A stretch of DNA of 64,000 nucleotides from Nakamurella flavida. GTDB lineage: Bacteria; Actinomycetota; Actinomycetes; Mycobacteriales; Nakamurellaceae. The position numbers and the translations under genes are program-made. The DNA is taken from contig NZ_JAUSQV010000001.1 in the NCBI RefSeq assembly GCF_030811475.1, positions 682,001-746,000 of the forward strand, given 5' to 3'. The number at the start of each line of letters is the position of its first letter. The first letter of the stretch is position 1. Shown in pieces: positions 1 to 64,000 of this stretch. The notes under the pieces are model-generated. The model searched no databases and was not told where the DNA came from. It saw only the letters and a program-made list of their open reading frames with translations.

Positions 1-571
1 CGAGGAACTTCCCGTAGCCGATGGAGTCGGTGAGGCTGTCCGGCACCGCGCGGATGTCCAGGCCGTCGGTGATGATCTGGGCCAGACCGAGCGAGATGGA
101 CAGCGTGCCGAGGGTGACGATCAGCGGCGGGATCTTGGACTTGGCGACCAGCCAGCCGTTGACGAGGCCCCAGACGAGCCCGCTGAGGGTGGCGCAGACG
201 ATGCCGACGATCGCGGTGCCCCAACCGTCCCCGCCCATGGACTCCATCACCTTGGCCGCGACGACCGAGGAGAAGACCAGGACCGAACCGATGGACAGGT
301 CGATGCCCGAGGTGATGATCACGAAGGTCATGCCCACGCCGAGCACGGCCCAGATCGACACGTTCTGGGTGATGATCGAGAAGTTGGACCAGGCGAAGAA
401 CTTCGAACCGGCACTGGCCGAGAAGATCGCGATGATCGCGATCAGCACGCACAGGATCCAGACCGACTGCAGCTTGAACAGGCGCTTGAGCAGCGGGTCC
501 CGGTTCTCGCCGAGGTCGACCTCCGGCCGGCCGCCCACCGGGGCGGTGGGGGTCGTGGTGGTGGCGGTCAT
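1..571 (-). CDS. Sugar ABC transporter permease (RbsC-like), C-terminus cut by window edge
   Basis: This is the membrane channel subunit of a ribose-type (CUT2) sugar importer. About 190 N-terminal residues are visible. A hydrophilic leader of about 30 residues is followed by hydrophobic segments, with the family-typical stretches FVIITSGIDLSIGS and PPLIVTLGTLSI. The start ATG overlaps the TGA of the upstream ATPase gene (ATGA), which indicates translational coupling and fixes the start. The rest of the permease, and probably the periplasmic binding protein, lie beyond the left edge. The gene belongs to a leftward operon dehydrogenase-ATPase-permease that begins beside an array of LacI-type operators. 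The substrate is unknown; a pentose, hexose or polyol fits the neighbouring enzymes. Confidence 0.9.
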   Translation of the reverse strand, partial: MTATTTTPTAPVGGRPEVDLGENRDPLLKRLFKLQSVWILCVLIAIIAIFSASAGSKFFAWSNFSIITQNVSIWAVLGVGMTFVIITSGIDLSIGSVLVFSSVVAAKVMESMGGDGWGTAIVGIVCATLSGLVWGLVNGWLVAKSKIPPLIVTLGTLSISLGLAQIITDGLDIRAVPDSLTDSIGYGKFL

Positions 572-1329
572 GCGGCGTCCTTCGCGTCCAGGGCGCCGGT
601 CATGGCACCGACCAGTTCCTCGACATGGGTGGCGTCGGCTCGGAAGGTGGCCACGCGGCGCCCCAGGCGCAACACCTGGATCCGGTCGGCGACCTCGAGC
701 ACGTGCGGCATGGAGTGCGAGATGAAGACGATTGCGATGCCCTTGTCCCGGACCTTCTTGATGGTCTCCAGGACGTTCTTGGTCTGCACGACACCCAGTG
801 CGGCGGTCGGCTCGTCGAGGAAGACGACCCGGTCGGCCCAGGTGATGGCGCGGGCGATGGCGATGCACTGCCGCTGCCCACCGGACATGGCCCCGACGGG
901 GGCGACCATGGAACGGACGGTGGCGCCCAGCTCGTCGAAGCCCTCCTTGGCCTTCCGGCGCATGGCGCGGTTGTCCATGAAGCCGAGCTTGCCGAGCAGG
1001 CCCGCGGCCGGGATCTCCCGACCGAGGAAGACGTTCTGCGCGGGGTCGAGATGCGGGGCCAGGGCGAGGTCCTGGTAGACCACCTCGATCCCCATGGCCG
1101 ACGCCTGCTGCTGCGAGGTGATCTCGACCGGCTTGCCGTCGAAGCTGATCTGGCCGGCGTCCAGGGCGAGGTTGCCCGAGAGCGCCTTCACCAACGTGGA
1201 CTTGCCGGCGCCGTTGTCGCCGATGAGGGCGACGACCTCACCGGGCTCGATGTCGAAGTCGCAGTTGTCCAAAGCCCGGACATTGCCGAAGCTCCGGGTC
1301 AGGCCCTGGGCCTGCAGCACAGGACTCAT
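568..1329 (-). CDS. Sugar ABC transporter ATP-binding protein, single nucleotide-binding domain
   Basis: This is the ATPase subunit of the CUT2 sugar importer. In 253 residues it shows Walker A GDNGAGKST (residues 37-45), signature MSGGQRQ (148-154), Walker B VVFLDEP (168-174) and the H-loop His205. It is a single-domain ATPase like FrcA, not the duplicated RbsA type, so two copies presumably act per transporter. The stop overlaps the permease start by four bases. The polyol dehydrogenase gene lies 135 bp upstream on the same strand, which suggests a transport-plus-oxidation operon. The assignment to a carbohydrate importer rests on the RbsC-like partner and on sequence character; the sugar cannot be named. 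Confidence 0.93.
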   Translation of the reverse strand: MSPVLQAQGLTRSFGNVRALDNCDFDIEPGEVVALIGDNGAGKSTLVKALSGNLALDAGQISFDGKPVEITSQQQASAMGIEVVYQDLALAPHLDPAQNVFLGREIPAAGLLGKLGFMDNRAMRRKAKEGFDELGATVRSMVAPVGAMSGGQRQCIAIARAITWADRVVFLDEPTAALGVVQTKNVLETIKKVRDKGIAIVFISHSMPHVLEVADRIQVLRLGRRVATFRADATHVEELVGAMTGALDAKDAA

Positions 1330-1464
1330 CTGGTCACCACCCTGGGTGTCGGGGCGCGGGATGCGCCGTTCCGGGAATGCGGGAGGACAGAACGGGAGTG
1401 CGCCGGTGCCGGGGCCCCGGTGGGGTGCGAGCGGCGGGGTCGCGCCGCCTCGGGTGGAGCCGTC

Positions 1465-2490
1465 TCAGGTGTGGAGGACGACCTTGTGCGCGTCGGGATT
1501 GCTGGCGACCGCTTCGAGAGCCTGTGCGTAGTCGTCGATGTGGAACCGGTGGGTGATGAGCCCGTCGGTGCGCACCCGGCCGGCACGCAGCGCGGAGATC
1601 GCCGCGGCCACCGAGGTGATCTCGGCGAACGAGCCCTTGATGGTGATCTCGCGCCGGAACACGTCGAACGGGTGGAAGGCGACGGTGTCCGTGGTGTGCG
1701 TGACGCCGTAGATCAGGACGGTGCCCCCGTTGCGGGTCAGGGGGACGCAGATGGCGCCCACGGCGGCAGATCCGGTGGCCTCGACGACGAGGTCGTACCC
1801 GTCACCCTTCGGCGAGGCGGCCCGGAGCCTGTCGATGTTGCCCTCGGCGTCGTCGCGGTCGATGAGGACCGTCCGGTCGACCCCGAGCTTCTCGGCGGTG
1901 TCCAGCTTGTACTGCGTGGGGGCCGCGACGGTGACCGACGAGGCGCCGCCGGAGGCCAGCATCTGGGCGAGCAGCAGGCCGGTCGGCCCCGCCCCCAGCA
2001 CGAGGGCACTACTGCCCGGTCGAACCTGGGCGGACTCCAGACCGTGCATGGCGCAGGACGCCGGCTCGGCGAACACCGCCACGTCCGGGTCCAGACCCTG
2101 CGTGGAGAAGACCAGGGTGGCCGGGACGACGGAGTACTCGGCGAAGAACCCGGGGAAGTTGCTCCCCATGCCCTTCAGGTTCGGGCAGAGGATGAGCCGC
2201 CCCGCCAGGCAGTAGTCGCAGTGCCCGCAGTAGATGTTCGGGTTGACCGCGACCTGCTCCCCCAGGGCCAGACCGACGACCCCTTCCCCCAGCGCGTCGA
2301 TGACGCCGACGACCTCGTGACCGGGGATGAGCGGGAACTCGGCCATGAAATCACCCGCATGGATGTGCAGATCGGTCCCGCACACCCCGACCTGCTGGAC
2401 CTTGATGCGGACCTCGCCGGCGCCCGGTTCGGGGGTGGGGATCTCGGTGATGGCATAGCTGAGCGGGGCGTCGTAGACGACGGCTTTCAT
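1465..2490 (-). CDS. Zinc-dependent polyol/sugar dehydrogenase (MDR family)
   Basis: This 341-residue medium-chain dehydrogenase is of the sorbitol/threonine/arabinitol dehydrogenase type. The catalytic-zinc residues are Cys37, His58 and Glu59. The four structural-zinc cysteines are 88, 91, 94 and 102. The nucleotide-binding loop GAGPTG is at 166-171. It would oxidise a polyol or sugar hydroxyl with NAD(P). It is the first gene of the leftward operon leading into the ABC importer and faces the first LacI gene across a promoter region with three operator copies. It resembles a second dehydrogenase in the window (25915-26946) along its whole length, so the two islands share a duplicated enzyme type. 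D-arabitol or a related polyol is a reasonable substrate guess, not a demonstrated one. Confidence 0.88.
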   Translation of the reverse strand: MKAVVYDAPLSYAITEIPTPEPGAGEVRIKVQQVGVCGTDLHIHAGDFMAEFPLIPGHEVVGVIDALGEGVVGLALGEQVAVNPNIYCGHCDYCLAGRLILCPNLKGMGSNFPGFFAEYSVVPATLVFSTQGLDPDVAVFAEPASCAMHGLESAQVRPGSSALVLGAGPTGLLLAQMLASGGASSVTVAAPTQYKLDTAEKLGVDRTVLIDRDDAEGNIDRLRAASPKGDGYDLVVEATGSAAVGAICVPLTRNGGTVLIYGVTHTTDTVAFHPFDVFRREITIKGSFAEITSVAAAISALRAGRVRTDGLITHRFHIDDYAQALEAVASNPDAHKVVLHT

Positions 2491-2695
2491 CGACGGTCCT
2501 TGTCTGGCGGAGCGGGCCGACCGGCCACCGTTGCCGGGAGTGGCGGACGGCGACGACAGCAGGGGAAACGGGACGACGAGCGGCGGGTTTCGAGCGAGAT
2601 CGTCGACGAACGCGGCGTTCTCGGACGGGGCGGCGGCCCCGTCCGGCTGCCCGGCGGTGGTCGCTGGGACGACTGTAGGGCATGGGGCGCGGGTA

Positions 2696-2733
2696 TGTCA
2701 CCGGTGTCAGGAATATTTCTGACACCGGTGACA
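2696..2733. promoter_or_regulatory. Paired LacI-type operators forming a perfect 15-bp inverted repeat
   Basis: The left arm TGTCACCGGTGTCAG (2696-2710) and the right arm CTGACACCGGTGACA (2719-2733) are exact reverse complements around the 8-bp AT-rich spacer GAATATTT. Each arm is itself a near-palindrome with the central CG typical of LacI-family operators, so this looks like two operators in mirror orientation. The AT-rich centre could also contribute to a promoter element. The neighbouring LacI protein is the obvious candidate binder; that link is inferred. Confidence 0.8.
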
Positions 2734-2752
2734 GATTGGCCCTGGCACGGCC

Positions 2753-2766
2753 TGTCACCGGTGTCA
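2753..2766 (+). promoter_or_regulatory. Third copy of the LacI-type operator TGTCACCGGTGTCA
   Basis: This is an exact repeat of the 14-mer at 2696-2709. Its centre lies 33 bp from the centre of the middle copy (2720-2733), about three helical turns. Three sites in about 70 bp would allow cooperative binding by LacI-family dimers. Confidence 0.75.
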
Positions 2767-2834
2767 TACTGGGCCCGCGCCGCCCGCTCCCGGCGAGGCT
2801 GTTCGCCCCTGAGGACAGCGCTCCCTCCCGTCCG

Positions 2835-2867
2835 TGATGTCCTGTTCCCACACATCTGATGTCCTGT
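2835..2867 (+). repeat. Two 11-bp direct repeats, 22-bp period
   Basis: TGATGTCCTGT occurs at 2835-2845 and again at 2857-2867. The same stretch also holds the inverted pair CCCACA (2847-2852) and TGTGGG (2865-2870). The repeats lie upstream of the LacI gene. They may be a regulator site or chance; no binder can be named. Confidence 0.4.
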
Positions 2868-2970
2868 GGGCTCACCCGTCCGTCACGCACGTGCCCGTAC
2901 GCATGAGCCGCCAGCACGCCCACGCCGCCGGACCGGGGACGACCCGACCACCGAGACCGAGAGGAGACCG

Positions 2971-3993
2971 ATGAGCACCATGCGGGACGTCGCCAGCCGG
3001 GCGGGGGTCAGCGCGAAGACCGTGTCCCGCGTGATGAACGAGGACCGGTACGTCTCCGAGGACGTGCGCACCCGGGTGATGGCGGCGGTCCGCGAACTCA
3101 ACTACGTGCCCAACTCCCTGGCCCGGACCTTCCGGTCGGGGCGGGACGCGGCCATCGGCATCGCCGTCCCGGACATCTCGGACTCGTTCTTCTCGCAGGT
3201 CGCCCACGCCGTCGAACAGGCCGCCCGCACCCGCGGGGCGGCGGTCTTCGTCACCAGCCTGGGCGACAACCCGGCCTACGAACGGCCCGCCGTGGAGGCC
3301 CTGCTCGGCCGGCAGATCATCGGGCTGATCCTCGCCCCGGTGGCGGTCGACCAGTCCTACCTGGAGCCCTGGCAGGACCGCACCGCCCTGGTCTTCATCG
3401 ACCGGCAGCCCAGCCGGCTGACCGCGGACAGCGTGCTGGAGGACGACTTCGGTGGCGCCCGGGACGCCGTCGCCCACCTCGTGGGACACGGGCACCGACG
3501 GATCGCGTTCGTCGGCGACTCGCACCTCGTGCCGACGACGGCCCGGCGCCTGGACGGGTACCACGCGGCCCTGCGGGCCGCGGGCCTGACCGCCGATCCC
3601 GACCTCGTCCCCCCGGTGCTCTCCGCACACCGGCCCGATTTCGCCACCACGGTCCCGGGTCTGCTGGCCCTGCCCGACCCGCCGACCGCGATGTTCTGCT
3701 CCAATGCCCGCAGCTCGCTCGAGGTGCTGCCGTTGCTGCACGAGCTGGGGCGCAGCGACATCGCGTTCATCAGCTTCGGGGACTTCCCCCTGGCCGACAC
3801 CATCGTGCCGCCGGTGACCGTGGTGGACCAGGACCCCGTCGGGCTCGGCCGGTTCGCGGCCAAGCACCTGTTCCACCGGGTCGACGAGCCCCACCGCCGG
3901 GTCACCGGGGAGACGGTGCTACCCGTCCAGCTCGTGCTCCGCGGGTCCTGCGGCAGCGATCACGCGGCGGACCTCCGACTGGGTGTCGGCTGA
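2971..3993 (+). CDS. LacI-family transcriptional regulator 1
   Basis: This is a 340-residue repressor of the LacI/GalR family. An N-terminal helix-turn-helix (TMRDVASRAGVSAKTVSRVMN, about residues 3-23) and hinge helix are followed by a periplasmic-binding-protein-like effector domain starting near residue 60. A GAGGAG ribosome-binding site four bases before the ATG sets the start. Upstream lie the three TGTCACCGGTGTCA operators, so it probably controls itself and the divergent dehydrogenase-ABC operon. It is closely similar over its length to regulator 2 at 4509-5534. Its last 75 bases overlap the 3' end of the small kinase gene on the other strand, an unusual tail-to-tail overlap. Confidence 0.93.
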   Translation: MSTMRDVASRAGVSAKTVSRVMNEDRYVSEDVRTRVMAAVRELNYVPNSLARTFRSGRDAAIGIAVPDISDSFFSQVAHAVEQAARTRGAAVFVTSLGDNPAYERPAVEALLGRQIIGLILAPVAVDQSYLEPWQDRTALVFIDRQPSRLTADSVLEDDFGGARDAVAHLVGHGHRRIAFVGDSHLVPTTARRLDGYHAALRAAGLTADPDLVPPVLSAHRPDFATTVPGLLALPDPPTAMFCSNARSSLEVLPLLHELGRSDIAFISFGDFPLADTIVPPVTVVDQDPVGLGRFAAKHLFHRVDEPHRRVTGETVLPVQLVLRGSCGSDHAADLRLGVG

Positions 3994-4512
3994 CCCGTCC
4001 ATGAGCAGGTGCGGCACCACGGGCGCCCCACCCACCCGGGCCAGGGCGGCGTCCGCCGGGACCGGGGTGCCCTTGAGGTCCCGGACCAGGCCGCGAGCCG
4101 ACCGACGGGCCTGCGCCACCGCCGTCGGCACCGCCACCCACACCAGACGCGCCGGCACCGGTGCGAGCCGCCGACGAAGGGAACCCCAGGCGTCCGCATC
4201 CGTCGCCTCCCGGGTGAACGGGGCGATCACCACCACGTCGCGGCCCAGTGCGGCGTTCTCGGCCGCCACGTCCAGCACGGTGGCGTAGCGGGCGTCGCGC
4301 ACGGTTCCCTGCAGGGCAGGGTGGTCCATGTCCGTCCCGGCGCCGGTCAGTTCCGCGATCACGGCCAGCAGCGGGTTGGTCGCGGTGTCCAGGTCCACCA
4401 CGGCGGCACCCAGGGCTGCGGCCAGGGCGAGGCCGCCGGTGGTCTTGCCACTCCCGGGCAGTCCGGCCACGCACCAGATCGCGGGACGCCCGGGCGGGGG
4501 GGCTCCCGTCAC
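3919..4512 (-). CDS. Small P-loop kinase-like ATPase
   Basis: This 197-residue P-loop protein has Walker A GLPGSGKTT at residues 17-25 and a following acidic stretch (VVDLDTATNPL). The layout is like gluconate-, shikimate- or AAA_33-type small-molecule kinases. It would bind ATP and may phosphorylate a small metabolite; the substrate cannot be read from the sequence. The GTG start overlaps the stop of the upstream LacI gene (GTGA), so the two are translationally coupled. Its 3' end runs 75 bp into the opposing LacI gene. The position inside the sugar island suggests a carbohydrate or sugar-acid substrate, but that is only context. Confidence 0.75.
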   Translation of the reverse strand: MTGAPPPGRPAIWCVAGLPGSGKTTGGLALAAALGAAVVDLDTATNPLLAVIAELTGAGTDMDHPALQGTVRDARYATVLDVAAENAALGRDVVVIAPFTREATDADAWGSLRRRLAPVPARLVWVAVPTAVAQARRSARGLVRDLKGTPVPADAALARVGGAPVVPHLLMDGSADTQSEVRRVIAAAGPAEHELDG

Positions 4513-5534
4513 GGGGTGGCCACGGCGGTCAGGCACCGGTCCCGGGCACCGAGTCCGCACGACTGCCGGAGCTCCATCCGGACGGGGAGCACGGTGTGCC
4601 GCCGCAACCGGGCGGTGGGCTGATCGACGCGCTGCATCAGCCGTGCGACGGCGAACTCCCCCAGTGCCTGCGGGTCCTGCCGCACGACGGTGACCGCCGG
4701 TACGAGGGCCTGCGCCATGGCGAAGTCGCCGTAGCTGATCACCGCGACATCGGTGCGGCCCAGCCGTTGCAGGGCCGGGATGACCCCGAGGGAGCACCGG
4801 GCGTTGGCCGAGAACACCGCCGTCGGGGCGCGCTTCCCGGCCAGCAGCCGCCGCAGGTGCGGGAGCGGGTCGGCCGACACGGTGGGCGCCGTGCAGACCA
4901 GATCCGGGCGTTCGGCGATGCCGGCGGCCGCCAGGGCGGCCCGGTAGCCCTCCAGCCGGCGGCCGGCCGTGGGCACCTCGGGCGGGTCGCCGAGGATGGC
5001 CACATCGCGGTGACCGTGGGCGAGCAGGTGCTCGACCGCCTGCCGGGCACCGGTGACGTCGTCCTCCACCACGCTGTCGGCCACGATGCCCTGTGGGCGA
5101 CGGTCGATGAAGACCATCGGCACCTTGGCCTGCCAACTGCGCAGGTAGGACTGGTCCGCCGCCACCGGCACGCTGATCAGTCCGCTCACCTGGCGGCTGA
5201 GCAGCGCCTCGGTCGCGGACTGCTCGGCCTCCGCGTCGTTGCCGTAGCTGGTGACGATGACGGCGGCCCCGCGCGGGCGAGCCGCGTCCTCCACGGCCTG
5301 CACGACGGCGGCGAAGAACGGGTCGGTGATCTGCGGGACGGCCACCCCGATCGCGGCCTCCCGGCCCGTGCGCAGCGTGCGGGCAGCGAGATTCGGGACG
5401 TAGCCGAGGGTCTCGATGGCAGCGCGGACCCGGTCCTGCACCGGCTCGGTGACGTACCGGTCACCGTTGACGACCCGGGACACCGTCTTGATGCTGACGC
5501 CGGCGGCGTGGGCGACTTCCCGCATGGTGCTCAT
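4509..5534 (-). CDS. LacI-family transcriptional regulator 2
   Basis: This 341-residue LacI/GalR regulator has an N-terminal helix-turn-helix (MREVAHAAGVSIKTVSRVVN, about residues 4-23) and a ligand-binding core from about residue 60. It is a clear paralogue of regulator 1, sharing for example MSTMR at the start, GYVPN/NYVPN, AAIGxAVP and VDQSYL. It is divergent from the FGGY kinase-aldolase-phosphatase operon, with two operator-like 14-mers in the gap, and probably regulates that operon and itself. The downstream small kinase is coupled to it through a GTGA overlap. Confidence 0.93.
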   Translation of the reverse strand: MSTMREVAHAAGVSIKTVSRVVNGDRYVTEPVQDRVRAAIETLGYVPNLAARTLRTGREAAIGVAVPQITDPFFAAVVQAVEDAARPRGAAVIVTSYGNDAEAEQSATEALLSRQVSGLISVPVAADQSYLRSWQAKVPMVFIDRRPQGIVADSVVEDDVTGARQAVEHLLAHGHRDVAILGDPPEVPTAGRRLEGYRAALAAAGIAERPDLVCTAPTVSADPLPHLRRLLAGKRAPTAVFSANARCSLGVIPALQRLGRTDVAVISYGDFAMAQALVPAVTVVRQDPQALGEFAVARLMQRVDQPTARLRRHTVLPVRMELRQSCGLGARDRCLTAVATP

Positions 5535-5557
5535 CGACACGAGTATGACACCCGTTC

Positions 5558-5571
5558 TGTCATCGTTGTCA
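5558..5571. promoter_or_regulatory. LacI-type operator TGTCATCGTTGTCA
   Basis: This CG-centred near-palindrome starts 24 bp upstream of the start codon of LacI regulator 2 and is about 95 bp from the FGGY kinase start. It has the same TGnCAnCGnTGnCA form as the other operators in the island. Confidence 0.7.
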
Positions 5572-5592
5572 GAACTGTGGCACACTCCCCCC

Positions 5593-5606
5593 TGACAACG
5601 TTGACA
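5593..5606. promoter_or_regulatory. LacI-type operator TGACAACGTTGACA
   Basis: This is the second CG-centred operator in the same divergent region, 35 bp centre to centre from the first and upstream of the FGGY kinase. The pair fits control of both directions by LacI regulator 2. Confidence 0.7.
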
Positions 5607-5664
5607 CACACCGTCGACCGGAGCCGCCCCACGGGCGCCCACCCACCGGAGAGGAGCACGGACG

Positions 5665-7116
5665 ATGGCCACCCCCGTCCTCCTGGGCATCGACATCGGC
5701 ACCTCGGACACCAAGGTGCTCGTCACGTCGGTGGACGGCGACGAGCTGGCCCAGGCGACCACCGGCACCCGGTGGACCAGCGGGCGGTACACCGAGACCG
5801 ATCCCGACGCCCTGTTCGAGGCCGTGCTCGCCGTCACCGGCCGGGCCCTGGACCAGGCCGAACAGCGGTGCGGCGCGGTCCGGGCCACCGCGGTGGGCGT
5901 GACCGGCTTCGGTGAATCGGGCGTCCTGCTGGATCCGTCCCGCCGGCCCCGGTTCCCCATCATGGCCTGGTTCGACCCGCGCGGCGGCGCCGAGCTGCCG
6001 GCCCTGGCCGCCGAACTCGTCACCGCCTTCCCCGGCCGCACCGGCCTCCCGGTCTCCGCCCTGCCCACCACGGCCAAGCTGGCCTGGATGCGCACGCAGG
6101 GCGTCGACCTGAACGGCCACGTCTGGCTCTCCGGGCCGGAGTACATCGCCCACCGGCTGGGCTGCGAGCCGACGGCGGAGTTCTCCCTGGCCGCCCGCAC
6201 CGGACTGCTCGACCAGGACACCGCCGCCGCCTGGCCGGAGATGCTGGACGCACTGGGCGCCGACGACGGCCTGCTGCCCCCGCTGGCCGCCGCCGGCACC
6301 CCGCTCGGTCGGGTCACCGGCGACGTCCCCGAAGCACTGCGCGGCGCCGTCATCACCGTGGCCGGGCACGACCACCCCGTCGCCGCCGTCGGATCCGGGG
6401 CCGTCGAACGGGACTGTGTCTTCGATTCCTTCGGCACCGCACAGGTTCTCGTCCGGGCCGTCGCCGACACCACCGACGCCACCACCCGCGAGCTGCTGAC
6501 CACCCTGGGCATCGAGACGGTCCAGCACGTCCTGCCCGGCCGCCAGGTGCTGATCGCCGGCACCCGCTCCGGCCTCCTGCTCCGCCGCACCCTGGACCTG
6601 CTCGGGGCGCACGAACCCGCCGCCCGCGACCGCCTCGACCGGGCCGCCGTCGACCTGCTCACCCATCGCCCCCCCCACGCCGCCGGCGTACGGGTGACCG
6701 GAGCCGGCAACGACGACGGCGCCCTGCGGATCACCGTGGACGCCGACGGCACCACCCCGGCCGCCCTCTGGGTCGCCGCCCTGGATCACGGCATCGGCGC
6801 CATCGTCGACCTGCTCGCCGTGATGGGCGCGCAGGTCGGGCCGTCCACGCGCACCGTGGTCGCCGGCGGCTGGACCCGGATGGCGTCAGTGCGGATGGCC
6901 AAGCAGGCAGCCCTGCCCGGCGTCACGTTCTCCCAGCGGCAGCAGGCCGGCGCCTACGGCGCGACCCTGTTCGCCCGGCAGGCCGGCGTCCGCGCCGAGG
7001 GCGGGCCACCGAACGATCCGACCACCGAGACCACCCCCGAACCTGGCGCGTCCGCGCGTCGACCCCCATCCGGCCGCGCCGCGGCCACCCGCACACCCGA
7101 GGAGAGCACGGCATGA
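5665..7116 (+). CDS. FGGY-family carbohydrate kinase
   Basis: This 483-residue kinase belongs to the FGGY (xylulokinase/glycerol kinase) family. The first phosphate-binding loop LGIDIGTSDTK is at residues 7-17, WFDPR at 102-106, and AGHDHP at 233-238 with Asp236 as the likely catalytic base. It would phosphorylate a ketose or polyol using ATP. It ends with a tail of about 40 residues rich in Pro, Thr and Ala that is not part of the fold. It is the first gene of a rightward operon; its stop overlaps the aldolase start (ATGA). A GGAGAGGAG ribosome-binding site precedes the ATG. A ketose made by the island dehydrogenase is the natural candidate substrate. Confidence 0.9.
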   Translation: MATPVLLGIDIGTSDTKVLVTSVDGDELAQATTGTRWTSGRYTETDPDALFEAVLAVTGRALDQAEQRCGAVRATAVGVTGFGESGVLLDPSRRPRFPIMAWFDPRGGAELPALAAELVTAFPGRTGLPVSALPTTAKLAWMRTQGVDLNGHVWLSGPEYIAHRLGCEPTAEFSLAARTGLLDQDTAAAWPEMLDALGADDGLLPPLAAAGTPLGRVTGDVPEALRGAVITVAGHDHPVAAVGSGAVERDCVFDSFGTAQVLVRAVADTTDATTRELLTTLGIETVQHVLPGRQVLIAGTRSGLLLRRTLDLLGAHEPAARDRLDRAAVDLLTHRPPHAAGVRVTGAGNDDGALRITVDADGTTPAALWVAALDHGIGAIVDLLAVMGAQVGPSTRTVVAGGWTRMASVRMAKQAALPGVTFSQRQQAGAYGATLFARQAGVRAEGGPPNDPTTETTPEPGASARRPPSGRAAATRTPEESTA

Positions 7117-8033
7117 CGCAGAGCACCGAACTGGGCGGACTGCACCGCATCGCCACCGCCGAGAACACCTTCGCGATCATCGCGATGGACCAGCGCAACA
7201 CCCTCAAGCGCATGTACGCCGCGGTCAACGCCCCGGCCCCGAGCGACGAGGAGCTGGAGAACAGCAAGGCCGACGTCGTCCAGGGCCTGCGCGGGGTCGC
7301 CTCCGGCTTCCTGCTCGACCCGACCTTCGGCACCCCCGCCCTGAAGCAGCTGCCCACCGAGGGGCTGCCCTACGGCGTGCTCGTCGCCGCCGAGCCCTCC
7401 GAGCGCAACACCTTCAACGGGGAGCCGCACGCCCACCGCGACCCGGCGTTGAACGCGCAGTGGACCCGCGACCAGGGTGGCGACGCGGTCAAGTTCTTCG
7501 TGCAGATGCGGGTCGACCGCAAGGTCGGCGCGGGCGAGCCCGACCTGACCGCCGACGCCCTGCAGGTCGTCCGCGAGGTCATCGCCGACTGCAAGGCCGC
7601 CGGCGTGCCGTCGGTCATCGAGAACCTGATCTACACGATCCCCGGCGAGGAGCCGGCGACCGAGGCGCAGAAAGCCGACCGGATCATCGGCGCCGCCGAG
7701 GCGCTGGCCGAGCTGGGCCCGGACCTGCTCAAGCTGGAGTACCCGGGCAGCCCGGCCGCGTGCCGCCGGCTGGCCAACTCCATCGACGTGCCGTGGGCGG
7801 TGCTGTCGGCCGGTGTCGCGTTCGACGAGTTCACCGAGGTCCTCAAGGTCTCGTGCGACGACGGCGGCGTGAGCGGCTTCATCGCCGGCCGCGCCATCTG
7901 GCGGGAGACCGTGGGCATGACGCGTCCCGATCGTCAGGCCTACGTCGCCTCCGAGGGCCGTCGTCGTCTCGAGAACTGCGTGCAGGCCATCGCGGGCCGC
8001 GCCCGGCCGTTCACCGATTTCACCCGGGTCTGA
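7113..8033 (+). CDS. Class I aldolase, LacD/YihT-like
   Basis: This 306-residue TIM-barrel aldolase is of the tagatose-1,6-bisphosphate aldolase (LacD) / sulfofructose-phosphate aldolase (YihT) family. N-terminal AIIAMDQRNTLKRM, DAVKFFVQMR with Lys127, DLLKLEYPG with Lys207 (the position of the Schiff-base lysine in LacD) and PWAVLSAGV are the family marks. It would cleave a phosphorylated ketose to dihydroxyacetone phosphate or glyceraldehyde phosphate plus an aldehyde. It is translationally coupled to the FGGY kinase, so the kinase product is its probable substrate. I see no sulfosugar genes that would favour the YihT reaction. Confidence 0.88.
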   Translation: MTQSTELGGLHRIATAENTFAIIAMDQRNTLKRMYAAVNAPAPSDEELENSKADVVQGLRGVASGFLLDPTFGTPALKQLPTEGLPYGVLVAAEPSERNTFNGEPHAHRDPALNAQWTRDQGGDAVKFFVQMRVDRKVGAGEPDLTADALQVVREVIADCKAAGVPSVIENLIYTIPGEEPATEAQKADRIIGAAEALAELGPDLLKLEYPGSPAACRRLANSIDVPWAVLSAGVAFDEFTEVLKVSCDDGGVSGFIAGRAIWRETVGMTRPDRQAYVASEGRRRLENCVQAIAGRARPFTDFTRV

Positions 8034-8054
8034 CCGATCCGGTTGACTGACCGC

Positions 8055-8708
8055 ATGAGTGAGCTCGTCGTGGCGGGGGTGCTGTTCGATCTGGACGGCA
8101 CCCTCGTCGACTCCACCGGCAGCGTGAACCGCAACTGGACGCTGATGTGCGAGTCGATGGGCTGGCCGGTGGCCGAGGTCATCGGCCGGTTCCACGGCAT
8201 GCCGGCGTCCGGGGCGCTGCGGGTCATCGACCCCACGCTGTCCGACGCCCGCATCGCGGAGCTGAACGCGGTGCTCATCGCCGGGGAGACCGCCGACACC
8301 GACGGCGTCGTCCCGCTGCCCGGGGTGGTCGATCTGCTGGCCGGGCTGCCTGCGGACCGGTGGGCCATCGTCACCAGCTGCCCGCCGGGGCTGGCCGCGG
8401 CCCGTCTCGGCGCAGCCGGGCTGCCGATGCCCGACCGCATCATCACCTCGGCCGATGTCACCCGCGGGAAGCCCGATCCGGAGCCGTTCCGCCTCGGGGC
8501 GGGCCTGTTGGAGCTCGATCCGGCGCGCTGTCTGGCCGTCGAGGACGCGCCGGCCGGCGTCGCCTCCGCGCTGGCCGCCGGGTGCCAGGTCATGGCGGTC
8601 CGGACCTCGCACCCGGGGCTCGTCGTCGAGGGGGTGCGCGCCGCCGTGCCTGACCTGGCCGGGGTGCGCATCGCGGTGGAGGCGGACGGGCTGCACGTCA
8701 GCTGGTGA
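8055..8708 (+). CDS. HAD-superfamily sugar-phosphate phosphatase
   Basis: This 217-residue HAD phosphatase is of the beta-phosphoglucomutase/2-deoxyglucose-6-phosphatase branch. FDLDGTLVDS holds the nucleophile Asp12 and the acid Asp14. It is followed by an alpha-helical cap, motif II around VTSCPPG, the motif III lysine in RGKPDPEPF, and VEDAPAG as the metal-binding motif IV. The ATG at 8055 is preferred over the in-frame TTG twelve bases upstream. It lies 21 bp after the aldolase in the same operon and may remove phosphate from an aldolase product or a dead-end phosphoester. A strong hairpin terminator follows. Confidence 0.88.
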   Translation: MSELVVAGVLFDLDGTLVDSTGSVNRNWTLMCESMGWPVAEVIGRFHGMPASGALRVIDPTLSDARIAELNAVLIAGETADTDGVVPLPGVVDLLAGLPADRWAIVTSCPPGLAAARLGAAGLPMPDRIITSADVTRGKPDPEPFRLGAGLLELDPARCLAVEDAPAGVASALAAGCQVMAVRTSHPGLVVEGVRAAVPDLAGVRIAVEADGLHVSW

Positions 8709-8722
8709 ACGGGAACACGAGG

Positions 8723-8751
8723 GCGCCCGGCGGGATGATCCCGCCGGGCGC
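8723..8751. terminator. Bidirectional hairpin terminator
   Basis: The 12-bp stem GCGCCCGGCGGG / CCCGCCGGGCGC has a 5-nt loop. It sits between the convergent phosphatase and Gfo/Idh genes, so it can end both operons. A short TTCC follows on the plus strand. Confidence 0.85.
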
Positions 8752-8774
8752 TTCCTGGTGTACAGCAGCAGGTG

Positions 8775-9938
8775 TCAGCCGAGCGGCGGAACCGCGACCG
8801 CCGCACCCTGCTCGTTCGACCGGGCTGCCGCGGCGTAGAGCGTGTGGGTGTGCGCGGCCTCCTCGGGGCGGGCGGCGCCGAAGCGGTCGCCCAGCTCGCC
8901 GGCCCGCTCGGCCAGGAACGCCGCCCACATCTGCAGGATCGAGTCGGAAAAGCCGGACTCGAAGATGCCACCGGTGACGGTCGGCCACACCGACTGACTG
9001 CCCACGTCGATCTGCTGCCAGGCCTGCTCCTTGCCGATGCCCGGGATGTCGCGGACGGCGAAGACCTCGACCTGCTTCGGGTTCTTGGTGGAGAAGCGGA
9101 CGCCGCCGTCCATCCCGATGGCCTCGAACTCCCAGGTGTTCTTCTGGCCCGGGTCGATGCGGCGGGTGCTCACCGTCAGCGGGAAGCGGACGCCCTCGTG
9201 TTCGCTCCAGCAGTGCAGATCGGCGTTGTCCCAGGTGTCGCAGGGCACCGGGGTGCCGTCCGGTCCGGTGCGCTCGGGGACGATGTTCTGCAGCATGGCG
9301 TAGACCGACGTCGGCGCCCAGCCCAGCCGCAGCGGGACGTGCCAGCCGTGCAGGCCGAGATCGTTCATGACGCCGGCCTCGCCGCAGAACTGCGTCTGCC
9401 GCTTCCAGTTGATCGGCTTGGACACGTCCAGGTCGCTGCTGTGCAGGAAGCTGTTGTTCGCCCGCACGATGGTGCCCAGCGCGCCGGACTGCACGTAGCG
9501 GATCGCCCACTGGGCACCGGGGAAGAACGGCATCTCGCTGGAGCAGCGGACGAAGCTCTCCGGGTGCTCGGCCATCGCGGCCAGCACGGACTCCGCGGCC
9601 GGACCGTCGATACCGAAGGGCTTCTCGGCCAGCAGGGACTTCCCGGCCCGGATGACGTCGCCGTAGAGCTGCTCGTGCAGGTCGTGCCGGACGGCCACGT
9701 AGACGACGTCGATCGCGTCGTCGGTGAGCAGGTCGTGGTAGTCGGTCGTCGTGGTGGTGACGGTGTCGATCTGCTCGAACCAGGTCAGCGCGGCCGGGTT
9801 GATGTCGCACACCGCGGTCAGCCGGGGCCGCACCGGGTGGTCGATCAACGCGGGCCAACGGGCGATGGCCGCGGCGATCTCCCGGCCCATCAGGCCGCCG
9901 CCGATGATGGCGACGTTCACCGTCTGCTGGGTGCTCAT
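8775..9938 (-). CDS. Gfo/Idh/MocA-family oxidoreductase
   Basis: This 387-residue NAD(P)-dependent sugar or cyclitol oxidoreductase has the N-terminal Rossmann motif IIGGGLMG and the family EKPFG motif holding the catalytic lysine. An alpha/beta C-terminal domain includes GEAGVMNDLGLHGWH near the expected active-site His. Length is usual for the family. The start overlaps the stop of the upstream DhnA-type aldolase (ATGA), so the two form a leftward operon, and both are likely controlled from the palindrome at 10885-10898. Members act on sugars, inositols or sugar-nucleotides; the substrate here is not evident. Confidence 0.88.
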   Translation of the reverse strand: MSTQQTVNVAIIGGGLMGREIAAAIARWPALIDHPVRPRLTAVCDINPAALTWFEQIDTVTTTTTDYHDLLTDDAIDVVYVAVRHDLHEQLYGDVIRAGKSLLAEKPFGIDGPAAESVLAAMAEHPESFVRCSSEMPFFPGAQWAIRYVQSGALGTIVRANNSFLHSSDLDVSKPINWKRQTQFCGEAGVMNDLGLHGWHVPLRLGWAPTSVYAMLQNIVPERTGPDGTPVPCDTWDNADLHCWSEHEGVRFPLTVSTRRIDPGQKNTWEFEAIGMDGGVRFSTKNPKQVEVFAVRDIPGIGKEQAWQQIDVGSQSVWPTVTGGIFESGFSDSILQMWAAFLAERAGELGDRFGAARPEEAAHTHTLYAAAARSNEQGAAVAVPPLG

Positions 9939-10780
9939 GCCGCTCCCCCGCCGACCAGGGCCAGCGCATCGTCGACGGAGGCGCCGTCGTGCAGCACGGC
10001 CATCAGCGCGGCGGTGATACCGGCCGGGTTCTCGTGCTGGATCACGTTGCGGCCGTAGACGATCCCCTGGGCGCCCTGCTCCAGGACGGCGACAGTGCGC
10101 TCCAACAGCGTGCGGTCGTCGACGCGCCCGCCGCCGCGGACCAGCACCGGGACGTCACCGGCGACGGTGATGACCTTGTGGTAGTCGGTGATGTCGTCGG
10201 TGGGGTCGGCCTTGATGAGGTCGGCGCCGAGCTCCTTGGCCTGGCGCACCAGGGTGACGATCTTGGCGGTGTCGCCGTCGACCATGTATCCGCCGCCGGC
10301 CTTCGCGTTGTCCTGCATGACCAGGGGCTCGATCATCAACGGCATGCCGTAGCGGGTGGCCTGCTCGCGCAGCGCCATGATCGAGATGATGTTGGCCTCG
10401 CGGATCTCCGGGCGGCCGGGCAGGTGCATGAGATTGACGCACACCGCGACGGCGTCGAGGCGGACGGCCTCCTCGATGGCGAACGGCACGTGGTGGCTGA
10501 AGATGTGCGAGTCGAGCGGGTTGCCGTAGACGTTGGCGACGTCGGTGCGCATGACCAGCGCCGGCTTGGCCTTGCCCGGCTTGGCCTGCAGGTGGCGGGC
10601 CTGCCCGAGCGTCAACTGGATGGCGTCGGGGTTCGCGTCGACCAGGGTGTCCACCACCGCGGACATGTCCTCGATGCCGGTGATGAACGAGGGTTCGCCG
10701 AAGAAGCCGTGATCCACGGCCACGTCGAGCGCACGGCCGGACTTCGGGTTGAACAGACGGTTGAGCCGGTACAGCGACAT
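9935..10780 (-). CDS. DhnA/LsrF-type class I aldolase
   Basis: This 281-residue TIM-barrel protein is of the DhnA/LsrF/DeoC-like class I aldolase group. ALDVAVDHG begins the barrel. GADLIKADPTDD at about 185-196 carries Lys190 in the Schiff-base position. VRGGGRV and YGRNVIQ form the phosphate site at the barrel end. An AGGAG site lies a few bases before the ATG. It would cleave a phosphorylated ketose or a related keto acid. It is a different aldolase family from the one at 7113, so the island holds two cleavage enzymes. It is divergent from the PfkB operon and coupled to the Gfo/Idh gene downstream. Confidence 0.87.
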   Translation of the reverse strand: MSLYRLNRLFNPKSGRALDVAVDHGFFGEPSFITGIEDMSAVVDTLVDANPDAIQLTLGQARHLQAKPGKAKPALVMRTDVANVYGNPLDSHIFSHHVPFAIEEAVRLDAVAVCVNLMHLPGRPEIREANIISIMALREQATRYGMPLMIEPLVMQDNAKAGGGYMVDGDTAKIVTLVRQAKELGADLIKADPTDDITDYHKVITVAGDVPVLVRGGGRVDDRTLLERTVAVLEQGAQGIVYGRNVIQHENPAGITAALMAVLHDGASVDDALALVGGGAA

Positions 10781-10884
10781 CGCTCTCCTGACAGGTCCGG
10801 GCCGGCCGGGACGGGCCGGTCTCATGCCGTGGGACCGCTGCGGGGCAGGACGGTCCTCGGGGTCCGCCCAGACTAGCCAGAGTG

Positions 10885-10898
10885 AGACAACGTTGTCT
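10885..10898. promoter_or_regulatory. LacI-type operator, perfect palindrome AGACAACGTTGTCT
   Basis: This 14-bp perfect palindrome with a central CG lies in the 181-bp divergent gap between the aldolase and PfkB genes. It matches the other operators in the island except for the outer bases. LacI regulator 3, the last gene of the rightward operon, is the likely binder. Confidence 0.75.
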
Positions 10899-10961
10899 AG
10901 GCTGCGTTCCGACACCCGGCCCGGTCATCGCGGCCCGCCGGTCGATCAGGGACGAGGGCGC

Positions 10962-12023
10962 ATGACCAGCACCACCGGGTTGGCCGTTGCCGGACACATC
11001 TGCCTCGACCTGACTCCCACGCTGCCCGGTCCCGCCCGGGTGGAACCCGGCCAGCTCGTCGACATCGGCGCCCTGCGGATGAGCCTGGGTGGATCGGCGG
11101 CCAACACCGGGCGCGCGCTGGCCGATCTGGGCCGTCAGGTCGACGTGGTGGCCGGGGTCGGCGACGACCCGCTGGGCGCGGTGGTGGCCGCGGAGGTCGA
11201 GGCCTATCCGGGCCTGCACGGGCGCATCCAGGTCATCCCCGGATCGACCACCTCCTACAGCGTGGTCGTCGAGCCGCCCGGCACCGATCGCACCTTCTGG
11301 CACCACACCGGCGCCAACGCACTGTTCGACGGGGCCGCGCTCGACCCGGCCGGCCTCGACCTGCTGCACGTGGGCTATCCCCCGCTGCTGCCGGCGATGG
11401 CCGCCGCCGACGGCGCGGCCCTGGTCGACCTGTTCACCCGCGCGCGGGCCGCCGGCGCGACCACGTCCCTGGATCTGGCCGTGGTCGACCGGGACTCCGC
11501 CGTCGGGCGCATCGACTGGACCGCGGTGCTGCGGGCCTGCCTACCGCACACCGACGTGATCAGCCCCAGCGTCGACGACCTCACCTCGGCGCTCGGCCTG
11601 GATGCGCCGACCGACGACGCGGCCGCGGCCGCGCTGGCCGCCGACCTGGCCGGGCGACTGTTGGCCTGGGGCGCGGCCGTGGTCGTGCTGTCCGACGGTG
11701 GCCGCGGGCTGCTCGTCCGCACCGCGGGACGGGAGCGGCTCGCTGCCGGGGGGCGCGTCCTGGCCCCGATGGCGGACACCTGGGCCGACGCCGACTTCCG
11801 CATCCTGCCGGTCCCGGTGGCCGACCCGCGCACGACGAACGGCGCCGGCGACGCGTGCACAGCCGGGTTGCTCGCCGGGCTCGTGGCCGGTGGAACGCCC
11901 CGCCAGGCCGTGACTCTCGCCGCCGCGACCGCGGCCGTGGTGATCTCCGGCCGCCGCCCCACCCCGGACGTGGTGCTGGCGGGGAACCCGGAACTGGCCG
12001 GGTTGTTCGCCACCCGCCCCTGA
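10962..12023 (+). CDS. PfkB-family carbohydrate kinase
   Basis: This 353-residue ribokinase-like kinase has the N-terminal LAVAGHICLDLTP strand and the first PfkB signature around LGGSAANTGRALADLG. Near the C-terminus lies the second signature TTNGAGDACTAGLLAG, whose Asp is the catalytic base. It would phosphorylate a sugar, sugar phosphate or nucleoside. It starts a rightward operon with the ManA-like protein and LacI regulator 3. Together with the divergent aldolase it could form a kinase-aldolase module. The exact substrate is unknown. Confidence 0.9.
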   Translation: MTSTTGLAVAGHICLDLTPTLPGPARVEPGQLVDIGALRMSLGGSAANTGRALADLGRQVDVVAGVGDDPLGAVVAAEVEAYPGLHGRIQVIPGSTTSYSVVVEPPGTDRTFWHHTGANALFDGAALDPAGLDLLHVGYPPLLPAMAAADGAALVDLFTRARAAGATTSLDLAVVDRDSAVGRIDWTAVLRACLPHTDVISPSVDDLTSALGLDAPTDDAAAAALAADLAGRLLAWGAAVVVLSDGGRGLLVRTAGRERLAAGGRVLAPMADTWADADFRILPVPVADPRTTNGAGDACTAGLLAGLVAGGTPRQAVTLAAATAAVVISGRRPTPDVVLAGNPELAGLFATRP

Positions 12024-12059
12024 CCCCCGCTGCCCTCCCCGACCCCCCGAAGGACACCC

Positions 12060-13067
12060 ATGGACCTGCTGCAGCTCCCCGCCAACCAGCCGCGCGACCG
12101 CTTCTACCGCGGGGGCGAGCGCATCGCGGAGTTCCGTGGGGACGGCCCGGCCGCACCGAACACCCCGGAGGACTGGGTCGGGTCGACCACGTGCGTGCGC
12201 GGGCAGGACCCGGTGGGCCGCACCCGCTTGGCGGACGGCACCGATCTCGCCGACGCCGTGGCCGCCGACCCGGCCGGCTGGCTGGGCGACGATCACGTGG
12301 CGGCGTTCGGTGCCGACACCATGCTCCTGGTCAAGCTGCTGGATGCCGGCCAGCGCCTGCCCATCCACGCCCACCCGCACCGGACGTTCGCCCACGAGCA
12401 TCTCGGCTCCGCGCACGGCAAGGCCGAGGCATGGTTCCTGCTCACCCCCGGCGTCGTCCACCTCGGCCTGCGCGAGGACATCGCCAGCGACCGGTTGCTG
12501 GCGATGATCGAGAACCAGGACACCGACGAACTGCTCGAGCTGATGCACCGCATCGAGGTGCCGGCCGGGCACACGGTCTACGTCCCGCCGGGGGTGCTGC
12601 ACGCGATCGGCGAGGGCATCCTGCTGGTGGAGGTGCAGGAGCCCGAGGACCTGTCGATCCTGCTCGAGTGGCGTGGGTTCGACCTGGACGGGGTGACCGA
12701 CGGTCACCTCGATCTCGGGTTCGCCACCGCACTGGAGGCGGTGGAGACCACTGCCCGCACCGCGGCGGACGTGGCCGCACTGGTCCGCGGACCCGTCGAG
12801 GACGGTGACTGCCTGCCCGCGGAGAGTGCCCCGTACTTCCGCCTCGATCGACTGGCCGTCGACGGTGGGCGTTCGGTCCCGGCCGGATTCGGCGTGCTCG
12901 TGGTGGTCGACGGTCCGGTGACCGTCGGCGGAACGGCCTCCGGCGCCCGGATCGACGCACCGGCGGGGGCCACCGTGCTGATCCCGTTCGCCGCCGGGGA
13001 CCTCACGCTCGCCGGGTCCGGCGCCGTGGTGCTGGCCCGTCCGCCGTTGGCGCGCCGAGCGTCGTGA
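12060..13067 (+). CDS. manA: Mannose-6-phosphate isomerase-like protein, type I
   Basis: This 335-residue cupin-type phosphomannose isomerase has the metal-binding cluster around LPIHAHPHRTFAHEH, the zinc-ligand Glu in HGKAEAW and the His in YVPPGVLHAIG. It would interconvert mannose 6-phosphate and fructose 6-phosphate, or a related aldose-ketose phosphate pair. It sits between a PfkB kinase and a LacI gene, and its stop overlaps the LacI GTG start. Because it lies in a catabolic operon and not with GDP-mannose genes, a peripheral isomerase for the island sugar is more likely than the housekeeping enzyme. Confidence 0.85.
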   Translation: MDLLQLPANQPRDRFYRGGERIAEFRGDGPAAPNTPEDWVGSTTCVRGQDPVGRTRLADGTDLADAVAADPAGWLGDDHVAAFGADTMLLVKLLDAGQRLPIHAHPHRTFAHEHLGSAHGKAEAWFLLTPGVVHLGLREDIASDRLLAMIENQDTDELLELMHRIEVPAGHTVYVPPGVLHAIGEGILLVEVQEPEDLSILLEWRGFDLDGVTDGHLDLGFATALEAVETTARTAADVAALVRGPVEDGDCLPAESAPYFRLDRLAVDGGRSVPAGFGVLVVVDGPVTVGGTASGARIDAPAGATVLIPFAAGDLTLAGSGAVVLARPPLARRAS

Positions 13068-14101
13068 CGGTCCCGGGGCGGGCCGATCGTCCGCCGACGA
13101 TGAACGACGTCGCGCGGGAGGCCGGCGTCGCCCTCAAGACGGTGTCGCGGTTCGTCAACGGCGAGCGGAACATCGATCCCGTGTTGGCCGGCCGGATCGG
13201 TGCAGCCATCGGAACCCTCGGCTACCGGCGGAATCTCGCTGCAGCGAGCCTGCGGCCGGGCCGGAGTTCCCGGACCATCGGGCTGATCATCAGCGACCTG
13301 GCCAACCCGTACTACTCCACGATCGCCCGGGCCATCGAGCTGCTCGCCCGGGAGCACGGGTTCCTGCTCACCACGGCGAGTTCGGACGAGGAGGGTGACC
13401 GGCACGACGCCCTGGTCGACCGTCTGCTGGGCCAACAGGTCGAAGGGTTGATCGTGGTGCCGCCGCGACAGGCCGGCCGGGCGTGGTCCCAGGTGCCCGG
13501 GCCGGTACCCCCGGTCGTCTTCCTCGACCGGCCGGGCGACCTGGCCGGGGCGGACACGATCCTGGCCGACAACGCCGGCGGCGCGCGTGCCGCGACGGTC
13601 GAGCTGCTGGCGCAGGGCGCCCGGTCGGTGGCCTTCGTCGGGGATTCCCGGGCGATCAGCACCATGGCCGAGCGCTACCGCGGGTACGCCGACGCCCTGG
13701 CCGAGCACGGGCTCGCCCCCGATCCGGCGCTGGTCAGCGCGGCCGCCCACAGCAAGGACCAGGCGGCCGCGGTGGTCGCCGAGCTGATGGCCAGCGGCGC
13801 GGCCGACGCGGTCTTCGCCGCCAACAACCGGGCCAGCCTCGGTGCCGTCCTGGCCTTCCGGGAGTCCGGCCGTCGCCTGCCGCTCATCGGTTTCGACGAC
13901 TTCGAGGCCGCGGCCCTGCTGACCCCCGCCGTGTCGGTGGTCAGCCAGGACGTCACCGAGATGGGCCGGCTGGCCGCCGAACTGGTGCTCGACCGACTCT
14001 CCGGCGCCCCGGCCCGGAGCGACCGGCTCCAGATACTGCCGACGCGGCTGATCCTGCGGGGGTCGGAGCGGGTCGGTCACGCTGCCGGGGGCGATCGGTA
14101 G
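13064..14101 (+). CDS. LacI-family transcriptional regulator 3
   Basis: This 345-residue LacI/GalR regulator starts at a GTG that overlaps the ManA stop (GTGA). The helix-turn-helix (MNDVAREAGVALKTVSRFVN) begins at about residue 13, giving a slightly longer N-terminus than usual; the internal ATG at that point is an alternative start. The effector domain follows from about residue 70. It is less similar to regulators 1 and 2 than they are to each other. It is the last gene of the PfkB-ManA operon and probably acts on the palindrome in the divergent promoter upstream of PfkB. Confidence 0.92.
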   Translation: MTVPGRADRPPTMNDVAREAGVALKTVSRFVNGERNIDPVLAGRIGAAIGTLGYRRNLAAASLRPGRSSRTIGLIISDLANPYYSTIARAIELLAREHGFLLTTASSDEEGDRHDALVDRLLGQQVEGLIVVPPRQAGRAWSQVPGPVPPVVFLDRPGDLAGADTILADNAGGARAATVELLAQGARSVAFVGDSRAISTMAERYRGYADALAEHGLAPDPALVSAAAHSKDQAAAVVAELMASGAADAVFAANNRASLGAVLAFRESGRRLPLIGFDDFEAAALLTPAVSVVSQDVTEMGRLAAELVLDRLSGAPARSDRLQILPTRLILRGSERVGHAAGGDR

Positions 14102-14110
14102 GTTCGACGG

Positions 14111-14983
14111 GTGGCCAGGCGACTGTGGGGTGCGGTGCTGCTCTGCGCCGTGCTGCTGGCCGTCGCGGTGATCTCCGGGGTGGTCAACCACGTCCGGCCC
14201 GGGACGGCCACCGCCGAGCCGGTGCGGCCGGTTCCGCAGGTCGGCGACTGCCAACCGGTTCCCGATCCGCAGGCCGTTCCCCCGTCCGGTTTCGGCCTGC
14301 CCAGTCCGGTGCTGGCGCCGTGCGACGGTCCCCGGGCGGCCGAGGTCATCCTGGTCTTCCCGGACTACGCCGCCGCCGATGTCGTCACCGCCGACGCGGT
14401 GTCCCCGCTCGACCGGTGCGCGGAGCTGATGGACCCCTATCTCGGTCTGCCGTCCACTCCCGTGGGTCCGACCGCATGGGTCCCGGCGCAGTGGGTGGTC
14501 GTGGACCTGGCCGGCCCCGACGCCCGTCAGCGGGCCGCCGGGCAGGTGTGGGCCGCCTGCCTGATCCACCCGGTGTCCCCCACCGGGGACGCCCCGGTTT
14601 TCCTCGGATCGGCCCGGGGAGTGATGTCCCGGCCCGGGCCGGAGAGCGCCGTGCTGTCGGCGTGTCTCGACGAGCCGGACGGCGGTCCGGTCAGCTGTCT
14701 GGAGCCGCACCGGTCGGAGACGCTCGGCTACCGGAGTGTTCCCCGCGGGACCCCGGAGGAGGAGCTGCAGGCCTCGTGCGCCGAGCTGGTGGCCCGGTCC
14801 ACCGCGATGCCCGACCCCACCGCGGGCGGTGCACTCACCACCACGGTCACCCGGGTCCCGGTCGACACCAACTACTCCGACGCCGTCCCGACCGCGCTGT
14901 GCAACGTGGACACCACCGACCCCGCCCGGTCCCTCACCTCGACCCTGCGCAATCTGGGGACGACCCCGCCGCCGCTGACCTGA
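14111..14983 (+). CDS. Membrane-anchored secreted protein of unknown function
   Basis: This protein of 290 residues starts with GTG. A single hydrophobic segment at about residues 5-24 follows Arg-Arg, so it is either a signal anchor or a signal peptide. The rest is extracytoplasmic, Pro-rich, with spaced cysteines (in QVGDCQPV, LAPCDGP, LDRCAEL, WAACLIH, LSACLDE, VSCLEPH, QASCAEL and TALCNVD) suited to disulfides. The layout recalls the septum-formation-domain proteins of actinobacteria, but I do not assign it with certainty. It begins 9 bp after the LacI gene on the same strand and may be read through from that operon. Confidence 0.7.
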   Translation: MARRLWGAVLLCAVLLAVAVISGVVNHVRPGTATAEPVRPVPQVGDCQPVPDPQAVPPSGFGLPSPVLAPCDGPRAAEVILVFPDYAAADVVTADAVSPLDRCAELMDPYLGLPSTPVGPTAWVPAQWVVVDLAGPDARQRAAGQVWAACLIHPVSPTGDAPVFLGSARGVMSRPGPESAVLSACLDEPDGGPVSCLEPHRSETLGYRSVPRGTPEEELQASCAELVARSTAMPDPTAGGALTTTVTRVPVDTNYSDAVPTALCNVDTTDPARSLTSTLRNLGTTPPPLT

Positions 14984-15033
14984 GGCGGCCGGTCACGGCT
15001 GCGCTCGACACGTTCCCCCAGTGCCACAGCCCA

Positions 15034-15402
15034 TCAGCCGGATGCGTCCTCGATGAGGTTGAGCTGCGTCCCGTCGAGGTCAATGAGGTACGCCGCCCGC
15101 TGGCCCCAGCTCCGCCGCGCGATCGGCGTCAGTCGTGGGATCCCCCGGGCGGCCAGGGGTACGTCGGATGCGGCGACGTCCGCCCACAACGCGTCCAGAT
15201 CGGCGACCCGCACGCTGCACAGGAAGGAGCTCGTCGCCGGATCCAGATCCGGGAAGGGGAAGAACTCCAGGACGAGCGACCCGCGACGCAGGATCATCCA
15301 GCCGTCGTCCCGGAACGTCTCGACAAAACCGAAGCCGCCGTAGAACGCGCTGGTCGCCGCCAGGTCGCGGGCGGGCAGGTTGGGCACGGTGCGGACGGCC
15401 AT
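15034..15402 (-). CDS. VOC/bleomycin-resistance-like protein
   Basis: This protein of 122 residues has the two beta-alpha-beta-beta-beta halves of the vicinal-oxygen-chelate fold: VPNLPARDLAATSAFYGGFGF at the start, LVLEFFPF in the middle and AAYLIDLDGTQLNLIE at the end. The length and layout match dimeric bleomycin-binding proteins of the Ble/Shble type, which sequester drug rather than catalyse. The metal residues of glyoxalases are not obviously kept. It is a monocistronic gene, divergent from the small monooxygenase-like gene across a 316-bp gap. A different small-molecule-binding role is possible. Confidence 0.8.
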   Translation of the reverse strand: MAVRTVPNLPARDLAATSAFYGGFGFVETFRDDGWMILRRGSLVLEFFPFPDLDPATSSFLCSVRVADLDALWADVAASDVPLAARGIPRLTPIARRSWGQRAAYLIDLDGTQLNLIEDASG

Positions 15403-15718
15403 GGCGCCAGTCTGCGCCCGGTGGCCCCTCTGTCCGCCGAGGCCGGCCGAGGGACGCCCGATCGTGACCCGAGGCGACCTGACGACCGGGGGCCGGCGGC
15501 CGGGCCGGACGATGAGCCGAGGGGAGCTCGCGCCGGGGACGGCGAGTCCGACGGACCCGGACCGCTTCTCCACCCCGCCACGGAGGTAGGGGCCGCCGAC
15601 CGGGGTGTTCCTGTTCTCCCCGGCAGGTTTCATCCTGCACGTGCAGGTCCCTCTCACAGGGCCGGCCTGTGCGCTGGAACCCGAACCGCTCACCTCGACA
15701 ACCACCGATCGGAGCACC
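15403..15718. other. Divergent intergenic region with a 14-bp palindrome
   Basis: This gap of 316 bp lies between the VOC gene (leftward) and the ABM-domain gene (rightward). The only clear element is the perfect palindrome CCTGCACGTGCAGG at 15634-15647, about 72 bp before the ABM start. It could be a regulator site. I see no supported gene. Confidence 0.5.
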
Positions 15719-16021
15719 ATGCCCATCACGGCCTTCCTCGACCTCCGTCTGAAGCCCGACGCCCCCGAGGTGGGGCTGGCCCACCTGCAGACGGTGCTCG
15801 CAGACACCCGCGCGTTCCCGGGCTGTCTGGGCGTCGAGGTCCTCGTCGACCGGGCCGACCCGGCCCACGTCGTGGCCGTCGAGAAATGGGCCGATGCGGA
15901 GGCCGACGGCCGGTACCGCGCCTGGCGGGCCGGCGACGGGGCCAGCGGGCTGGGCGACCACTTGGCCGGACCGCCGACTCTCACCCTCTTCGACACCGAC
16001 ACGGTTATCGCTTCGGCCTGA
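15719..16021 (+). CDS. Antibiotic-biosynthesis-monooxygenase (ABM)-fold protein
   Basis: This protein of 100 residues has the dimeric ferredoxin-like ABM layout: an N-terminal strand ITAFLDLRLKP, a helix over about residues 20-34, then GCLGVEVLVDRADPAHVVAVEKW, the usual core with a Trp. Such proteins act as small monooxygenases, quinol-related enzymes or stress proteins. A GGAG site lies just before the ATG. No partner gene is adjacent on the same strand, so the function cannot be refined. Confidence 0.75.
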   Translation: MPITAFLDLRLKPDAPEVGLAHLQTVLADTRAFPGCLGVEVLVDRADPAHVVAVEKWADAEADGRYRAWRAGDGASGLGDHLAGPPTLTLFDTDTVIASA

Positions 16022-16413
16022 GGCCGGGACGATCTCGACCCGGGTGGTCGTCGAATCCGTCCGGTCCCCTGTCCCCCGGACGATGATTGACATCCCCTCG
16101 GAGCAGGACGTCCCCTCCGGGCCCCTGCGACCCGGGCCCCGGGGCTCCGTGCACACTGCGCCGACCGCATGACACCGCCTTCGCCGACGGCAACGAGCTC
16201 TGCTGGCCGTCCACTACTACCGCTGCGGGTGCTCGTCCGGTCGTGCTGATGGTCCGGCGGGGACGTTCTCGGCCGATGGTTCCCGGCCGACGATCGCGCA
16301 CGGTCGGGAACGGGCGGTGGCGCCGCGTGCTTCTGTAGCCGTGACCACCCCAGCCCCCGCGGTCCGTCCGGGACCAGGGCGGACCGGACGGACCGCATGG
16401 TTCCGGCGGGGGC
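16022..16413. other. Intergenic region, no gene seen
   Basis: This gap of 392 bp lies between the convergent ABM and MFS genes. Short open frames exist on both strands but none has a good start site or recognisable protein character. The only structured element is the hairpin near its right end, annotated separately; a weaker 7-bp hairpin lies at 16269-16290. Confidence 0.6.
16359..16396 (-). terminator. Hairpin terminator of the MFS gene
   Basis: The perfect 13-bp stem GCGGTCCGTCCGG / CCGGACGGACCGC with a 12-nt loop begins 18 nt past the MFS stop codon on the minus strand. There is no long U-tract, as is common in high-GC actinobacteria. Confidence 0.7.
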
Positions 16414-17643
16414 TCAGCCGACCGGGAAGGCGCGGCGGGCCCGGACGGCCACGACCAGCGCGACGGTGGCCAGAGCGGCCATCACCGCGGGCAGGACGAG
16501 GCCCCCGGCGGCCAGCAGCAGCGCCCCGCCGACCCCTCCGGCGAGGATGGCGAGGTTGAACGCGACGCCGAGCAGGGAGTTGGCGATGTCGGCGTTGGGG
16601 CCGGCGGCGTTGCTGATCGCGGTCTGCAGCTGGGTGGCGGCTCCGCCGTAACCGATGCCCCACAGGACGATGGCGAACAGCACCGCGACGGTCGACGAGT
16701 GTCCGACCAGCATGATCACCCCGGCGCCGCCGAACAGGCCGATGCTCGCGAGCAGCAGTGGCCGCAGGGCGCGGTCGACGAGCGCGCCGGTGATCGCGAC
16801 ACCGACGATGGCCGCGACCCCGAAGGTCACCAGGGCGGCTTCGACCGCCAGACCGTCGGCCGCCGTCCGCAGGTAGGGACCGATGTAGGTGTAGAGGAGG
16901 TTGTGGCCGACCATCCAGGCCACGATGACCACGAGAACCGCTGCGACGCTCGGGAGGCCGAGGACCCGAGCCATGGACAGCTGGGTCTCGGCCTGCTGAC
17001 CGGGAGCGTCCGGGACGAGGACGAAGGTCAGGGCGAGGGCGACCGCCACCAGCACGGACAGGATCCCGAACGACCAGCGCCAGTCGTGGGTGGCGCCCAG
17101 CCACGCTCCGAACGGGGTGCCGACCGCGAGGCCGATCGGGGTACCCAGCGAGGCGATGGACAGGGCCCGGCCGGCCAGGGTCGGCGGCGAGATGCGGCGG
17201 GCGTAACCGGCGAGCATGGCCCAGGCCAGTCCCGAGAACGCACCGGCCACGAACCGTGCCCCGAGCGAGAGCACCACGTCCGAGGAGACCGCGGTCACGG
17301 TGTTGGCCAGCAGGACTCCGGTGACCGCCACCACGAACACCGGCTTGCGCCGCAGGCCGCGGGTCAGCGCGATCGCCGGGACGGTGGCCAGGATCGTGCC
17401 GAGGGCGTAAGCGCTGACGAACTGACCGACCGTGCCCTCCGAGGTACCCAGGCCGGCGGCGATCCGGGCGAGCAGGCCGGCCGGCATCGTCTCGGTGGTG
17501 ATGAGCAGGAACCCGGTGAACGCCATCACCAGCAGCGCGGCCCACGGCAGTCGGGACGTCGCATCGGCGGTCGTGTCGCGGGTCTCGGGGGTTCCCCGGA
17601 CGGGCGACGGGGCGCGGGCACCGGTTTCATCGAGAGCGGGCAC
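16414..17643 (-). CDS. MFS transporter, sugar/drug efflux (DHA1-like)
   Basis: This major-facilitator membrane protein of 409 residues has about twelve hydrophobic segments. The first is WAALLVMAFTGFLLITTETM, with TETMPAGLL in TM1 as in AraJ/YdhP-like DHA1 exporters. A GTG start with AGGAG ten bases upstream is chosen. The N-terminal 35 residues are hydrophilic. It is divergent from the XRE/MmyB-like regulator, a common pairing in which the regulator controls the exporter. The substrate is unknown. Confidence 0.87.
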   Translation of the reverse strand: MPALDETGARAPSPVRGTPETRDTTADATSRLPWAALLVMAFTGFLLITTETMPAGLLARIAAGLGTSEGTVGQFVSAYALGTILATVPAIALTRGLRRKPVFVVAVTGVLLANTVTAVSSDVVLSLGARFVAGAFSGLAWAMLAGYARRISPPTLAGRALSIASLGTPIGLAVGTPFGAWLGATHDWRWSFGILSVLVAVALALTFVLVPDAPGQQAETQLSMARVLGLPSVAAVLVVIVAWMVGHNLLYTYIGPYLRTAADGLAVEAALVTFGVAAIVGVAITGALVDRALRPLLLASIGLFGGAGVIMLVGHSSTVAVLFAIVLWGIGYGGAATQLQTAISNAAGPNADIANSLLGVAFNLAILAGGVGGALLLAAGGLVLPAVMAALATVALVVAVRARRAFPVG

Positions 17644-17806
17644 GGGTCGGAATCTCCTGAGGTCGTGCGGGCCGAGCCGGTCGGTGGCGGCCGGCGGATC
17701 CTGTCCCTCGCAGTCGACGCCCGCGGCGCGCAGGCGGGGAGCCCCTGCCGTGGCGTGCACCGACAGAGCACCCCACGGGGACACGGGTCGACGTAGCGTC
17801 CCTCGG

Positions 17807-18709
17807 GTGGACAACCGATCCGAGGTTCGCGACTTCCTCATCTCGCGCCGCGCCAAGATCACCCCCACGCAGGCCGGTCTGCCCACGACCGGCGGTCGTC
17901 GGGTCGCGGGTCTGCGCCGGACCGAGGTCGCCGTCCTGGCCGGCGTGAGCGTCGAGTACTACGCGAAACTGGAGCGGGGGGCGCTGGGCGGCGCCTCGGC
18001 CTCCGTCCTGGACTCGTTGGCCCGGGCCCTGCAGCTGGACGACGCCGAACGGGCGCACCTGTTCCACCTCGCGCACGCCGCGGACGGAACCAGTGCCGGC
18101 ATGCGCGCCCGGGTTCGTCCCGGCCGGCGGTGGACACCGCGACCGTCCCTGTTGTGGGCACTGGACCGGTTCACCGCGCCCGCCCTCGTCCGCAACGGTC
18201 GGATGGACCTGCTGGCCACCAACCCTCTCGGCCGGGCCATGCACGACGCGCTGTACGCGACCGCCCCCGACCCTGATGAGCACCCGAACTTCGTGCGGTT
18301 CACCTTCCTGCACCAGGACGCAGCCCGGGAGTTCTACCCGGACTGGGACACCGCCGCCGGGGTCGCCGTCGCCATCCTGCGCACCGAGGCCGGTCGCGAT
18401 CCGCACGACAAGGATCTGCACGACCTCGTCGGCGAGCTGTCCACCCGCAGCCCGGACTTCGCGCGCCGCTGGAACTCCCACGACGTCCGCACCCACGGCG
18501 CCGGGACGAAGCGCTTCCACCACCGGGACGTCGGTGATCTCGATCTGGCCTACGAGAGCATGGACATGGTGGCCGATCCCGGCCTGACCCTGACCCTGTA
18601 CGCGGCCGAACCCCATTCGGCGACCGCGCACGCCCTGGACCTCCTCGCGTCCTGGACAGCGCCGGAACCGACCCGGCGGATCCACGCGCCCGTCGAGGGC
18701 ACGCCGTGA
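17807..18709 (+). CDS. XRE-family regulator with MmyB-like ligand-binding domain
   Basis: This regulator of 300 residues starts with GTG. An N-terminal helix-turn-helix (GLRRTEVAVLAGVSVEYYAKLERG, about residues 35-58, typical of the MmyB/PyrR-like group) is followed by a C-terminal MmyB-type domain that in relatives binds fatty-acid-like ligands. The domain order and length are usual for this actinobacterial family. It is divergent from the MFS exporter, whose promoter it probably controls. Nothing in the sequence names the inducer. Confidence 0.88.
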   Translation: MDNRSEVRDFLISRRAKITPTQAGLPTTGGRRVAGLRRTEVAVLAGVSVEYYAKLERGALGGASASVLDSLARALQLDDAERAHLFHLAHAADGTSAGMRARVRPGRRWTPRPSLLWALDRFTAPALVRNGRMDLLATNPLGRAMHDALYATAPDPDEHPNFVRFTFLHQDAAREFYPDWDTAAGVAVAILRTEAGRDPHDKDLHDLVGELSTRSPDFARRWNSHDVRTHGAGTKRFHHRDVGDLDLAYESMDMVADPGLTLTLYAAEPHSATAHALDLLASWTAPEPTRRIHAPVEGTP

Positions 18710-18809
18710 CGTCCGCCCCCGGGCCCAAGCCCGCGCCGCTCCCGGCGTGACCGCCCGAGCCTCCCCCGAGAGCGGCGTGCCAGGTCCACGGCTCGAGCCG
18801 TCGGAGTGA

Positions 18810-19124
18810 CTAGTGGAGGGCCTTCAGACCCACCACGCAGCCGACGATGCCGACCAGGAAGACGATCTTGAGCACGGACACCGTCTCCGTCCCGGTGACC
18901 ATCGCGTAGGCGACGGTCAGCACGGCGCCGATACCGACCCAGACCGCGTAGGCGGTACCGATCGGGAGATCGCGCATGGCAACGGCGAGCCCGGCCATGC
19001 TCAGCAGCAGGGCGACGCCGAACACCACCGTCGGCACCGGCCGGGTGAACCCCTCCGACCGGCCGAGTGCGGTGGCCCAGACCGATTCCAGCACCCCGGA
19101 CAGGACGAGCAGGATCCACGACAT
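18810..19124 (-). CDS. gdx: SMR-family guanidinium exporter
   Basis: This small multidrug resistance protein of 104 residues has four transmembrane helices. The essential membrane glutamate is Glu13 in SGVLESVWATAL, and Trp16 and the GTAYAVWVGIGAV motif in TM3 follow. LESVWA is the pattern of Gdx (SugE) guanidinium/proton exporters rather than EmrE-like polyaromatic-cation exporters. A GGGAGG ribosome-binding site six bases before the ATG fixes the start. A guanidine-III riboswitch-like leader lies directly upstream, which independently supports guanidinium as the substrate. Confidence 0.9.
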   Translation of the reverse strand: MSWILLVLSGVLESVWATALGRSEGFTRPVPTVVFGVALLLSMAGLAVAMRDLPIGTAYAVWVGIGAVLTVAYAMVTGTETVSVLKIVFLVGIVGCVVGLKALH

Positions 19125-19136
19125 GACAGCCTCCCA

Positions 19137-19181
19137 GGCAGCCGTCTTGTCGCTTTCCGGGTACGGCACCGCTCGTCCGGG
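19137..19181 (-). promoter_or_regulatory. Guanidine-III (ykkC-III) riboswitch candidate
   Basis: On the minus strand the 45-nt leader reads CCGGACGAG, then GTGCCGTACCCGG, then GACAAGACGGC in order. These are the conserved blocks of the guanidine-III class, as I recall its consensus and the Thermobifida fusca example. The repeated CCGG/GCCGT/ACGGC elements allow the double pseudoknot. The 3' end lies 1-2 nt before the GGGAGG ribosome-binding site of the SMR exporter, so ligand binding could control access to that site. The match was made by eye; a covariance-model score is not available here. Confidence 0.85.
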
Positions 19182-19297
19182 AGCCTGCTGGGCTCGAGAT
19201 CCACCGTGTCACACCGGGTACGGCGTCACCAGCTGTGGTGACCGATCTGACCGGGCCCGGTCGACGCCGTGGTCGACCCGGCGCCTGACGGCGGCGC

Positions 19298-22465
<3,168 letters not shown>

Positions 22466-22572
22466 CACGTTGAGCCATGGTAGGCGCGGGGTCCGACAGT
22501 CCTCACCCGCGCGGATCACCGGGGTGGGCACCCGGGGCTGCCGGGACGCCCGGGACACGGCACGATGGCCCG

Positions 22573-23676
22573 ATGACCGCCGCCCCCACGCCGTCCGCGA
22601 CCCCCGACGTCACCGATCCGACCGCCGAAGCGTTGCGCTGGGGACTGGTCGGCTACGGCAGCGGAGGGCGCACCTTCCACCGTCCGCTGCTGCTGTCGGC
22701 CTCCGACCTGCAGTTGGTCGCCGTCACGACCACCTCGGCGCAGCGCCGGGCGGAGGTGGCGCAGGACGCCCCGGCCGCGACCACCGTCGACGGCCTGGAT
22801 GCCCTGCCCGGCCTCGGTGTCGTCGGGGTGACCATCACCACACCCTCGGGAACCCACGTCCCGTTGGCCCACCAGGCCCTCGACCTGGGTCTGCACGTGG
22901 TGCTGGACAAGCCGTTCGCGCTGAACGCTCCGGACGCCCGTGGGCTCGTCGAGCACGCCGCCGCCGTCGGGCGGGTCATCGTGCCCTACCAGAACCGTCG
23001 CTGGGACTCCGACTACCTGACCGTGCAGGCCCTGCTGGCCGCCGGGACGTTGGGTGACGTGCACACCTTCACCAACCGCATCGAACGCTTCCGGCCGCTC
23101 AAGGACTCCTGGCACGGCAGCTCGATCGCCGAGGGCGGCGGGACCCTGGTGGACCTGGGGCCGCACCTGGTCGACCAGGCGCTCAGCCTGTTCGGCAGGG
23201 CCGCCACCGTGCACGCCGAGCTCCGCACGCTGCGGCCGGGCGCCGGCGCCGAGGACGACATCGAGCTGCACATCACCCACGAGTCCGGGGTACGGACCAC
23301 CGTCGCGGCCGGCATGGTGTCGGCCACGCAGGGCGCCCGCATGCAGGTCAACGGGACCCGGGCCGGGTACGTCGTGGGTGGCTTCGACATCCAGGAGGAG
23401 CAGCTCAAGAACGGCGGCTCCCCCGCCTCACTGGGGGACGCCTGGGGCACCGAGCCGGAATCGGCCTGGGGCACCCTCGCGCAGGGCTCGCAGGGCGAGG
23501 ACCTGCGCGCCTGGCCGAGCGAGCGCGGCCGGTGGGACACCTTCTACCCGGCGGTGGCCGCCGCGATCCGGGACGGCTCCGCACCGCCGGTGCCGGCGAC
23601 CGACGCCGTGCACACCGCCGAGGTGCTGGACGCCGCCCGGGTGTCCTCCGCCGAACGGGTCGTCGTCAGCCTCTGA
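22573..23676 (+). CDS. Gfo/Idh/MocA-family oxidoreductase
   Basis: This NAD(P)-dependent oxidoreductase has 367 residues. A leader of about 20 residues rich in Ala, Pro and Thr precedes the Rossmann motif [14 protein letters not shown], the glycine pattern of the YdgJ/IolW-like scyllo-inositol dehydrogenase branch. LDKPFALN carries the catalytic lysine and [16 protein letters not shown] the conserved acid-His region. In relatives it oxidises inositols or other cyclitols and sugars. The gene stands alone with a hairpin terminator after it, so its pathway is not clear from context. Confidence 0.87.
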
Positions 23677-23688
23677 CGGGGGCGGGAG

Positions 23689-23728
23689 ATCGCCCGGCCC
23701 CGCGGTGCCACCGTCGGGGCCGGGCGAT
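23689..23728 (+). terminator. Hairpin terminator after Gfo/Idh gene
   Basis: A perfect 14-bp stem ATCGCCCGGCCCCG / CGGGGCCGGGCGAT with a 12-nt loop begins 13 nt after the oxidoreductase stop. It ends 12 nt before the next gene's ATG, so the next promoter must overlap or lie upstream of it, or some readthrough occurs. Confidence 0.65.
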
Positions 23729-23740
23729 ACCGTCGCGGAC

Positions 23741-24415
23741 ATGAGCGCAGCGCCCGCCTACACCGGCCACGTCGACCCCCAGGGTGACCCCGTCACCCGT
23801 GAGCTGACGGGCATCACCGTCACCAAGCTGTCGGTGGGCCCGATGGACAACAACGCCTACCTGCTCGTCGAACGGGACAGCGGCGAGGCCGTCCTCATCG
23901 ACGCGGCGAACGACGTGGAGAGCATCGTCGCCATGATCGGTGCGGTGCCCGAGCGTCGGGTGACCGCCGTGGTGACCACCCACTCCCACTGGGACCACCG
24001 CGAGGCGCTGGCTGCCGTGGCCGAGCGGACCGGGGCGCGGCTCCTCGCCGGCGCCGCGGACGTGGCCGACATCCCGGAGACCATCGACGTCCCGTTGGGC
24101 CACGGGGACACGGTTGCCTTCGGCGGGCAGCAGCTCGAGGTCATCGCCCTCCGCGGGCACACCCCGGGTTCGGTCGCCCTGCTGTACCGCGACCCGCACG
24201 GGCCCGCCCACCTGTTCACCGGCGACTCGCTGTTCCCCGGCGGGCCGGGCAAGACCAACTCCCCCGCCGACTTCGCCTCGCTGATGGACGATCTCGAGCA
24301 GCGGGTGTTCGACGCACTGCCCGACGACACCCTGGTCTACCCCGGTCACGGGGACGACACCACGGTGGGTCGGGAACGGCCGTCCCTGGCCGAGTGGCGC
24401 GCCCGCGGCTGGTGA
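23741..24415 (+). CDS. MBL-fold metal hydrolase (glyoxalase II-like)
   Basis: This metallo-beta-lactamase-fold hydrolase has 224 residues. The HxHxDH motif is THSHWDH, followed by later metal ligands in LRGHTPGS, FTGDSLFPGGPGKT and YPGHGDDT. This is the compact glyoxalase II-like type. A homologous gene beside uvrA is part of the conserved actinobacterial order, so it belongs to the backbone and not to the flanking sugar island. The substrate is probably a thioester or a similar ester; no finer assignment can be read. Confidence 0.85.
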   Translation: MSAAPAYTGHVDPQGDPVTRELTGITVTKLSVGPMDNNAYLLVERDSGEAVLIDAANDVESIVAMIGAVPERRVTAVVTTHSHWDHREALAAVAERTGARLLAGAADVADIPETIDVPLGHGDTVAFGGQQLEVIALRGHTPGSVALLYRDPHGPAHLFTGDSLFPGGPGKTNSPADFASLMDDLEQRVFDALPDDTLVYPGHGDDTTVGRERPSLAEWRARGW

Positions 24416-24439
24416 CCGCGATCCTGGGTGACACCGGTC

Positions 24440-25858
24440 TCAGCCGGGCTGCGACCACCGCTCCCGCAGGGCCCGCGTCCAGGCCGGCCGGGGTGACACG
24501 GTCCGAGCCGGGACGGTGGGCGGCCGAACGGGCCCCTCGTCGGCGACCGACCGGGCGGCCGCGTCGACCCAGGCCAGAACGCCGTCGACGGGTGCGATGA
24601 GGGACGCCGCGGCGACCAGTGCGGCACCCCGCAGGGCCGGTTCCGCCTCGTCCAGCAGGTGCACCGGCCGACCGAGCGCGTCGGCGGCGAGCTGTGCCGC
24701 CGCCGGGTGCCGGCGCAGGACGCCGCCCGCCGCGGTCACCGGAGAGTCCGGATCGCCCCCGGTCACGGAGTCCAGCAGGGCCTGCAGCACGGCGAACGGG
24801 CGCCAGATGTCCACCGCGAAGGCGCGCACCAGGTCGGCGGGAGTGCTGCCCGGCGACAGCCCGGACACCGCGCCGAACACCCCGTCGGGGTAGTCCGGTC
24901 CCCGTCGGCCGTACACGTCGGGGACGGCCCGGACGTCCGGGAGAGCGGGTCGGTCGCCGTCGAAGGACGCCCACGGGACCGGCGTCCCGGTGAAGCCGGT
25001 GACCCACTCCAGGACGTTGCCCGCCGAAGTCACCGCACCGCCCACCGCGGTGGTCCGTTCCCCCACCCGGAAGGCCCACAGCCCGTCGGGCACCGCGGGC
25101 GAACCGGGCAGCAGGGCCCGCACGCTGCCGGACGTCCCCACGGTCAGCGCGGTGGCCCCCGGCCCGACGGCACCCAGGCCGAGGTTGTGGCACAGCCCGT
25201 CGCCGAGAGCCGGCAGCCAGGCGGCAGCCGGCGCCCACCCCGCCGCCCACGACCCGAGCCGCGGGTGGACCGGATGCGCACAGACCCCACCGAGCCGGTG
25301 CTCGTCCACCCCGAGTGCGCTCAGCACCGGGCTGGTCCAGCCGCCCGCCCACCGGTCCCACAGTCCGCTGGCCGCGGCGATCACCGGACTCCAGCCGACG
25401 TCCCGCCCGGTCAACCGGCGCGTGAGCCAACCGGCGAGGTCGGTCAGCCGGGCCGTACCCGGGACGGACACGGTGCGCACCGCGGCGACCGGGGAGCTGC
25501 TGTGCAGATAGGTGCCGCTGGTCTCCCGGGAGAAGACCCCCCGCAGGGCGTCCCGCACCTCGGCGAGGTCGGCGGCCGGCACCGTCGATTCCCAGGTGAG
25601 CACGTCGCCCAGCGGCCGGTCGTCGGCGTCGACGGCCAGCAGGGTCTGCCACTGCACGGAGACCGAGACCGCCCGCACCGCGATCGGATCGATGCCGTCG
25701 AGCAGGTCGACGACGGTGGCCAGCACCACCGCCGGGTCCGGTCGACCGTTCGTCGCCTGGGCGGCGGTGCGGTAGCGGCGCTCGTGCACCGGGCCGAGAC
25801 GTCCGTCGGCGAACCGGGCGGCCCGGACCCCGGTGCTGCCGATGTCCAGGGACAGCAC
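24440..25858 (-). CDS. Gluconokinase-like FGGY carbohydrate kinase
   Basis: This FGGY kinase has 472 residues and starts at GTG with LSLDIGSTGVRA as the first phosphate loop. LHSSSPVAAVRTV and PALGDGLCHNLGLG resemble the FGGY gluconokinase branch, with Asp220 in GDG as the likely catalytic base. It would phosphorylate a sugar acid or sugar. It is the last gene of the leftward operon Gfo/Idh - dehydrogenase - kinase. Combined with the 6-phosphogluconate-dehydrogenase-like gene in the same island, it suggests that a sugar acid is phosphorylated and then decarboxylated. No strong ribosome-binding site is seen, so the start is moderately sure. Confidence 0.85.
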   Translation of the reverse strand: MLSLDIGSTGVRAARFADGRLGPVHERRYRTAAQATNGRPDPAVVLATVVDLLDGIDPIAVRAVSVSVQWQTLLAVDADDRPLGDVLTWESTVPAADLAEVRDALRGVFSRETSGTYLHSSSPVAAVRTVSVPGTARLTDLAGWLTRRLTGRDVGWSPVIAAASGLWDRWAGGWTSPVLSALGVDEHRLGGVCAHPVHPRLGSWAAGWAPAAAWLPALGDGLCHNLGLGAVGPGATALTVGTSGSVRALLPGSPAVPDGLWAFRVGERTTAVGGAVTSAGNVLEWVTGFTGTPVPWASFDGDRPALPDVRAVPDVYGRRGPDYPDGVFGAVSGLSPGSTPADLVRAFAVDIWRPFAVLQALLDSVTGGDPDSPVTAAGGVLRRHPAAAQLAADALGRPVHLLDEAEPALRGAALVAAASLIAPVDGVLAWVDAAARSVADEGPVRPPTVPARTVSPRPAWTRALRERWSQPG

Positions 25859-25914
25859 GACGGCGCCCCCGGCGGGTTCACGCGCGGGAGCGCCGTCGAC
25901 CCGCGATCCGGTGA

Positions 25915-26946
25915 TCAGTCCTGCGGCCCGTTCGGGTACATGACGGCCTTGAGGACCTCGGGGCGGCGCAGCGAACCGAGCGCATCGGCGTACTCGTCGA
26001 GACCGAAGCTGTGGGTGATGATGCCCGTCGGGTCGACCTTGCCGCCCTGCAGCAGCTTGATCGCGCGGGCGAACTCGTAGCTCTGCGCGAAGGAACCGCG
26101 CAGGGTGATCTCCCGACGGAACAGCTCGAACGGCTTGATGGAGATGGTCTCCTCCTCACCGGCCATGCCGTAGACCATCAGCGTCCCGCAGGACTTGACG
26201 AACGGGATGAGCTCCGAGAGGACCGAGATCGCACCGGTGCCGTCGATGACGATGTCGAAGCCCTCGGGAGCGATGGCGCGGAGCTCGTCGGCGGAGGCGG
26301 CGAAGTCGTTGCGGTCCACCAGCACGGTGTGGTTCGCCCCGTGCGACTTGGCCACGGCCAGCTTGGCCGCGTTGGGCGCGGCGACCGTGACGCTGCCCGC
26401 GCCGCCGTGCCCGACGAGCTGGGCCAGGATCTGGCTGGTCGGGCCGGCCCCGATGATCAGCACGTCGTCGGCCGGCGTGATGTCCATCCGGTCCAGGCCG
26501 TGCACGACGCAGGCGGTCGGCTCGATGAGCGCGGCGGCCTCCAGGCTGAGGTCCCCGATCGGGTAGCAGCGGGTCGCCTGAGCGATGGTGTGCTCGGCGA
26601 AACCACCCGGGGCCTGCACGCCGAGCGCGACACCGTTGTGGCACCAGAGGAAGTCACCGCGCTTGCAGGGCGGGCACGCGAAGCAGTAGATGGTGTTGTC
26701 CACCGAGACCAGGTCACCGATCGCGAAACCCTGGGCGCCCTCACCGAGTTCGGTGATCCGGCCGACGATCTCGTGGCCCGGGGTCAGCGGGTAGACGGGA
26801 CCGAACTCACCGATGTGCAGGTGGGCGTCGGTGCCGCAGACGCCGACGATGACGTTCTCCATGCGCACCTCGCCCGGGGCGAGGGGGCGGTCGGGGACCT
26901 CGGTGACGGAGAACTTCTCGGGCTCGGTGTAGACCACTGCGCGCAT
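25915..26946 (-). CDS. Zinc-dependent alcohol/polyol dehydrogenase (MDR family)
   Basis: This medium-chain dehydrogenase has 343 residues, with Cys37, His58 and Glu59 for catalytic zinc and Cys88, 91, 94 and 102 for structural zinc. The cofactor loop is GAGPTS where GAGPTG is usual. It is a paralogue of the dehydrogenase at 1465-2490 (shared VGVCGTD, PGHE, IYC-x2-C-x2-C and RREITxxGSFA). It would oxidise a polyol or sugar hydroxyl with NAD(P). It lies between the Gfo/Idh enzyme and the FGGY kinase in one leftward operon, 87 bp after the former. Confidence 0.88.
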   Translation of the reverse strand: MRAVVYTEPEKFSVTEVPDRPLAPGEVRMENVIVGVCGTDAHLHIGEFGPVYPLTPGHEIVGRITELGEGAQGFAIGDLVSVDNTIYCFACPPCKRGDFLWCHNGVALGVQAPGGFAEHTIAQATRCYPIGDLSLEAAALIEPTACVVHGLDRMDITPADDVLIIGAGPTSQILAQLVGHGGAGSVTVAAPNAAKLAVAKSHGANHTVLVDRNDFAASADELRAIAPEGFDIVIDGTGAISVLSELIPFVKSCGTLMVYGMAGEEETISIKPFELFRREITLRGSFAQSYEFARAIKLLQGGKVDPTGIITHSFGLDEYADALGSLRRPEVLKAVMYPNGPQD

Positions 26947-27033
26947 GTCTGTCCGTTCGTGTGTGCGGGATGTCGGAGCCGGGACGGGGTGGGGGCCCCG
27001 GGGAGGAAGGTACGCCGGGCGGCGTGGGCGGGC

Positions 27034-28041
27034 TCAGCCCTGCGGAAGGGTGACCTCGCGGCCCTGCGCGATGGACGTCTCGATGGCGACCTGGACCTCG
27101 GTGACGGCCAGCGCGTGCTCGAGGGACACCTCGGGGGCGGAACGGCCCAGGATGTTGTCGGCGAAGGCGTGCGCCATCCACGACGGGAAGCCGTGGAAGC
27201 GGCCGTCGGCGGTCGGGAAGTACGTCCGCGGCCAGACGTAGCCCTCGGGGCCGGAGATGGCGACGCTCTGGTTGGTCTGGTCGATGAGGACGGACCCGCT
27301 GGTTCCCCGGACCTCGAAGCGGAACGGGAACGGCGAGGGCAGGTTGTCCGGCAGGGCCCAGGTCGAGTCGAGCAGGGCGGTGGTGCCGTCGGCAAAGGTC
27401 AGCATGGCCTGCACGCCGTCCAGGGTGTCGATGCCCATCGATGCGAGCACCCGCTTGCTGCCCTTGGCGTAGACGGCGACGACCGGCTGGTTCGCGAACA
27501 TCATGGCCAGGTCGACGGTGTGCGACATGAAGAACCACGTCGGCGACGTCTTCGCCGCCCAGGACAGCATGCGGGTGGGCACCCGGGTGGTGCTGGACAG
27601 GAACGCGGACTGGGAGATGACGTCGCCGACCTGTCCGGCCGCCACCGCCGCCTTGGCCTCCAGGAACGCCGGGTTCCACCGGTTCTCGAACGCGGCGACG
27701 ACCAGGGATCCGCTCTCCCGGGCCGCGGCGGCGATCGCGTTCGCGGCCTCCATCGTGGTGGCCAACGGCTTCTCGATCAGCAGGTGCAGGCCGCGGCGGG
27801 CCGCCTCGACGGCCGGCTCCTCGTGCGCGAAGTCGGGGGTGGCGACGATGACCGCGTCGACCCCGGCGTCGTACAGCTCGGTGGCGGAGGCGAAGGTGGG
27901 CACGGAGAACTCGGTGGCGAACCGTTCGGCGACCGCGGTGTTCGGTTCCGCCGCGCCGGCGACCTCGATCTCGGGTACCTGCTGCAGGGCGTTCGCGAAC
28001 ATGCTTCCGCGGAGTCCGGCTCCGACAATCCCAACGCGCAC
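27034..28041 (-). CDS. Gfo/Idh/MocA-family oxidoreductase, first gene of operon
   Basis: This NAD(P)-dependent oxidoreductase has 335 residues and starts at GTG with RVGIVGAGLRGSMF. A GAGGAAGAG purine stretch just upstream supports this start. LIEKPLATT carries the family lysine and the His in FFMSHTVDL lies at the usual active-site position. In relatives it oxidises sugars, cyclitols or sugar lactols. The upstream gap holds an inverted repeat that could be a regulator site. Together with the zinc dehydrogenase it gives this operon two possible oxidation steps before the kinase. Confidence 0.87.
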   Translation of the reverse strand: MRVGIVGAGLRGSMFANALQQVPEIEVAGAAEPNTAVAERFATEFSVPTFASATELYDAGVDAVIVATPDFAHEEPAVEAARRGLHLLIEKPLATTMEAANAIAAAARESGSLVVAAFENRWNPAFLEAKAAVAAGQVGDVISQSAFLSSTTRVPTRMLSWAAKTSPTWFFMSHTVDLAMMFANQPVVAVYAKGSKRVLASMGIDTLDGVQAMLTFADGTTALLDSTWALPDNLPSPFPFRFEVRGTSGSVLIDQTNQSVAISGPEGYVWPRTYFPTADGRFHGFPSWMAHAFADNILGRSAPEVSLEHALAVTEVQVAIETSIAQGREVTLPQG

Positions 28042-28161
28042 GGTGATCTCTTCCTCGAGTGGTGTCCTGGCGGGCCGGCGACGGCACCCCGGAGGGGCCG
28101 GGCGGCGCACGACGCCGCACCCTGCTCCGCCATGGTGGCCCGGGATTGGTCCGGGCAGTAG

Positions 28162-28183
28162 GTCCAAAACGGATCGATTGGAC
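28162..28183. promoter_or_regulatory. Inverted repeat upstream of the oxidoreductase operon
   Basis: The arms GTCCAA (28162-28167) and TTGGAC (28178-28183) flank a 10-bp spacer in the 172-bp gap between the ROK gene and the oxidoreductase. The CGATTGG at its right side recurs in the MocR divergent region at 30739-30745, which suggests a shared regulator. The binder is not known; MocR or ROK is plausible. Confidence 0.55.
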
Positions 28184-28213
28184 TGCGAATGCGCCCGGAC
28201 GGTGCCGGTCGGC

Positions 28214-29170
28214 TCACCCGGGTGGGAGCAGATCGGCCGCGCGCAGTGCGGCTCCCAGCTGACCGGCCCGGTCACCGGTGACGGCGTCGACCACCCGGGT
28301 CCCGGCCGTCCAGCGCAGTCCGTCGAGGGCGGCGCGGTAGGCGCCGGCCACCGCGCCACCCCGGGCCATCACCCCGCCGGCCAGCACCAGCACGTCCGGG
28401 GAGAGCACTGCGCACAGGTTGTCCACGCCGGTCGCGAACAACCCGGCCGCCGTGGTCAGCACTTCCGTGGCGGCCGGGTCGCCGTCTTCCACCCGGGCCT
28501 CCCACCGGGTCATCACGTCCCCGCCCGGACCGGGGCCGACGACCCGTTCGGCCGCGCGTGCCAGGGCTCGGCCGCCGACCAGCACCTCCCAGCACCCCGA
28601 CCGCCCGCACGGACACGGCGGGCCGGCCGCGTCCAGCACCATGTGGCCGATCTCCCCCGCGTCGCCGGTGCCGTCCAGCACCCGGCCGTCCAGCACGATC
28701 GCGCCGCCGATCCCCGTCCCGACGGCGACCACCAGGACCGCCCGGGCACCCCGACCGGCGCCCAGCCGGGCCTCGGCGAGGCCGGCGGCCCGGGCGTCGT
28801 TGAGCACCTGCACCGGGACGCCGGTGGCCGCACCGAGCAGCGATCCGACGTCCACGTCGGCGACCCCCAGATTGGCCGACCAGGTGACCACCCCGCCCCG
28901 CACCGTCCCGGCGATCGCCACCCCCACGGCGGCCACCTCGTCCCGGTGCGCGGCGGCCAGCGACACCAGGGCGCGCACCCGGTCCGCGGGGGCGTCGGGC
29001 AGCAGCACCCGGGTGGTCCGGGACACCGCACCGGACGGGTCCATCACCAGCGACCGCAGCGTGCTGCCGCCGAGGTCGATGCCCAGCACCGGACCCGAGC
29101 CGGGCCCGGAGGGCACCGGAGCGGGGACGACCGGGGCAGCGGTGCCGCCGGGCAGGCGCGGCTCAGCCAT
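28214..29170 (-). CDS. ROK-family sugar kinase
   Basis: This ROK protein has 318 residues and no N-terminal helix-turn-helix, so it is a kinase and not a repressor. The ATP-binding loop GIDLGGSTLRS follows an N-terminal tail of about 28 residues rich in Pro and Gly. VGTGIGGAIV, GEIGHMVLD and the zinc motif CPCGRSGCWE are typical of glucokinase-like ROK enzymes. It would phosphorylate glucose or another hexose or amino sugar. Its start overlaps the MocR stop by 8 bases, so the two are coupled. It could feed the decarboxylating operon on the other side. Confidence 0.87.
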   Translation of the reverse strand: MAEPRLPGGTAAPVVPAPVPSGPGSGPVLGIDLGGSTLRSLVMDPSGAVSRTTRVLLPDAPADRVRALVSLAAAHRDEVAAVGVAIAGTVRGGVVTWSANLGVADVDVGSLLGAATGVPVQVLNDARAAGLAEARLGAGRGARAVLVVAVGTGIGGAIVLDGRVLDGTGDAGEIGHMVLDAAGPPCPCGRSGCWEVLVGGRALARAAERVVGPGPGGDVMTRWEARVEDGDPAATEVLTTAAGLFATGVDNLCAVLSPDVLVLAGGVMARGGAVAGAYRAALDGLRWTAGTRVVDAVTGDRAGQLGAALRAADLLPPG

Positions 29171-30659
29171 GGAGGGTCACCCCGTAGTCGCGCACGGCCG
29201 ACACCGACACCCCGAAGGACTCGTCCGCAGTCGCGCCGCCCGCCCGGTCGGTCCGGTCGTGGTCCTGCCAGGCGCGGCCGAGGCGACGGACCCCCTCGGC
29301 GAAGACGGCCGGGGGAAGTCCGAAGCAGACGCGGACGAAGCCGTCCCCCGCGCCGTCCGCGGACAGCGAGTCGCCGGCCACGACCGCCACCCCGTGCCGA
29401 CGGGCGAGCTCGGCGAACGGCCCGGACGTACCGTGCGGCATCCGCAGCCAGAGGGTGACCCCGGCCTGGGGTTCCGCCCAGGAGAACCCGGGAAGGTGGG
29501 CGGCGAGCACGGGCGCCGCCGCGGCGAGCTTCGCGCGCAGCTCGGCGGCCCGCTCGTCCCGCACCTGGGCGAGCCGCTGCAGCAGCCACACCGAGAGCGC
29601 CTGCGACAGCAGGGGTGTGCCCAGATCCGCACGCACCTTGGCCCGGGCCAGCCGCTGGACCAGGCGTTCGTTGGCGCGGATCCAGCCGACCCGCAGACCG
29701 CCCCAGAAGACCTTGCTCATCGATCCGATGGTCACCACCTGCTCGGAGGCGGTCCGCGCGGCCAGGTACGGCGGCAGCGGTCCGAGGGCGAGGTGCCGGG
29801 ACGACGTGTCCTCGACGACCACCCCGTCGACGCCGGCCAGCGCCGACCCGACGTGCAGCAGATCGGTGTCCCGCACCACCCGGCCCTCGGGGCCGCCGGC
29901 CGTCATCAGGTAGGTCAGGGCCGGGCGGTTCCGGCCGATCGCCGCGATGAGCGGGTCCGCCCCGGCCCCGGCCAGCGAACGCGTGCTGCGCAGCGTCACC
30001 GGCATGGACCGGAGCAGGTCCAGCACGCCGGGGGAGGTCGGATCCTCGACCAGTGCGGTGTCCCCGGGCCCCAGGCACAGGCCGGTGAGCAGGGCCAGGG
30101 CCTGCTGGTTCCCGGTGGTGATCAGGACCTGGTCGACCGCGGTGGGGAGCCCCTCCTCGGTGAACCGGTCGGCGACCGCCGTCCGCAGCTCCGGCAGACC
30201 CATCGGGGAGTACCCGGACCTTTCCAGCAGATGGTCCATCAGATCGCCGCCCAGGGCGCCGACGCCCTCCCGGACCGCGGTGGCGGTGGGCAGCCGGGCG
30301 GTGGCCAGGTCGATGATCACCGACGAGGTGTCCAGCGCCGCGGTCGGCAGGGCGGCCGGTGCGCTCGCGCGTCCGTCCGGACCGCGCCCGGACGCACCGG
30401 CGTCCCGGTCGGCGCCGGCCACCCACGTGCCGCTGCCCCGTCGACTGACCAGCACGCCCTGGCTGCGCAGTTGGTCGTAGGCGCCGACCACCGTGCTGCG
30501 CCCGACGGCCAGGGATGCGGCCAGACCCCGTTCCGGCGGCAGCACCGTGCCCGGGGTGAGATCCCCCCGGGACACCGCTGCCGCGATGGCCTGCGCCAGC
30601 CGCTGGTAGAGCGGGCCGGGGTTTCCCGACCAGCCACCCACTGCTTCGAGGACGTTCAC
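29163..30659 (-). CDS. MocR-type regulator (GntR HTH fused to aminotransferase-like domain)
   Basis: This protein of 498 residues starts at GTG with GGAGG five bases upstream. An N-terminal GntR winged helix (about residues 15-80, including RSTVVGAYDQLRSQGVLV) is joined to a fold-type I aminotransferase domain. SMSKVFWGGLRVGW holds the lysine that binds pyridoxal 5'-phosphate in relatives. MocR proteins use the PLP-bound domain as a sensor. It is divergent from the four-gene decarboxylase operon and coupled to the ROK kinase, so it probably controls both directions. The effector is not evident. Confidence 0.9.
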   Translation of the reverse strand: MNVLEAVGGWSGNPGPLYQRLAQAIAAAVSRGDLTPGTVLPPERGLAASLAVGRSTVVGAYDQLRSQGVLVSRRGSGTWVAGADRDAGASGRGPDGRASAPAALPTAALDTSSVIIDLATARLPTATAVREGVGALGGDLMDHLLERSGYSPMGLPELRTAVADRFTEEGLPTAVDQVLITTGNQQALALLTGLCLGPGDTALVEDPTSPGVLDLLRSMPVTLRSTRSLAGAGADPLIAAIGRNRPALTYLMTAGGPEGRVVRDTDLLHVGSALAGVDGVVVEDTSSRHLALGPLPPYLAARTASEQVVTIGSMSKVFWGGLRVGWIRANERLVQRLARAKVRADLGTPLLSQALSVWLLQRLAQVRDERAAELRAKLAAAAPVLAAHLPGFSWAEPQAGVTLWLRMPHGTSGPFAELARRHGVAVVAGDSLSADGAGDGFVRVCFGLPPAVFAEGVRRLGRAWQDHDRTDRAGGATADESFGVSVSAVRDYGVTLHG

Positions 30660-30675
30660 GCCCACCTCCGGACCT

Positions 30676-30772
30676 GCCAATTCGGGTCGATCGGGCCAGA
30701 TTGGCTCTGTCTGGGTCGCCCGGGAGCCACCATGATGGCGATTGGTGGCTGGTTGGACAAGCCACCTGTCCA
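30676..30772. promoter_or_regulatory. Divergent regulatory region with two inverted repeats
   Basis: GCCAAT (30676-30681) pairs with ATTGGC (30700-30705). TGGACA (30754-30759) pairs with TGTCCA (30767-30772). The region also holds CGATTGG at 30739. It lies between the MocR gene and the four-gene operon, and the elements resemble those upstream of the oxidoreductase operon. MocR binding here is inferred from position. Confidence 0.55.
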
Positions 30773-30838
30773 CGTAGGACGAGCGGGACCAGGGCGGGGC
30801 GGAGCGTCGCCGGCACCACCGGACACACAGGAGCGAGC

Positions 30839-31720
30839 ATGCAGATAGGCCTGATCGGGCTGGGCGCGATGGGCGGCGGGATGATCCGACGCCTGGTCGG
30901 GGCCGGCCACGACGTGGTGGGCGTGGATCTGCAGGAAGCGGCCCGGGCCCGCGCCCGGGAGCACGGTGCCCGCACCGCCGCCGACCCCGCCGAACTGCTG
31001 GAGCTGATCACCGGTCCCCGCGTGGTCTGGGTGATGCTCCCCGCGGGCGAGATCACCCGGGCCACGGTCCGGCGCCTGGGTGAGGTGCTGCAGCCGGGCG
31101 ACCTCGTCGTCGACGGGGGCAACAGCGACTTCCGCGATGCACCCGGGCACGCGGCCGCCCTGGCCGAGCACGGGGTGCGCTTCGCCGACGTCGGGGTCAG
31201 CGGAGGCCAGTGGGGCTGGCAGAACGGCTACGGGCTGATGGTCGGCTGCGAGCCCGCCGACCACGCGGAGCTGGCCTGGCTGTGGGCCGCCCTCGGCACC
31301 GACGGCGGAGCCTCCCGGGTCGGTGGGGTCGGCGCCGGACACCTGGTCAAGGCCTTCCACAACGGGGTGCAGTACGGGGTGCTGCAGGCCTACGCGGAGG
31401 GGTTCGCGCTGCTCAGCGCCCACCCCGAGGTGGACCGGGTCGCCGCGATGCAGGCCTGGCAGGGCGGCAGCTCCATCCGGTCCTGGCTGCTCGAGCAGAT
31501 CGTCACCGCCCTGCAGGACAACCCCGATCTCGAGGACGTCAGCACCCGCATCTCGGACTCCGGGATGGGACGCTGGACGGCCGAGGAGGCCATCCGGCTG
31601 GCCGTCCCGACGCCGGTGATGACCGCCGCCCTGCACGCCCGTTTCGCCAGTCGCAGCGACCAGGTCGGCAACAAGCTGCTGACCGCGGCGCGCGCCCAGA
31701 TCGGAGGCCAGAAGTCATGA
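30839..31720 (+). CDS. 6-Phosphogluconate-dehydrogenase-like enzyme with Glu-to-Gln change
   Basis: This decarboxylating dehydrogenase of 293 residues has the short NAD-type Gnd length. GLIGLGAMG binds the cofactor. DGGNSDF (92-98) and GVSGG (119-123) bind substrate. GAGHLVKAFHNGVQYG keeps catalytic Lys171 and the His174-Asn175 pair. The residue three after Asn175 is Gln178, where 6-phosphogluconate dehydrogenases have the proton-donating Glu. The rest, such as GRWTAEEAI, is typical. An AGGAG site precedes the ATG. It heads a four-gene operon with ATGA/GTGA overlaps. It may act on a sugar-acid phosphate other than 6-phosphogluconate. Confidence 0.88.
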   Translation: MQIGLIGLGAMGGGMIRRLVGAGHDVVGVDLQEAARARAREHGARTAADPAELLELITGPRVVWVMLPAGEITRATVRRLGEVLQPGDLVVDGGNSDFRDAPGHAAALAEHGVRFADVGVSGGQWGWQNGYGLMVGCEPADHAELAWLWAALGTDGGASRVGGVGAGHLVKAFHNGVQYGVLQAYAEGFALLSAHPEVDRVAAMQAWQGGSSIRSWLLEQIVTALQDNPDLEDVSTRISDSGMGRWTAEEAIRLAVPTPVMTAALHARFASRSDQVGNKLLTAARAQIGGQKS

Positions 31721-32265
31721 CCGTGCCCCTGTCCGTCGGCTCCGCCCTGCGTTCCGCGGCCGCCGAACTGGTCGCGCTGGCCGACGCCGTCGACGAGAAC
31801 GAACTGGCCGCCCTGCGCGACGCGGTCCTCGCGGCGCGTCGGGTCTACTTCACCGGTGCCGGCCGTTCCGGGCTGATGGCCCGGGCGGTGGCCATGCGGA
31901 TGATGCACATCGGGTTGGCCAGTTTCGCCGTCGGCGAGATCGCCACGCCCGGCATCGCCGCGGGCGACCTGCTCGTCTGCTTCAGCGCGCGCGGCAGCGG
32001 ATCCATCACCGCACAGGCCCGGACCGCCCGGGAGCAGGACGCGGGCGTCGCGGTGGTCACCACCGCCTCCGGCACCCCGCTGACCGATCTCGCCGGCTGG
32101 ACCGTGGTCCTGCCCGTCCGCAACGGCGTGGCCACCGAGCAGCACGCCGGCTCGCTGTTCGAACAGGGTTGCCTGGTCGTCGGCGACGTCCTGTGCCGCG
32201 CGGTGCAGACCGCCCTCGGGGTGCCGACCGCCGAGCTGGACCGCCGGCACGCCAACCTGTCGTGA
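31717..32265 (+). CDS. SIS-domain sugar-phosphate isomerase (PHI/HxlB-like)
   Basis: This protein of 182 residues is like 6-phospho-3-hexuloisomerase. FTGAGRSGLMARAVAMRMMHIG binds the sugar phosphate. VCFSARGSGSI stands where the ISGSGET loop is usual. GSLFEQGCLVVGDVL carries the family Glu. It would interconvert a ketose phosphate and an aldose phosphate. It is coupled to the upstream dehydrogenase by an ATGA overlap, so the ketose phosphate from decarboxylation is its natural substrate. No hexulose-phosphate synthase (HxlA) accompanies it, so the ribulose-monophosphate pathway is not supported. Confidence 0.87.
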   Translation: MTVPLSVGSALRSAAAELVALADAVDENELAALRDAVLAARRVYFTGAGRSGLMARAVAMRMMHIGLASFAVGEIATPGIAAGDLLVCFSARGSGSITAQARTAREQDAGVAVVTTASGTPLTDLAGWTVVLPVRNGVATEQHAGSLFEQGCLVVGDVLCRAVQTALGVPTAELDRRHANLS

Positions 32266-33098
32266 GCCCTTCCATGCTGCTGGCCGCCACGGCCGACGGC
32301 GCCTTCGCCGGGGACCTGGCCGCCGCCGGGGTCGACCGCATCGTCGCCTACCACTCCAGCGTGTACCGACAGCGCGGCCTGCCGTCCGTGGCCGGACTGC
32401 TCCCCTGGGCCAGCGCCAACGAGCAGACCCTGGGGGCACTGCCGTCGGTGGTCGCCGCAGCCGGCTCCGTCCCGGTCGTCGCCACCGTCTGCGCCAACGA
32501 CGGCCTGCTGCCCGCGGACGACATGCTCGACCGCATCATCGCTCTCGGTGCCGTCGGGGTGCTGAACGCCCCGACGGTGGGCCTGTTCACCGGTCCGGTG
32601 CGCGCCGTCCTGGAGGAATCCGGCCTCGGCCTGCGGACCGAGATCGATCTGCTCGCCGCCGCCCGGGCCCGCGGCCTGGAGGCCTGGGCGTACGTCTTCG
32701 ACCCCGCCTCCGCCGTCGCCGCCCACGAGGTGGGCGCCACCGGTCTCGTGCTGCACCTGGGGATCACCGGGCACCCCGGCGACCCGAGCCGGACCGCGGC
32801 CGACGTGGTGGCCGGGGTACTGGCCGCCGTCCCGTCCACCGGGGTCCTGCTGCACGGCGGAAACCTGCGCGGGCCGGACGATCTCGTCGATCTGCTCACC
32901 GCCCTGCCCGGCGCCGAACGGGCCAGGATCACCGGATTCTTCGGGGCGTCGGCCTTCGAGTCCCGCCCGCCCGGGGTCGACGTCGGCACCGTGCTGACCG
33001 CCTGGCGCACCGCCCTGGACCCGGACGACTCGGCCGAACACCCACCCACCCGGACTCCCCCGCCCGTCCGACCCGCCCCTGACCAGGAGACCCGATGA
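32262..33098 (+). CDS. PEP-hydrolase-like TIM-barrel protein
   Basis: This TIM-barrel protein of 278 residues is of the family named after phosphoenolpyruvate hydrolase (also the C-terminal part of Tm-1-like proteins). Family marks are DRIVAYHSSVYR, SVAGLLPWASAN, VPVVATVCANDGLL, GVLNAPTVGLFTG and GLVLHLGITG. It stands alone, without the N-terminal domain seen in Tm-1. The GTG start overlaps the upstream stop (GTGA); an in-frame ATG at 32274 is an alternative. The biochemical role of the family is poorly known. In this operon an aldolase-, hydrolase- or isomerase-type step on the sugar phosphate or keto acid is possible. Confidence 0.82.
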   Translation: MSPSMLLAATADGAFAGDLAAAGVDRIVAYHSSVYRQRGLPSVAGLLPWASANEQTLGALPSVVAAAGSVPVVATVCANDGLLPADDMLDRIIALGAVGVLNAPTVGLFTGPVRAVLEESGLGLRTEIDLLAAARARGLEAWAYVFDPASAVAAHEVGATGLVLHLGITGHPGDPSRTAADVVAGVLAAVPSTGVLLHGGNLRGPDDLVDLLTALPGAERARITGFFGASAFESRPPGVDVGTVLTAWRTALDPDDSAEHPPTRTPPPVRPAPDQETR

Positions 33099-34087
33099 CC
33101 ACCGGCAGCACCGTCCTCACCGTCCCGGAGGTGGCCGCCCACCGCGGAGCGCCGCTGTATCTGTTCGTCGGGGTCAGCACGGGCGGATCGGCCGTGCACC
33201 AGGCGTTCCCGACCTGGGCCGCGCTCTTCGCCCCGGATGCGGAACTCCGCGGTGTGGACCTGCCGGAGACCGACGACCCGGCGCCGTTCCGCGCGCTGGT
33301 CGAGGCCATGCGGGACAACCCGGACGTGCACGGCGCCGTGGTGACCAGCCACAAGTTGCGGTTGTACCGGGCGTGCTCGGACCTGTTCGACCGGACCGAC
33401 CCGCTGGTCGGCCTCACCCACGAGGTCAACTCGCTGGACACCCGGAGCGGGGTGTCGGCCTTCGCCCGGGACGCCCAGTCGCTCGCCGTCCTCGACGCCC
33501 CGCTGGGTGGAGCGGCCGGCCCGGCCGCGCCGGCCCTGTGCCTGGGTTCCGGTGGCTCGGCGATCGCGTTGCTGCTGCGGTCCCGGTTGGACATCGAGGC
33601 CACGCTGACCGCGGGGCACGCCGTCCCCATGCCGGCCGACCGCACCGGGGCGCTCACCGTCGTCGGCCGCCGCGAGGCCGCGCTGGCCGAGATCGGCGAG
33701 GTGGCCGAACGCTGCGGCATCGCCGCCGACAGCTTCGCCACCGTGCTGGCCCGTGACCCGGCGCAGTACGCCGCCCTCACCAGCGCCGCCGCGCCGGGCA
33801 CCGTGATCATCAACGCGACCGGCCTGGGCAAGACCGCCCCCGGTTCCCCCCTGCCGGACGCGGCCGCCTTCCCGACGGGCAGCCTCGCCTGGGACTTCAA
33901 CTACCGCGGCCCGCTGACCTTCCTGGCCCAGGCCCGGGAGGCCGGCGTGCCCACCGAGGACGGCTGGCTCTACTTCCTCGCCGGCTGGAGCTGTGCGCTG
34001 GCCGCCATCACCGGAGGCGACGCCGCCGACCTGCTGGCCGCGGTCAGCCGGGTCTCCGACCCGTTCCGGCCGACCCCGACCGGCTGA
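33095..34087 (+). CDS. Shikimate-dehydrogenase-like oxidoreductase
   Basis: This protein of 330 residues has the AroE fold. AVVTSHK (81-87) keeps the catalytic Lys87 of the VTxPxK motif. The NADP loop is LGSGGSAI (150-157) and INATGLGK stands for the NATSxGM segment. The NTD motif that carries the catalytic Asp in AroE is not plainly present; Asp126 in FARDAQSL may replace it. It therefore binds NAD(P) but probably a substrate other than shikimate. It is coupled by ATGA to the TIM barrel and has an AGGAG site. It is the last gene of the operon, and the reaction is unknown. Confidence 0.8.
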   Translation: MTTGSTVLTVPEVAAHRGAPLYLFVGVSTGGSAVHQAFPTWAALFAPDAELRGVDLPETDDPAPFRALVEAMRDNPDVHGAVVTSHKLRLYRACSDLFDRTDPLVGLTHEVNSLDTRSGVSAFARDAQSLAVLDAPLGGAAGPAAPALCLGSGGSAIALLLRSRLDIEATLTAGHAVPMPADRTGALTVVGRREAALAEIGEVAERCGIAADSFATVLARDPAQYAALTSAAAPGTVIINATGLGKTAPGSPLPDAAAFPTGSLAWDFNYRGPLTFLAQAREAGVPTEDGWLYFLAGWSCALAAITGGDAADLLAAVSRVSDPFRPTPTG

Positions 34088-34141
34088 GCCCGGGCGGGCC
34101 GCTTCACCGGCCCCGCACCCGGGGTGATCGATGCTCAACCC

Positions 34142-35074
34142 ATGTGCACCCGCATCTTCTGGTCCGACAACCCCATGGCGCCCGTGGTGTCCCGCACCAT
34201 GGACTGGGCGATCAGCGACGAGCCCGACCTGTGGAGCCTGCCGGCCGGGCTGACGCGCGATTGCGGCGACCCGGCCCTGCTCAGCTGGACCTCGCGGTAC
34301 CGGTCCGTCGCGCTGAGCATGTGGGGTTCGGGAACCTGTGACGGGATGAACGAGAAGGGGCTGGCTGCCCACGCCCTCTACCTCGACGTCTCCGAATGGG
34401 AGCCGGCCGACGACCGCCCCGCGGTCAGCAACCTGATGTGGGTGCAGTACATCCTCGACAGCTTCGCCACCGTCGCGGAGGTGGTCGCCGCCGCCGCGGA
34501 CGTCCGCATCGTGTCCATCCCCTTCCGCGGTCAGCAGATGGGCTGCCACGTCGCGGTCGAGGACCCCAGTGGCGACTCCGCGATCCTCGAGCCGCTCGAC
34601 GGCAGGCTCGTCGTCCACCACGGACGGCACTTCCCGGTGATGGCCAACTCCCCGTCGTTCGACGAGCAGCTGGCCAACCTCGAGCGCTACCGACCGTTCG
34701 GCGGGGAGCTGCCCCCGCCCGGGGACATCTCGTCGCTGGACCGGTTCGTCCGGGCCAACTACTTCCTGCACTACCTGCCCGAGCCGACCTCGGTGGAGGA
34801 GGCGACCGCCCGGGTGTTCAGCCTGGCCAACAACGTGGCCGTCCCCGCCGGGTCGCCCTACGCCGACAACGGCGGGGTCTACCCGACCTGGTGGACCGCG
34901 GGAGCGAATCTGGCCGACCGGGTGTACTACTTCTGGTCCACCGAGAGCCCCAACCTCACCTGGGTCGACCTCAACGAGCTGGACGCCCCCGGCGTGATGG
35001 CCCTGGACCCGCGCGGCACCGGGCTGGTCGGGGACATCGGCGGTTCACTCGCTCCGGCGGCGCTGACGTACTGA
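34142..35074 (+). CDS. Ntn hydrolase of the choloylglycine hydrolase / penicillin V acylase family
   Basis: This protein of 310 residues starts MCTRIFW. Removing Met exposes Cys2, the N-terminal nucleophile of this amidase family, and this decides the start over the in-frame GTG 18 bases upstream. SRTMDW carries the conserved Arg and Asp, followed by GMNEKGLAAHALYLD and the Asn in VMANSPSFDEQL. It would hydrolyse a linear amide such as a bile-salt conjugate, penicillin V or an acyl-homoserine lactone. There is no signal peptide. It is transcribed after the four-gene operon but is separated by 54 bp and may be independent. Confidence 0.85.
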   Translation: MCTRIFWSDNPMAPVVSRTMDWAISDEPDLWSLPAGLTRDCGDPALLSWTSRYRSVALSMWGSGTCDGMNEKGLAAHALYLDVSEWEPADDRPAVSNLMWVQYILDSFATVAEVVAAAADVRIVSIPFRGQQMGCHVAVEDPSGDSAILEPLDGRLVVHHGRHFPVMANSPSFDEQLANLERYRPFGGELPPPGDISSLDRFVRANYFLHYLPEPTSVEEATARVFSLANNVAVPAGSPYADNGGVYPTWWTAGANLADRVYYFWSTESPNLTWVDLNELDAPGVMALDPRGTGLVGDIGGSLAPAALTY

Positions 35075-35075
35075 G

Positions 35076-35131
35076 CCCGCCGGTCGCCCGGCGGGGCACC
35101 CGACCCCCGGTCGGTCGAATCAGCCGACCGG
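35076..35131. terminator. Tandem hairpins between convergent genes
   Basis: CCCGCCGG / CCGGCGGG (35076-35095, 4-nt loop) and CCGGTCGG / CCGACCGG (35107-35131, 9-nt loop) lie between the amidase and the peptidase. The second overlaps the peptidase stop codon. Together they can stop transcription from both sides. Confidence 0.6.
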
Positions 35132-37114
35132 CAGGTGCTTCTGCCACCAGGCCAGGATCGCGGTGAACCGCTGCAGGCGGTGGCGCGGTCGGCCCGATCG
35201 GGACAGCTCGTGTCCCTCCCCCGGGAAGAGCAGCATCTCCGTCGGCGCACCCCGCAGGGAGAGCTCCACGAACAACCGTTGGGCCTGCTCGACGGGGCAC
35301 CGCCAGTCCTGCTCGGAATGGATGATGAACAACGGGATCGCGATGCGGTCGGCGTGCGCGAGCGGGGACATGCGCCAGCGATTGTCGCGGTCCGCGCCGA
35401 CGTAGGACGTGGCGAAGTGGTAGCCGATGTCGCTGGACCCGGCGAAGGAGTCCCAGGCGTTGACGGCCCGCTCGCTGATGCCGGCCACGAAGCGCTCCGG
35501 GGAGTGGGCGGCGAGCCACGAGGTCATGAACCCGCCGTAGGAGCCACCCATGACACCCACCCGGTCGCCGTCGAGATCGGTGCGCTGGAGGGCGGTGTCG
35601 AGCAGGGCCAGCACATCGGCCACGTCCACCGTGCCCAGCCGCCCCAGCACGGTGCGTCCGTGTTCCTCGCCGTAACCGGACGAACCACGCGGGTTCCCGT
35701 ACACCACGGCGTATCCGGCGGCCGCGTAGACCTGGACCTCGTCGAAGACCGCCGGTGAGTACGCCGCGTGCGGCCCGCCGTGCACCACCAGCAGGACCGG
35801 GTGCGGGCCGTCACCGTCGGGCAGCAGCAGCCAGCCGTGCACGGGGTAGCCGTCCGCCCCGGAACCGTCGAGCTCGATCGGCTCCCGCAGGCCCGCCTCC
35901 CGCAGTCCGGCGCTGAAGTCCGTCCACGTCTTCGCATCGGCGACCGGAGTCGAGTCGGTCGAACCGGTCAGGCGCACGGTCACGACCTCGCCGGCCGAAC
36001 GGGTGTCGGAGACCGATGCGGCCACCATCCACTCCCCGGCCGTGGGCCCATCGCCCTCGGCGGCGGAGAAACCCAGGACGACGGGACCGGCGAGCACGAT
36101 CGGGAGATCGTCCAACCGGGCGCCCACCGCCCCGTCCGGCACCAGGCGGATCCCCACGGTCCCCCGGTCCTGCACGGCGACCAGGACCCCACCGGGCACG
36201 ACGACCGGTGCCCCGACGGACCGGTCGACCTGGACGGTCTCCGGGTCGGTCATCCGGACCGGCTCACCGCCGTCGGTCCACCACAGGCCGACCGTGCGAC
36301 CGTTGGCGTCGTGGCCGGTGAAGTCGGCGGCCACGAAGTACACCCGGTCACCCGAGGCGACCGGGTCGCCCGCGTTGCCGACGGACGGCAGCACCGTGCC
36401 CTCGGCCGGAGCACCCCCGAGCGGGGCGGCCAACCGGACGATCTCCGCGGTGGCCGCGTCCGGGGCGGTCGGGCGCGTGTAGAGGACGTCACCGTCGACA
36501 CCCGCGGTCAGGTCCCGGATCCCCAGCGGCTCGTCGGTGAGCTGCACCGCCGACGGCACCGGGTCGCCCGGGACGCCGTCGGACGGATCCACCAGGAAGG
36601 CCTGGACGGGTTTGTCAATGACGAAACCCTCACCGTCCGACCGGTAGCTCAGCCGGGTCACCAGCCGAGCCGGTTCCGCGTCCGGGCCGACACCCTCCGC
36701 CGTGCCGTACCGCCCGGCCTCCGGGACACGCGCGGCGAACACCACCCGGCCGTCGGGCAGGAATCGTGCCCACCGCACCCCCAACGGCTCGTCGGTCACC
36801 GCCCGGGCCTCGCCGCCGTCCACCGGCATGACGTACACCTGGGCCGGGCCGGCGGCGGGGGCCCGCCGGAACAGCAGGGTCCGCCCGTCGGGCGCGATCA
36901 CCGGATCGGAATCGCGCGGGCCCGCGGTGAACACCACGTCCGCGGCCGTGCCCCGGCCGTCGCCGTCGCCGGCTCCCGGGCTGAGCCGGTGCAGCACCCC
37001 GGCCGTGTGGTCCGCCGCCAGGTCGGGCCAGGCCACCGCGACGACCACCTGCCCGTCCGGGGTGAGCACGGGGCGGCCGGGGGTTCGCCACAGGGGCAGA
37101 TCGGTGGGATGCAC
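35120..37114 (-). CDS. S9 prolyl-oligopeptidase-family peptidase
   Basis: This cytosolic peptidase has 664 residues. An N-terminal beta-propeller of about 400 residues is followed by an alpha/beta-hydrolase domain. The catalytic triad is Ser525 in GGSYGG, Asp603 in SEQDWR and His635 in GEGHELS. SYGGFMTSW, HSEQDWRCPVEQ and LRGAPTEMLLFPGEGH are typical of acylaminoacyl-peptidase / dipeptidyl-peptidase members. It would cleave short or N-acylated peptides. The start is a GTG and no signal peptide is seen. It is monocistronic and convergent with the Ntn hydrolase. Confidence 0.92.
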   Translation of the reverse strand: MHPTDLPLWRTPGRPVLTPDGQVVVAVAWPDLAADHTAGVLHRLSPGAGDGDGRGTAADVVFTAGPRDSDPVIAPDGRTLLFRRAPAAGPAQVYVMPVDGGEARAVTDEPLGVRWARFLPDGRVVFAARVPEAGRYGTAEGVGPDAEPARLVTRLSYRSDGEGFVIDKPVQAFLVDPSDGVPGDPVPSAVQLTDEPLGIRDLTAGVDGDVLYTRPTAPDAATAEIVRLAAPLGGAPAEGTVLPSVGNAGDPVASGDRVYFVAADFTGHDANGRTVGLWWTDGGEPVRMTDPETVQVDRSVGAPVVVPGGVLVAVQDRGTVGIRLVPDGAVGARLDDLPIVLAGPVVLGFSAAEGDGPTAGEWMVAASVSDTRSAGEVVTVRLTGSTDSTPVADAKTWTDFSAGLREAGLREPIELDGSGADGYPVHGWLLLPDGDGPHPVLLVVHGGPHAAYSPAVFDEVQVYAAAGYAVVYGNPRGSSGYGEEHGRTVLGRLGTVDVADVLALLDTALQRTDLDGDRVGVMGGSYGGFMTSWLAAHSPERFVAGISERAVNAWDSFAGSSDIGYHFATSYVGADRDNRWRMSPLAHADRIAIPLFIIHSEQDWRCPVEQAQRLFVELSLRGAPTEMLLFPGEGHELSRSGRPRHRLQRFTAILAWWQKHLPVG

Positions 37115-37256
37115 GCCCTCACGCTAACCACCGGGCCCGACATCGTCCGCCCGAGCCCGCCGATACCCGGCCCGGCGATCCGGTCCGCCCGCCCGCCGGT
37201 CCGGCGAGGTCACCCGGCTGACCAGGACCGTTCGGTCACCGGGGCCGTCGGTGGGT

Positions 37257-37276
37257 CATGGCACTCTGGTGCCATG
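37257..37276. promoter_or_regulatory. Inverted repeat upstream of the hydrolase-ABC fusion gene
   Basis: CATGGCAC TCTG GTGCCATG is an 8-bp perfect inverted repeat with a 4-nt centre, 60 bp before the chosen start of the fusion gene. It may be a regulator site or a small RNA hairpin. It also contains ATG codons, one of which opens an in-frame extension of the fusion protein. Confidence 0.45.
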
Positions 37277-37335
37277 GCGCTCACCGCGGCGGGGATCGAT
37301 CCCGCACCTCAGCACACCGCCCGTCGAGCCGACCG

Positions 37336-40415
<3,080 letters not shown>

Positions 40416-40419
<4 letters not shown>

Positions 40420-41336
40420 GCCCGGTCCGCAGGGACCACTCGGCCGACGCCGCGGTGGCCGCCATGAACACCCTCGACCGTTCAGTCCCGGTCACCGACG
40501 AGGGCACGCCCCAGGGGTACCGCCCCGATCGCACCCTGCGGGTCGGCGTCGAACTGAGCCGTCAGCTCCGTCGGCGACGCACCCAGTTCGCGCTCGGGCT
40601 GATGGTCCTGCTGCCCCTCATCCTGGTGATCGCGTTCGCCTTCGGCGACTCCAGCACCGGCGGATCGGTCTCGCTGGTCGACCTGGCCACCTCCGGCGCG
40701 GTGAACTTCGCCATCGTGGCCCTGTTCTTCTCGGCCAGCTTCCTGCTCATCGTCGTCATCTCGCTCTTCTTCGGGGACACCATCGCCTCCGAGGCGTCGT
40801 GGTCGTCCCTGCGGTACCTGCTGGCCATGCCCGTTCCCCGGGTCCGCCTCCTGCGGCAGAAGGTGCTGGTCGCCGGGCTGCTGTCGTTGATCGCCCTGGT
40901 CATCCTCCCGGTGACGGCGCTCGTGGTCGGGTCCATCGCCTACGGCACCGGACCGCTGCAGACACCCGTCGGCGAGGAGTTCGGTTTCGGACAGTCCCTC
41001 GTCCGGCTGGCGCTCATCGTGGGCTACGTCGCGGTGCAGTTGACGTGGGTGGCGGGGCTGGCGCTGATGCTCAGCGTGCTCACCGACGCCCCGCTGGGCG
41101 CGGTCGGCGGCGCGGTGCTCATCTCCATCGTGTCGCAGATCCTCAACCAGATCGAGGCGCTCGGCGGCATCCGGGACTGGCTGCCCACCCACTACTCCTT
41201 CGCCTGGACCGGGTCGCTGGTCGACCCGGTGCGCTGGGACGACATGATCCGCGGCGGGTGCATCAGCCTGCTCTACGCGGTGATCTTCGGGACGATCGCG
41301 GTCATCCGGTTCCGTCGCAAGGACATCACCAGCTGA
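40416..41336 (+). CDS. ABC-2 type permease partner
   Basis: This membrane protein of 306 residues has about six hydrophobic segments after a soluble N-terminus of about 60 residues. FFGDTIASEASWSSLRYLLAMPVPR is typical of ABC-2 exporters, and the C-terminal FRRKDITS is also usual. The ATG overlaps the stop of the fusion gene (ATGA), with CAGGAG nine bases upstream. It would form the channel driven by the ATPase part of the fusion protein. The exported substrate is unknown; the fused hydrolase might process it or a peptide or ester at the outer face. Confidence 0.88.
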
Positions 41337-41489
41337 TCCCGAGCCGCCCCGGGAGGGCGTCCGGGTCGACGGCCCGATCCCAGCGCTCGCGCGAGCGGAC
41401 GACTGGCCCGGACGGCGATGCGGCTCGATCGCTCGCCGGGGTCACGGCGGGCCACCACCCGGAGACGACCACTCGACCGGCCGCGACGG

Positions 41490-42113
41490 TCAGGGCAGCC
41501 GGGAGCGCAGGATCGCCACGCCGTCACCGGTGACGTCGGGGGCAGCCTGTCGTCCGGTGAGCGCGAGCAGCAGGGCATCAGCCGGGCCACGGACGACCGG
41601 ACCGTCGCCGTGTGACCACTCCAGGTCTGCCGCCTCGAACCGCAGGCCGGTGGTCGTTCCCCGGGCCACGAAGGCGGCGCCGGGCCGCCCGGTGAGGAAC
41701 GTCAACGCCGCGGCCGACCGTTCCGGCGGGATGTCCCGGGTCAGGCCCAACGGGCGGCGGATGTCCGACCCGTGGACGAGCAGATCGGCGAGCGGGGCCT
41801 CGGGGCCGGAACCGGGTGGGGTGAACCGGGAGTCGGCCTTCCGACGGAGGATCACCACGAGTTCGTCGAAGGGCGTCCGGGCCTGTGCCCGGGTGAGCCG
41901 GTCGTTCGCCCGGTCGAAGTCGCCGCGGCAGGCCACCATGGTCAGCGCGAACCTGGGCAGGCTCACCTGGAGCGGCATCACCAGGTGAGCGAGCACGTCG
42001 TGCACCCGCCACGATCCGCACAGGCTCGGGACCACCTGCTGAGCGGGGGTCAGACCCGCCAGGAGGTCGGCCAGGCCGCGGCGCTCGTCGGCGACGGCGG
42101 CGAAGGTGTCCAT
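41490..42113 (-). CDS. DinB/MDMPI-like (maleylpyruvate-isomerase N-terminal domain) protein
   Basis: This four-helix-bundle protein has 207 residues. WRVHDVLAHL near residue 40 carries the first metal His, and LLVHGSDIRRPLG holds a later one. This is the mycothiol-dependent maleylpyruvate isomerase N-terminal-domain family, abundant in actinobacteria. Many members bind zinc and may use mycothiol. Copies of this family are often found near uvrA/uvrB in actinobacterial genomes. The reaction is not known. Confidence 0.8.
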   Translation of the reverse strand: MDTFAAVADERRGLADLLAGLTPAQQVVPSLCGSWRVHDVLAHLVMPLQVSLPRFALTMVACRGDFDRANDRLTRAQARTPFDELVVILRRKADSRFTPPGSGPEAPLADLLVHGSDIRRPLGLTRDIPPERSAAALTFLTGRPGAAFVARGTTTGLRFEAADLEWSHGDGPVVRGPADALLLALTGRQAAPDVTGDGVAILRSRLP

Positions 42114-42294
42114 CGGCTGATCGTGGCACGGGCGGAAGCGCCTGTCCCCGGGCGACGGAGGCGGCTCCGCCCCGCCAACCGTTCCTGCCAGGTGTCCGGC
42201 CGCGACTCGGCTCGGCTCGGGGGACGAGCCGCACGCCCGGCCGCGGGCCGCAGGCCGCGGGGCAGGCGCGCGGGAGCAGGCGTGGGCCCGCCGG

Positions 42295-42729
42295 TCAGTG
42301 CACGCAGAATTCGTTGCCTTCCGGGTCGGTCATCACCATCCAGTGGTCCCCGAAAGCATTGCGGCGTTCCTCCACGACGGTGGCGCCGTGGCCGACGAGC
42401 TCGGCGACCAGACGTTCGATCTCGGGCCACATCTCGGCGTCGGTCCCGCGGGTCGGGGTGGCACTGACGTCCAGGTGCAACCGGTTCTTGCCGGCCTTGG
42501 CCTCCGGGACCTTCTGGAAGAAGACCCGCGGACCCGCCCCGTCCGGGTCGACGATGGCGTTCGCGTCGTCCCGGTTCTCGGCCGGGACACCCCACGCCGC
42601 CAACGCCTGGTCCCAGGAGGCGAACCCCCCGGGCGGCGGATCGCTGACGTAACCGAGCGCCAGCTTCCAGAACTCGGCGAGGGCGGCCGGGCCGGCGGCA
42701 TCGAAGACCACCTGCAGATGTCGGGACAT
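42295..42729 (-). CDS. VOC-family protein (glyoxalase-like domain)
   Basis: This protein of 144 residues has LQVVFDAAGPAALAEFWKLALGYV at the start and MVMTDPEGNEFCVH at the end, the common VOC pattern of actinobacteria. In the middle, NRLHLDVSA keeps a metal-ligand-like His. A purine-rich AAAGGG lies about ten bases before the chosen ATG; the GTG nine bases upstream is an alternative. It is likely a small-molecule-binding protein or dioxygenase-like enzyme, and its ligand cannot be read. It lies 52 bp upstream of uvrB's stop side on the same strand but is downstream of it in transcription. Confidence 0.8.
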   Translation of the reverse strand: MSRHLQVVFDAAGPAALAEFWKLALGYVSDPPPGGFASWDQALAAWGVPAENRDDANAIVDPDGAGPRVFFQKVPEAKAGKNRLHLDVSATPTRGTDAEMWPEIERLVAELVGHGATVVEERRNAFGDHWMVMTDPEGNEFCVH

Positions 42730-42781
42730 GACGACCACCCTTTCCGGCCCCCGTCCGTGGCCGTCCGCGGACCAGCCTGCC

Positions 42782-44953
42782 TCAGCGGGCCCCGACCGTC
42801 ACCACCCCGGTGGCGTCCATCCCGCGGATCTCCTTCTTCAGTTCCTGGATCTCGTCACGCAGCCGGCCGGCCAACTCGAACTGCAGCTCCCGGGCCGCGG
42901 CCATCATCTGGTCGGTGAGCTGCTGGACGAGGTCGGCGAGCTCGTTGCGGGCCATGCCGGCGGTGCTGTGCCCGGCGTACACGCCTGAGGACGAGCCGCC
43001 CGGCGACCCGGGTGCCTTGCGGCCACGGGAGGCGTTGCGGCCGGAGCCGCCCATCTTCACCTCGACCTGGTCCTCGGCCTCGGCGTAGACCCGTTCCAGG
43101 ATGTCGTTGATCTTCTTGCGCAGGGGCTGCGGGTCGACGTCGTGGGCCACGTTGTAGGCGACCTGCTTCTCCCGGCGGCGGTTGGTCTCGTCGATGGCCC
43201 TGGTCATCGACGGGGTCATCTTGTCCGCGTACATGTGCACCTGGCCGTTGACGTTGCGCGCGGCGCGGCCGATGGTCTGGATCAGCGAGGTCTCCGAGCG
43301 GAGGAACCCCTCCTTGTCGGCGTCGAGAATGGCCACCAGCGACACCTCGGGCAGGTCGAGACCCTCCCGCAGCAGGTTGATGCCCACGAGGACGTCGTAC
43401 TCGCCCATCCGGAGCTCCCGGAGGAGCTCCACCCGCCGCAGGGTGTCCACCTCGGAGTGCAGGTACCGCACCCGGATGCCCATCTCGAGCAGGTAGTCGG
43501 TGAGGTCCTCGGACATCTTCTTGGTCAGCGTGGTGACCAGCACCCGCTCGTCCTTGTCGGCCCGGACGCGGATCTCGCCGACGAGGTCGTCGATCTGGCC
43601 CTTGGTGGGCTTGATGATGACCTCGGGGTCGACCAGGCCCGTCGGGCGGATGACCTGCTCGACGAACTCACCCTGCGCCCGGCCCAGCTCGTACGGGCCC
43701 GGGGTGGCCGACAGGTAGACCGTCTGGCCGATGCGATCGGCGAACTCCTCCCAGGTCAACGGGCGGTTGTCCATGGCCGAGGGCAGCCGGAAGCCGTGGT
43801 CGACCAGGGTGCGCTTCCGGGACGCGTCGCCCTCGTGCATCGCACCGATCTGCGGGACCGTCACGTGCGACTCGTCGATGACCAGGAGGAAGTCCTCCGG
43901 GAAGTAGTCGATCAGGGTGGCCGGCGCCGACCCGGCCGGCCGGCCGTCGATGGGCCGGGAGTAGTTCTCGATGCCGGAGCAGAAGCCGACCTGCCGCATC
44001 ATCTCGATGTCGTAGGTGGTGCGCATGCGCAGGCGCTGGGCCTCGAGCAGCTTGCCCTGGGCGTCCATCTCCGCGAGTCGGTCCTCCAACTCCTGCTCGA
44101 TGAGCTGGATGGCCTTCTCCATGCGCTCCGGGCCGGCCGCGTAGTGGGTGGCCGGGAAGATCCGCAGCTCGCTGACCTCCCGCACCACGTCACCGGTCAG
44201 CGGGTGGAGGTAGTACAGCCGCTCGATGTCGTCGCCGAAGAACTCGATGCGCACGGCGAGCTCCTCGTAGGCCGGGATGATCTCCACGGTGTCGCCGCGG
44301 ACCCGGAACGACCCTCGGGTGAAGGCCACGTCGTTGCGGGCGTACTGGATCTCGACCAGGGCGCGGAGCAGCGAGTCGCGGTCCATCGAGGCGCCGACGG
44401 AGACGGGGATCGACCGGTCGAGGTAGGACTGCGGAGTGCCCAGGCCGTAGATGCAGGACACCGACGCGACCACGATGACGTCCCGCCGGGAGAGCAGGGA
44501 GTGGGTCGCGGAGTGCCGCAGCCGCTCCACGTCGGCGTTCACCGAGGAGTCCTTCTCGATGTAGGTGTCCGTCTGCGGGACGTACGCCTCGGGCTGGTAG
44601 TAGTCGTAGTACGAGACGAAGTACTCCACCGCGTTGTTCGGGAAGAGCTCCCGCAGCTCGTTAGCCAACTGGGCGGCCAGCGTCTTGTTCGGCGCCATCA
44701 CCAGGGTGGGCCGCTGCAGCTTCTCGATCAGCCAGGCCGTCGTCGCCGATTTGCCCGTGCCGGTGGCGCCGAGCAGGACGACGTCCTTGTCCCCGCCCCG
44801 GATGCGCTTCTCCAGGTCGGCGATGGCCGTCGGCTGGTCGCCCGACGGGCTGTACTCGCTGACCACCTCGAAGCGCCCGCCGGTCCGCGGGATGTCGCTG
44901 ACCGGTCGGAACTCGGAGACGGCGAGGATGGGATGTTCTGTCGCGAAAGCCAC
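42782..44953 (-). CDS. uvrB: UvrB, excinuclease ABC subunit B
   Basis: UvrB is the damage-verifying helicase-like subunit of nucleotide excision repair, with 723 residues. Walker A GATGTGKS is at 62-69. The beta-hairpin region [12 protein letters not shown] is near residue 115. Later helicase motifs include [20 protein letters not shown] and TIGRAARN. The UvrC-binding UVR motif is near the C-terminus ([16 protein letters not shown]). It partners UvrA, encoded about 20 kb away on the same strand. It lies 46 bp downstream of coaE as in other actinobacteria. Confidence 0.98.
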
Positions 44954-44999
44954 GAACCACAGGCTACGCGGGGGGTCCGACAGTCCGCGTCGGCGCAGC

Positions 45000-46241
45000 T
45001 CAGGGCGACTCTCGACGTCCCGGGACCGGACCTTCCCCGGAGATGTCGAGTCCCGGACCGGGCTTCCAGCCCGCCCGGTCGGCCCATCGCTGCGACCGGT
45101 CCCAGGCGCCGATCAGCCAGGCCTCCTTGGCCAGGGTGTACCCCTCGGCGGTGGCATCGCCGACATGCCGCGCGGCCGCGTCCTCCTTGACCGCCAGGTA
45201 ATCCGCGCGGGCACCCGCGTCCGCGGCCAGCCAGTCCCGGAACAGCAGGGCCCACCTCCACCCCGGGGATTCCCTCACCCTCACGTAGAGGTTGAGACTT
45301 CTTCCCGGATCGGCATTGACGTGGAGCACCTTGTGCCAGGGACCGGGGTCGGCTCCGGTCGGACGGGGGGTGTCCCGGTCGATGCCGCGGACGGCGGGGA
45401 ACCCGGCCCGGACCAATGCTTCCGCCCAACCCCGGGCGGTGGCCAGGTCGGGCGCGGTCAGCTGCAGGTCCAGGACGTCCTTGGCCGCGAGCCCGGGGAC
45501 CGCGGTGGACCCGATGTGGTCGACCCGGGCCCCGCCGACGGCCCGGGAGACGCGCGCGCCCAGCCGGAGCGCCTGCACGCCCCACAGGGGATCCGCCGGG
45601 ACCAGCCAGGGTCCCCGGCGAGGTGCCCGCTCCCCCGCCAGCACGTTGCGGGCGAACGGCACCAGGCGGTCGTCCCAGATCCGGTCCGCCCGGTCGCTCA
45701 ACAGGTCGGCCGGACCGTCGTTGACCAGCCAGAGATCGCACAGCGGCGACCGGTCGGCGTCGGAGATCTGCGCCGCGATCCGGGCCCGGGCATCGGCCTC
45801 CGACAGGCCGCGGGCGATCAGCCGCGGCACCCGCAGTTCGGCCGGGGCGCCCACCCCCACCACGAGGTGGAACTCCGCGGCGGCGGGCAGAGCGGTCAGC
45901 AGGGGGATGTCGTTGACCACGACGGCGTCGGGTGCGGCCGCGTCGCGTCGATCCGCGAAAGCCTGCCGGACCCGGGGGTGGATGATCGCCTCCAGCCGAC
46001 GCCGGGCGTCGACGTCGGCGAACACCACGGCGGCGAGAGCAGCCCGGTCCAGCTCCCCGTGGGGGGTGAGCATCTCCGGCCCGAAGCTCTGCGCCACGGC
46101 CGCGAGACCGGTGGTGCCCGGAGCCACCACCTCACGGGCCAGCCGATCGGAATCCACGACCACGGCACCGCGTTGCGCCCATCGCGCCGCGAGGGTCGAC
46201 TTGCCCGAGCCGATGCCGCCGGTCACCGCGACGGTGATCAT
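45000..46241 (-). CDS. coaE: Dephospho-CoA kinase fused to GrpB-like domain
   Basis: This is the last enzyme of coenzyme A synthesis, phosphorylating the 3'-hydroxyl of dephospho-CoA. In 413 residues it has an N-terminal kinase (about 1-200) with Walker [11 protein letters not shown] and [13 protein letters not shown]-terminal GrpB/UPF0157 nucleotidyltransferase-like domain (about 220-400) shows [16 protein letters not shown] and [11 protein letters not shown]. The same fusion is known from mycobacteria. The VVNDIPLLT segment stands where VVLDIPLLFE is usual, with Asn for Leu, a small deviation. It is downstream of the lipoprotein and rpsA on the same strand. Confidence 0.95.
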
Positions 46242-46285
46242 CGCCGGCCCCGGGCCCCGTCGGACGGCCCCGTCCCCGCCACCAC

Positions 46286-47104
46286 TCAGCCGTTCTTGAG
46301 CACCCGGGCGAGCACGGTCTCGGCGAGCTTGGGCAGGCCGGCAGCCAGGGTCGCGTCGTCCGCCTTGCCGTTGGCGACCACGATGGACAGCGTCCAGGTG
46401 TCGTACTGCATGAGGAACAGACCGCCCTCGCGCAGCAGGACGTGACCGGGATAGCCGGCCACGGCGGCGTCGGAGACGCGGGCACCCAATCCGCTCTCGG
46501 TGGTCACCGTGAGGTCCACCTGGGCGGTGGCCGCGGCGGCGTCGGCGAACTGGGTCAGGTTGACCGTCACGTCCCCGGTCTTGCCGTCCGCACCGAGCCC
46601 GTAGAGGCACTTGATGCGACCGGTGATGCCGCGGTCCGGGTTGGCCACGTCGACGATGCGGCCCCGGGTGTCGGCGATGTCGGCGTTCAGCTCGCGCTTG
46701 ACGTCGGCCGCGTTCAGCAGGGCGGCGCAGTCGTTCTTCAACGGGTCCACCACCTGCACCGGGGCCGCGGACGTGGCCGGAGCGGAACTGGAGGCCGCCG
46801 GGGAGGTCGCTGCGGAGTCCGACGTCGACGCGCCCGATGCGGGCGTCTCGGTGGAGCCGGTGCCCGTGGCCGGGTCACCGGAGGTGGCGGTGCCGTCCGA
46901 GGGGACGGTGACCGCGGTGCCGGACGCATCCGTACCGGTGGCCGGGGCGGCCGGCGAACCCGTCACGGTGGCGTCCACGGTGACGGTGCGGCGGGTCTCG
47001 GTGGGGGCGCCACACGCACTCAGCACGAGACCGGCGGCCAGGGCCAACGGCAGGACGTTCAGCACACGGTGACGAGAGAGGAATCCAGAGTGAGCGCGAG
47101 GCAT
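46286..47104 (-). CDS. Secreted lipoprotein, DUF3558-like
   Basis: This protein of 272 residues has a signal peptide ending in the lipobox LVLSACG, so Cys31 is the lipidation site. A linker of about 80 residues rich in Thr, Ser, Ala and Pro (about 40-120) precedes a folded domain of about 150 residues with two cysteines (NDCAALL, IKCLYGL). The domain layout recalls the DUF3558 lipoproteins of actinobacteria, though I assign this only by general form. It faces the cell exterior. It sits between rpsA and coaE, behind the rpsA terminator. Confidence 0.8.
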   Translation of the reverse strand: MPRAHSGFLSRHRVLNVLPLALAAGLVLSACGAPTETRRTVTVDATVTGSPAAPATGTDASGTAVTVPSDGTATSGDPATGTGSTETPASGASTSDSAATSPAASSSAPATSAAPVQVVDPLKNDCAALLNAADVKRELNADIADTRGRIVDVANPDRGITGRIKCLYGLGADGKTGDVTVNLTQFADAAAATAQVDLTVTTESGLGARVSDAAVAGYPGHVLLREGGLFLMQYDTWTLSIVVANGKADDATLAAGLPKLAETVLARVLKNG

Positions 47105-47257
47105 GGCACCACGGTAGCCGGTGACCCGACGCTCTCCCGGGAGCGACTCCGCCTCCACGGGAACGGCCCCGTCACCGGTGGACCGCCCGGCACGGACGGC
47201 CTGCTCTCGCCGGGTGTCGGGGTGTCGGCGTGCCGACCGCGCCCGACCCGGGAGACG

Positions 47258-47295
47258 CCGCTGGGGCCGTCACCTCTCGGTGACGGCCCCAGCGG
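47258..47295 (-). terminator. Terminator of rpsA
   Basis: This is a very strong perfect 17-bp stem, CCGCTGGGGCCGTCACC / GGTGACGGCCCCAGCGG, with a 4-nt loop (TCTC on the plus strand). It begins 24 nt after the rpsA stop on the minus strand. No U-tract follows. Confidence 0.9.
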
Positions 47296-47318
47296 GACAC
47301 TGCGGATGGAGCGGTGGA

Positions 47319-48773
47319 TCAGCTTCCGGCGAGACGCGCGCGCAGCGCGGCGAGCTGCTCGTCGTCGACCAGCGAGTTGACCGGAGCCTCCTCGTCGGCG
47401 GTGGCGGTGCCCGACGAGTAGTTGGCCGGCTCGGCCGCCTCGGCGTCGGCGACCAACGCAGCGGCGATCTGCTTGAGGTGCGACTCGTAGGTCGCGTGCG
47501 CGTCGGAGTACTGCTTCTCCCACGCCTCACGCTGGCTGTCGAAGCCCTCGAGCCACTCGCCGCTGGCGACGTCGAAGCCCTCCGGCGGCAGGAAGTTGCC
47601 GGCGTCGTCGTAGTGGTCCACCACGCCGTACTGGGCGCGGACCTCGTCGAACTCGGTCTCCGGGGTGATGCCCTCGTTCGCCTGCTTCAGCGAGAGGGAG
47701 ATCCGGCGACGGTCGAGATCGATGTCGATGACGCGCACGAAGATCTCGTCGTCGACGGACACGACCTGCTCCGGCACCTCCACGTGGCGGCCGGCCAGCT
47801 CGGAGATGTGGACCAGACCCTCGATGCCGTCGTACACGCGCACGAACGCACCGAAGGGGACCAGCTTGGTGACCTTGCCCGGCACGACCTGGTTGATGGC
47901 GTGGGTACGGGCGAAGTGACGCCACGGGTCTTCCTGGGTCGCCTTCAGCGACAGCGAGACGCGCTCGCGGTCCATGTCGACGTCCAGGACCTCGACGGTG
48001 ACCTCCTGGCCGACCTCGACGACCTCGGACGGGTGGTCGATGTGCTTCCAGGACAACTCGGAGACGTGCACCAGGCCGTCGACGCCACCCAGGTCCACGA
48101 AGGCACCGAAGTTGACGATGGACGACACGACGCCCTTGCGGACCTGGCCGCGGCCCAGCTGGTTGAGGAACTCGCTGCGCACCTCGGACTGGGTCTGCTC
48201 GAGCCACTGGCGACGGGAGAGCACGACGTTGTTGCGGTTCTTGTCCAGCTCGATGATCTTGGCGTCGAGCTGACGGCCCACGTAGGGCTGCAGGTCGCGC
48301 ACGCGACGCATCTCGACCAGCGACGCGGGCAGGAAGCCGCGCAGGCCGATGTCCAGGATCAGACCGCCCTTGACGACCTCGATGACGGTGCCGGAGACGA
48401 CGCCGTCCTCTTCCTTGATCTTCTCGATCGTGCCCCACGCGCGCTCGTACTGCGCACGCTTCTTGGACAGGATGAGACGACCTTCCTTGTCCTCCTTCTG
48501 GAGGACCAGGGCCTCGACGCGCTCGCCGATCTCGACGACCTCGCTCGGGTCGACATCGTGCTTGATCGACAGCTCGCGCGAGGGGATGACGCCCTCGGTC
48601 TTGTAGCCGATGTCGAGCAGGACCTCGTCGCGGTCGACCTTGACGATCGTGCCCTCGACGATGTCGCCATCGTTGAAGTACTTGATGGTCAGATCGATGG
48701 CCGCGAGGAAATCCTCAGCCGTCCCGATGTCGTTGATCGCGACCTGGGGGACGGAGATGGTGGGTGTGGACAT
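47319..48773 (-). CDS. rpsA: 30S ribosomal protein S1
   Basis: Ribosomal protein S1 binds mRNA on the 30S subunit. The protein has 484 residues and four S1 (OB-fold) domains: GDIVEGTIVKVDRDEVLLDIG (from about 36), GVVSGTVIEVVKGGLILDIG (from about 124), GQVRKGVVSSIVNFGAFVDLG (from about 208) and VVPGKVTKLVPFGAFVRVYDG (from about 293). An acidic, less ordered C-terminus follows. Four domains is the usual actinobacterial form (six in E. coli). The gene is monocistronic with a strong terminator and a 318-bp divergent leader. Confidence 0.98.
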   Translation of the reverse strand: MSTPTISVPQVAINDIGTAEDFLAAIDLTIKYFNDGDIVEGTIVKVDRDEVLLDIGYKTEGVIPSRELSIKHDVDPSEVVEIGERVEALVLQKEDKEGRLILSKKRAQYERAWGTIEKIKEEDGVVSGTVIEVVKGGLILDIGLRGFLPASLVEMRRVRDLQPYVGRQLDAKIIELDKNRNNVVLSRRQWLEQTQSEVRSEFLNQLGRGQVRKGVVSSIVNFGAFVDLGGVDGLVHVSELSWKHIDHPSEVVEVGQEVTVEVLDVDMDRERVSLSLKATQEDPWRHFARTHAINQVVPGKVTKLVPFGAFVRVYDGIEGLVHISELAGRHVEVPEQVVSVDDEIFVRVIDIDLDRRRISLSLKQANEGITPETEFDEVRAQYGVVDHYDDAGNFLPPEGFDVASGEWLEGFDSQREAWEKQYSDAHATYESHLKQIAAALVADAEAAEPANYSSGTATADEEAPVNSLVDDEQLAALRARLAGS

Positions 48774-49091
48774 CTGGTGGGGTGCTCCGGACGGGGGTTT
48801 CGGGGAACCGGGGCCGGTGGTCTGCCGGCGACGGTCCGAGTCGATGCGTGTCGCCGCGGATCCGCTCCACCCGCGACCCGGGTGTTCCGGCGGGGCAGGG
48901 ATCCTGCGTCGCCACGAACTGCTCCGGCCCGAGGGCGGGTGCGGCCTGCTCCATACCGAGACAGCACAGACCCACAGCAGGCCAAGCGTACGCCATACGG
49001 CACGCTCCGGTCGCCCGGCCCGACCCCCCCGGTCGCCCACCCGTCCAGGGTCCCCGACGGGCTGGCCGGGTATCCGTCCGATAATGCCGTC
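48774..49091. other. Divergent intergenic region between rpsA and methyltransferase
   Basis: This 318-bp gap must hold the rpsA promoter and leader (leftward) and the methyltransferase promoter (rightward). A GGAG lies 12 nt before the rpsA start. I see no convincing promoter hexamers, riboswitch or small gene. Confidence 0.6.
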
Positions 49092-49967
49092 ATGACCGCT
49101 TCCGGGCCCAGTCACCCGCTGCCGACCGACCCGATCACCGTCGATCCCGGGGGGTCCGCCGGCGGGCTGGGCGAGACGCGCCCGCGCCGTGTCCCGGCCG
49201 ATCAGCCGGCGTCGCGGCGGGCCAACCGTCGCTGGTGGGACCACGACGCCGACGCCTACCACCTCGAGCACGGTGAGTTCCTGGGCGAAGCCGATCTCGT
49301 CTGGTGCCCGGAGAACCTGCGGGAGGAGGACGTGCACCTGCTCGGCGACGTGCGGGGCCGCCGCATCCTGGAGGTCGGCTGCGGGTCGGCGCCGTGCGCA
49401 CGATGGCTGGTGCGGCAGGGCGCCCGCGTGGTGGCCTTCGATCTGTCCGCGGGGATGCTGCGGCACGCCCGGGAGACGGGCGACCGCATCGCGGTGCAGG
49501 TCCCGCTCGTCCAGGCCGACGCCTGCGAACTCCCGTTCGCCGACCGGTCCTTCGACGCGGTGTTCTCCGCCTTCGGGGCGGTCCCCTTCGTCGCCGACTC
49601 CGCGCTGCTCATGCGGGAGGTGGCCCGGGTGCTGCGGCCCGGCGGGCGCTGGGTGTTCTCGGTGACCCATCCGATGCGCTGGATCTTCCTCGACGACCCC
49701 GGGCCCGCCGGGTTGACCGCCGTCCAGTCGTACTTCGACCGTTCGCCCTACGTGGAGGTGGATCAGGACGGCGTCCCGGCCTACGTCGAGCACCACCGGA
49801 CGCTGGGCGACCGGGTCCGCGAGATCACCGCGGCAGGACTACGTCTCGTCGACGTGGTCGAGCCGATGTGGCCGGAGGGGTTCGACGGCGTGTGGGGCCA
49901 GTGGTCGGCCGAACGCGGCGAGATCTTCCCCGGGACCGCGATCTTCGTGACCGAGCTGCCCGGCTGA
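49092..49967 (+). CDS. SAM-dependent methyltransferase (class I)
   Basis: This methyltransferase has 291 residues. An N-terminal tail of about 45 residues is rich in Pro and Gly. The Rossmann motif I is ILEVGCGSAPCARWL, motif II is VVAFDLSAGML and the post-II acid region is LVQADACELPFADRSFDAVFSAFGAVPFV. The C-terminal part (VFSVTHPMRWIFLDDPG) is typical of the small-molecule group next to polA/rpsA in actinobacteria. The substrate is unknown. The ATG follows directly after an out-of-frame ATG that stops after three codons. Confidence 0.88.
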   Translation: MTASGPSHPLPTDPITVDPGGSAGGLGETRPRRVPADQPASRRANRRWWDHDADAYHLEHGEFLGEADLVWCPENLREEDVHLLGDVRGRRILEVGCGSAPCARWLVRQGARVVAFDLSAGMLRHARETGDRIAVQVPLVQADACELPFADRSFDAVFSAFGAVPFVADSALLMREVARVLRPGGRWVFSVTHPMRWIFLDDPGPAGLTAVQSYFDRSPYVEVDQDGVPAYVEHHRTLGDRVREITAAGLRLVDVVEPMWPEGFDGVWGQWSAERGEIFPGTAIFVTELPG

Positions 49968-50125
49968 ACGCCGGACCCCGCGTCCGGGTGGCGAGGCTTC
50001 CCGGGTCGGCGGGCGAGCCCCTTCTGCCGTCGCCGTGCCCTGGGTACAGTCTCCGCATTCCCCAGGAAACGTGGCCCGCTGCACCCGCAGACCGGACGCG
50101 CGCGCCGCTCTTCCCGGAGGTCGCC

Positions 50126-50947
50126 ATGAGCGCACCCGCATCCCCCAGCCCCGCCACCCCCGCCCCCGCCGGTAGTTCGATCGTCGACAAGAGCGCGGCC
50201 GGTGTGGGCGCGCGGCAGTACCACATCGGTATCGCCCCCGGCGAGGTCGGCACGGTGGCCCTGCTGCCCGGCGACCCGTTCCGGGTGCCGTTCGTCGCGG
50301 AGTTCCTCACCGACGTGAAGGACATCGCGCACAACCGCGAGCACCGCACCATGACGGGGATGTACCGGGGCCGGCTGATCACCGCGACGTCCACCGGCAT
50401 GGGCTGCCCGTCAACGGCCATCGCCGTGGAGGAGCTCGCCCGGGTCGGGGTCACCTCGTTCATCCGTGTCGGCAGCACCGCCGCTCTGCAGCCCGGCATC
50501 CGGCCCGGTGATCTGCTGGTCAGCGAGGGGTCGCTCCGCAACGACGGCACCACCGCCGCCTACGTGCACCCGGGTTACCCGGCGGTGCCGGACCCCACGA
50601 TCACGCTGGAGCTCGCGGCCCGTTCGCGGGCCCTGCTCGCCGCGGAGCCAGGTGCCGACTGGGCGGTGCACAGCGGCCTCAACGCCTCCGACGACGCCTT
50701 CTACGCGGAGACCCCGGAGTGGATCGGGCAGCTCAACGCCATGGGCATCCTCAACGTGGAGATGGAGAGCTCGGCGATGTACGTCGTCGCCCGCCTGCGG
50801 GGGCTCCGGGCCGGGATGATCTGCGCCTGTTCCAGCAACCTCGTCGACGGGGCCAGCCTGTACGACGAAGCCAACTCCCGCCTCAAGGACGGCTGGATGC
50901 GCAGCATCGAGGCCGCCCTGGAGACCGCCGTCGCCCTCGAGCTGTAG
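50126..50947 (+). CDS. udp: Uridine phosphorylase-like nucleoside phosphorylase
   Basis: This protein of 273 residues is of the PNP/UDP family. LLPGDPFRVPF binds phosphate, STGMGCPSTAIAVEEL and VGSTAALQPGIRPGD are core motifs, and VEMESSAMYVVA binds ribose. It would cleave a nucleoside with phosphate to base and ribose 1-phosphate. Uridine phosphorylase is the best fit, and a purine or 5'-deoxy substrate cannot be excluded. A leader of about 30 residues is rich in Ala, Pro and Ser. CGGAGG lies six bases before the ATG. The adenosine deaminase starts 9 bp downstream, so the two form a nucleoside-salvage operon. Confidence 0.85.
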   Translation: MSAPASPSPATPAPAGSSIVDKSAAGVGARQYHIGIAPGEVGTVALLPGDPFRVPFVAEFLTDVKDIAHNREHRTMTGMYRGRLITATSTGMGCPSTAIAVEELARVGVTSFIRVGSTAALQPGIRPGDLLVSEGSLRNDGTTAAYVHPGYPAVPDPTITLELAARSRALLAAEPGADWAVHSGLNASDDAFYAETPEWIGQLNAMGILNVEMESSAMYVVARLRGLRAGMICACSSNLVDGASLYDEANSRLKDGWMRSIEAALETAVALEL

Positions 50948-50956
50948 GGCGGGCCG

Positions 50957-51925
50957 GTGCTGATCGATCTGCACACCCATCTGGAGGGACGGGTCCGACC
51001 GGCCACGGCCGTGGCGCTCGCCGCAGATCTCGGCCTGCCGGACCGGGACTGGGCCGCTGCCCTCACGCTCCCCCGGCCGGGGACGCTGACCACGTTCCTG
51101 GACCGGGTCGGCGCCAGCTACCCGTTCTTCTCCTCCCCCGATGCCATCACCCGGATCGCCCGGGAGGCCGTGGAGGACGCGGCCGCGGACGGGGTGGACC
51201 ACCTGGAGGTGCGCTTCGGGCCGGGTACCCACGTGCGGGCGTTCGGCCTGGACATGGACGACGTGATCGCCGCGGTGTGCCGGGGCTTCGCCGACGGGAC
51301 CGCGGCGACCGGTCTGCCCGCGGGGGTGGTGATCGCGGCCCTGCGCTCGCACCCGGACGACCTGAACGCCGAGGTGGTCGCGGCGGCCACGCGGTTCGCC
51401 GGGCGCGGTGTGGTCGGTTTCGACCTCGCCGGGGACGAACTGCGCTTCCCGGATCTCGAGCGGTACGTGTCGCTGTTCCGCGCGGCGGGCGCCGCCGGCC
51501 TCGGCCTGACCTGCCACGCCGCCGAGGCCGCCCCCGGGGTCATGGCCCGGCGGGCGGTGGAACTGCTCGGGGTCACCCGCATCGGGCACGGCACCCACAT
51601 CGTCGACGACCCGGACGTGCTGGCCTGGTGCGCCGACCACGGGGTCGTCGTCGAGATGTGCCCGACGTCGAACTGGTTCACCGGTGCGCTCGCCGCCGTC
51701 GCCGACCATCCGGCCCCGCGGTTCCGGGACGCCGGCGTCCCGGTCGTCCTCGGCGACGACAACCCCGTGCAGACCGGTTCGTCGATGGCGGCCGAACGCC
51801 GGGTGCTGCACGAGGAGCTCGGCTTCTCCCCCGCCGATCTCGCCGAGCTGGACCGGGTCAGCGTGGCCGCGGCCTTCCTCGAGCCGGGGCAGCGCTCGGC
51901 CCTGGCCGCGCGCCTCCCCCGCTGA
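50957..51925 (+). CDS. add: Adenosine deaminase
   Basis: This metal-dependent deaminase has 322 residues and starts at GTG. LIDLHTHLEG holds the two first metal His residues. CHAAEA holds the third His and the catalytic Glu. IGHGTHIV holds the catalytic His. VVLGDDNPVQTG carries the metal Asp pair, where most adenosine deaminases have STDDP. It would convert adenosine to inosine or act on a related adenine compound. It is downstream of the nucleoside phosphorylase and ends at a bidirectional terminator. Confidence 0.9.
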   Translation: MLIDLHTHLEGRVRPATAVALAADLGLPDRDWAAALTLPRPGTLTTFLDRVGASYPFFSSPDAITRIAREAVEDAAADGVDHLEVRFGPGTHVRAFGLDMDDVIAAVCRGFADGTAATGLPAGVVIAALRSHPDDLNAEVVAAATRFAGRGVVGFDLAGDELRFPDLERYVSLFRAAGAAGLGLTCHAAEAAPGVMARRAVELLGVTRIGHGTHIVDDPDVLAWCADHGVVVEMCPTSNWFTGALAAVADHPAPRFRDAGVPVVLGDDNPVQTGSSMAAERRVLHEELGFSPADLAELDRVSVAAAFLEPGQRSALAARLPR

Positions 51926-51929
51926 CCAG

Positions 51930-51959
51930 CCGCCCCCGGACCCGCCGGCCCGGGGGCGG
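51930..51959. terminator. Bidirectional terminator between add and polA
   Basis: The stem CCGCCCCCGG / CCGGGGGCGG (10 bp) with a 10-nt loop lies in the 39-bp gap between convergent genes. Confidence 0.75.
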
Positions 51960-51964
51960 GCCGG

Positions 51965-54769
51965 TCAGTGCGCGGCTTCGTCCCAGTTCGTGCCGAACCC
52001 CACGGAGACGTCGAGGGACACGTCCAGCGCGTACGCACCGGCCATCTCCTCGCGGACCAGGGTGGTCATCGCGTCCCGCTCGCCGGGCGCGACCTCGCAG
52101 ACCAGTTCGTCGTGCACCTGGAGCAGCAGGCGGGACTGCAGCCCCTCGGCCTCGATGCGCCGCTGCACGTCGAGCATGGCCACCTTGATGATGTCGGCGG
52201 CGCTGCCCTGGATCGGCGCGTTCAGGGCGACCCGTTCGGCCATGTCCCGGCGCTGGCGGTTGTCGCTGGTCAGATCGGGAACGTACCGACGGCGGCCGAA
52301 GACCGTCTCGGTATACCCGTCGATCCGCGCCTGGTCGACGGTGTCCCGGAGGAAGTCGCGCACCCCGCCGAAACGCGAGAAGTACGCCTCCATCTGGTCT
52401 TTCGCCTCGTCCACGCTGATCTTCAGCTGCCCGGACAGGCCGTATGCGGAGAGCCCGTACGCCAGGCCGTAGGACATCGCCTTGATCCGGCGCCGCCGCT
52501 CGGGGGTGACCTCCTCGGCCGGGATGCCGAACGCGCGCATGGCCACGAAGGTGTGCAGGTCCTCCCCGGAACGGAAGGCGGTGATCAGCCCCTCGTCCTG
52601 CGAGAGGTGCGCCATGATGCGCATCTCGATCTGGGAGTAGTCGGCCGTCAGCAGTGTCCAGTCGGCCGCCGGGGCGATGAACGCCCGCCGGATCTGCCGG
52701 CCCTCCTGGGTGCGCACCGGGATGTTCTGCAGGTTCGGGTCCGTGGAGGACAGCCGGCCCGTCGCCGCGACCGTCTGCTGGTAGGTGGTGTGGATCCGAC
52801 AGTCATCACCGACCGACTTGAGCAGGCCGTCCACGGTGCTCTTGAGCCGGGTGACGTCCCGGTGCCGCAACAGGTGGGTGAGGAACGCGTGCCCGGTCTG
52901 CTCGTGCAAGGCGACCAGCGCGTCGGCGTCGGTGGTGTAACCCGTCTTGGTGCGCTTGGTCTTCGGCATGTCCAACTCGTCGAACAGCACGACCTGCAAC
53001 TGCTTGGGCGAGCCGAGATTCACCTCCCGCCCGATCTCCGCGTAGGCAGCCTGGGCCGCCGCGGTGATCTCGGTGGCGAAGGTGGACTGGAGCTCCTCCA
53101 GATAGGGCACGTCGACGGCGATCCCGGCCCGCTCCATGACGCCCAGCACCGTCATCACCGGCAGCTCCATGTCGGCCAGCAGGCCCAGCTGACCGGTGGA
53201 CTCCAGCTGCTCCTCCAGCTTGGCGGCCAGATCGATGACCGCCCGCGCCTGCACCATGTCCTTGGTGTCGACGGCGTCGCTGCCCTCGTCGGTGCCGAAG
53301 GACAGCTCCAGCTGGGCCTCGCCGGTGCCGTCGGTGACGTCCAGCGTCCGGTGCAGGTACCGCTGGACCAGATCGCCCAGGTCGAAGGTCCGCTGACCGG
53401 GCAGCGCGAGATATGCGGCCAGCGCGGTGTCGTCGACGATCCCGTCCGTCGTGAAGCCACGGGCGGTCAGGGCGTTGAGCGCGGCCTTGAGGTCGTGACC
53501 CACCTTGCGCGGGCGCGGATCGGCCAGCCACGCGGCCAACGCGGCTTCGTCGTCCGGGTCCAGCGTGGTCAGGTCGATGACGCCGGCGGCCCCGTCCGCG
53601 GCGGCCAGGGCGATGGTGGAGACGTCACCGCCGCCCGGGACGTACACCCCGCGCAGGGTGAGCCCGACCCGCTCCTGGCCGTGCTCGTCGAGGAAGGCCC
53701 GCACGCCGCCCGGAGGCAGCCGGGCGCCCTCGACCGTGAAGCCCTCGGTGCTGGTCTCGTCGGCCTGCTCGAAGGTCTCCAGCAGCCGCTCGCGCAGCAC
53801 CCGGAACTGCAGGTCGTCGAAGATCTTGTGCACGGCCTCGCGGTCGTACTGCACGGCCCGGAAGTCCGACAGCGGATCGGCCTCCAGCGGGACCTCGCGG
53901 ACGAGCTCGGTGAGCCGGCGGTTCTGGATCACGCTGGACAGCGCCTCGCGCAGGGCGTCGCCGGCCTTGCCGCGGACCTCGTCGACCCGGTCGACCAGGG
54001 CGGTCAGGCTGCCGAACTCGCGGATCCACTTGCTCGCCGTCTTCTCCCCGACACCGGGGATGCCGGGCAGGTTGTCGGACGGATCGCCGCGCAACGCGGC
54101 GAAGTCGGGGTACTGCGCGGGGGTGAGCCCGTACCGGCGGTCGACCTCCTCCGGGGTGATCCGGCCCATCTCGGACACGCCCCGGGTCGGGTACAGGATG
54201 GTCACGTGGTCGGTGACCAGCTGGAACGAGTCGCGGTCGCCGGAGCAGATCTTCACCGCGAGACCCTCCGCGGTGGCCCGGGTGGTCAGCGTGGCGATGA
54301 CGTCGTCGGCCTCGTAGTTCTCGGCGGAGACGTGCGGGATCCGCAGCGCGGTGAGCACCTCCTTGATCAACTCGACCTGGCCCTTGAAGTCGGCCGGGGA
54401 GCTGGTCCGGTTGGCTTTGTAGGCCGCGAACTCCTCGCTGCGCCAGGTCTGCCGGGACAGGTCGAAGGCCACCGCGACGTGCGTGGGCTTCTCGTCGCGC
54501 AGCAGGTTGATCAGCATCGAGGTGAAGCCGTAGACGGCGTTGGTCGGCTGGCCGGTGGTGGTGGAGAACTTCTCCACCGGCAGCGCGAAGAAGGCCCGGT
54601 AGGCCAGCGAGTGGCCGTCCAGCAGGAGGAGCATGCCGGCCTCGCCGGGCTGCACCGGTGGGGTGTCCGCCGGGCCCACGTCACCGTCGAACGAAGCGCC
54701 GAACTCGTCCACCTCGATCTCCCCCGCCGCGGTGCCGGTACCCGTGCCACCGGGCTCGCCGCTAGACAT
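51965..54769 (-). CDS. polA: DNA polymerase I
   Basis: This repair and Okazaki-fragment polymerase has 934 residues. An N-terminal 5'-nuclease domain begins near residue 46 (LLLLDGHSLAYRAFF, with GIPGVGEKTASKW later). The middle exonuclease-like domain shows no DTET-type exo I motif and has KVGHDLKAALN where NLKYD is usual, so proofreading is probably lost. In the C-terminal polymerase, DYSQIEMR is motif A and VHDE (885-888) motif C. The first 45 residues are an acidic, Gly/Pro-rich extension; the ATG at 54635 is an alternative start that would remove it. Confidence 0.97.
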   Translation of the reverse strand: MSSGEPGGTGTGTAAGEIEVDEFGASFDGDVGPADTPPVQPGEAGMLLLLDGHSLAYRAFFALPVEKFSTTTGQPTNAVYGFTSMLINLLRDEKPTHVAVAFDLSRQTWRSEEFAAYKANRTSSPADFKGQVELIKEVLTALRIPHVSAENYEADDVIATLTTRATAEGLAVKICSGDRDSFQLVTDHVTILYPTRGVSEMGRITPEEVDRRYGLTPAQYPDFAALRGDPSDNLPGIPGVGEKTASKWIREFGSLTALVDRVDEVRGKAGDALREALSSVIQNRRLTELVREVPLEADPLSDFRAVQYDREAVHKIFDDLQFRVLRERLLETFEQADETSTEGFTVEGARLPPGGVRAFLDEHGQERVGLTLRGVYVPGGGDVSTIALAAADGAAGVIDLTTLDPDDEAALAAWLADPRPRKVGHDLKAALNALTARGFTTDGIVDDTALAAYLALPGQRTFDLGDLVQRYLHRTLDVTDGTGEAQLELSFGTDEGSDAVDTKDMVQARAVIDLAAKLEEQLESTGQLGLLADMELPVMTVLGVMERAGIAVDVPYLEELQSTFATEITAAAQAAYAEIGREVNLGSPKQLQVVLFDELDMPKTKRTKTGYTTDADALVALHEQTGHAFLTHLLRHRDVTRLKSTVDGLLKSVGDDCRIHTTYQQTVAATGRLSSTDPNLQNIPVRTQEGRQIRRAFIAPAADWTLLTADYSQIEMRIMAHLSQDEGLITAFRSGEDLHTFVAMRAFGIPAEEVTPERRRRIKAMSYGLAYGLSAYGLSGQLKISVDEAKDQMEAYFSRFGGVRDFLRDTVDQARIDGYTETVFGRRRYVPDLTSDNRQRRDMAERVALNAPIQGSAADIIKVAMLDVQRRIEAEGLQSRLLLQVHDELVCEVAPGERDAMTTLVREEMAGAYALDVSLDVSVGFGTNWDEAAH

Positions 54770-54878
54770 CGAGGGGCCCTGCGGACCGGGTCTGAGTCGT
54801 CGCCATCACGGGCCCGAGTCTAGGGTCAGGCACCGACAGCGGGTCCCGTTCCACCGGGCCGCGGGAGGGCAGGCCGCC

Positions 54879-55346
54879 ATGACCGGAGCATCCACCGACC
54901 CCGAGATCCTGGCCCTGCTGCGCTCGCTGGCCAACCCCTGGGACGACCCCGACCTGGTCGGCACCGTCAACGCCGGGGTCGGCGAACTGGCCGCCGCCCT
55001 GGGCATCCGGTTCGTCGAGGTGGGCCGCGACCGCGTGCGGGCCACCATGCCCGTCGTCGGCAACCGCCAGCCGTTCGGCCTGCTGCACGGTGGCGCCAGC
55101 GCCGCACTGGCGGAGACGGTCGGCTCCATCCACGCCGTGCTGATCGCCCCGCCCGGGCAGGTGGGGCTGGGCACCGAACTGTCCTGCACCCACCACCGCG
55201 CGGTCACCGAGGGGACGGTGGAGGCGGTGTGCACCCCGCTGCACATCGGACGCACCATGGTCACCCTGGAGATCGCGATCCGCGACGAGGCCGACCGCCG
55301 GGTCTGCACCGCCCGGCTGTCCTGCCTGCTGCGCGCGCCGCGCTGA
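54879..55346 (+). CDS. PaaI-type hotdog-fold thioesterase
   Basis: This protein of 155 residues has the hotdog fold. RQPFGLLHGGASAALAETVGS is the family signature (HGG with the following acid), and LGTELSCTHHRAV and GRTMVTLEIAIRDEADRRVCTARLSC complete the sheet. It would hydrolyse an acyl- or aryl-CoA thioester such as hydroxyphenylacetyl-CoA or a menaquinone-pathway intermediate. A PaaI-like thioesterase divergent from polA is a frequent arrangement in actinobacteria. The substrate is not determined. Confidence 0.87.
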   Translation: MTGASTDPEILALLRSLANPWDDPDLVGTVNAGVGELAAALGIRFVEVGRDRVRATMPVVGNRQPFGLLHGGASAALAETVGSIHAVLIAPPGQVGLGTELSCTHHRAVTEGTVEAVCTPLHIGRTMVTLEIAIRDEADRRVCTARLSCLLRAPR

Positions 55347-55365
55347 CCCGGTCGGACGGCGCGGC

Positions 55366-56289
55366 TCAGGTGGTGCCGTCGAACGGCATACCGAGCAGCA
55401 CCTGCGCCCACCGGGCCGGGCCCGCGTCCTGCACGCAGAACCACAGGCTGCCGTCGCCGGAGTCGTCGCGGGCCGCGAACAGCTCGCCGACCCGGCCGCG
55501 GGCGGGCAGGCCCGGGCCGCGGTCCCGGACGGCGATGGCCTCCGGGGTGTAGGACGACGCGCTGTTCACCGCGCCGATCGAGCCGGGATACAGCCACACC
55601 TGGGCGGACTCCTTCGACAGGAACATGCCTCCGACGTCCTCGGCGGACTCCCCCAGCACCCCGAGTCCGGTCTCGCTGCGCCCCCGCACACCGACACCGC
55701 GCTCGCTGGTCCCGTTCACGCCGTTGCCGAGGGTGGAATGCCCGTCGACCCCGTGGCCGTCCGTGCTCGCCCCCGCCACGCCGGCCGTGCCCTCGGAGTA
55801 CCCGCGCACCCCGACGTCCGACCCCACCCCGGCCACCCCGCTGAGCGCCTGGCTCTCCCAGAACTCCTGACGGGGCTGCCCGTCCGAGTAGCCGAGGACA
55901 CCGGAGGTGCCGGTCCCGAACACCCCGGGCGACGCCCCGCCCACACCGAGCACGCCGGCGTGCACGCCCTGTTCGGTGGCGGTGTCCCGGGCGGCCCCCT
56001 CCTGGTAGCCCACCAGACCGTTGGCGCCCCGGCCGACCACACCGTTCCCGGGCGGGATGGTGCCGATCGCGCCGCCCGTCGGCAGGGCGACGGTGCCCGT
56101 GGCGTGGATGGCGTCGACCCCGGACGGGTTCTTGGTGAGCACCTTGTCGTCCTGGGTGGAGACGCTGAGGACGAAGTCGGTCTGGTACCCGTCGGGGTCC
56201 CCGCCGACGGCGACGAGGAGGCTGCGCTCCTCGCTGGAGTTGGTCCGGCCGACGGAGAAGTCGTCGCCGGCCTCGGTGGCACCTGCCAT
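55366..56289 (-). CDS. Protein with decapeptide glycine-rich repeats, probable beta-solenoid
   Basis: This protein of 307 residues belongs to no family I recognise. Residues 161-220 are six exact-length decapeptide repeats of the form V-x-G-x-S-x4-G. Less regular GV-x-G units extend back to about residue 83. An N-terminal part (about 20-75) and a C-terminal part (about 220-307, with VWLYPGSIGA and GSLWFCVQDAGPARWAQVLLG) flank them. Such repeats usually form a beta-solenoid or a trimeric fibre like phage tail proteins. There is no signal peptide. A GGAG site eight bases before the ATG sets the start. It follows the alpha/beta-hydrolase gene on the same strand by 48 bp. Confidence 0.8.
   Translation of the reverse strand: MAGATEAGDDFSVGRTNSSEERSLLVAVGGDPDGYQTDFVLSVSTQDDKVLTKNPSGVDAIHATGTVALPTGGAIGTIPPGNGVVGRGANGLVGYQEGAARDTATEQGVHAGVLGVGGASPGVFGTGTSGVLGYSDGQPRQEFWESQALSGVAGVGSDVGVRGYSEGTAGVAGASTDGHGVDGHSTLGNGVNGTSERGVGVRGRSETGLGVLGESAEDVGGMFLSKESAQVWLYPGSIGAVNSASSYTPEAIAVRDRGPGLPARGRVGELFAARDDSGDGSLWFCVQDAGPARWAQVLLGMPFDGTT
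55630..55809 (-). repeat. Six tandem 30-bp units encoding decapeptides
   Basis: These are the coding units for residues 161-220 of the protein above, each 30 bp without insertions. The fixed residues are V at 1, G at 3, S at 5 and G at 10. The DNA is diverged between units, so the pattern is kept by protein selection and is not a recent slippage array. Confidence 0.8.
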
Positions 56290-56337
56290 GGAGCACACTC
56301 CTGCCTGGTGTGCGGCCCCGGGGCGGGCGCCGCGTCG

Positions 56338-57171
56338 TCAGGACGGAGCCGGCCTACCCTGCGCTGATACGTCCCGGGCGGTGAGGAAATCGACCACCAG
56401 GTCGAGACCGGCGCCGCCGTCCAGCACGACACCGTGCCGCGCCTCGGGCAGCACGACGAGATGCGCCTGCGGCAGTCGGTCGGCGAGCACCTGGGCGTGC
56501 CCGGGGGCGGTCAGCAGGTCGTCCGCCCCGTGCAGTACCAGCGTCCGGGCCCGGACGGCGGCCAGGTCGGTCAGGGTGTCGTGGGCGCGGCTCGCCCGGA
56601 AGTGCCGACCCCGGTCGACGGCGGTGCCGCCCACCGAGAAGAGCCGCGCGAACGCCTCGGGTTCCCACTCGTCGGGGAAGAACAACCGGGCCAGTGCCGC
56701 GAAGTCTCCCGATCGCAGGGCCGCGTCGGCCGCGGGGTCACGCTGCGGGCCGTGCCGGTCGCCGGCCGTCGTGGCCACCAGGACGAGCCGGTCGATCCGC
56801 TCGGGATGGTCGACGGCCAGCCACTGGGCGATCCGGCCACCCATGGAATGGCCGACCACGTGGGCCCGGTCCACGCCGGCCGCGTCGAGCACGGCGCGGG
56901 CGTCGTCGGCCAGATCGCGGGTGCTGAACCGGGGCGCCGCACCGGAGCCACTCGCCCCGGTGCCGCGGTGGTCGAAGACCACCAACCGGTGGTCTTCGAC
57001 CAGCCGCGGTGCGGCCAGGTCCCAGGAATGATGGTCCACGGCCTGACCGGCGATGAGCAGGACCGGGGAGCCGGAGCCCGCGGTCCAGAACGCCAGGGGC
57101 GTGCCGTCGCCGGCCGTGGCCGTGCCGGGCACCCAGGGGACACCGGCGGTGGCCGGCGGATTCGCCGCCAT
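56338..57171 (-). CDS. Alpha/beta-fold hydrolase
   Basis: This hydrolase has 277 residues. The oxyanion region is LLIAGQAVDHHSW, where HG is usual. FDHRGTGAS and the nucleophile elbow VGHSMGGRIAQW follow, then Asp in LHGADDLLTAP and His in PEARHGVVL. This is the family of the TAP-like and 3-oxoadipate enol-lactonase hydrolases. The start codon overlaps the stop of the membrane protein gene (TGATG), so it is part of the tail of the liv operon. The substrate is unknown. Confidence 0.87.
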   Translation of the reverse strand: MAANPPATAGVPWVPGTATAGDGTPLAFWTAGSGSPVLLIAGQAVDHHSWDLAAPRLVEDHRLVVFDHRGTGASGSGAAPRFSTRDLADDARAVLDAAGVDRAHVVGHSMGGRIAQWLAVDHPERIDRLVLVATTAGDRHGPQRDPAADAALRSGDFAALARLFFPDEWEPEAFARLFSVGGTAVDRGRHFRASRAHDTLTDLAAVRARTLVLHGADDLLTAPGHAQVLADRLPQAHLVVLPEARHGVVLDGGAGLDLVVDFLTARDVSAQGRPAPS

Positions 57172-57734
57172 CAGTGCGCGAAGGTGACCTTGAGGGCCAC
57201 CACCACTGCGCTGACCAGGGCGAGCGCCACGCCGGACCAGAACGAGCCGCGGGAGGCCGGCTGGCCGCTGACGCGTTCGACCTGGAAGCCCATCAGGGCG
57301 AGCCGGACCACGATCAGGCCGCCGGCCAGGGCGTGCGACCACGCGGTGGGCAGCCACTGCAGGTACCCGGCCAGCAGCAGCAGCGTCGGGAGGGTGCCGG
57401 AACTGAGGATGGGCGTGGCGTCGACCATCTCCTCACGCAGGTGGGACCGCCAGTCGGCGTGATCCCGGCCGAGACGCCCGCCGATGGAGTGGGCCACGAT
57501 GTGCGCCAGATAGGTGGTGAGAGTGGTCGCCAGCACGAGGACGATCCCGGAGCCGTCGTCGATGCGTTCGCCGCCGATGCCGGCGATCGCCGCCAGCACC
57601 AGGATGTTGCCGTAGGCGTACGAGGAGATCCGCCCCCGGGCGCGTTCCTCCGGAAGCGGGACCGCCCGGTGCAGCCACCGCCGCCAGCCGCGGACCCCCG
57701 GGAGGGTGCGCGGGCCGGCCGGGCCGGCGGCCAT
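57171..57734 (-). CDS. Small integral membrane protein at the end of the liv operon
   Basis: This protein of 187 residues has about four or five hydrophobic segments (ILVLAAIAGIGG, GIVLVLATTLTTYLAHIVAHSI, TPILSSGTLPTLLLLAGYL, ALAGGLIVVRLALMGF and SGVALALVSAVVVAL). His residues in TYLAHIVAHS and acids in REEMVDATP lie near membrane borders. I do not recognise the family. Its ATG is one base after the livF stop and its own stop overlaps the hydrolase start, so it is co-translated with the amino-acid transporter. A role linked to transport is only suggested by position. Confidence 0.75.
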   Translation of the reverse strand: MAAGPAGPRTLPGVRGWRRWLHRAVPLPEERARGRISSYAYGNILVLAAIAGIGGERIDDGSGIVLVLATTLTTYLAHIVAHSIGGRLGRDHADWRSHLREEMVDATPILSSGTLPTLLLLAGYLQWLPTAWSHALAGGLIVVRLALMGFQVERVSGQPASRGSFWSGVALALVSAVVVALKVTFAH

Positions 57735-57735
57735 G

Positions 57736-58455
57736 TCAGGCGACCCCGAGGTAGGCCTCCTTGATCGCCGGGTCGGCCAGCAGCTGCTTGCCGGGCCCGG
57801 ACTTGACCACCTCCCCGGTCTCCAGGATGTACGCCCGGTCGGAGCGGGACAGCGCCTGCTGGGCGTTCTGCTCGACCAACAGGATGGTGGTGCCCAGGGC
57901 GTTGATGTCCGAGATGATCCGGAAGATCTGCTGGATGATCATCGGCGCCAGGCCCATCGACGGTTCGTCCAGCAGCAGCAGGCGCGGTCGGGCCATCAGC
58001 GCCCGGCCGATGGCGACCATCTGCTGCTCTCCGCCGGACATGGTGCCGCCGACCTGCGAGCGCCGCTCGGCCAGCCGCGGGAACAGCTCGAACACCCGGT
58101 CCAGCGTCTCCTGGTAGGCGGCCTTGGACTCGAACTTCCGCGCGTAGTGCCCCATGTCCAAGTTCTCCTGGACGGTCATGCCCGGGAACACCCCCCGCCC
58201 CTCGGGGGCCTGGACGATGCCGGTCAGCACGCGGACGTGCGCCTTCATCTTCGTGATGTCCTCGCCGTCGAACAGGATCGTGCCCCGGGTCAGCGGGCGC
58301 ACCCCCGAGATGGCGCGCATGGTGGTCGTCTTGCCGGCGCCGTTGGCACCGATCAGGGTGACCAGCTCGCCCTCCTCGACGGTCAGCGAGATGCCGTGCA
58401 GCGCCTCGATCCGGCCGTAGCCGACGACCATGTCCTTGATCTCAAGCAGAGGCAT
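57736..58455 (-). CDS. livF: Branched-chain amino-acid ABC transporter ATPase LivF
   Basis: LivF is one of the two ATPases of the high-affinity branched-chain amino-acid importer. In 239 residues, Walker A GANGAGKTT is at 36-44. GIVQAPEGRGVFPGMTVQENLDMG is the LivF-specific region, MSGGEQQMVAIGRAL is the signature, and LLLLDEPSMGLAP is Walker B. The gene overlaps the end of livG by 14 bases. It is followed after one base by the membrane protein gene. Confidence 0.95.
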   Translation of the reverse strand: MPLLEIKDMVVGYGRIEALHGISLTVEEGELVTLIGANGAGKTTTMRAISGVRPLTRGTILFDGEDITKMKAHVRVLTGIVQAPEGRGVFPGMTVQENLDMGHYARKFESKAAYQETLDRVFELFPRLAERRSQVGGTMSGGEQQMVAIGRALMARPRLLLLDEPSMGLAPMIIQQIFRIISDINALGTTILLVEQNAQQALSRSDRAYILETGEVVKSGPGKQLLADPAIKEAYLGVA

Positions 58456-59430
58456 CGTCGGGCACTCCCAGGTAGGCGGCGATGACCGCCGGGTTGTCGC
58501 GGATCTCCGCGGGGGCACCCTCGGCAATCTTCTTGCCGAACTCGAGCACCACGATGCGGTCGGTGACGCCCATGACCAGGCGCATGTCGTGCTCGATGAG
58601 CAGGACGGTGTACCCGTCGTCACGGATCTTGCGGATCAGGTCCATCAGCGCGGCCTTCTCGGCCGGGTTGAAGCCGGCCGCCGGCTCGTCCAGGCACAGC
58701 AGCTTGGGCTCGGTGGCCAGCGCCCGGGCGATCTCCAGCCGACGCTGGTCGCCGTAGGGCAGGTTGCGGGCCTTCTCGGTGGCCCGGCCCCCCACGCCGA
58801 CGAACTCGAGCAGTGCCATGCTGCGCTCGATGGCGTCCTTCTCCTCCCGGCGGTGCCGGGAGGAGCGGAACAGCGCCCCGGGAACGGACGTCCTGTGGCG
58901 CGCGTCGGTGCCGACGACGACGTTCTCCAGTGCGGTCATCTCGCTGAACAGCCGGATGTTCTGGAACGTCCGAGCGATGCCGCGGCGGGTGATCTGGTTG
59001 CGCTTGAGCGCCCCCAGCGGCCGCCCGTCGAAGATCACGTCGCCCGAGGTCGGCTTGTACACACCGGTCATCGCGTTGAAGCAGGTGGTCTTGCCGGCGC
59101 CGTTCGGCCCGATCAGGCCGAGGATCTCGCCACGGCGGATCTCGAAGGTCACCGCGTCGAGCGCGGTGAGGCCACCGAACTTCATGGTGACGTCCTTCAT
59201 CTGCAGCAGGTCGGCCCCGACGTCGGTGGCGATGGCCCGGGTGGGGGCGACCATCTCGGCGACCACCTCCGGGTCGGCCAGCTGCGGGTTGACCTCGGCC
59301 ACGTCGACGATGACTGGCTCCTCGGTCACCCCACCGGGCAGATCCTTGTCGGAGCTGACGAACTCGGCGTTCTCGTCGGCGCGGTTCTGCTCGCCGTGAT
59401 CCGATCCGGCCCGCAGGCCGCCGGGATCGC

Positions 59431-59434
<4 letters not shown>
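58442..59434 (-). CDS. livG: Branched-chain amino-acid ABC transporter ATPase LivG, with N-terminal extension
   Basis: LivG is the second ATPase of the importer, with 330 residues. Walker A GPNGAGKTT is at 109-117. RRGIARTFQNIRLFSEMTALENV is the LivG-typical Q-loop region, and LLCLDEPAAGFNP is Walker B. About 75 residues precede the usual start of the domain (LLQMKDVTMKFGG). They are rich in Asp and Glu and have no known fold. The start is supported by the ATGA overlap with livM; an internal ATG at residue 61 would give a shorter protein nearer the family length. Confidence 0.93.
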
Positions 59435-60647
<1,213 letters not shown>

Positions 60648-60651
<4 letters not shown>

Positions 60652-61688
60652 GCGCGTGCCCTTCCGAGAGTCTCACCGAGGATGCCGGTGGGCCGGAACA
60701 TCAGGACGAGGATCAGCAGGACGAAGGCGACGACGTCGCGCCAGGCCGTGCCGAAGAGGATCTGGCCGTAGTTCTCCATGACCCCCAGCAGCAGACCACC
60801 GATCAGCGCACCACGCAGGTTGCCGATGCCACCGAGCACCGCGGCGCAGAACGCCTTGATGCCCAGGATGAAGCCGCCCGAGTAGATGATGCCGTTGGGG
60901 ACCCGCAGGGTGTACAGGAGCGCGGCAGCACCGGCGAGCATGCCGCCGATGAGGAAGGTCAGCATGATGACGCGCTCACGGGAGACGCCCATCAAGGTGG
61001 CCGTGGTCGGGTCCTGCGCGACGGCGCGGATGCCGCGGCCGAACTTGGTGCGGTTGACGAACAGGTCGGTGGCCAGGGCCAGCACCAGTGCCGAGATCAC
61101 GATGATCAGCGTGACGTTGGTGACCGAGGCGCCGAAGATCGTGAACTGCTCCTTCTGCTCCACCAGCCGGATCGGCTGCTGGGCGTTGACGCCGCCCAGT
61201 TCGTCGCCGGTGAGCTTGGGCAGGACGAAGTGCACGAACTCCTGCAGCACGAACGACGCCCCGATCGCGGTGATGAGGAAGACCAGCGACGGGGCGTTGC
61301 GCTTGCGGAGCGGGCGGTAGGCGATGCGCTCCAACCCGACGGCGGCACCGCCGGAGATCAGCATGCCCACCACCAGGGCGAGGATCAGATAGACGATCGT
61401 CAGCAGGGCGCCCTCGGAATAGGCGTTGCCGGCCGGGCTGAAGCCCAACATCATCAGCGCCGCGTACTGGCCGAACATGCCCAGCATGAAGATCTCCGAG
61501 TGCGCGAAGTTGATCAACCGCAGGACGCCGTAGACCAGCGTGTACCCCACCGCCACCAGCGCGTAGACCGCCCCGTAGGCCAGTCCCTCGATCGTCAACT
61601 GCCAGAAGTTCGCACCGAGCGCCTCGATGTTGAAGTTGATGGCCGGGGCGCTGAGGTAGTCAGCTCCCAGGGCCAGCAGTGTGCTCAT
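60648..61688 (-). CDS. livH: Branched-chain amino-acid ABC transporter permease LivH
   Basis: LivH is the second permease, with 346 residues and about eight hydrophobic segments. GLAYGAVYALVAVGYTLVYGVLRLINFAHSEIFMLG is the LivH N-terminal signature (read in two parts, about residues 34-69). AVLGGIGNLRGALIGGLLLGVMENYG is the conserved EAA-like region. An AGGAG site lies before the ATG. It is the first gene after the livK terminator, so it may depend on readthrough or on its own promoter. Confidence 0.95.
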
Positions 61689-61821
61689 CCTGCTCCTTCA
61701 CGCCGACGCCCGGCGATCGCTGGAAAACCTGGTGGGACCGACCGCCGGAACTCGGCGGTGGGGCGGCGGCGGCCGGAGGGCCGCGGCGGGTCCGCACGGC
61801 CGTCCGACCGTGCACAGACCG

Positions 61822-61863
61822 GACGCGGCCGGGGGCTCGTGGTGCCGAGCCCCCGGCCGCGTC
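61822..61863 (-). terminator. Hairpin between livK and livH
   Basis: A perfect 18-bp stem (61822-61839 with 61846-61863) has a 6-nt loop. It begins 37 nt after the livK stop. Such an attenuating hairpin between binding-protein and permease genes is a common way to make excess binding protein. Confidence 0.85.
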
Positions 61864-61899
61864 GTACCCGTGACGTGGACGCCGCGGGAGGTGGTCGGG

Positions 61900-63195
61900 T
61901 CAGCCGACCTTGTAGATCCAGATCAACGAGGAAGCGAGCTCGCCGGTGGAGTCCCACTTGTACTCGCGGGCCAGGCCCTGGCCCGTGTAGTTCTTCACGT
62001 AGTCGATCAGCCCGGCGCGATCGGTGACGCCGGAGTCGATCCCGGTCAGCATGATCGTGGCGAGGTCGTAGCCCTCGGTGGAGTAGACGCCGGGAGCGGA
62101 CCCGTTCAGGGCCGTGTACTCGGCGGCGAACTCCTCGGGAGCCGGGCCACAGGGGCAGGACAGGATGGCGCCCTCGGCGGAGGACCCGGCCTGCTCGACG
62201 AACTGCGGATCGTTGGTGCCGTCCGCGGAGACGAACGCGGCGGTCACGCCGTTCTCCCGCAGCTGCTGCACGAACGGTGCGGCCTCCGCGTAGTAGCCCG
62301 CGTAGAACACCGCGTCGGGCTGAGCGCTGTTGATCAGCGAAGCGGTGGCGGAGAAGTCCTTGTCGCCGGTCTTGACGTCGGCGGCGCAGGACGAGTCGGC
62401 CACGTCACCGAGGCCGGTGGTGATCTCCTCGGCCAGGCCGACGCCGTAGTCGGAGTTGTCCTTGACGACGCAGACCTTCTTGTAGCCGGCGGCGTTCACC
62501 AGGTACTTGGCGACCGCGGGGCCCTGGACGGCGTCGTTGGCCAGACCGCGGAAGAAGTTGGTCCAGCCGTTCTTCGTCAGGTCCGGGTTGGTCGCCGAGG
62601 CGGTCAGCGAGAGCAGACCGGCCTGGCTGAAGATCGGGCCGACGGCCTTGGTCTCACCGGAGAACGCCGGGCCGAGGAGGCCGATGACCGACGCGTCGTT
62701 GACGATCTGCGGCGCGACCTGGGTGGCCTTCTGCGGATCGCCCTCGGTGTCGAACTGCTTGACGGTGACCTGGCAGTTCGGGTTGGCCTTGTTGTGCTTG
62801 TCGATCGCGACGTTCGCGCCGTACAGGATGTTCAGGCCCAGGGCCGCGTTCGGGCCGGTGAGGGCACCCGCCATGGCGATGGAGGTGCCGGCCGGGCAGG
62901 TGGCCGAGCCGTCGCCGGCCGGATCCACGGCGGTGGTACCGGTGCTGACCGGGACCTCCTTGCCGTCGATGTCGATCTGCACCTCGGGGTTGATGGCCAG
63001 GTCACCGCTGGGGGCCGCGCTGCTGGAGCCGGATGCCGACCCGCTGGCCGACCCGCTCGCGCTCGCGGGGGAGGAGCCGGCCGCGGACGTCGTCCCGGCT
63101 GCCCCCCCGGTCGTGGACTTGCTGCCACAGGCGGACACCGTCAGCGTGGCCGCAGCCACGAGGACGAGAGCCGCTCGCATCGATCGACGATGCAC
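61900..63195 (-). CDS. livK: Branched-chain amino-acid binding lipoprotein LivK
   Basis: LivK is the extracellular substrate-binding lipoprotein, with 431 residues. The signal peptide ends in LTVSACG, so Cys23 is lipidated. A linker of about 40 residues rich in Ser, Ala and Gly follows. The Leu/Ile/Val-binding fold then starts at about residue 90 (IAMAGALTGPNAALGLNILYGANVAI). DNSDYGVGLAEE and FYAGYYAEAAPFVQQL are family segments. GGAGG five bases before a GTG decides the start at 63195. The ATG 15 bases later is too far from that site. Extra cysteines (CPAG, NCQV, KVCV, SSCA, LSCPCG) suggest disulfides. Confidence 0.95.
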   Translation of the reverse strand: MHRRSMRAALVLVAAATLTVSACGSKSTTGGAAGTTSAAGSSPASASGSASGSASGSSSAAPSGDLAINPEVQIDIDGKEVPVSTGTTAVDPAGDGSATCPAGTSIAMAGALTGPNAALGLNILYGANVAIDKHNKANPNCQVTVKQFDTEGDPQKATQVAPQIVNDASVIGLLGPAFSGETKAVGPIFSQAGLLSLTASATNPDLTKNGWTNFFRGLANDAVQGPAVAKYLVNAAGYKKVCVVKDNSDYGVGLAEEITTGLGDVADSSCAADVKTGDKDFSATASLINSAQPDAVFYAGYYAEAAPFVQQLRENGVTAAFVSADGTNDPQFVEQAGSSAEGAILSCPCGPAPEEFAAEYTALNGSAPGVYSTEGYDLATIMLTGIDSGVTDRAGLIDYVKNYTGQGLAREYKWDSTGELASSLIWIYKVG

Positions 63196-63379
63196 GTGCA
63201 CCTCCGGTATTAGGACGTTCCACCCGTACGACGGGCCGCCGGCAGCGCCACTCGCGCCAGCACGCCGGGAACCTAACCCACCCGCTCGCACGTTGGGGAG
63301 CCCGCCATGCGCTCGTAACCCAATCGCGACACGGGAAACCTTTCGGTCATCCGGGGGAATGCCGGGACGCGCAGACGGG

Positions 63380-63413
63380 AACACCCGCACCGGAGAGATC
63401 CGGTGCGGGTGTT
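63380..63413 (-). terminator. Terminator of the ANTAR regulator gene
   Basis: A 15-bp stem (63380-63394 with 63399-63413) with loop GAGA begins 33 nt beyond the regulator stop codon on the minus strand. It separates the regulator from the livK promoter region. Confidence 0.85.
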
Positions 63414-63446
63414 TCGTCCTGTGCGGCGGCGGACCGCCGACATGGT

Positions 63447-64000
63447 TCAGCTCTTCGCGGCCAGGCCCTCGAGGACGGCGGTGGCCACGGCCTGCATCGA
63501 GGTCCGGCGGTCCATCGCGGTGCGCTGGATCCAGCGGAAGGCCTCGGGCTCGGTCATCTTCTGGTGCGTCATCAGCAGGCCCTTGGCGCGGTCGATGATC
63601 TTGCGCGCCTCCAGCCGCTGGGTGATGTCGGCGACCTCCTCGCGGAGCGCGGCCGTCTCGGCGTAGCGCGCCACGGCCAGTTCGATCGCCGGCAGCAGAT
63701 CGGACTTGGAGAACGGCTTGACCAGGTAGGCCATCGCACCCGCGTCCCGGGCCCGCTCGATCAGATCCCGCTGGGAGAACGCAGTCAGGATGACCACGGG
63801 CGCGATCTGGGCGGTGACGATCTCCGCAGCGGCGTCGATCCCGTCCTTCTTGGGCATTTTGACGTCGAGGATGACCAGGTCGGGGCGCAGTTCCTGGGCG
63901 AGCGCGACCGCCTGCTCGCCGTCGCCGGCCTCACCCACGACCTCGAAGCCTTCCTCGGTCAGCATCTCGGCGAGGTCGAGCCGGATCAGCGCTTCGTCCT
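63447..64000 (-). CDS. pdtaR: Response regulator with ANTAR RNA-binding domain, N-terminus cut by window edge
   Basis: About 184 residues are visible; the first 10-20 lie past the right edge (the frame stays open with DEALIRLDLAEML). The receiver domain has the phospho-acceptor Asp in LVILDVKMP, Thr/Ser in VILTAFS and Lys in YLVKPFS. The C-terminal ANTAR helices are EARKIIDRAKGLLMTHQKMTEPEAFRWIQRTA. Like PdtaR of mycobacteria (Rv1626) it should bind nascent RNA hairpins and prevent termination when phosphorylated. It lies near polA in both. The internal ATG (at 63965) would cut into the receiver fold and is not the start. Confidence 0.93.
   Translation of the reverse strand, partial: DEALIRLDLAEMLTEEGFEVVGEAGDGEQAVALAQELRPDLVILDVKMPKKDGIDAAAEIVTAQIAPVVILTAFSQRDLIERARDAGAMAYLVKPFSKSDLLPAIELAVARYAETAALREEVADITQRLEARKIIDRAKGLLMTHQKMTEPEAFRWIQRTAMDRRTSMQAVATAVLEGLAAKS

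What the first reader, a model, noticed from the sequence alone, without database searches (positions are those of the whole stretch)
30839..34087. Four-gene fully overlapping operon: 6PGDH variant, SIS isomerase, PEP-hydrolase-like TIM barrel, shikimate-DH-like enzyme
The genes are linked by ATGA, GTGA and ATGA overlaps, so they act together. The set joins an oxidative decarboxylase, an aldose-ketose phosphate isomerase, a TIM barrel of poorly known function and an AroE-fold oxidoreductase. None of the textbook pathways (pentose phosphate, RuMP, shikimate, Entner-Doudoroff) uses this set. With the gluconokinase-like FGGY and ROK kinases and two oxidoreductases next door, the parsimonious reading is sugar to acid, phosphorylation, decarboxylation and isomerisation, with two unexplained steps.
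Basis: partly seen in the sequence, partly recalled or inferred. Interest (0 to 1): 0.75.

Follow-up and report, generated by a model that had tools for sequence, protein, structure and literature searches.

The report
Unassigned sugar-breakdown operon in actinobacteria
A tightly packed set of four enzyme genes, with a matching set read the other way, forms a rare but conserved bacterial operon that probably breaks down an unidentified sugar-like compound, using an altered sugar-acid dehydrogenase and a little-known relative of a shikimate-pathway enzyme.

Summary
Four genes (30839-34087) overlap by 4 nt at each junction and encode a short 6PGDH relative, a hexuloisomerase-like SIS protein, a PF09370 TIM barrel and an AroE-fold protein. 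The same order, divergent from MocR-ROK-GFO-ZnADH, occurs in Nakamurella leprariae and Sediminivirga luteola, and as far as ROK, where its contig ends, in an actinobacterial MAG. The first two also carry a ribose-type ABC importer. All nine corresponding junctions there overlap too.

New results: (1) The 6PGDH-like enzyme is probably not a 6-phosphogluconate decarboxylase. The general-acid Glu190 is Gln in 4 of 4 operon copies and Glu in 30 of 30 compared 6PGDHs, and the genome has a normal copy elsewhere. (2) The AroE-like protein belongs to a family without its own Pfam or NCBIfam model, found under the names of about a dozen phyla. Its other branch often sits in sugar clusters with a cupin isomerase, FGGY kinase, 2-hydroxyacid dehydrogenase and KDPG aldolase. 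(3) The TIM barrel lacks the UPF0261 partner common in its family.

Best reading: an undescribed carbohydrate-catabolic pathway. Substrate and reactions are inferred, not shown. The searches aimed at the gene set found no description. The sugar-acid decarboxylation scheme is only partly supported.

The parts
30839..31720 (+). 6PGDH-like beta-hydroxyacid dehydrogenase (short form), with Gln178 in place of the general-acid Glu190 of 6PGDH and Met243 in place of Glu
31717..32265 (+). SIS-domain sugar-phosphate isomerase, 6-phospho-3-hexuloisomerase-like (HxlB 154 bits, cut-off 160)
   Evidence: ATGA overlap with the gene before
32262..33098 (+). TIM-barrel protein, PF09370 'PEP_hydrolase', closest solved structure 2p10; start GTG 32262 or ATG 32274
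   Evidence: GTGA overlap with the gene before
33095..34087 (+). AroE-fold oxidoreductase of a family without its own Pfam or NCBIfam model
   Evidence: ATGA overlap with the gene before
30660..30838 (.). divergent control region between the MocR-type regulator and the four-gene operon
30700..30710 (+). ATTGGCTCTGT; the pattern ATTGGCTCTRT also lies in this region of L028 and L029 (not exactly in L031); candidate operator, binding not shown
   Evidence: one match in the 64-kb window, 0.02 expected
29163..30659 (-). GntR/MocR-type regulator with aminotransferase-like domain (closest NCBIfam model MocR_like_YczR, 370.7 bits, cut-off 487.4); start GTG 30659 chosen by comparison with L031
28214..29170 (-). 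ROK-family sugar kinase
27034..28065 (-). GFO/IDH/MocA dehydrogenase, inositol 2-dehydrogenase-like (129 bits, cut-off 355); 85 and 77% identity to the L028 and L029 copies; exact start not settled
25915..26946 (-). zinc-dependent dehydrogenase, closest NCBIfam model IolM scyllo-inosose 3-dehydrogenase (157 bits, cut-off 450)
24440..25858 (-). FGGY-family kinase; ortholog beside the ABC importer genes in N. leprariae (47%), none found at E 1e-20 in the S. luteola or MAG genome
34124..35074 (+). CBAH-family linear amide hydrolase 36 nt downstream; no relative of it found in L028, L029 or L031, so probably not part of the operon

Best explanation
The four genes are one arm of a divergent carbohydrate-catabolism island with a MocR-type regulator: (FGGY)-ZnADH-GFO-ROK-MocR read leftwards, PGDH-SIS-TIM barrel-AroE-like read rightwards. 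Shown: gene order, its conservation, overlapping junctions, a shared candidate operator, folds and active-site residues.

Inferred mechanism: a neutral monosaccharide or polyol enters by a ribose-type (CUT2) importer. The GFO and Zn enzymes oxidise it to a keto or dicarbonyl sugar. The ROK kinase (and FGGY in Nakamurella) phosphorylates it. The AroE-like enzyme reduces one carbonyl, as its fold relative 5-ketofructose reductase does. The hexuloisomerase-like SIS protein moves the remaining carbonyl to give a 2-ketose phosphate. The altered PGDH acts as a 3-hydroxyacid dehydrogenase on a substrate other than 6-phosphogluconate, and the TIM barrel does a carbon-carbon cleavage on the product.

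A specific, falsifiable version of the middle steps: 3-keto-hexose 6-phosphate -> (AroE-like) 3-hexulose 6-phosphate -> (SIS) fructose 6-phosphate, which would give the SIS protein its canonical reaction. The confidence given is for 'undescribed carbohydrate-catabolic pathway in which the PGDH-like enzyme is not a 6-phosphogluconate dehydrogenase'. For the specific middle steps it is about 0.15.
For: Synteny and overlapping junctions in three other assemblies. ABC importer genes (PF00005, PF02653, binding protein) beside ZnADH in N. leprariae and S. luteola; the binding protein's solved relatives are ribose- and allose-binding proteins; the class name CUT2 is recalled. PGDH site: Gln178 and Met243 in 4 of 4 operon copies, Glu in 30 of 30 others; all 4 under the TIGR00872 cut-off of 297.2 (270.0, 271.8, 273.1, 290.1) while the genome's own second copy scores 344.3. 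Role of Glu190 as carboxylate ligand and general acid: passages of PMC8900737. AroE fold, VIA Z 25.2 (rmsd 3.3, 276 residues) to 3tnl and 23.7 (rmsd 3.7, 272) to 7cok 5-ketofructose reductase; T84, H86, K87 and D126 invariant in 58 sequences. A SIS gene directly before an AroE-like gene also in a Solirubrobacterales MAG. The wider AroE-like family sits in sugar clusters: within 8 kb a cupin isomerase in 52, FGGY in 50, 2-hydroxyacid dehydrogenase in 48 and KDPG aldolase in 27 of 87 loci; the same scan reported none of these four in 20 control regions, though for FGGY that zero is too low (see against).
Against: No reaction was measured and no substrate is known. The fold of the TIM barrel is generic: after 2p10 (Z 29.3) the other 49 listed entries tie at Z 16.1-17.3, so 'C-C cleavage' rests on analogy. 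The PGDH keeps the SGG motif, Lys, His and Asn of 6PGDH and passes the subfamily cut-off NF007161, so a 6-phosphogluconate-like sugar acid phosphate is not excluded. The AroE-like proteins of the operon lie in a separate branch from the 64 sequences that include the cupin-isomerase clusters, so the two cluster types may do different chemistry. The control scan missed an FGGY-family gene at window 5665-7113 that Pfam finds, so single-sequence neighbour counts and controls are both undercounts. The window has no importer beside the operon. A MocR-type regulator may sense an amino compound (recalled), which would point elsewhere.
Confidence: 0.55

Rival explanations
1. One reading: a sugar is oxidised to a sugar acid, phosphorylated, oxidatively decarboxylated by the 6PGDH variant to a pentulose phosphate and isomerised by the SIS protein; the Gln and Met changes only adapt the enzyme to another stereoisomer of the acid.
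For: Closest family is short-form 6PGDH, with Lys, His, Asn and SGG motif kept. Kinases and sugar dehydrogenases lie next door. The other branch of the AroE-like family shares clusters with phosphotriesterase-family proteins nearest to phospho-furanose lactonase (PTE or PTE2 in 7 of 87 loci) and with KDPG aldolase, i.e. with acid chemistry.
Against: Loss of the general acid in 4 of 4 copies and of a second Glu; equivalog cut-off missed by all 4. Leaves the TIM barrel and AroE-like enzyme without a role.
Confidence: 0.2
2. Cyclitol route like the Thermotoga inositol pathway (that pathway is recalled): GFO and the IolM-like Zn enzyme make a diketo-cyclitol, the TIM barrel opens the ring by carbon-carbon hydrolysis to a 5-keto-hexonate, the AroE-like enzyme reduces it, ROK phosphorylates, PGDH and SIS finish.
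For: The GFO and Zn enzymes have inositol 2-dehydrogenase and IolM as their best NCBIfam matches and are well conserved; a paper on L-glucose shows 5-keto-L-gluconate as a real intermediate of sugar catabolism (PMC12632266, abstract and passages).
Against: Both scores are far below the curated cut-offs (129 of 355; 157 of 450). The importer's binding protein resembles ribose and allose systems. PF09370 is not shown to hydrolyse C-C bonds.
Confidence: 0.15
3. A ribulose-monophosphate or related formaldehyde pathway using the hexuloisomerase-like SIS protein.
For: SIS scores 154 against a cut-off of 160 for 6-phospho-3-hexuloisomerase.
Against: No hexulose-6-phosphate synthase in the operon; the genome's best match is 131 bits against a cut-off of 200 and lies elsewhere. 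GFO, ROK and AroE-like genes have no place in it.
Confidence: 0.03
4. A biosynthetic operon for an amino-sugar or cyclitol natural product, with a ROK kinase and an AroE-fold enzyme as in aminoshikimate pathways (recalled comparison).
For: ROK kinase, GFO and AroE-fold genes together; a MocR regulator; an amide hydrolase just downstream in the window.
Against: Importer genes adjoin the set in two relatives; no aminotransferase enzyme or assembly-line gene was recognised, by eye only, among the crude gene calls around it (no family scan of all neighbours was run).
Confidence: 0.07

Closest known systems
Short-form 6-phosphogluconate dehydrogenase (TIGR00872 / NF007161; e.g. PDB 8ihe)
   Same: Fold family, length, dinucleotide motif, SGG loop, Lys-x-x-His-Asn catalytic stretch; about 50% identity to actinobacterial 6PGDHs
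   Different: Glu190 is Gln and the Glu of DSGEGRW is Met in all four operon copies; under the equivalog cut-off
6-phospho-3-hexuloisomerase HxlB (PDB 1jeo, 1m3s)
   Same: SIS family, size, C-terminal HANL and GSLFEQ stretches shared with 1m3s
   Different: Just under the curated cut-off; no partner hexulose-6-phosphate synthase in the operon
PF09370 'PEP_hydrolase' / Tm-1 C-terminal TIM barrel (PDB 2p10)
   Same: 150.4 bits; conserved residues shared across 15 aligned members
   Different: UPF0261, found in 7 of 7 neighbour genes tested beside other PF09370 genes (of 13 regions fetched), is missing from all 4 operon-bearing genomes
5-ketofructose reductase and shikimate/quinate dehydrogenases (PDB 7cok, 3tnl, 3jyo)
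   Same: AroE fold over about 275 residues; conserved Lys and Asp
   Different: 14-21% identity in the structural rows; the single protein has no Pfam or NCBIfam hit at E 0.001, and only 10 of 58 family members touch PF01488, at best E 0.0038
Thermotoga-type inositol catabolism (IolG, IolM)
   Same: Pair of a GFO and a Zn-dependent dehydrogenase whose best NCBIfam matches are inositol 2-dehydrogenase and IolM
   Different: Both far below cut-off; the later enzymes of that pathway were not searched for; kinase, PGDH and SIS steps added

Membership tests
6-phosphogluconate dehydrogenase (decarboxylating) | Equivalog score over TIGR00872 cut-off 297.2 | tested here: not met
   270.0, 271.8, 273.1, 290.1 bits for the 4 operon copies; the genome's other copy 344.3
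6-phosphogluconate dehydrogenase (decarboxylating) | General acid Glu190 | tested here: not met
   Gln in 4 of 4 operon copies, Glu in 30 of 30 others; role of Glu190 from passages of PMC8900737
6-phosphogluconate dehydrogenase (decarboxylating) | SGG loop and Lys183-His186-Asn187-Tyr191 | tested here: met
   VSGG and K..HN...Y present in all four
6-phosphogluconate dehydrogenase (decarboxylating) | Subfamily score over NF007161 cut-off 271 | tested here: met
   319.7, 324.5, 328.6, 335.3 bits
RuMP pathway | HxlB over cut-off 160 | tested here: not met
   154 bits, a narrow miss
RuMP pathway | Hexulose-6-phosphate synthase in operon or genome over cut-off 200 | tested here: not met
   best 131 bits, elsewhere in the genome
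PF09370 PEP_hydrolase | Score over gathering cut-off 33.8 | tested here: met
   150.4 bits
Tm-1-like UPF0261 + TIM-barrel pair | UPF0261 protein or domain present | tested here: not met
   0 of 4 operon-bearing genomes, one of them a MAG of untold completeness; 7 of 7 tested neighbours of other PF09370 genes are UPF0261
Shikimate dehydrogenase AroE fold | AroE fold of the model | tested here: met
   pLDDT 93.3; VIA Z 25.2, rmsd 3.3, 276 residues to 3tnl
Shikimate dehydrogenase AroE fold | Catalytic Asp and Lys | tested here: inconclusive
   K87 and D126 invariant in 58 sequences; the Asp aligns with an Asp of 3tnl; the catalytic role and the Lys equivalence are from motif recall
Shikimate dehydrogenase (TIGR00507, biosynthetic) | Score over the family cut-off 200.2 | tested here: not met
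   no NCBIfam hit for the protein; the genome's best match lies elsewhere, at 127 bits, itself under the cut-off
Gluconokinase FGGY | TIGR01314 cut-off 648.55 | tested here: not met
   59.1 bits
Thermotoga-type inositol pathway | IolG and IolM over cut-off | tested here: not met
   129 of 355 and 157.3 of 450 bits
Thermotoga-type inositol pathway | Activity on inositols | not testable with these tools
   needs enzyme or growth assays

The most novel reading that the evidence does not exclude
An undescribed carbohydrate-catabolic pathway exists in two toolkits. Its signature enzyme is a new AroE-fold keto-sugar (phosphate) oxidoreductase family found under the names of about a dozen bacterial phyla. 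In the toolkit seen here each other step is done by an unrelated protein: SIS for the cupin isomerase, a 6PGDH offshoot for the 2-hydroxyacid dehydrogenase, ROK for FGGY, and the PF09370 barrel for KDPG aldolase. This would make PF09370, the family of the plant virus-resistance protein Tm-1's C-terminal domain, a carbon-carbon lyase, and would add a 6PGDH branch that no longer uses the decarboxylase acid.
Probability: 0.25. Interest if true: 0.72.

Novelty: new variant of a known kind. Interest (0 to 1): 0.5.

Why it matters
If right, this is a sugar pathway missing from the textbooks. It would give testable functions to two enzyme families that lack one: the AroE-like family, which has no Pfam or NCBIfam model of its own yet occurs widely, and the PF09370 barrel. 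It would also warn that proteins passing the phosphogluconate dehydrogenase subfamily model can lack a residue the reaction depends on. The operon is small, self-contained and present in named isolated strains, so the question can be tested directly.

Tried and rejected
Gluconokinase route: rejected as a membership claim, because FGGY scores 59.1 of 648.55 bits and no ortholog was found in two of three related genomes.

RuMP pathway: rejected.

Chance neighbourhood: rejected by synteny in three assemblies. The AroE-like gene alone is more common: 16 of 296 class genomes including the window's own; none of the 18 other loci from that search shows a SIS or PF09370 hit within its flanks of about 1.5 kb.

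Finding more operon copies. The scan that gave L028, L029 and L031 works by short peptide patterns and kept 80 of 91 relatives, so copies can have been missed. By the PF09370 protein: 26 of 396 phylum genomes match, but the best besides the own copy is 42% identical. Of 13 such regions fetched, the neighbour gene was tested in 7 and is UPF0261 in all 7; the other 6 were not tested, and in L147 no such neighbour was seen by eye. By the GFO protein: 2 of 61 relatives (own and one same-genus genome) and 3 of 396 phylum genomes, the other two at 32-33% identity.

Fold of the TIM barrel as a guide to chemistry: inconclusive, generic barrels tie after 2p10.

Inverted repeats in the control region: present but not shared between loci; only ATTGGCTCTRT recurs, in 3 of 4 loci.

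Literature: of ten searches, four were aimed at the gene set (two returned nothing, 25 and 46 only papers that, by title and start of abstract, are unrelated), three at family names, the rest at 5-ketofructose, inositol intermediates and Glu190. In the lgu cluster paper PMC12632266 the word shikimate does not occur.

Weak points of counts: the neighbour counts use single-sequence phmmer hits within 8 kb; family names were confirmed for a few representatives only. ABC, SDR and Zn-ADH hits are unspecific (ABC also in 9 of 20 control regions). The controls were 13 regions chosen for PF09370, 3 chosen for GFO, one other own-genome stretch and three overlapping-free or overlapping stretches of the window, not random ones; one of them (window 2001-18000) does hold an FGGY gene that the scan missed. 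For the tree 4 of the 80 loci (L095, L099, L104, L105) were dropped as short; alignment A1 holds the window and 57 of the 76 remaining loci.

None of this changes the odds.

Full report
OBSERVATION. PGDH-like 30839-31720, SIS 31717-32265, PF09370 protein 32262-33098 and AroE-like 33095-34087 overlap by ATGA, GTGA and ATGA. Family scans name the first three: 6PGDH short form, hexuloisomerase-like SIS and PEP_hydrolase. The fourth matches no Pfam or NCBIfam model alone at E 0.001. A profile of the window protein and 57 relatives matches shikimate dehydrogenases (3tnl, E 7.1e-11) and 5-ketofructose reductase (7cok, E 2.4e-9). A confident model (pLDDT 93.3) has the AroE fold: VIA Z 25.2, rmsd 3.3 over 276 residues to 3tnl, and Z 23.7, rmsd 3.7 over 272 to 7cok. 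On the other strand lie a MocR-type regulator, a ROK kinase, a GFO dehydrogenase, a Zn-dependent dehydrogenase and an FGGY kinase.

CONSERVATION. A pattern-based scan of a collection of one genome for each of 84,980 species found 91 stretches encoding a relative of the AroE-like protein, of which 80 were kept. In two of them, Nakamurella leprariae (L028) and Sediminivirga luteola (L029), the order ZnADH-GFO-ROK-MocR | PGDH-SIS-PF09370-AroE-like is the same as in the window. In an actinobacterial MAG (L031) the contig ends 106 nt past ROK and the six genes present agree. All nine junctions of the four-gene arm overlap in these three loci: seven by ATGA or GTGA, one by 1 nt, one by 17 nt. So close coupling is kept while the letters change. 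N. leprariae and S. luteola carry ABC importer genes beside ZnADH. N. leprariae also has the FGGY ortholog next to them; none was found in the S. luteola or MAG genome. S. luteola adds an inositol-monophosphatase-family gene that overlaps AroE-like by GTGA. The operon is sporadic: its GFO ortholog is in 2 of 61 close relatives, both in the window's genus, of which 17 genomes including the own were searched. In 396 phylum genomes only the own copy is a clear ortholog; two other matches are 32-33% identical. The window's genus is that of N. leprariae by inference: the same-genus genome G662 holds a contig of the same length, 79,889 bases, with the same genes.

CONTROL REGION. The pattern ATTGGCTCTRT occurs between the divergent arms in the window, L028 and L029, not exactly in L031. 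It occurs once in the 64-kb window, where 0.02 is expected. It is a candidate MocR operator; binding is not shown.

THE DEHYDROGENASE. In 6PGDH, Glu190 binds the substrate carboxylate and is the general acid after decarboxylation, while Lys183 is the base (passages of PMC8900737). In the operon protein the Lys-x-x-His-Asn stretch and the SGG loop are kept, but the Glu is Gln178. This is so in 4 of 4 operon copies, while 30 of 30 compared 6PGDHs have Glu: the 29 non-self loci given by a 197-genome class search and the genome's own second copy. The Glu of DSGEGRW is Met in the same 4 and Glu in the same 30. All four copies miss the TIGR00872 equivalog cut-off, whereas the genome's other copy passes it; all pass the broader subfamily model NF007161. 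So the enzyme is a 6PGDH offshoot. Its reaction is probably changed, though a related sugar acid phosphate cannot be excluded.

THE AROE-LIKE FAMILY. 38 columns, T84, H86, K87, E110 and D126 among them, are invariant in 58 sequences. A tree of 77 sequences puts the four operon proteins with one Planosporangium protein in a clade (100/99), inside a 13-sequence actinobacterial group. A fully supported branch (100/99) separates this group from 64 others. The record titles of the 77 name eleven phyla and a Nealsonbacteria bin; many are MAGs. In 87 loci (the 80 plus 7 regions fetched), within 8 kb of the AroE-like gene, a GPI-cupin isomerase is found in 52, FGGY kinase in 50, a 2-hydroxyacid dehydrogenase in 48 and KDPG/KHG aldolase in 27. 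The same scan reported none of these four in 20 control regions, but it missed one FGGY gene there, so counts and controls are lower bounds. The cupin gene directly follows in 39 of 84 loci with enough sequence. In a Solirubrobacterales MAG a SIS gene directly precedes the AroE-like gene, 3 nt before its first possible start codon. The operon thus looks like a version of a sugar-processing module in which kinase, isomerase, acid dehydrogenase and TIM-barrel roles are filled by other families. That role-by-role match is my inference, and the tree shows that the two branches are well separated and may differ in substrate.

THE TIM BARREL. It is a PF09370 member (150.4 bits) that shares the family's conserved residues. 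Elsewhere in the phylum PF09370 genes often neighbour UPF0261 genes: 7 of 7 neighbours tested, of 13 regions fetched. UPF0261 was not found in any of the four operon-bearing genomes. Fold comparison gives 2p10 and then generic barrels. The paper on the origin of plant Tm-1-like genes (PMC5028733, start of abstract in search listings only) calls the N-terminal UPF0261 domain uncharacterised and the C-terminal one a TIM-barrel domain.

INTERPRETATION. The gene set, the importer and the company of the AroE-like family support catabolism of a neutral sugar-like compound. Two oxidations, phosphorylation, reduction of a second carbonyl, carbonyl migration, and a side or end branch by the PGDH-like enzyme and the barrel are inferred. 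A cyclitol route is possible but both inositol-type scores are far under cut-off. Four searches aimed at the gene set and three at family names found no description (26, 86, 87), in a library that lacks most subscription journals. One precedent was useful: an AroE-family enzyme that reduces 5-ketofructose (PMC7954740, passages); the same passages report a second, related shikimate-dehydrogenase-like protein that was inactive on it.

VERDICT. Real, conserved, uncharacterised as far as could be searched, and readily testable. The individual parts belong to known folds and, but for the AroE-like family, to named families, so I rate it a new variant of a known kind, interest 0.5.

Noticed in passing
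window 1-8000 (own genome C1:680000-690000, L194): A second sugar cluster: ABC importer genes related to those of L029, a Zn-dependent dehydrogenase related to the operon's, a LacI-like regulator (by eye), an FGGY-family kinase (PF00370) and a DeoC/LacD-family aldolase. It could supply the importer that the operon lacks in this genome.
   Followed up: partly
window 34124-35074: A choloylglycine-hydrolase-family amide hydrolase starts 36 nt after the AroE-like gene and may be co-transcribed, but no relative of it was found in L028, L029 or L031.
   Followed up: partly
window 37258-40419: One open frame of 1053 residues joins an X-Pro dipeptidyl-peptidase S15 domain (residues 90-225) to an ABC-transporter ATPase domain (751-891).
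   Followed up: partly
L085 9458-10918: A SIS gene directly before an AroE-like gene in a Solirubrobacterales MAG, outside any sugar cluster that I recognised.
   Followed up: partly
L203 6088-12972 (same-genus genome G662): A paralog of the GFO dehydrogenase (46%) lies with a ROK-family gene, a SIS-domain gene and a DeoR-type regulator and importer-like genes (by eye): perhaps a related sugar pathway.
   Followed up: partly
L154, L155, L156, L067: AroE-like genes next to phosphotriesterase-family proteins; the one tested (L067) is nearest to phospho-furanose lactonase, under its cut-off, hinting at lactone chemistry in part of the family.
   Followed up: partly
own genome C1:422321-422926 (L108): A hexulose-6-phosphate-synthase-like gene (131 bits, cut-off 200) away from the operon.
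   Followed up: no
L147 6609-7445: A PF09370 gene in another actinobacterial genome without a UPF0261 neighbour seen by eye; importer-like genes and a sugar-isomerase-like TIM barrel lie nearby.
   Followed up: no
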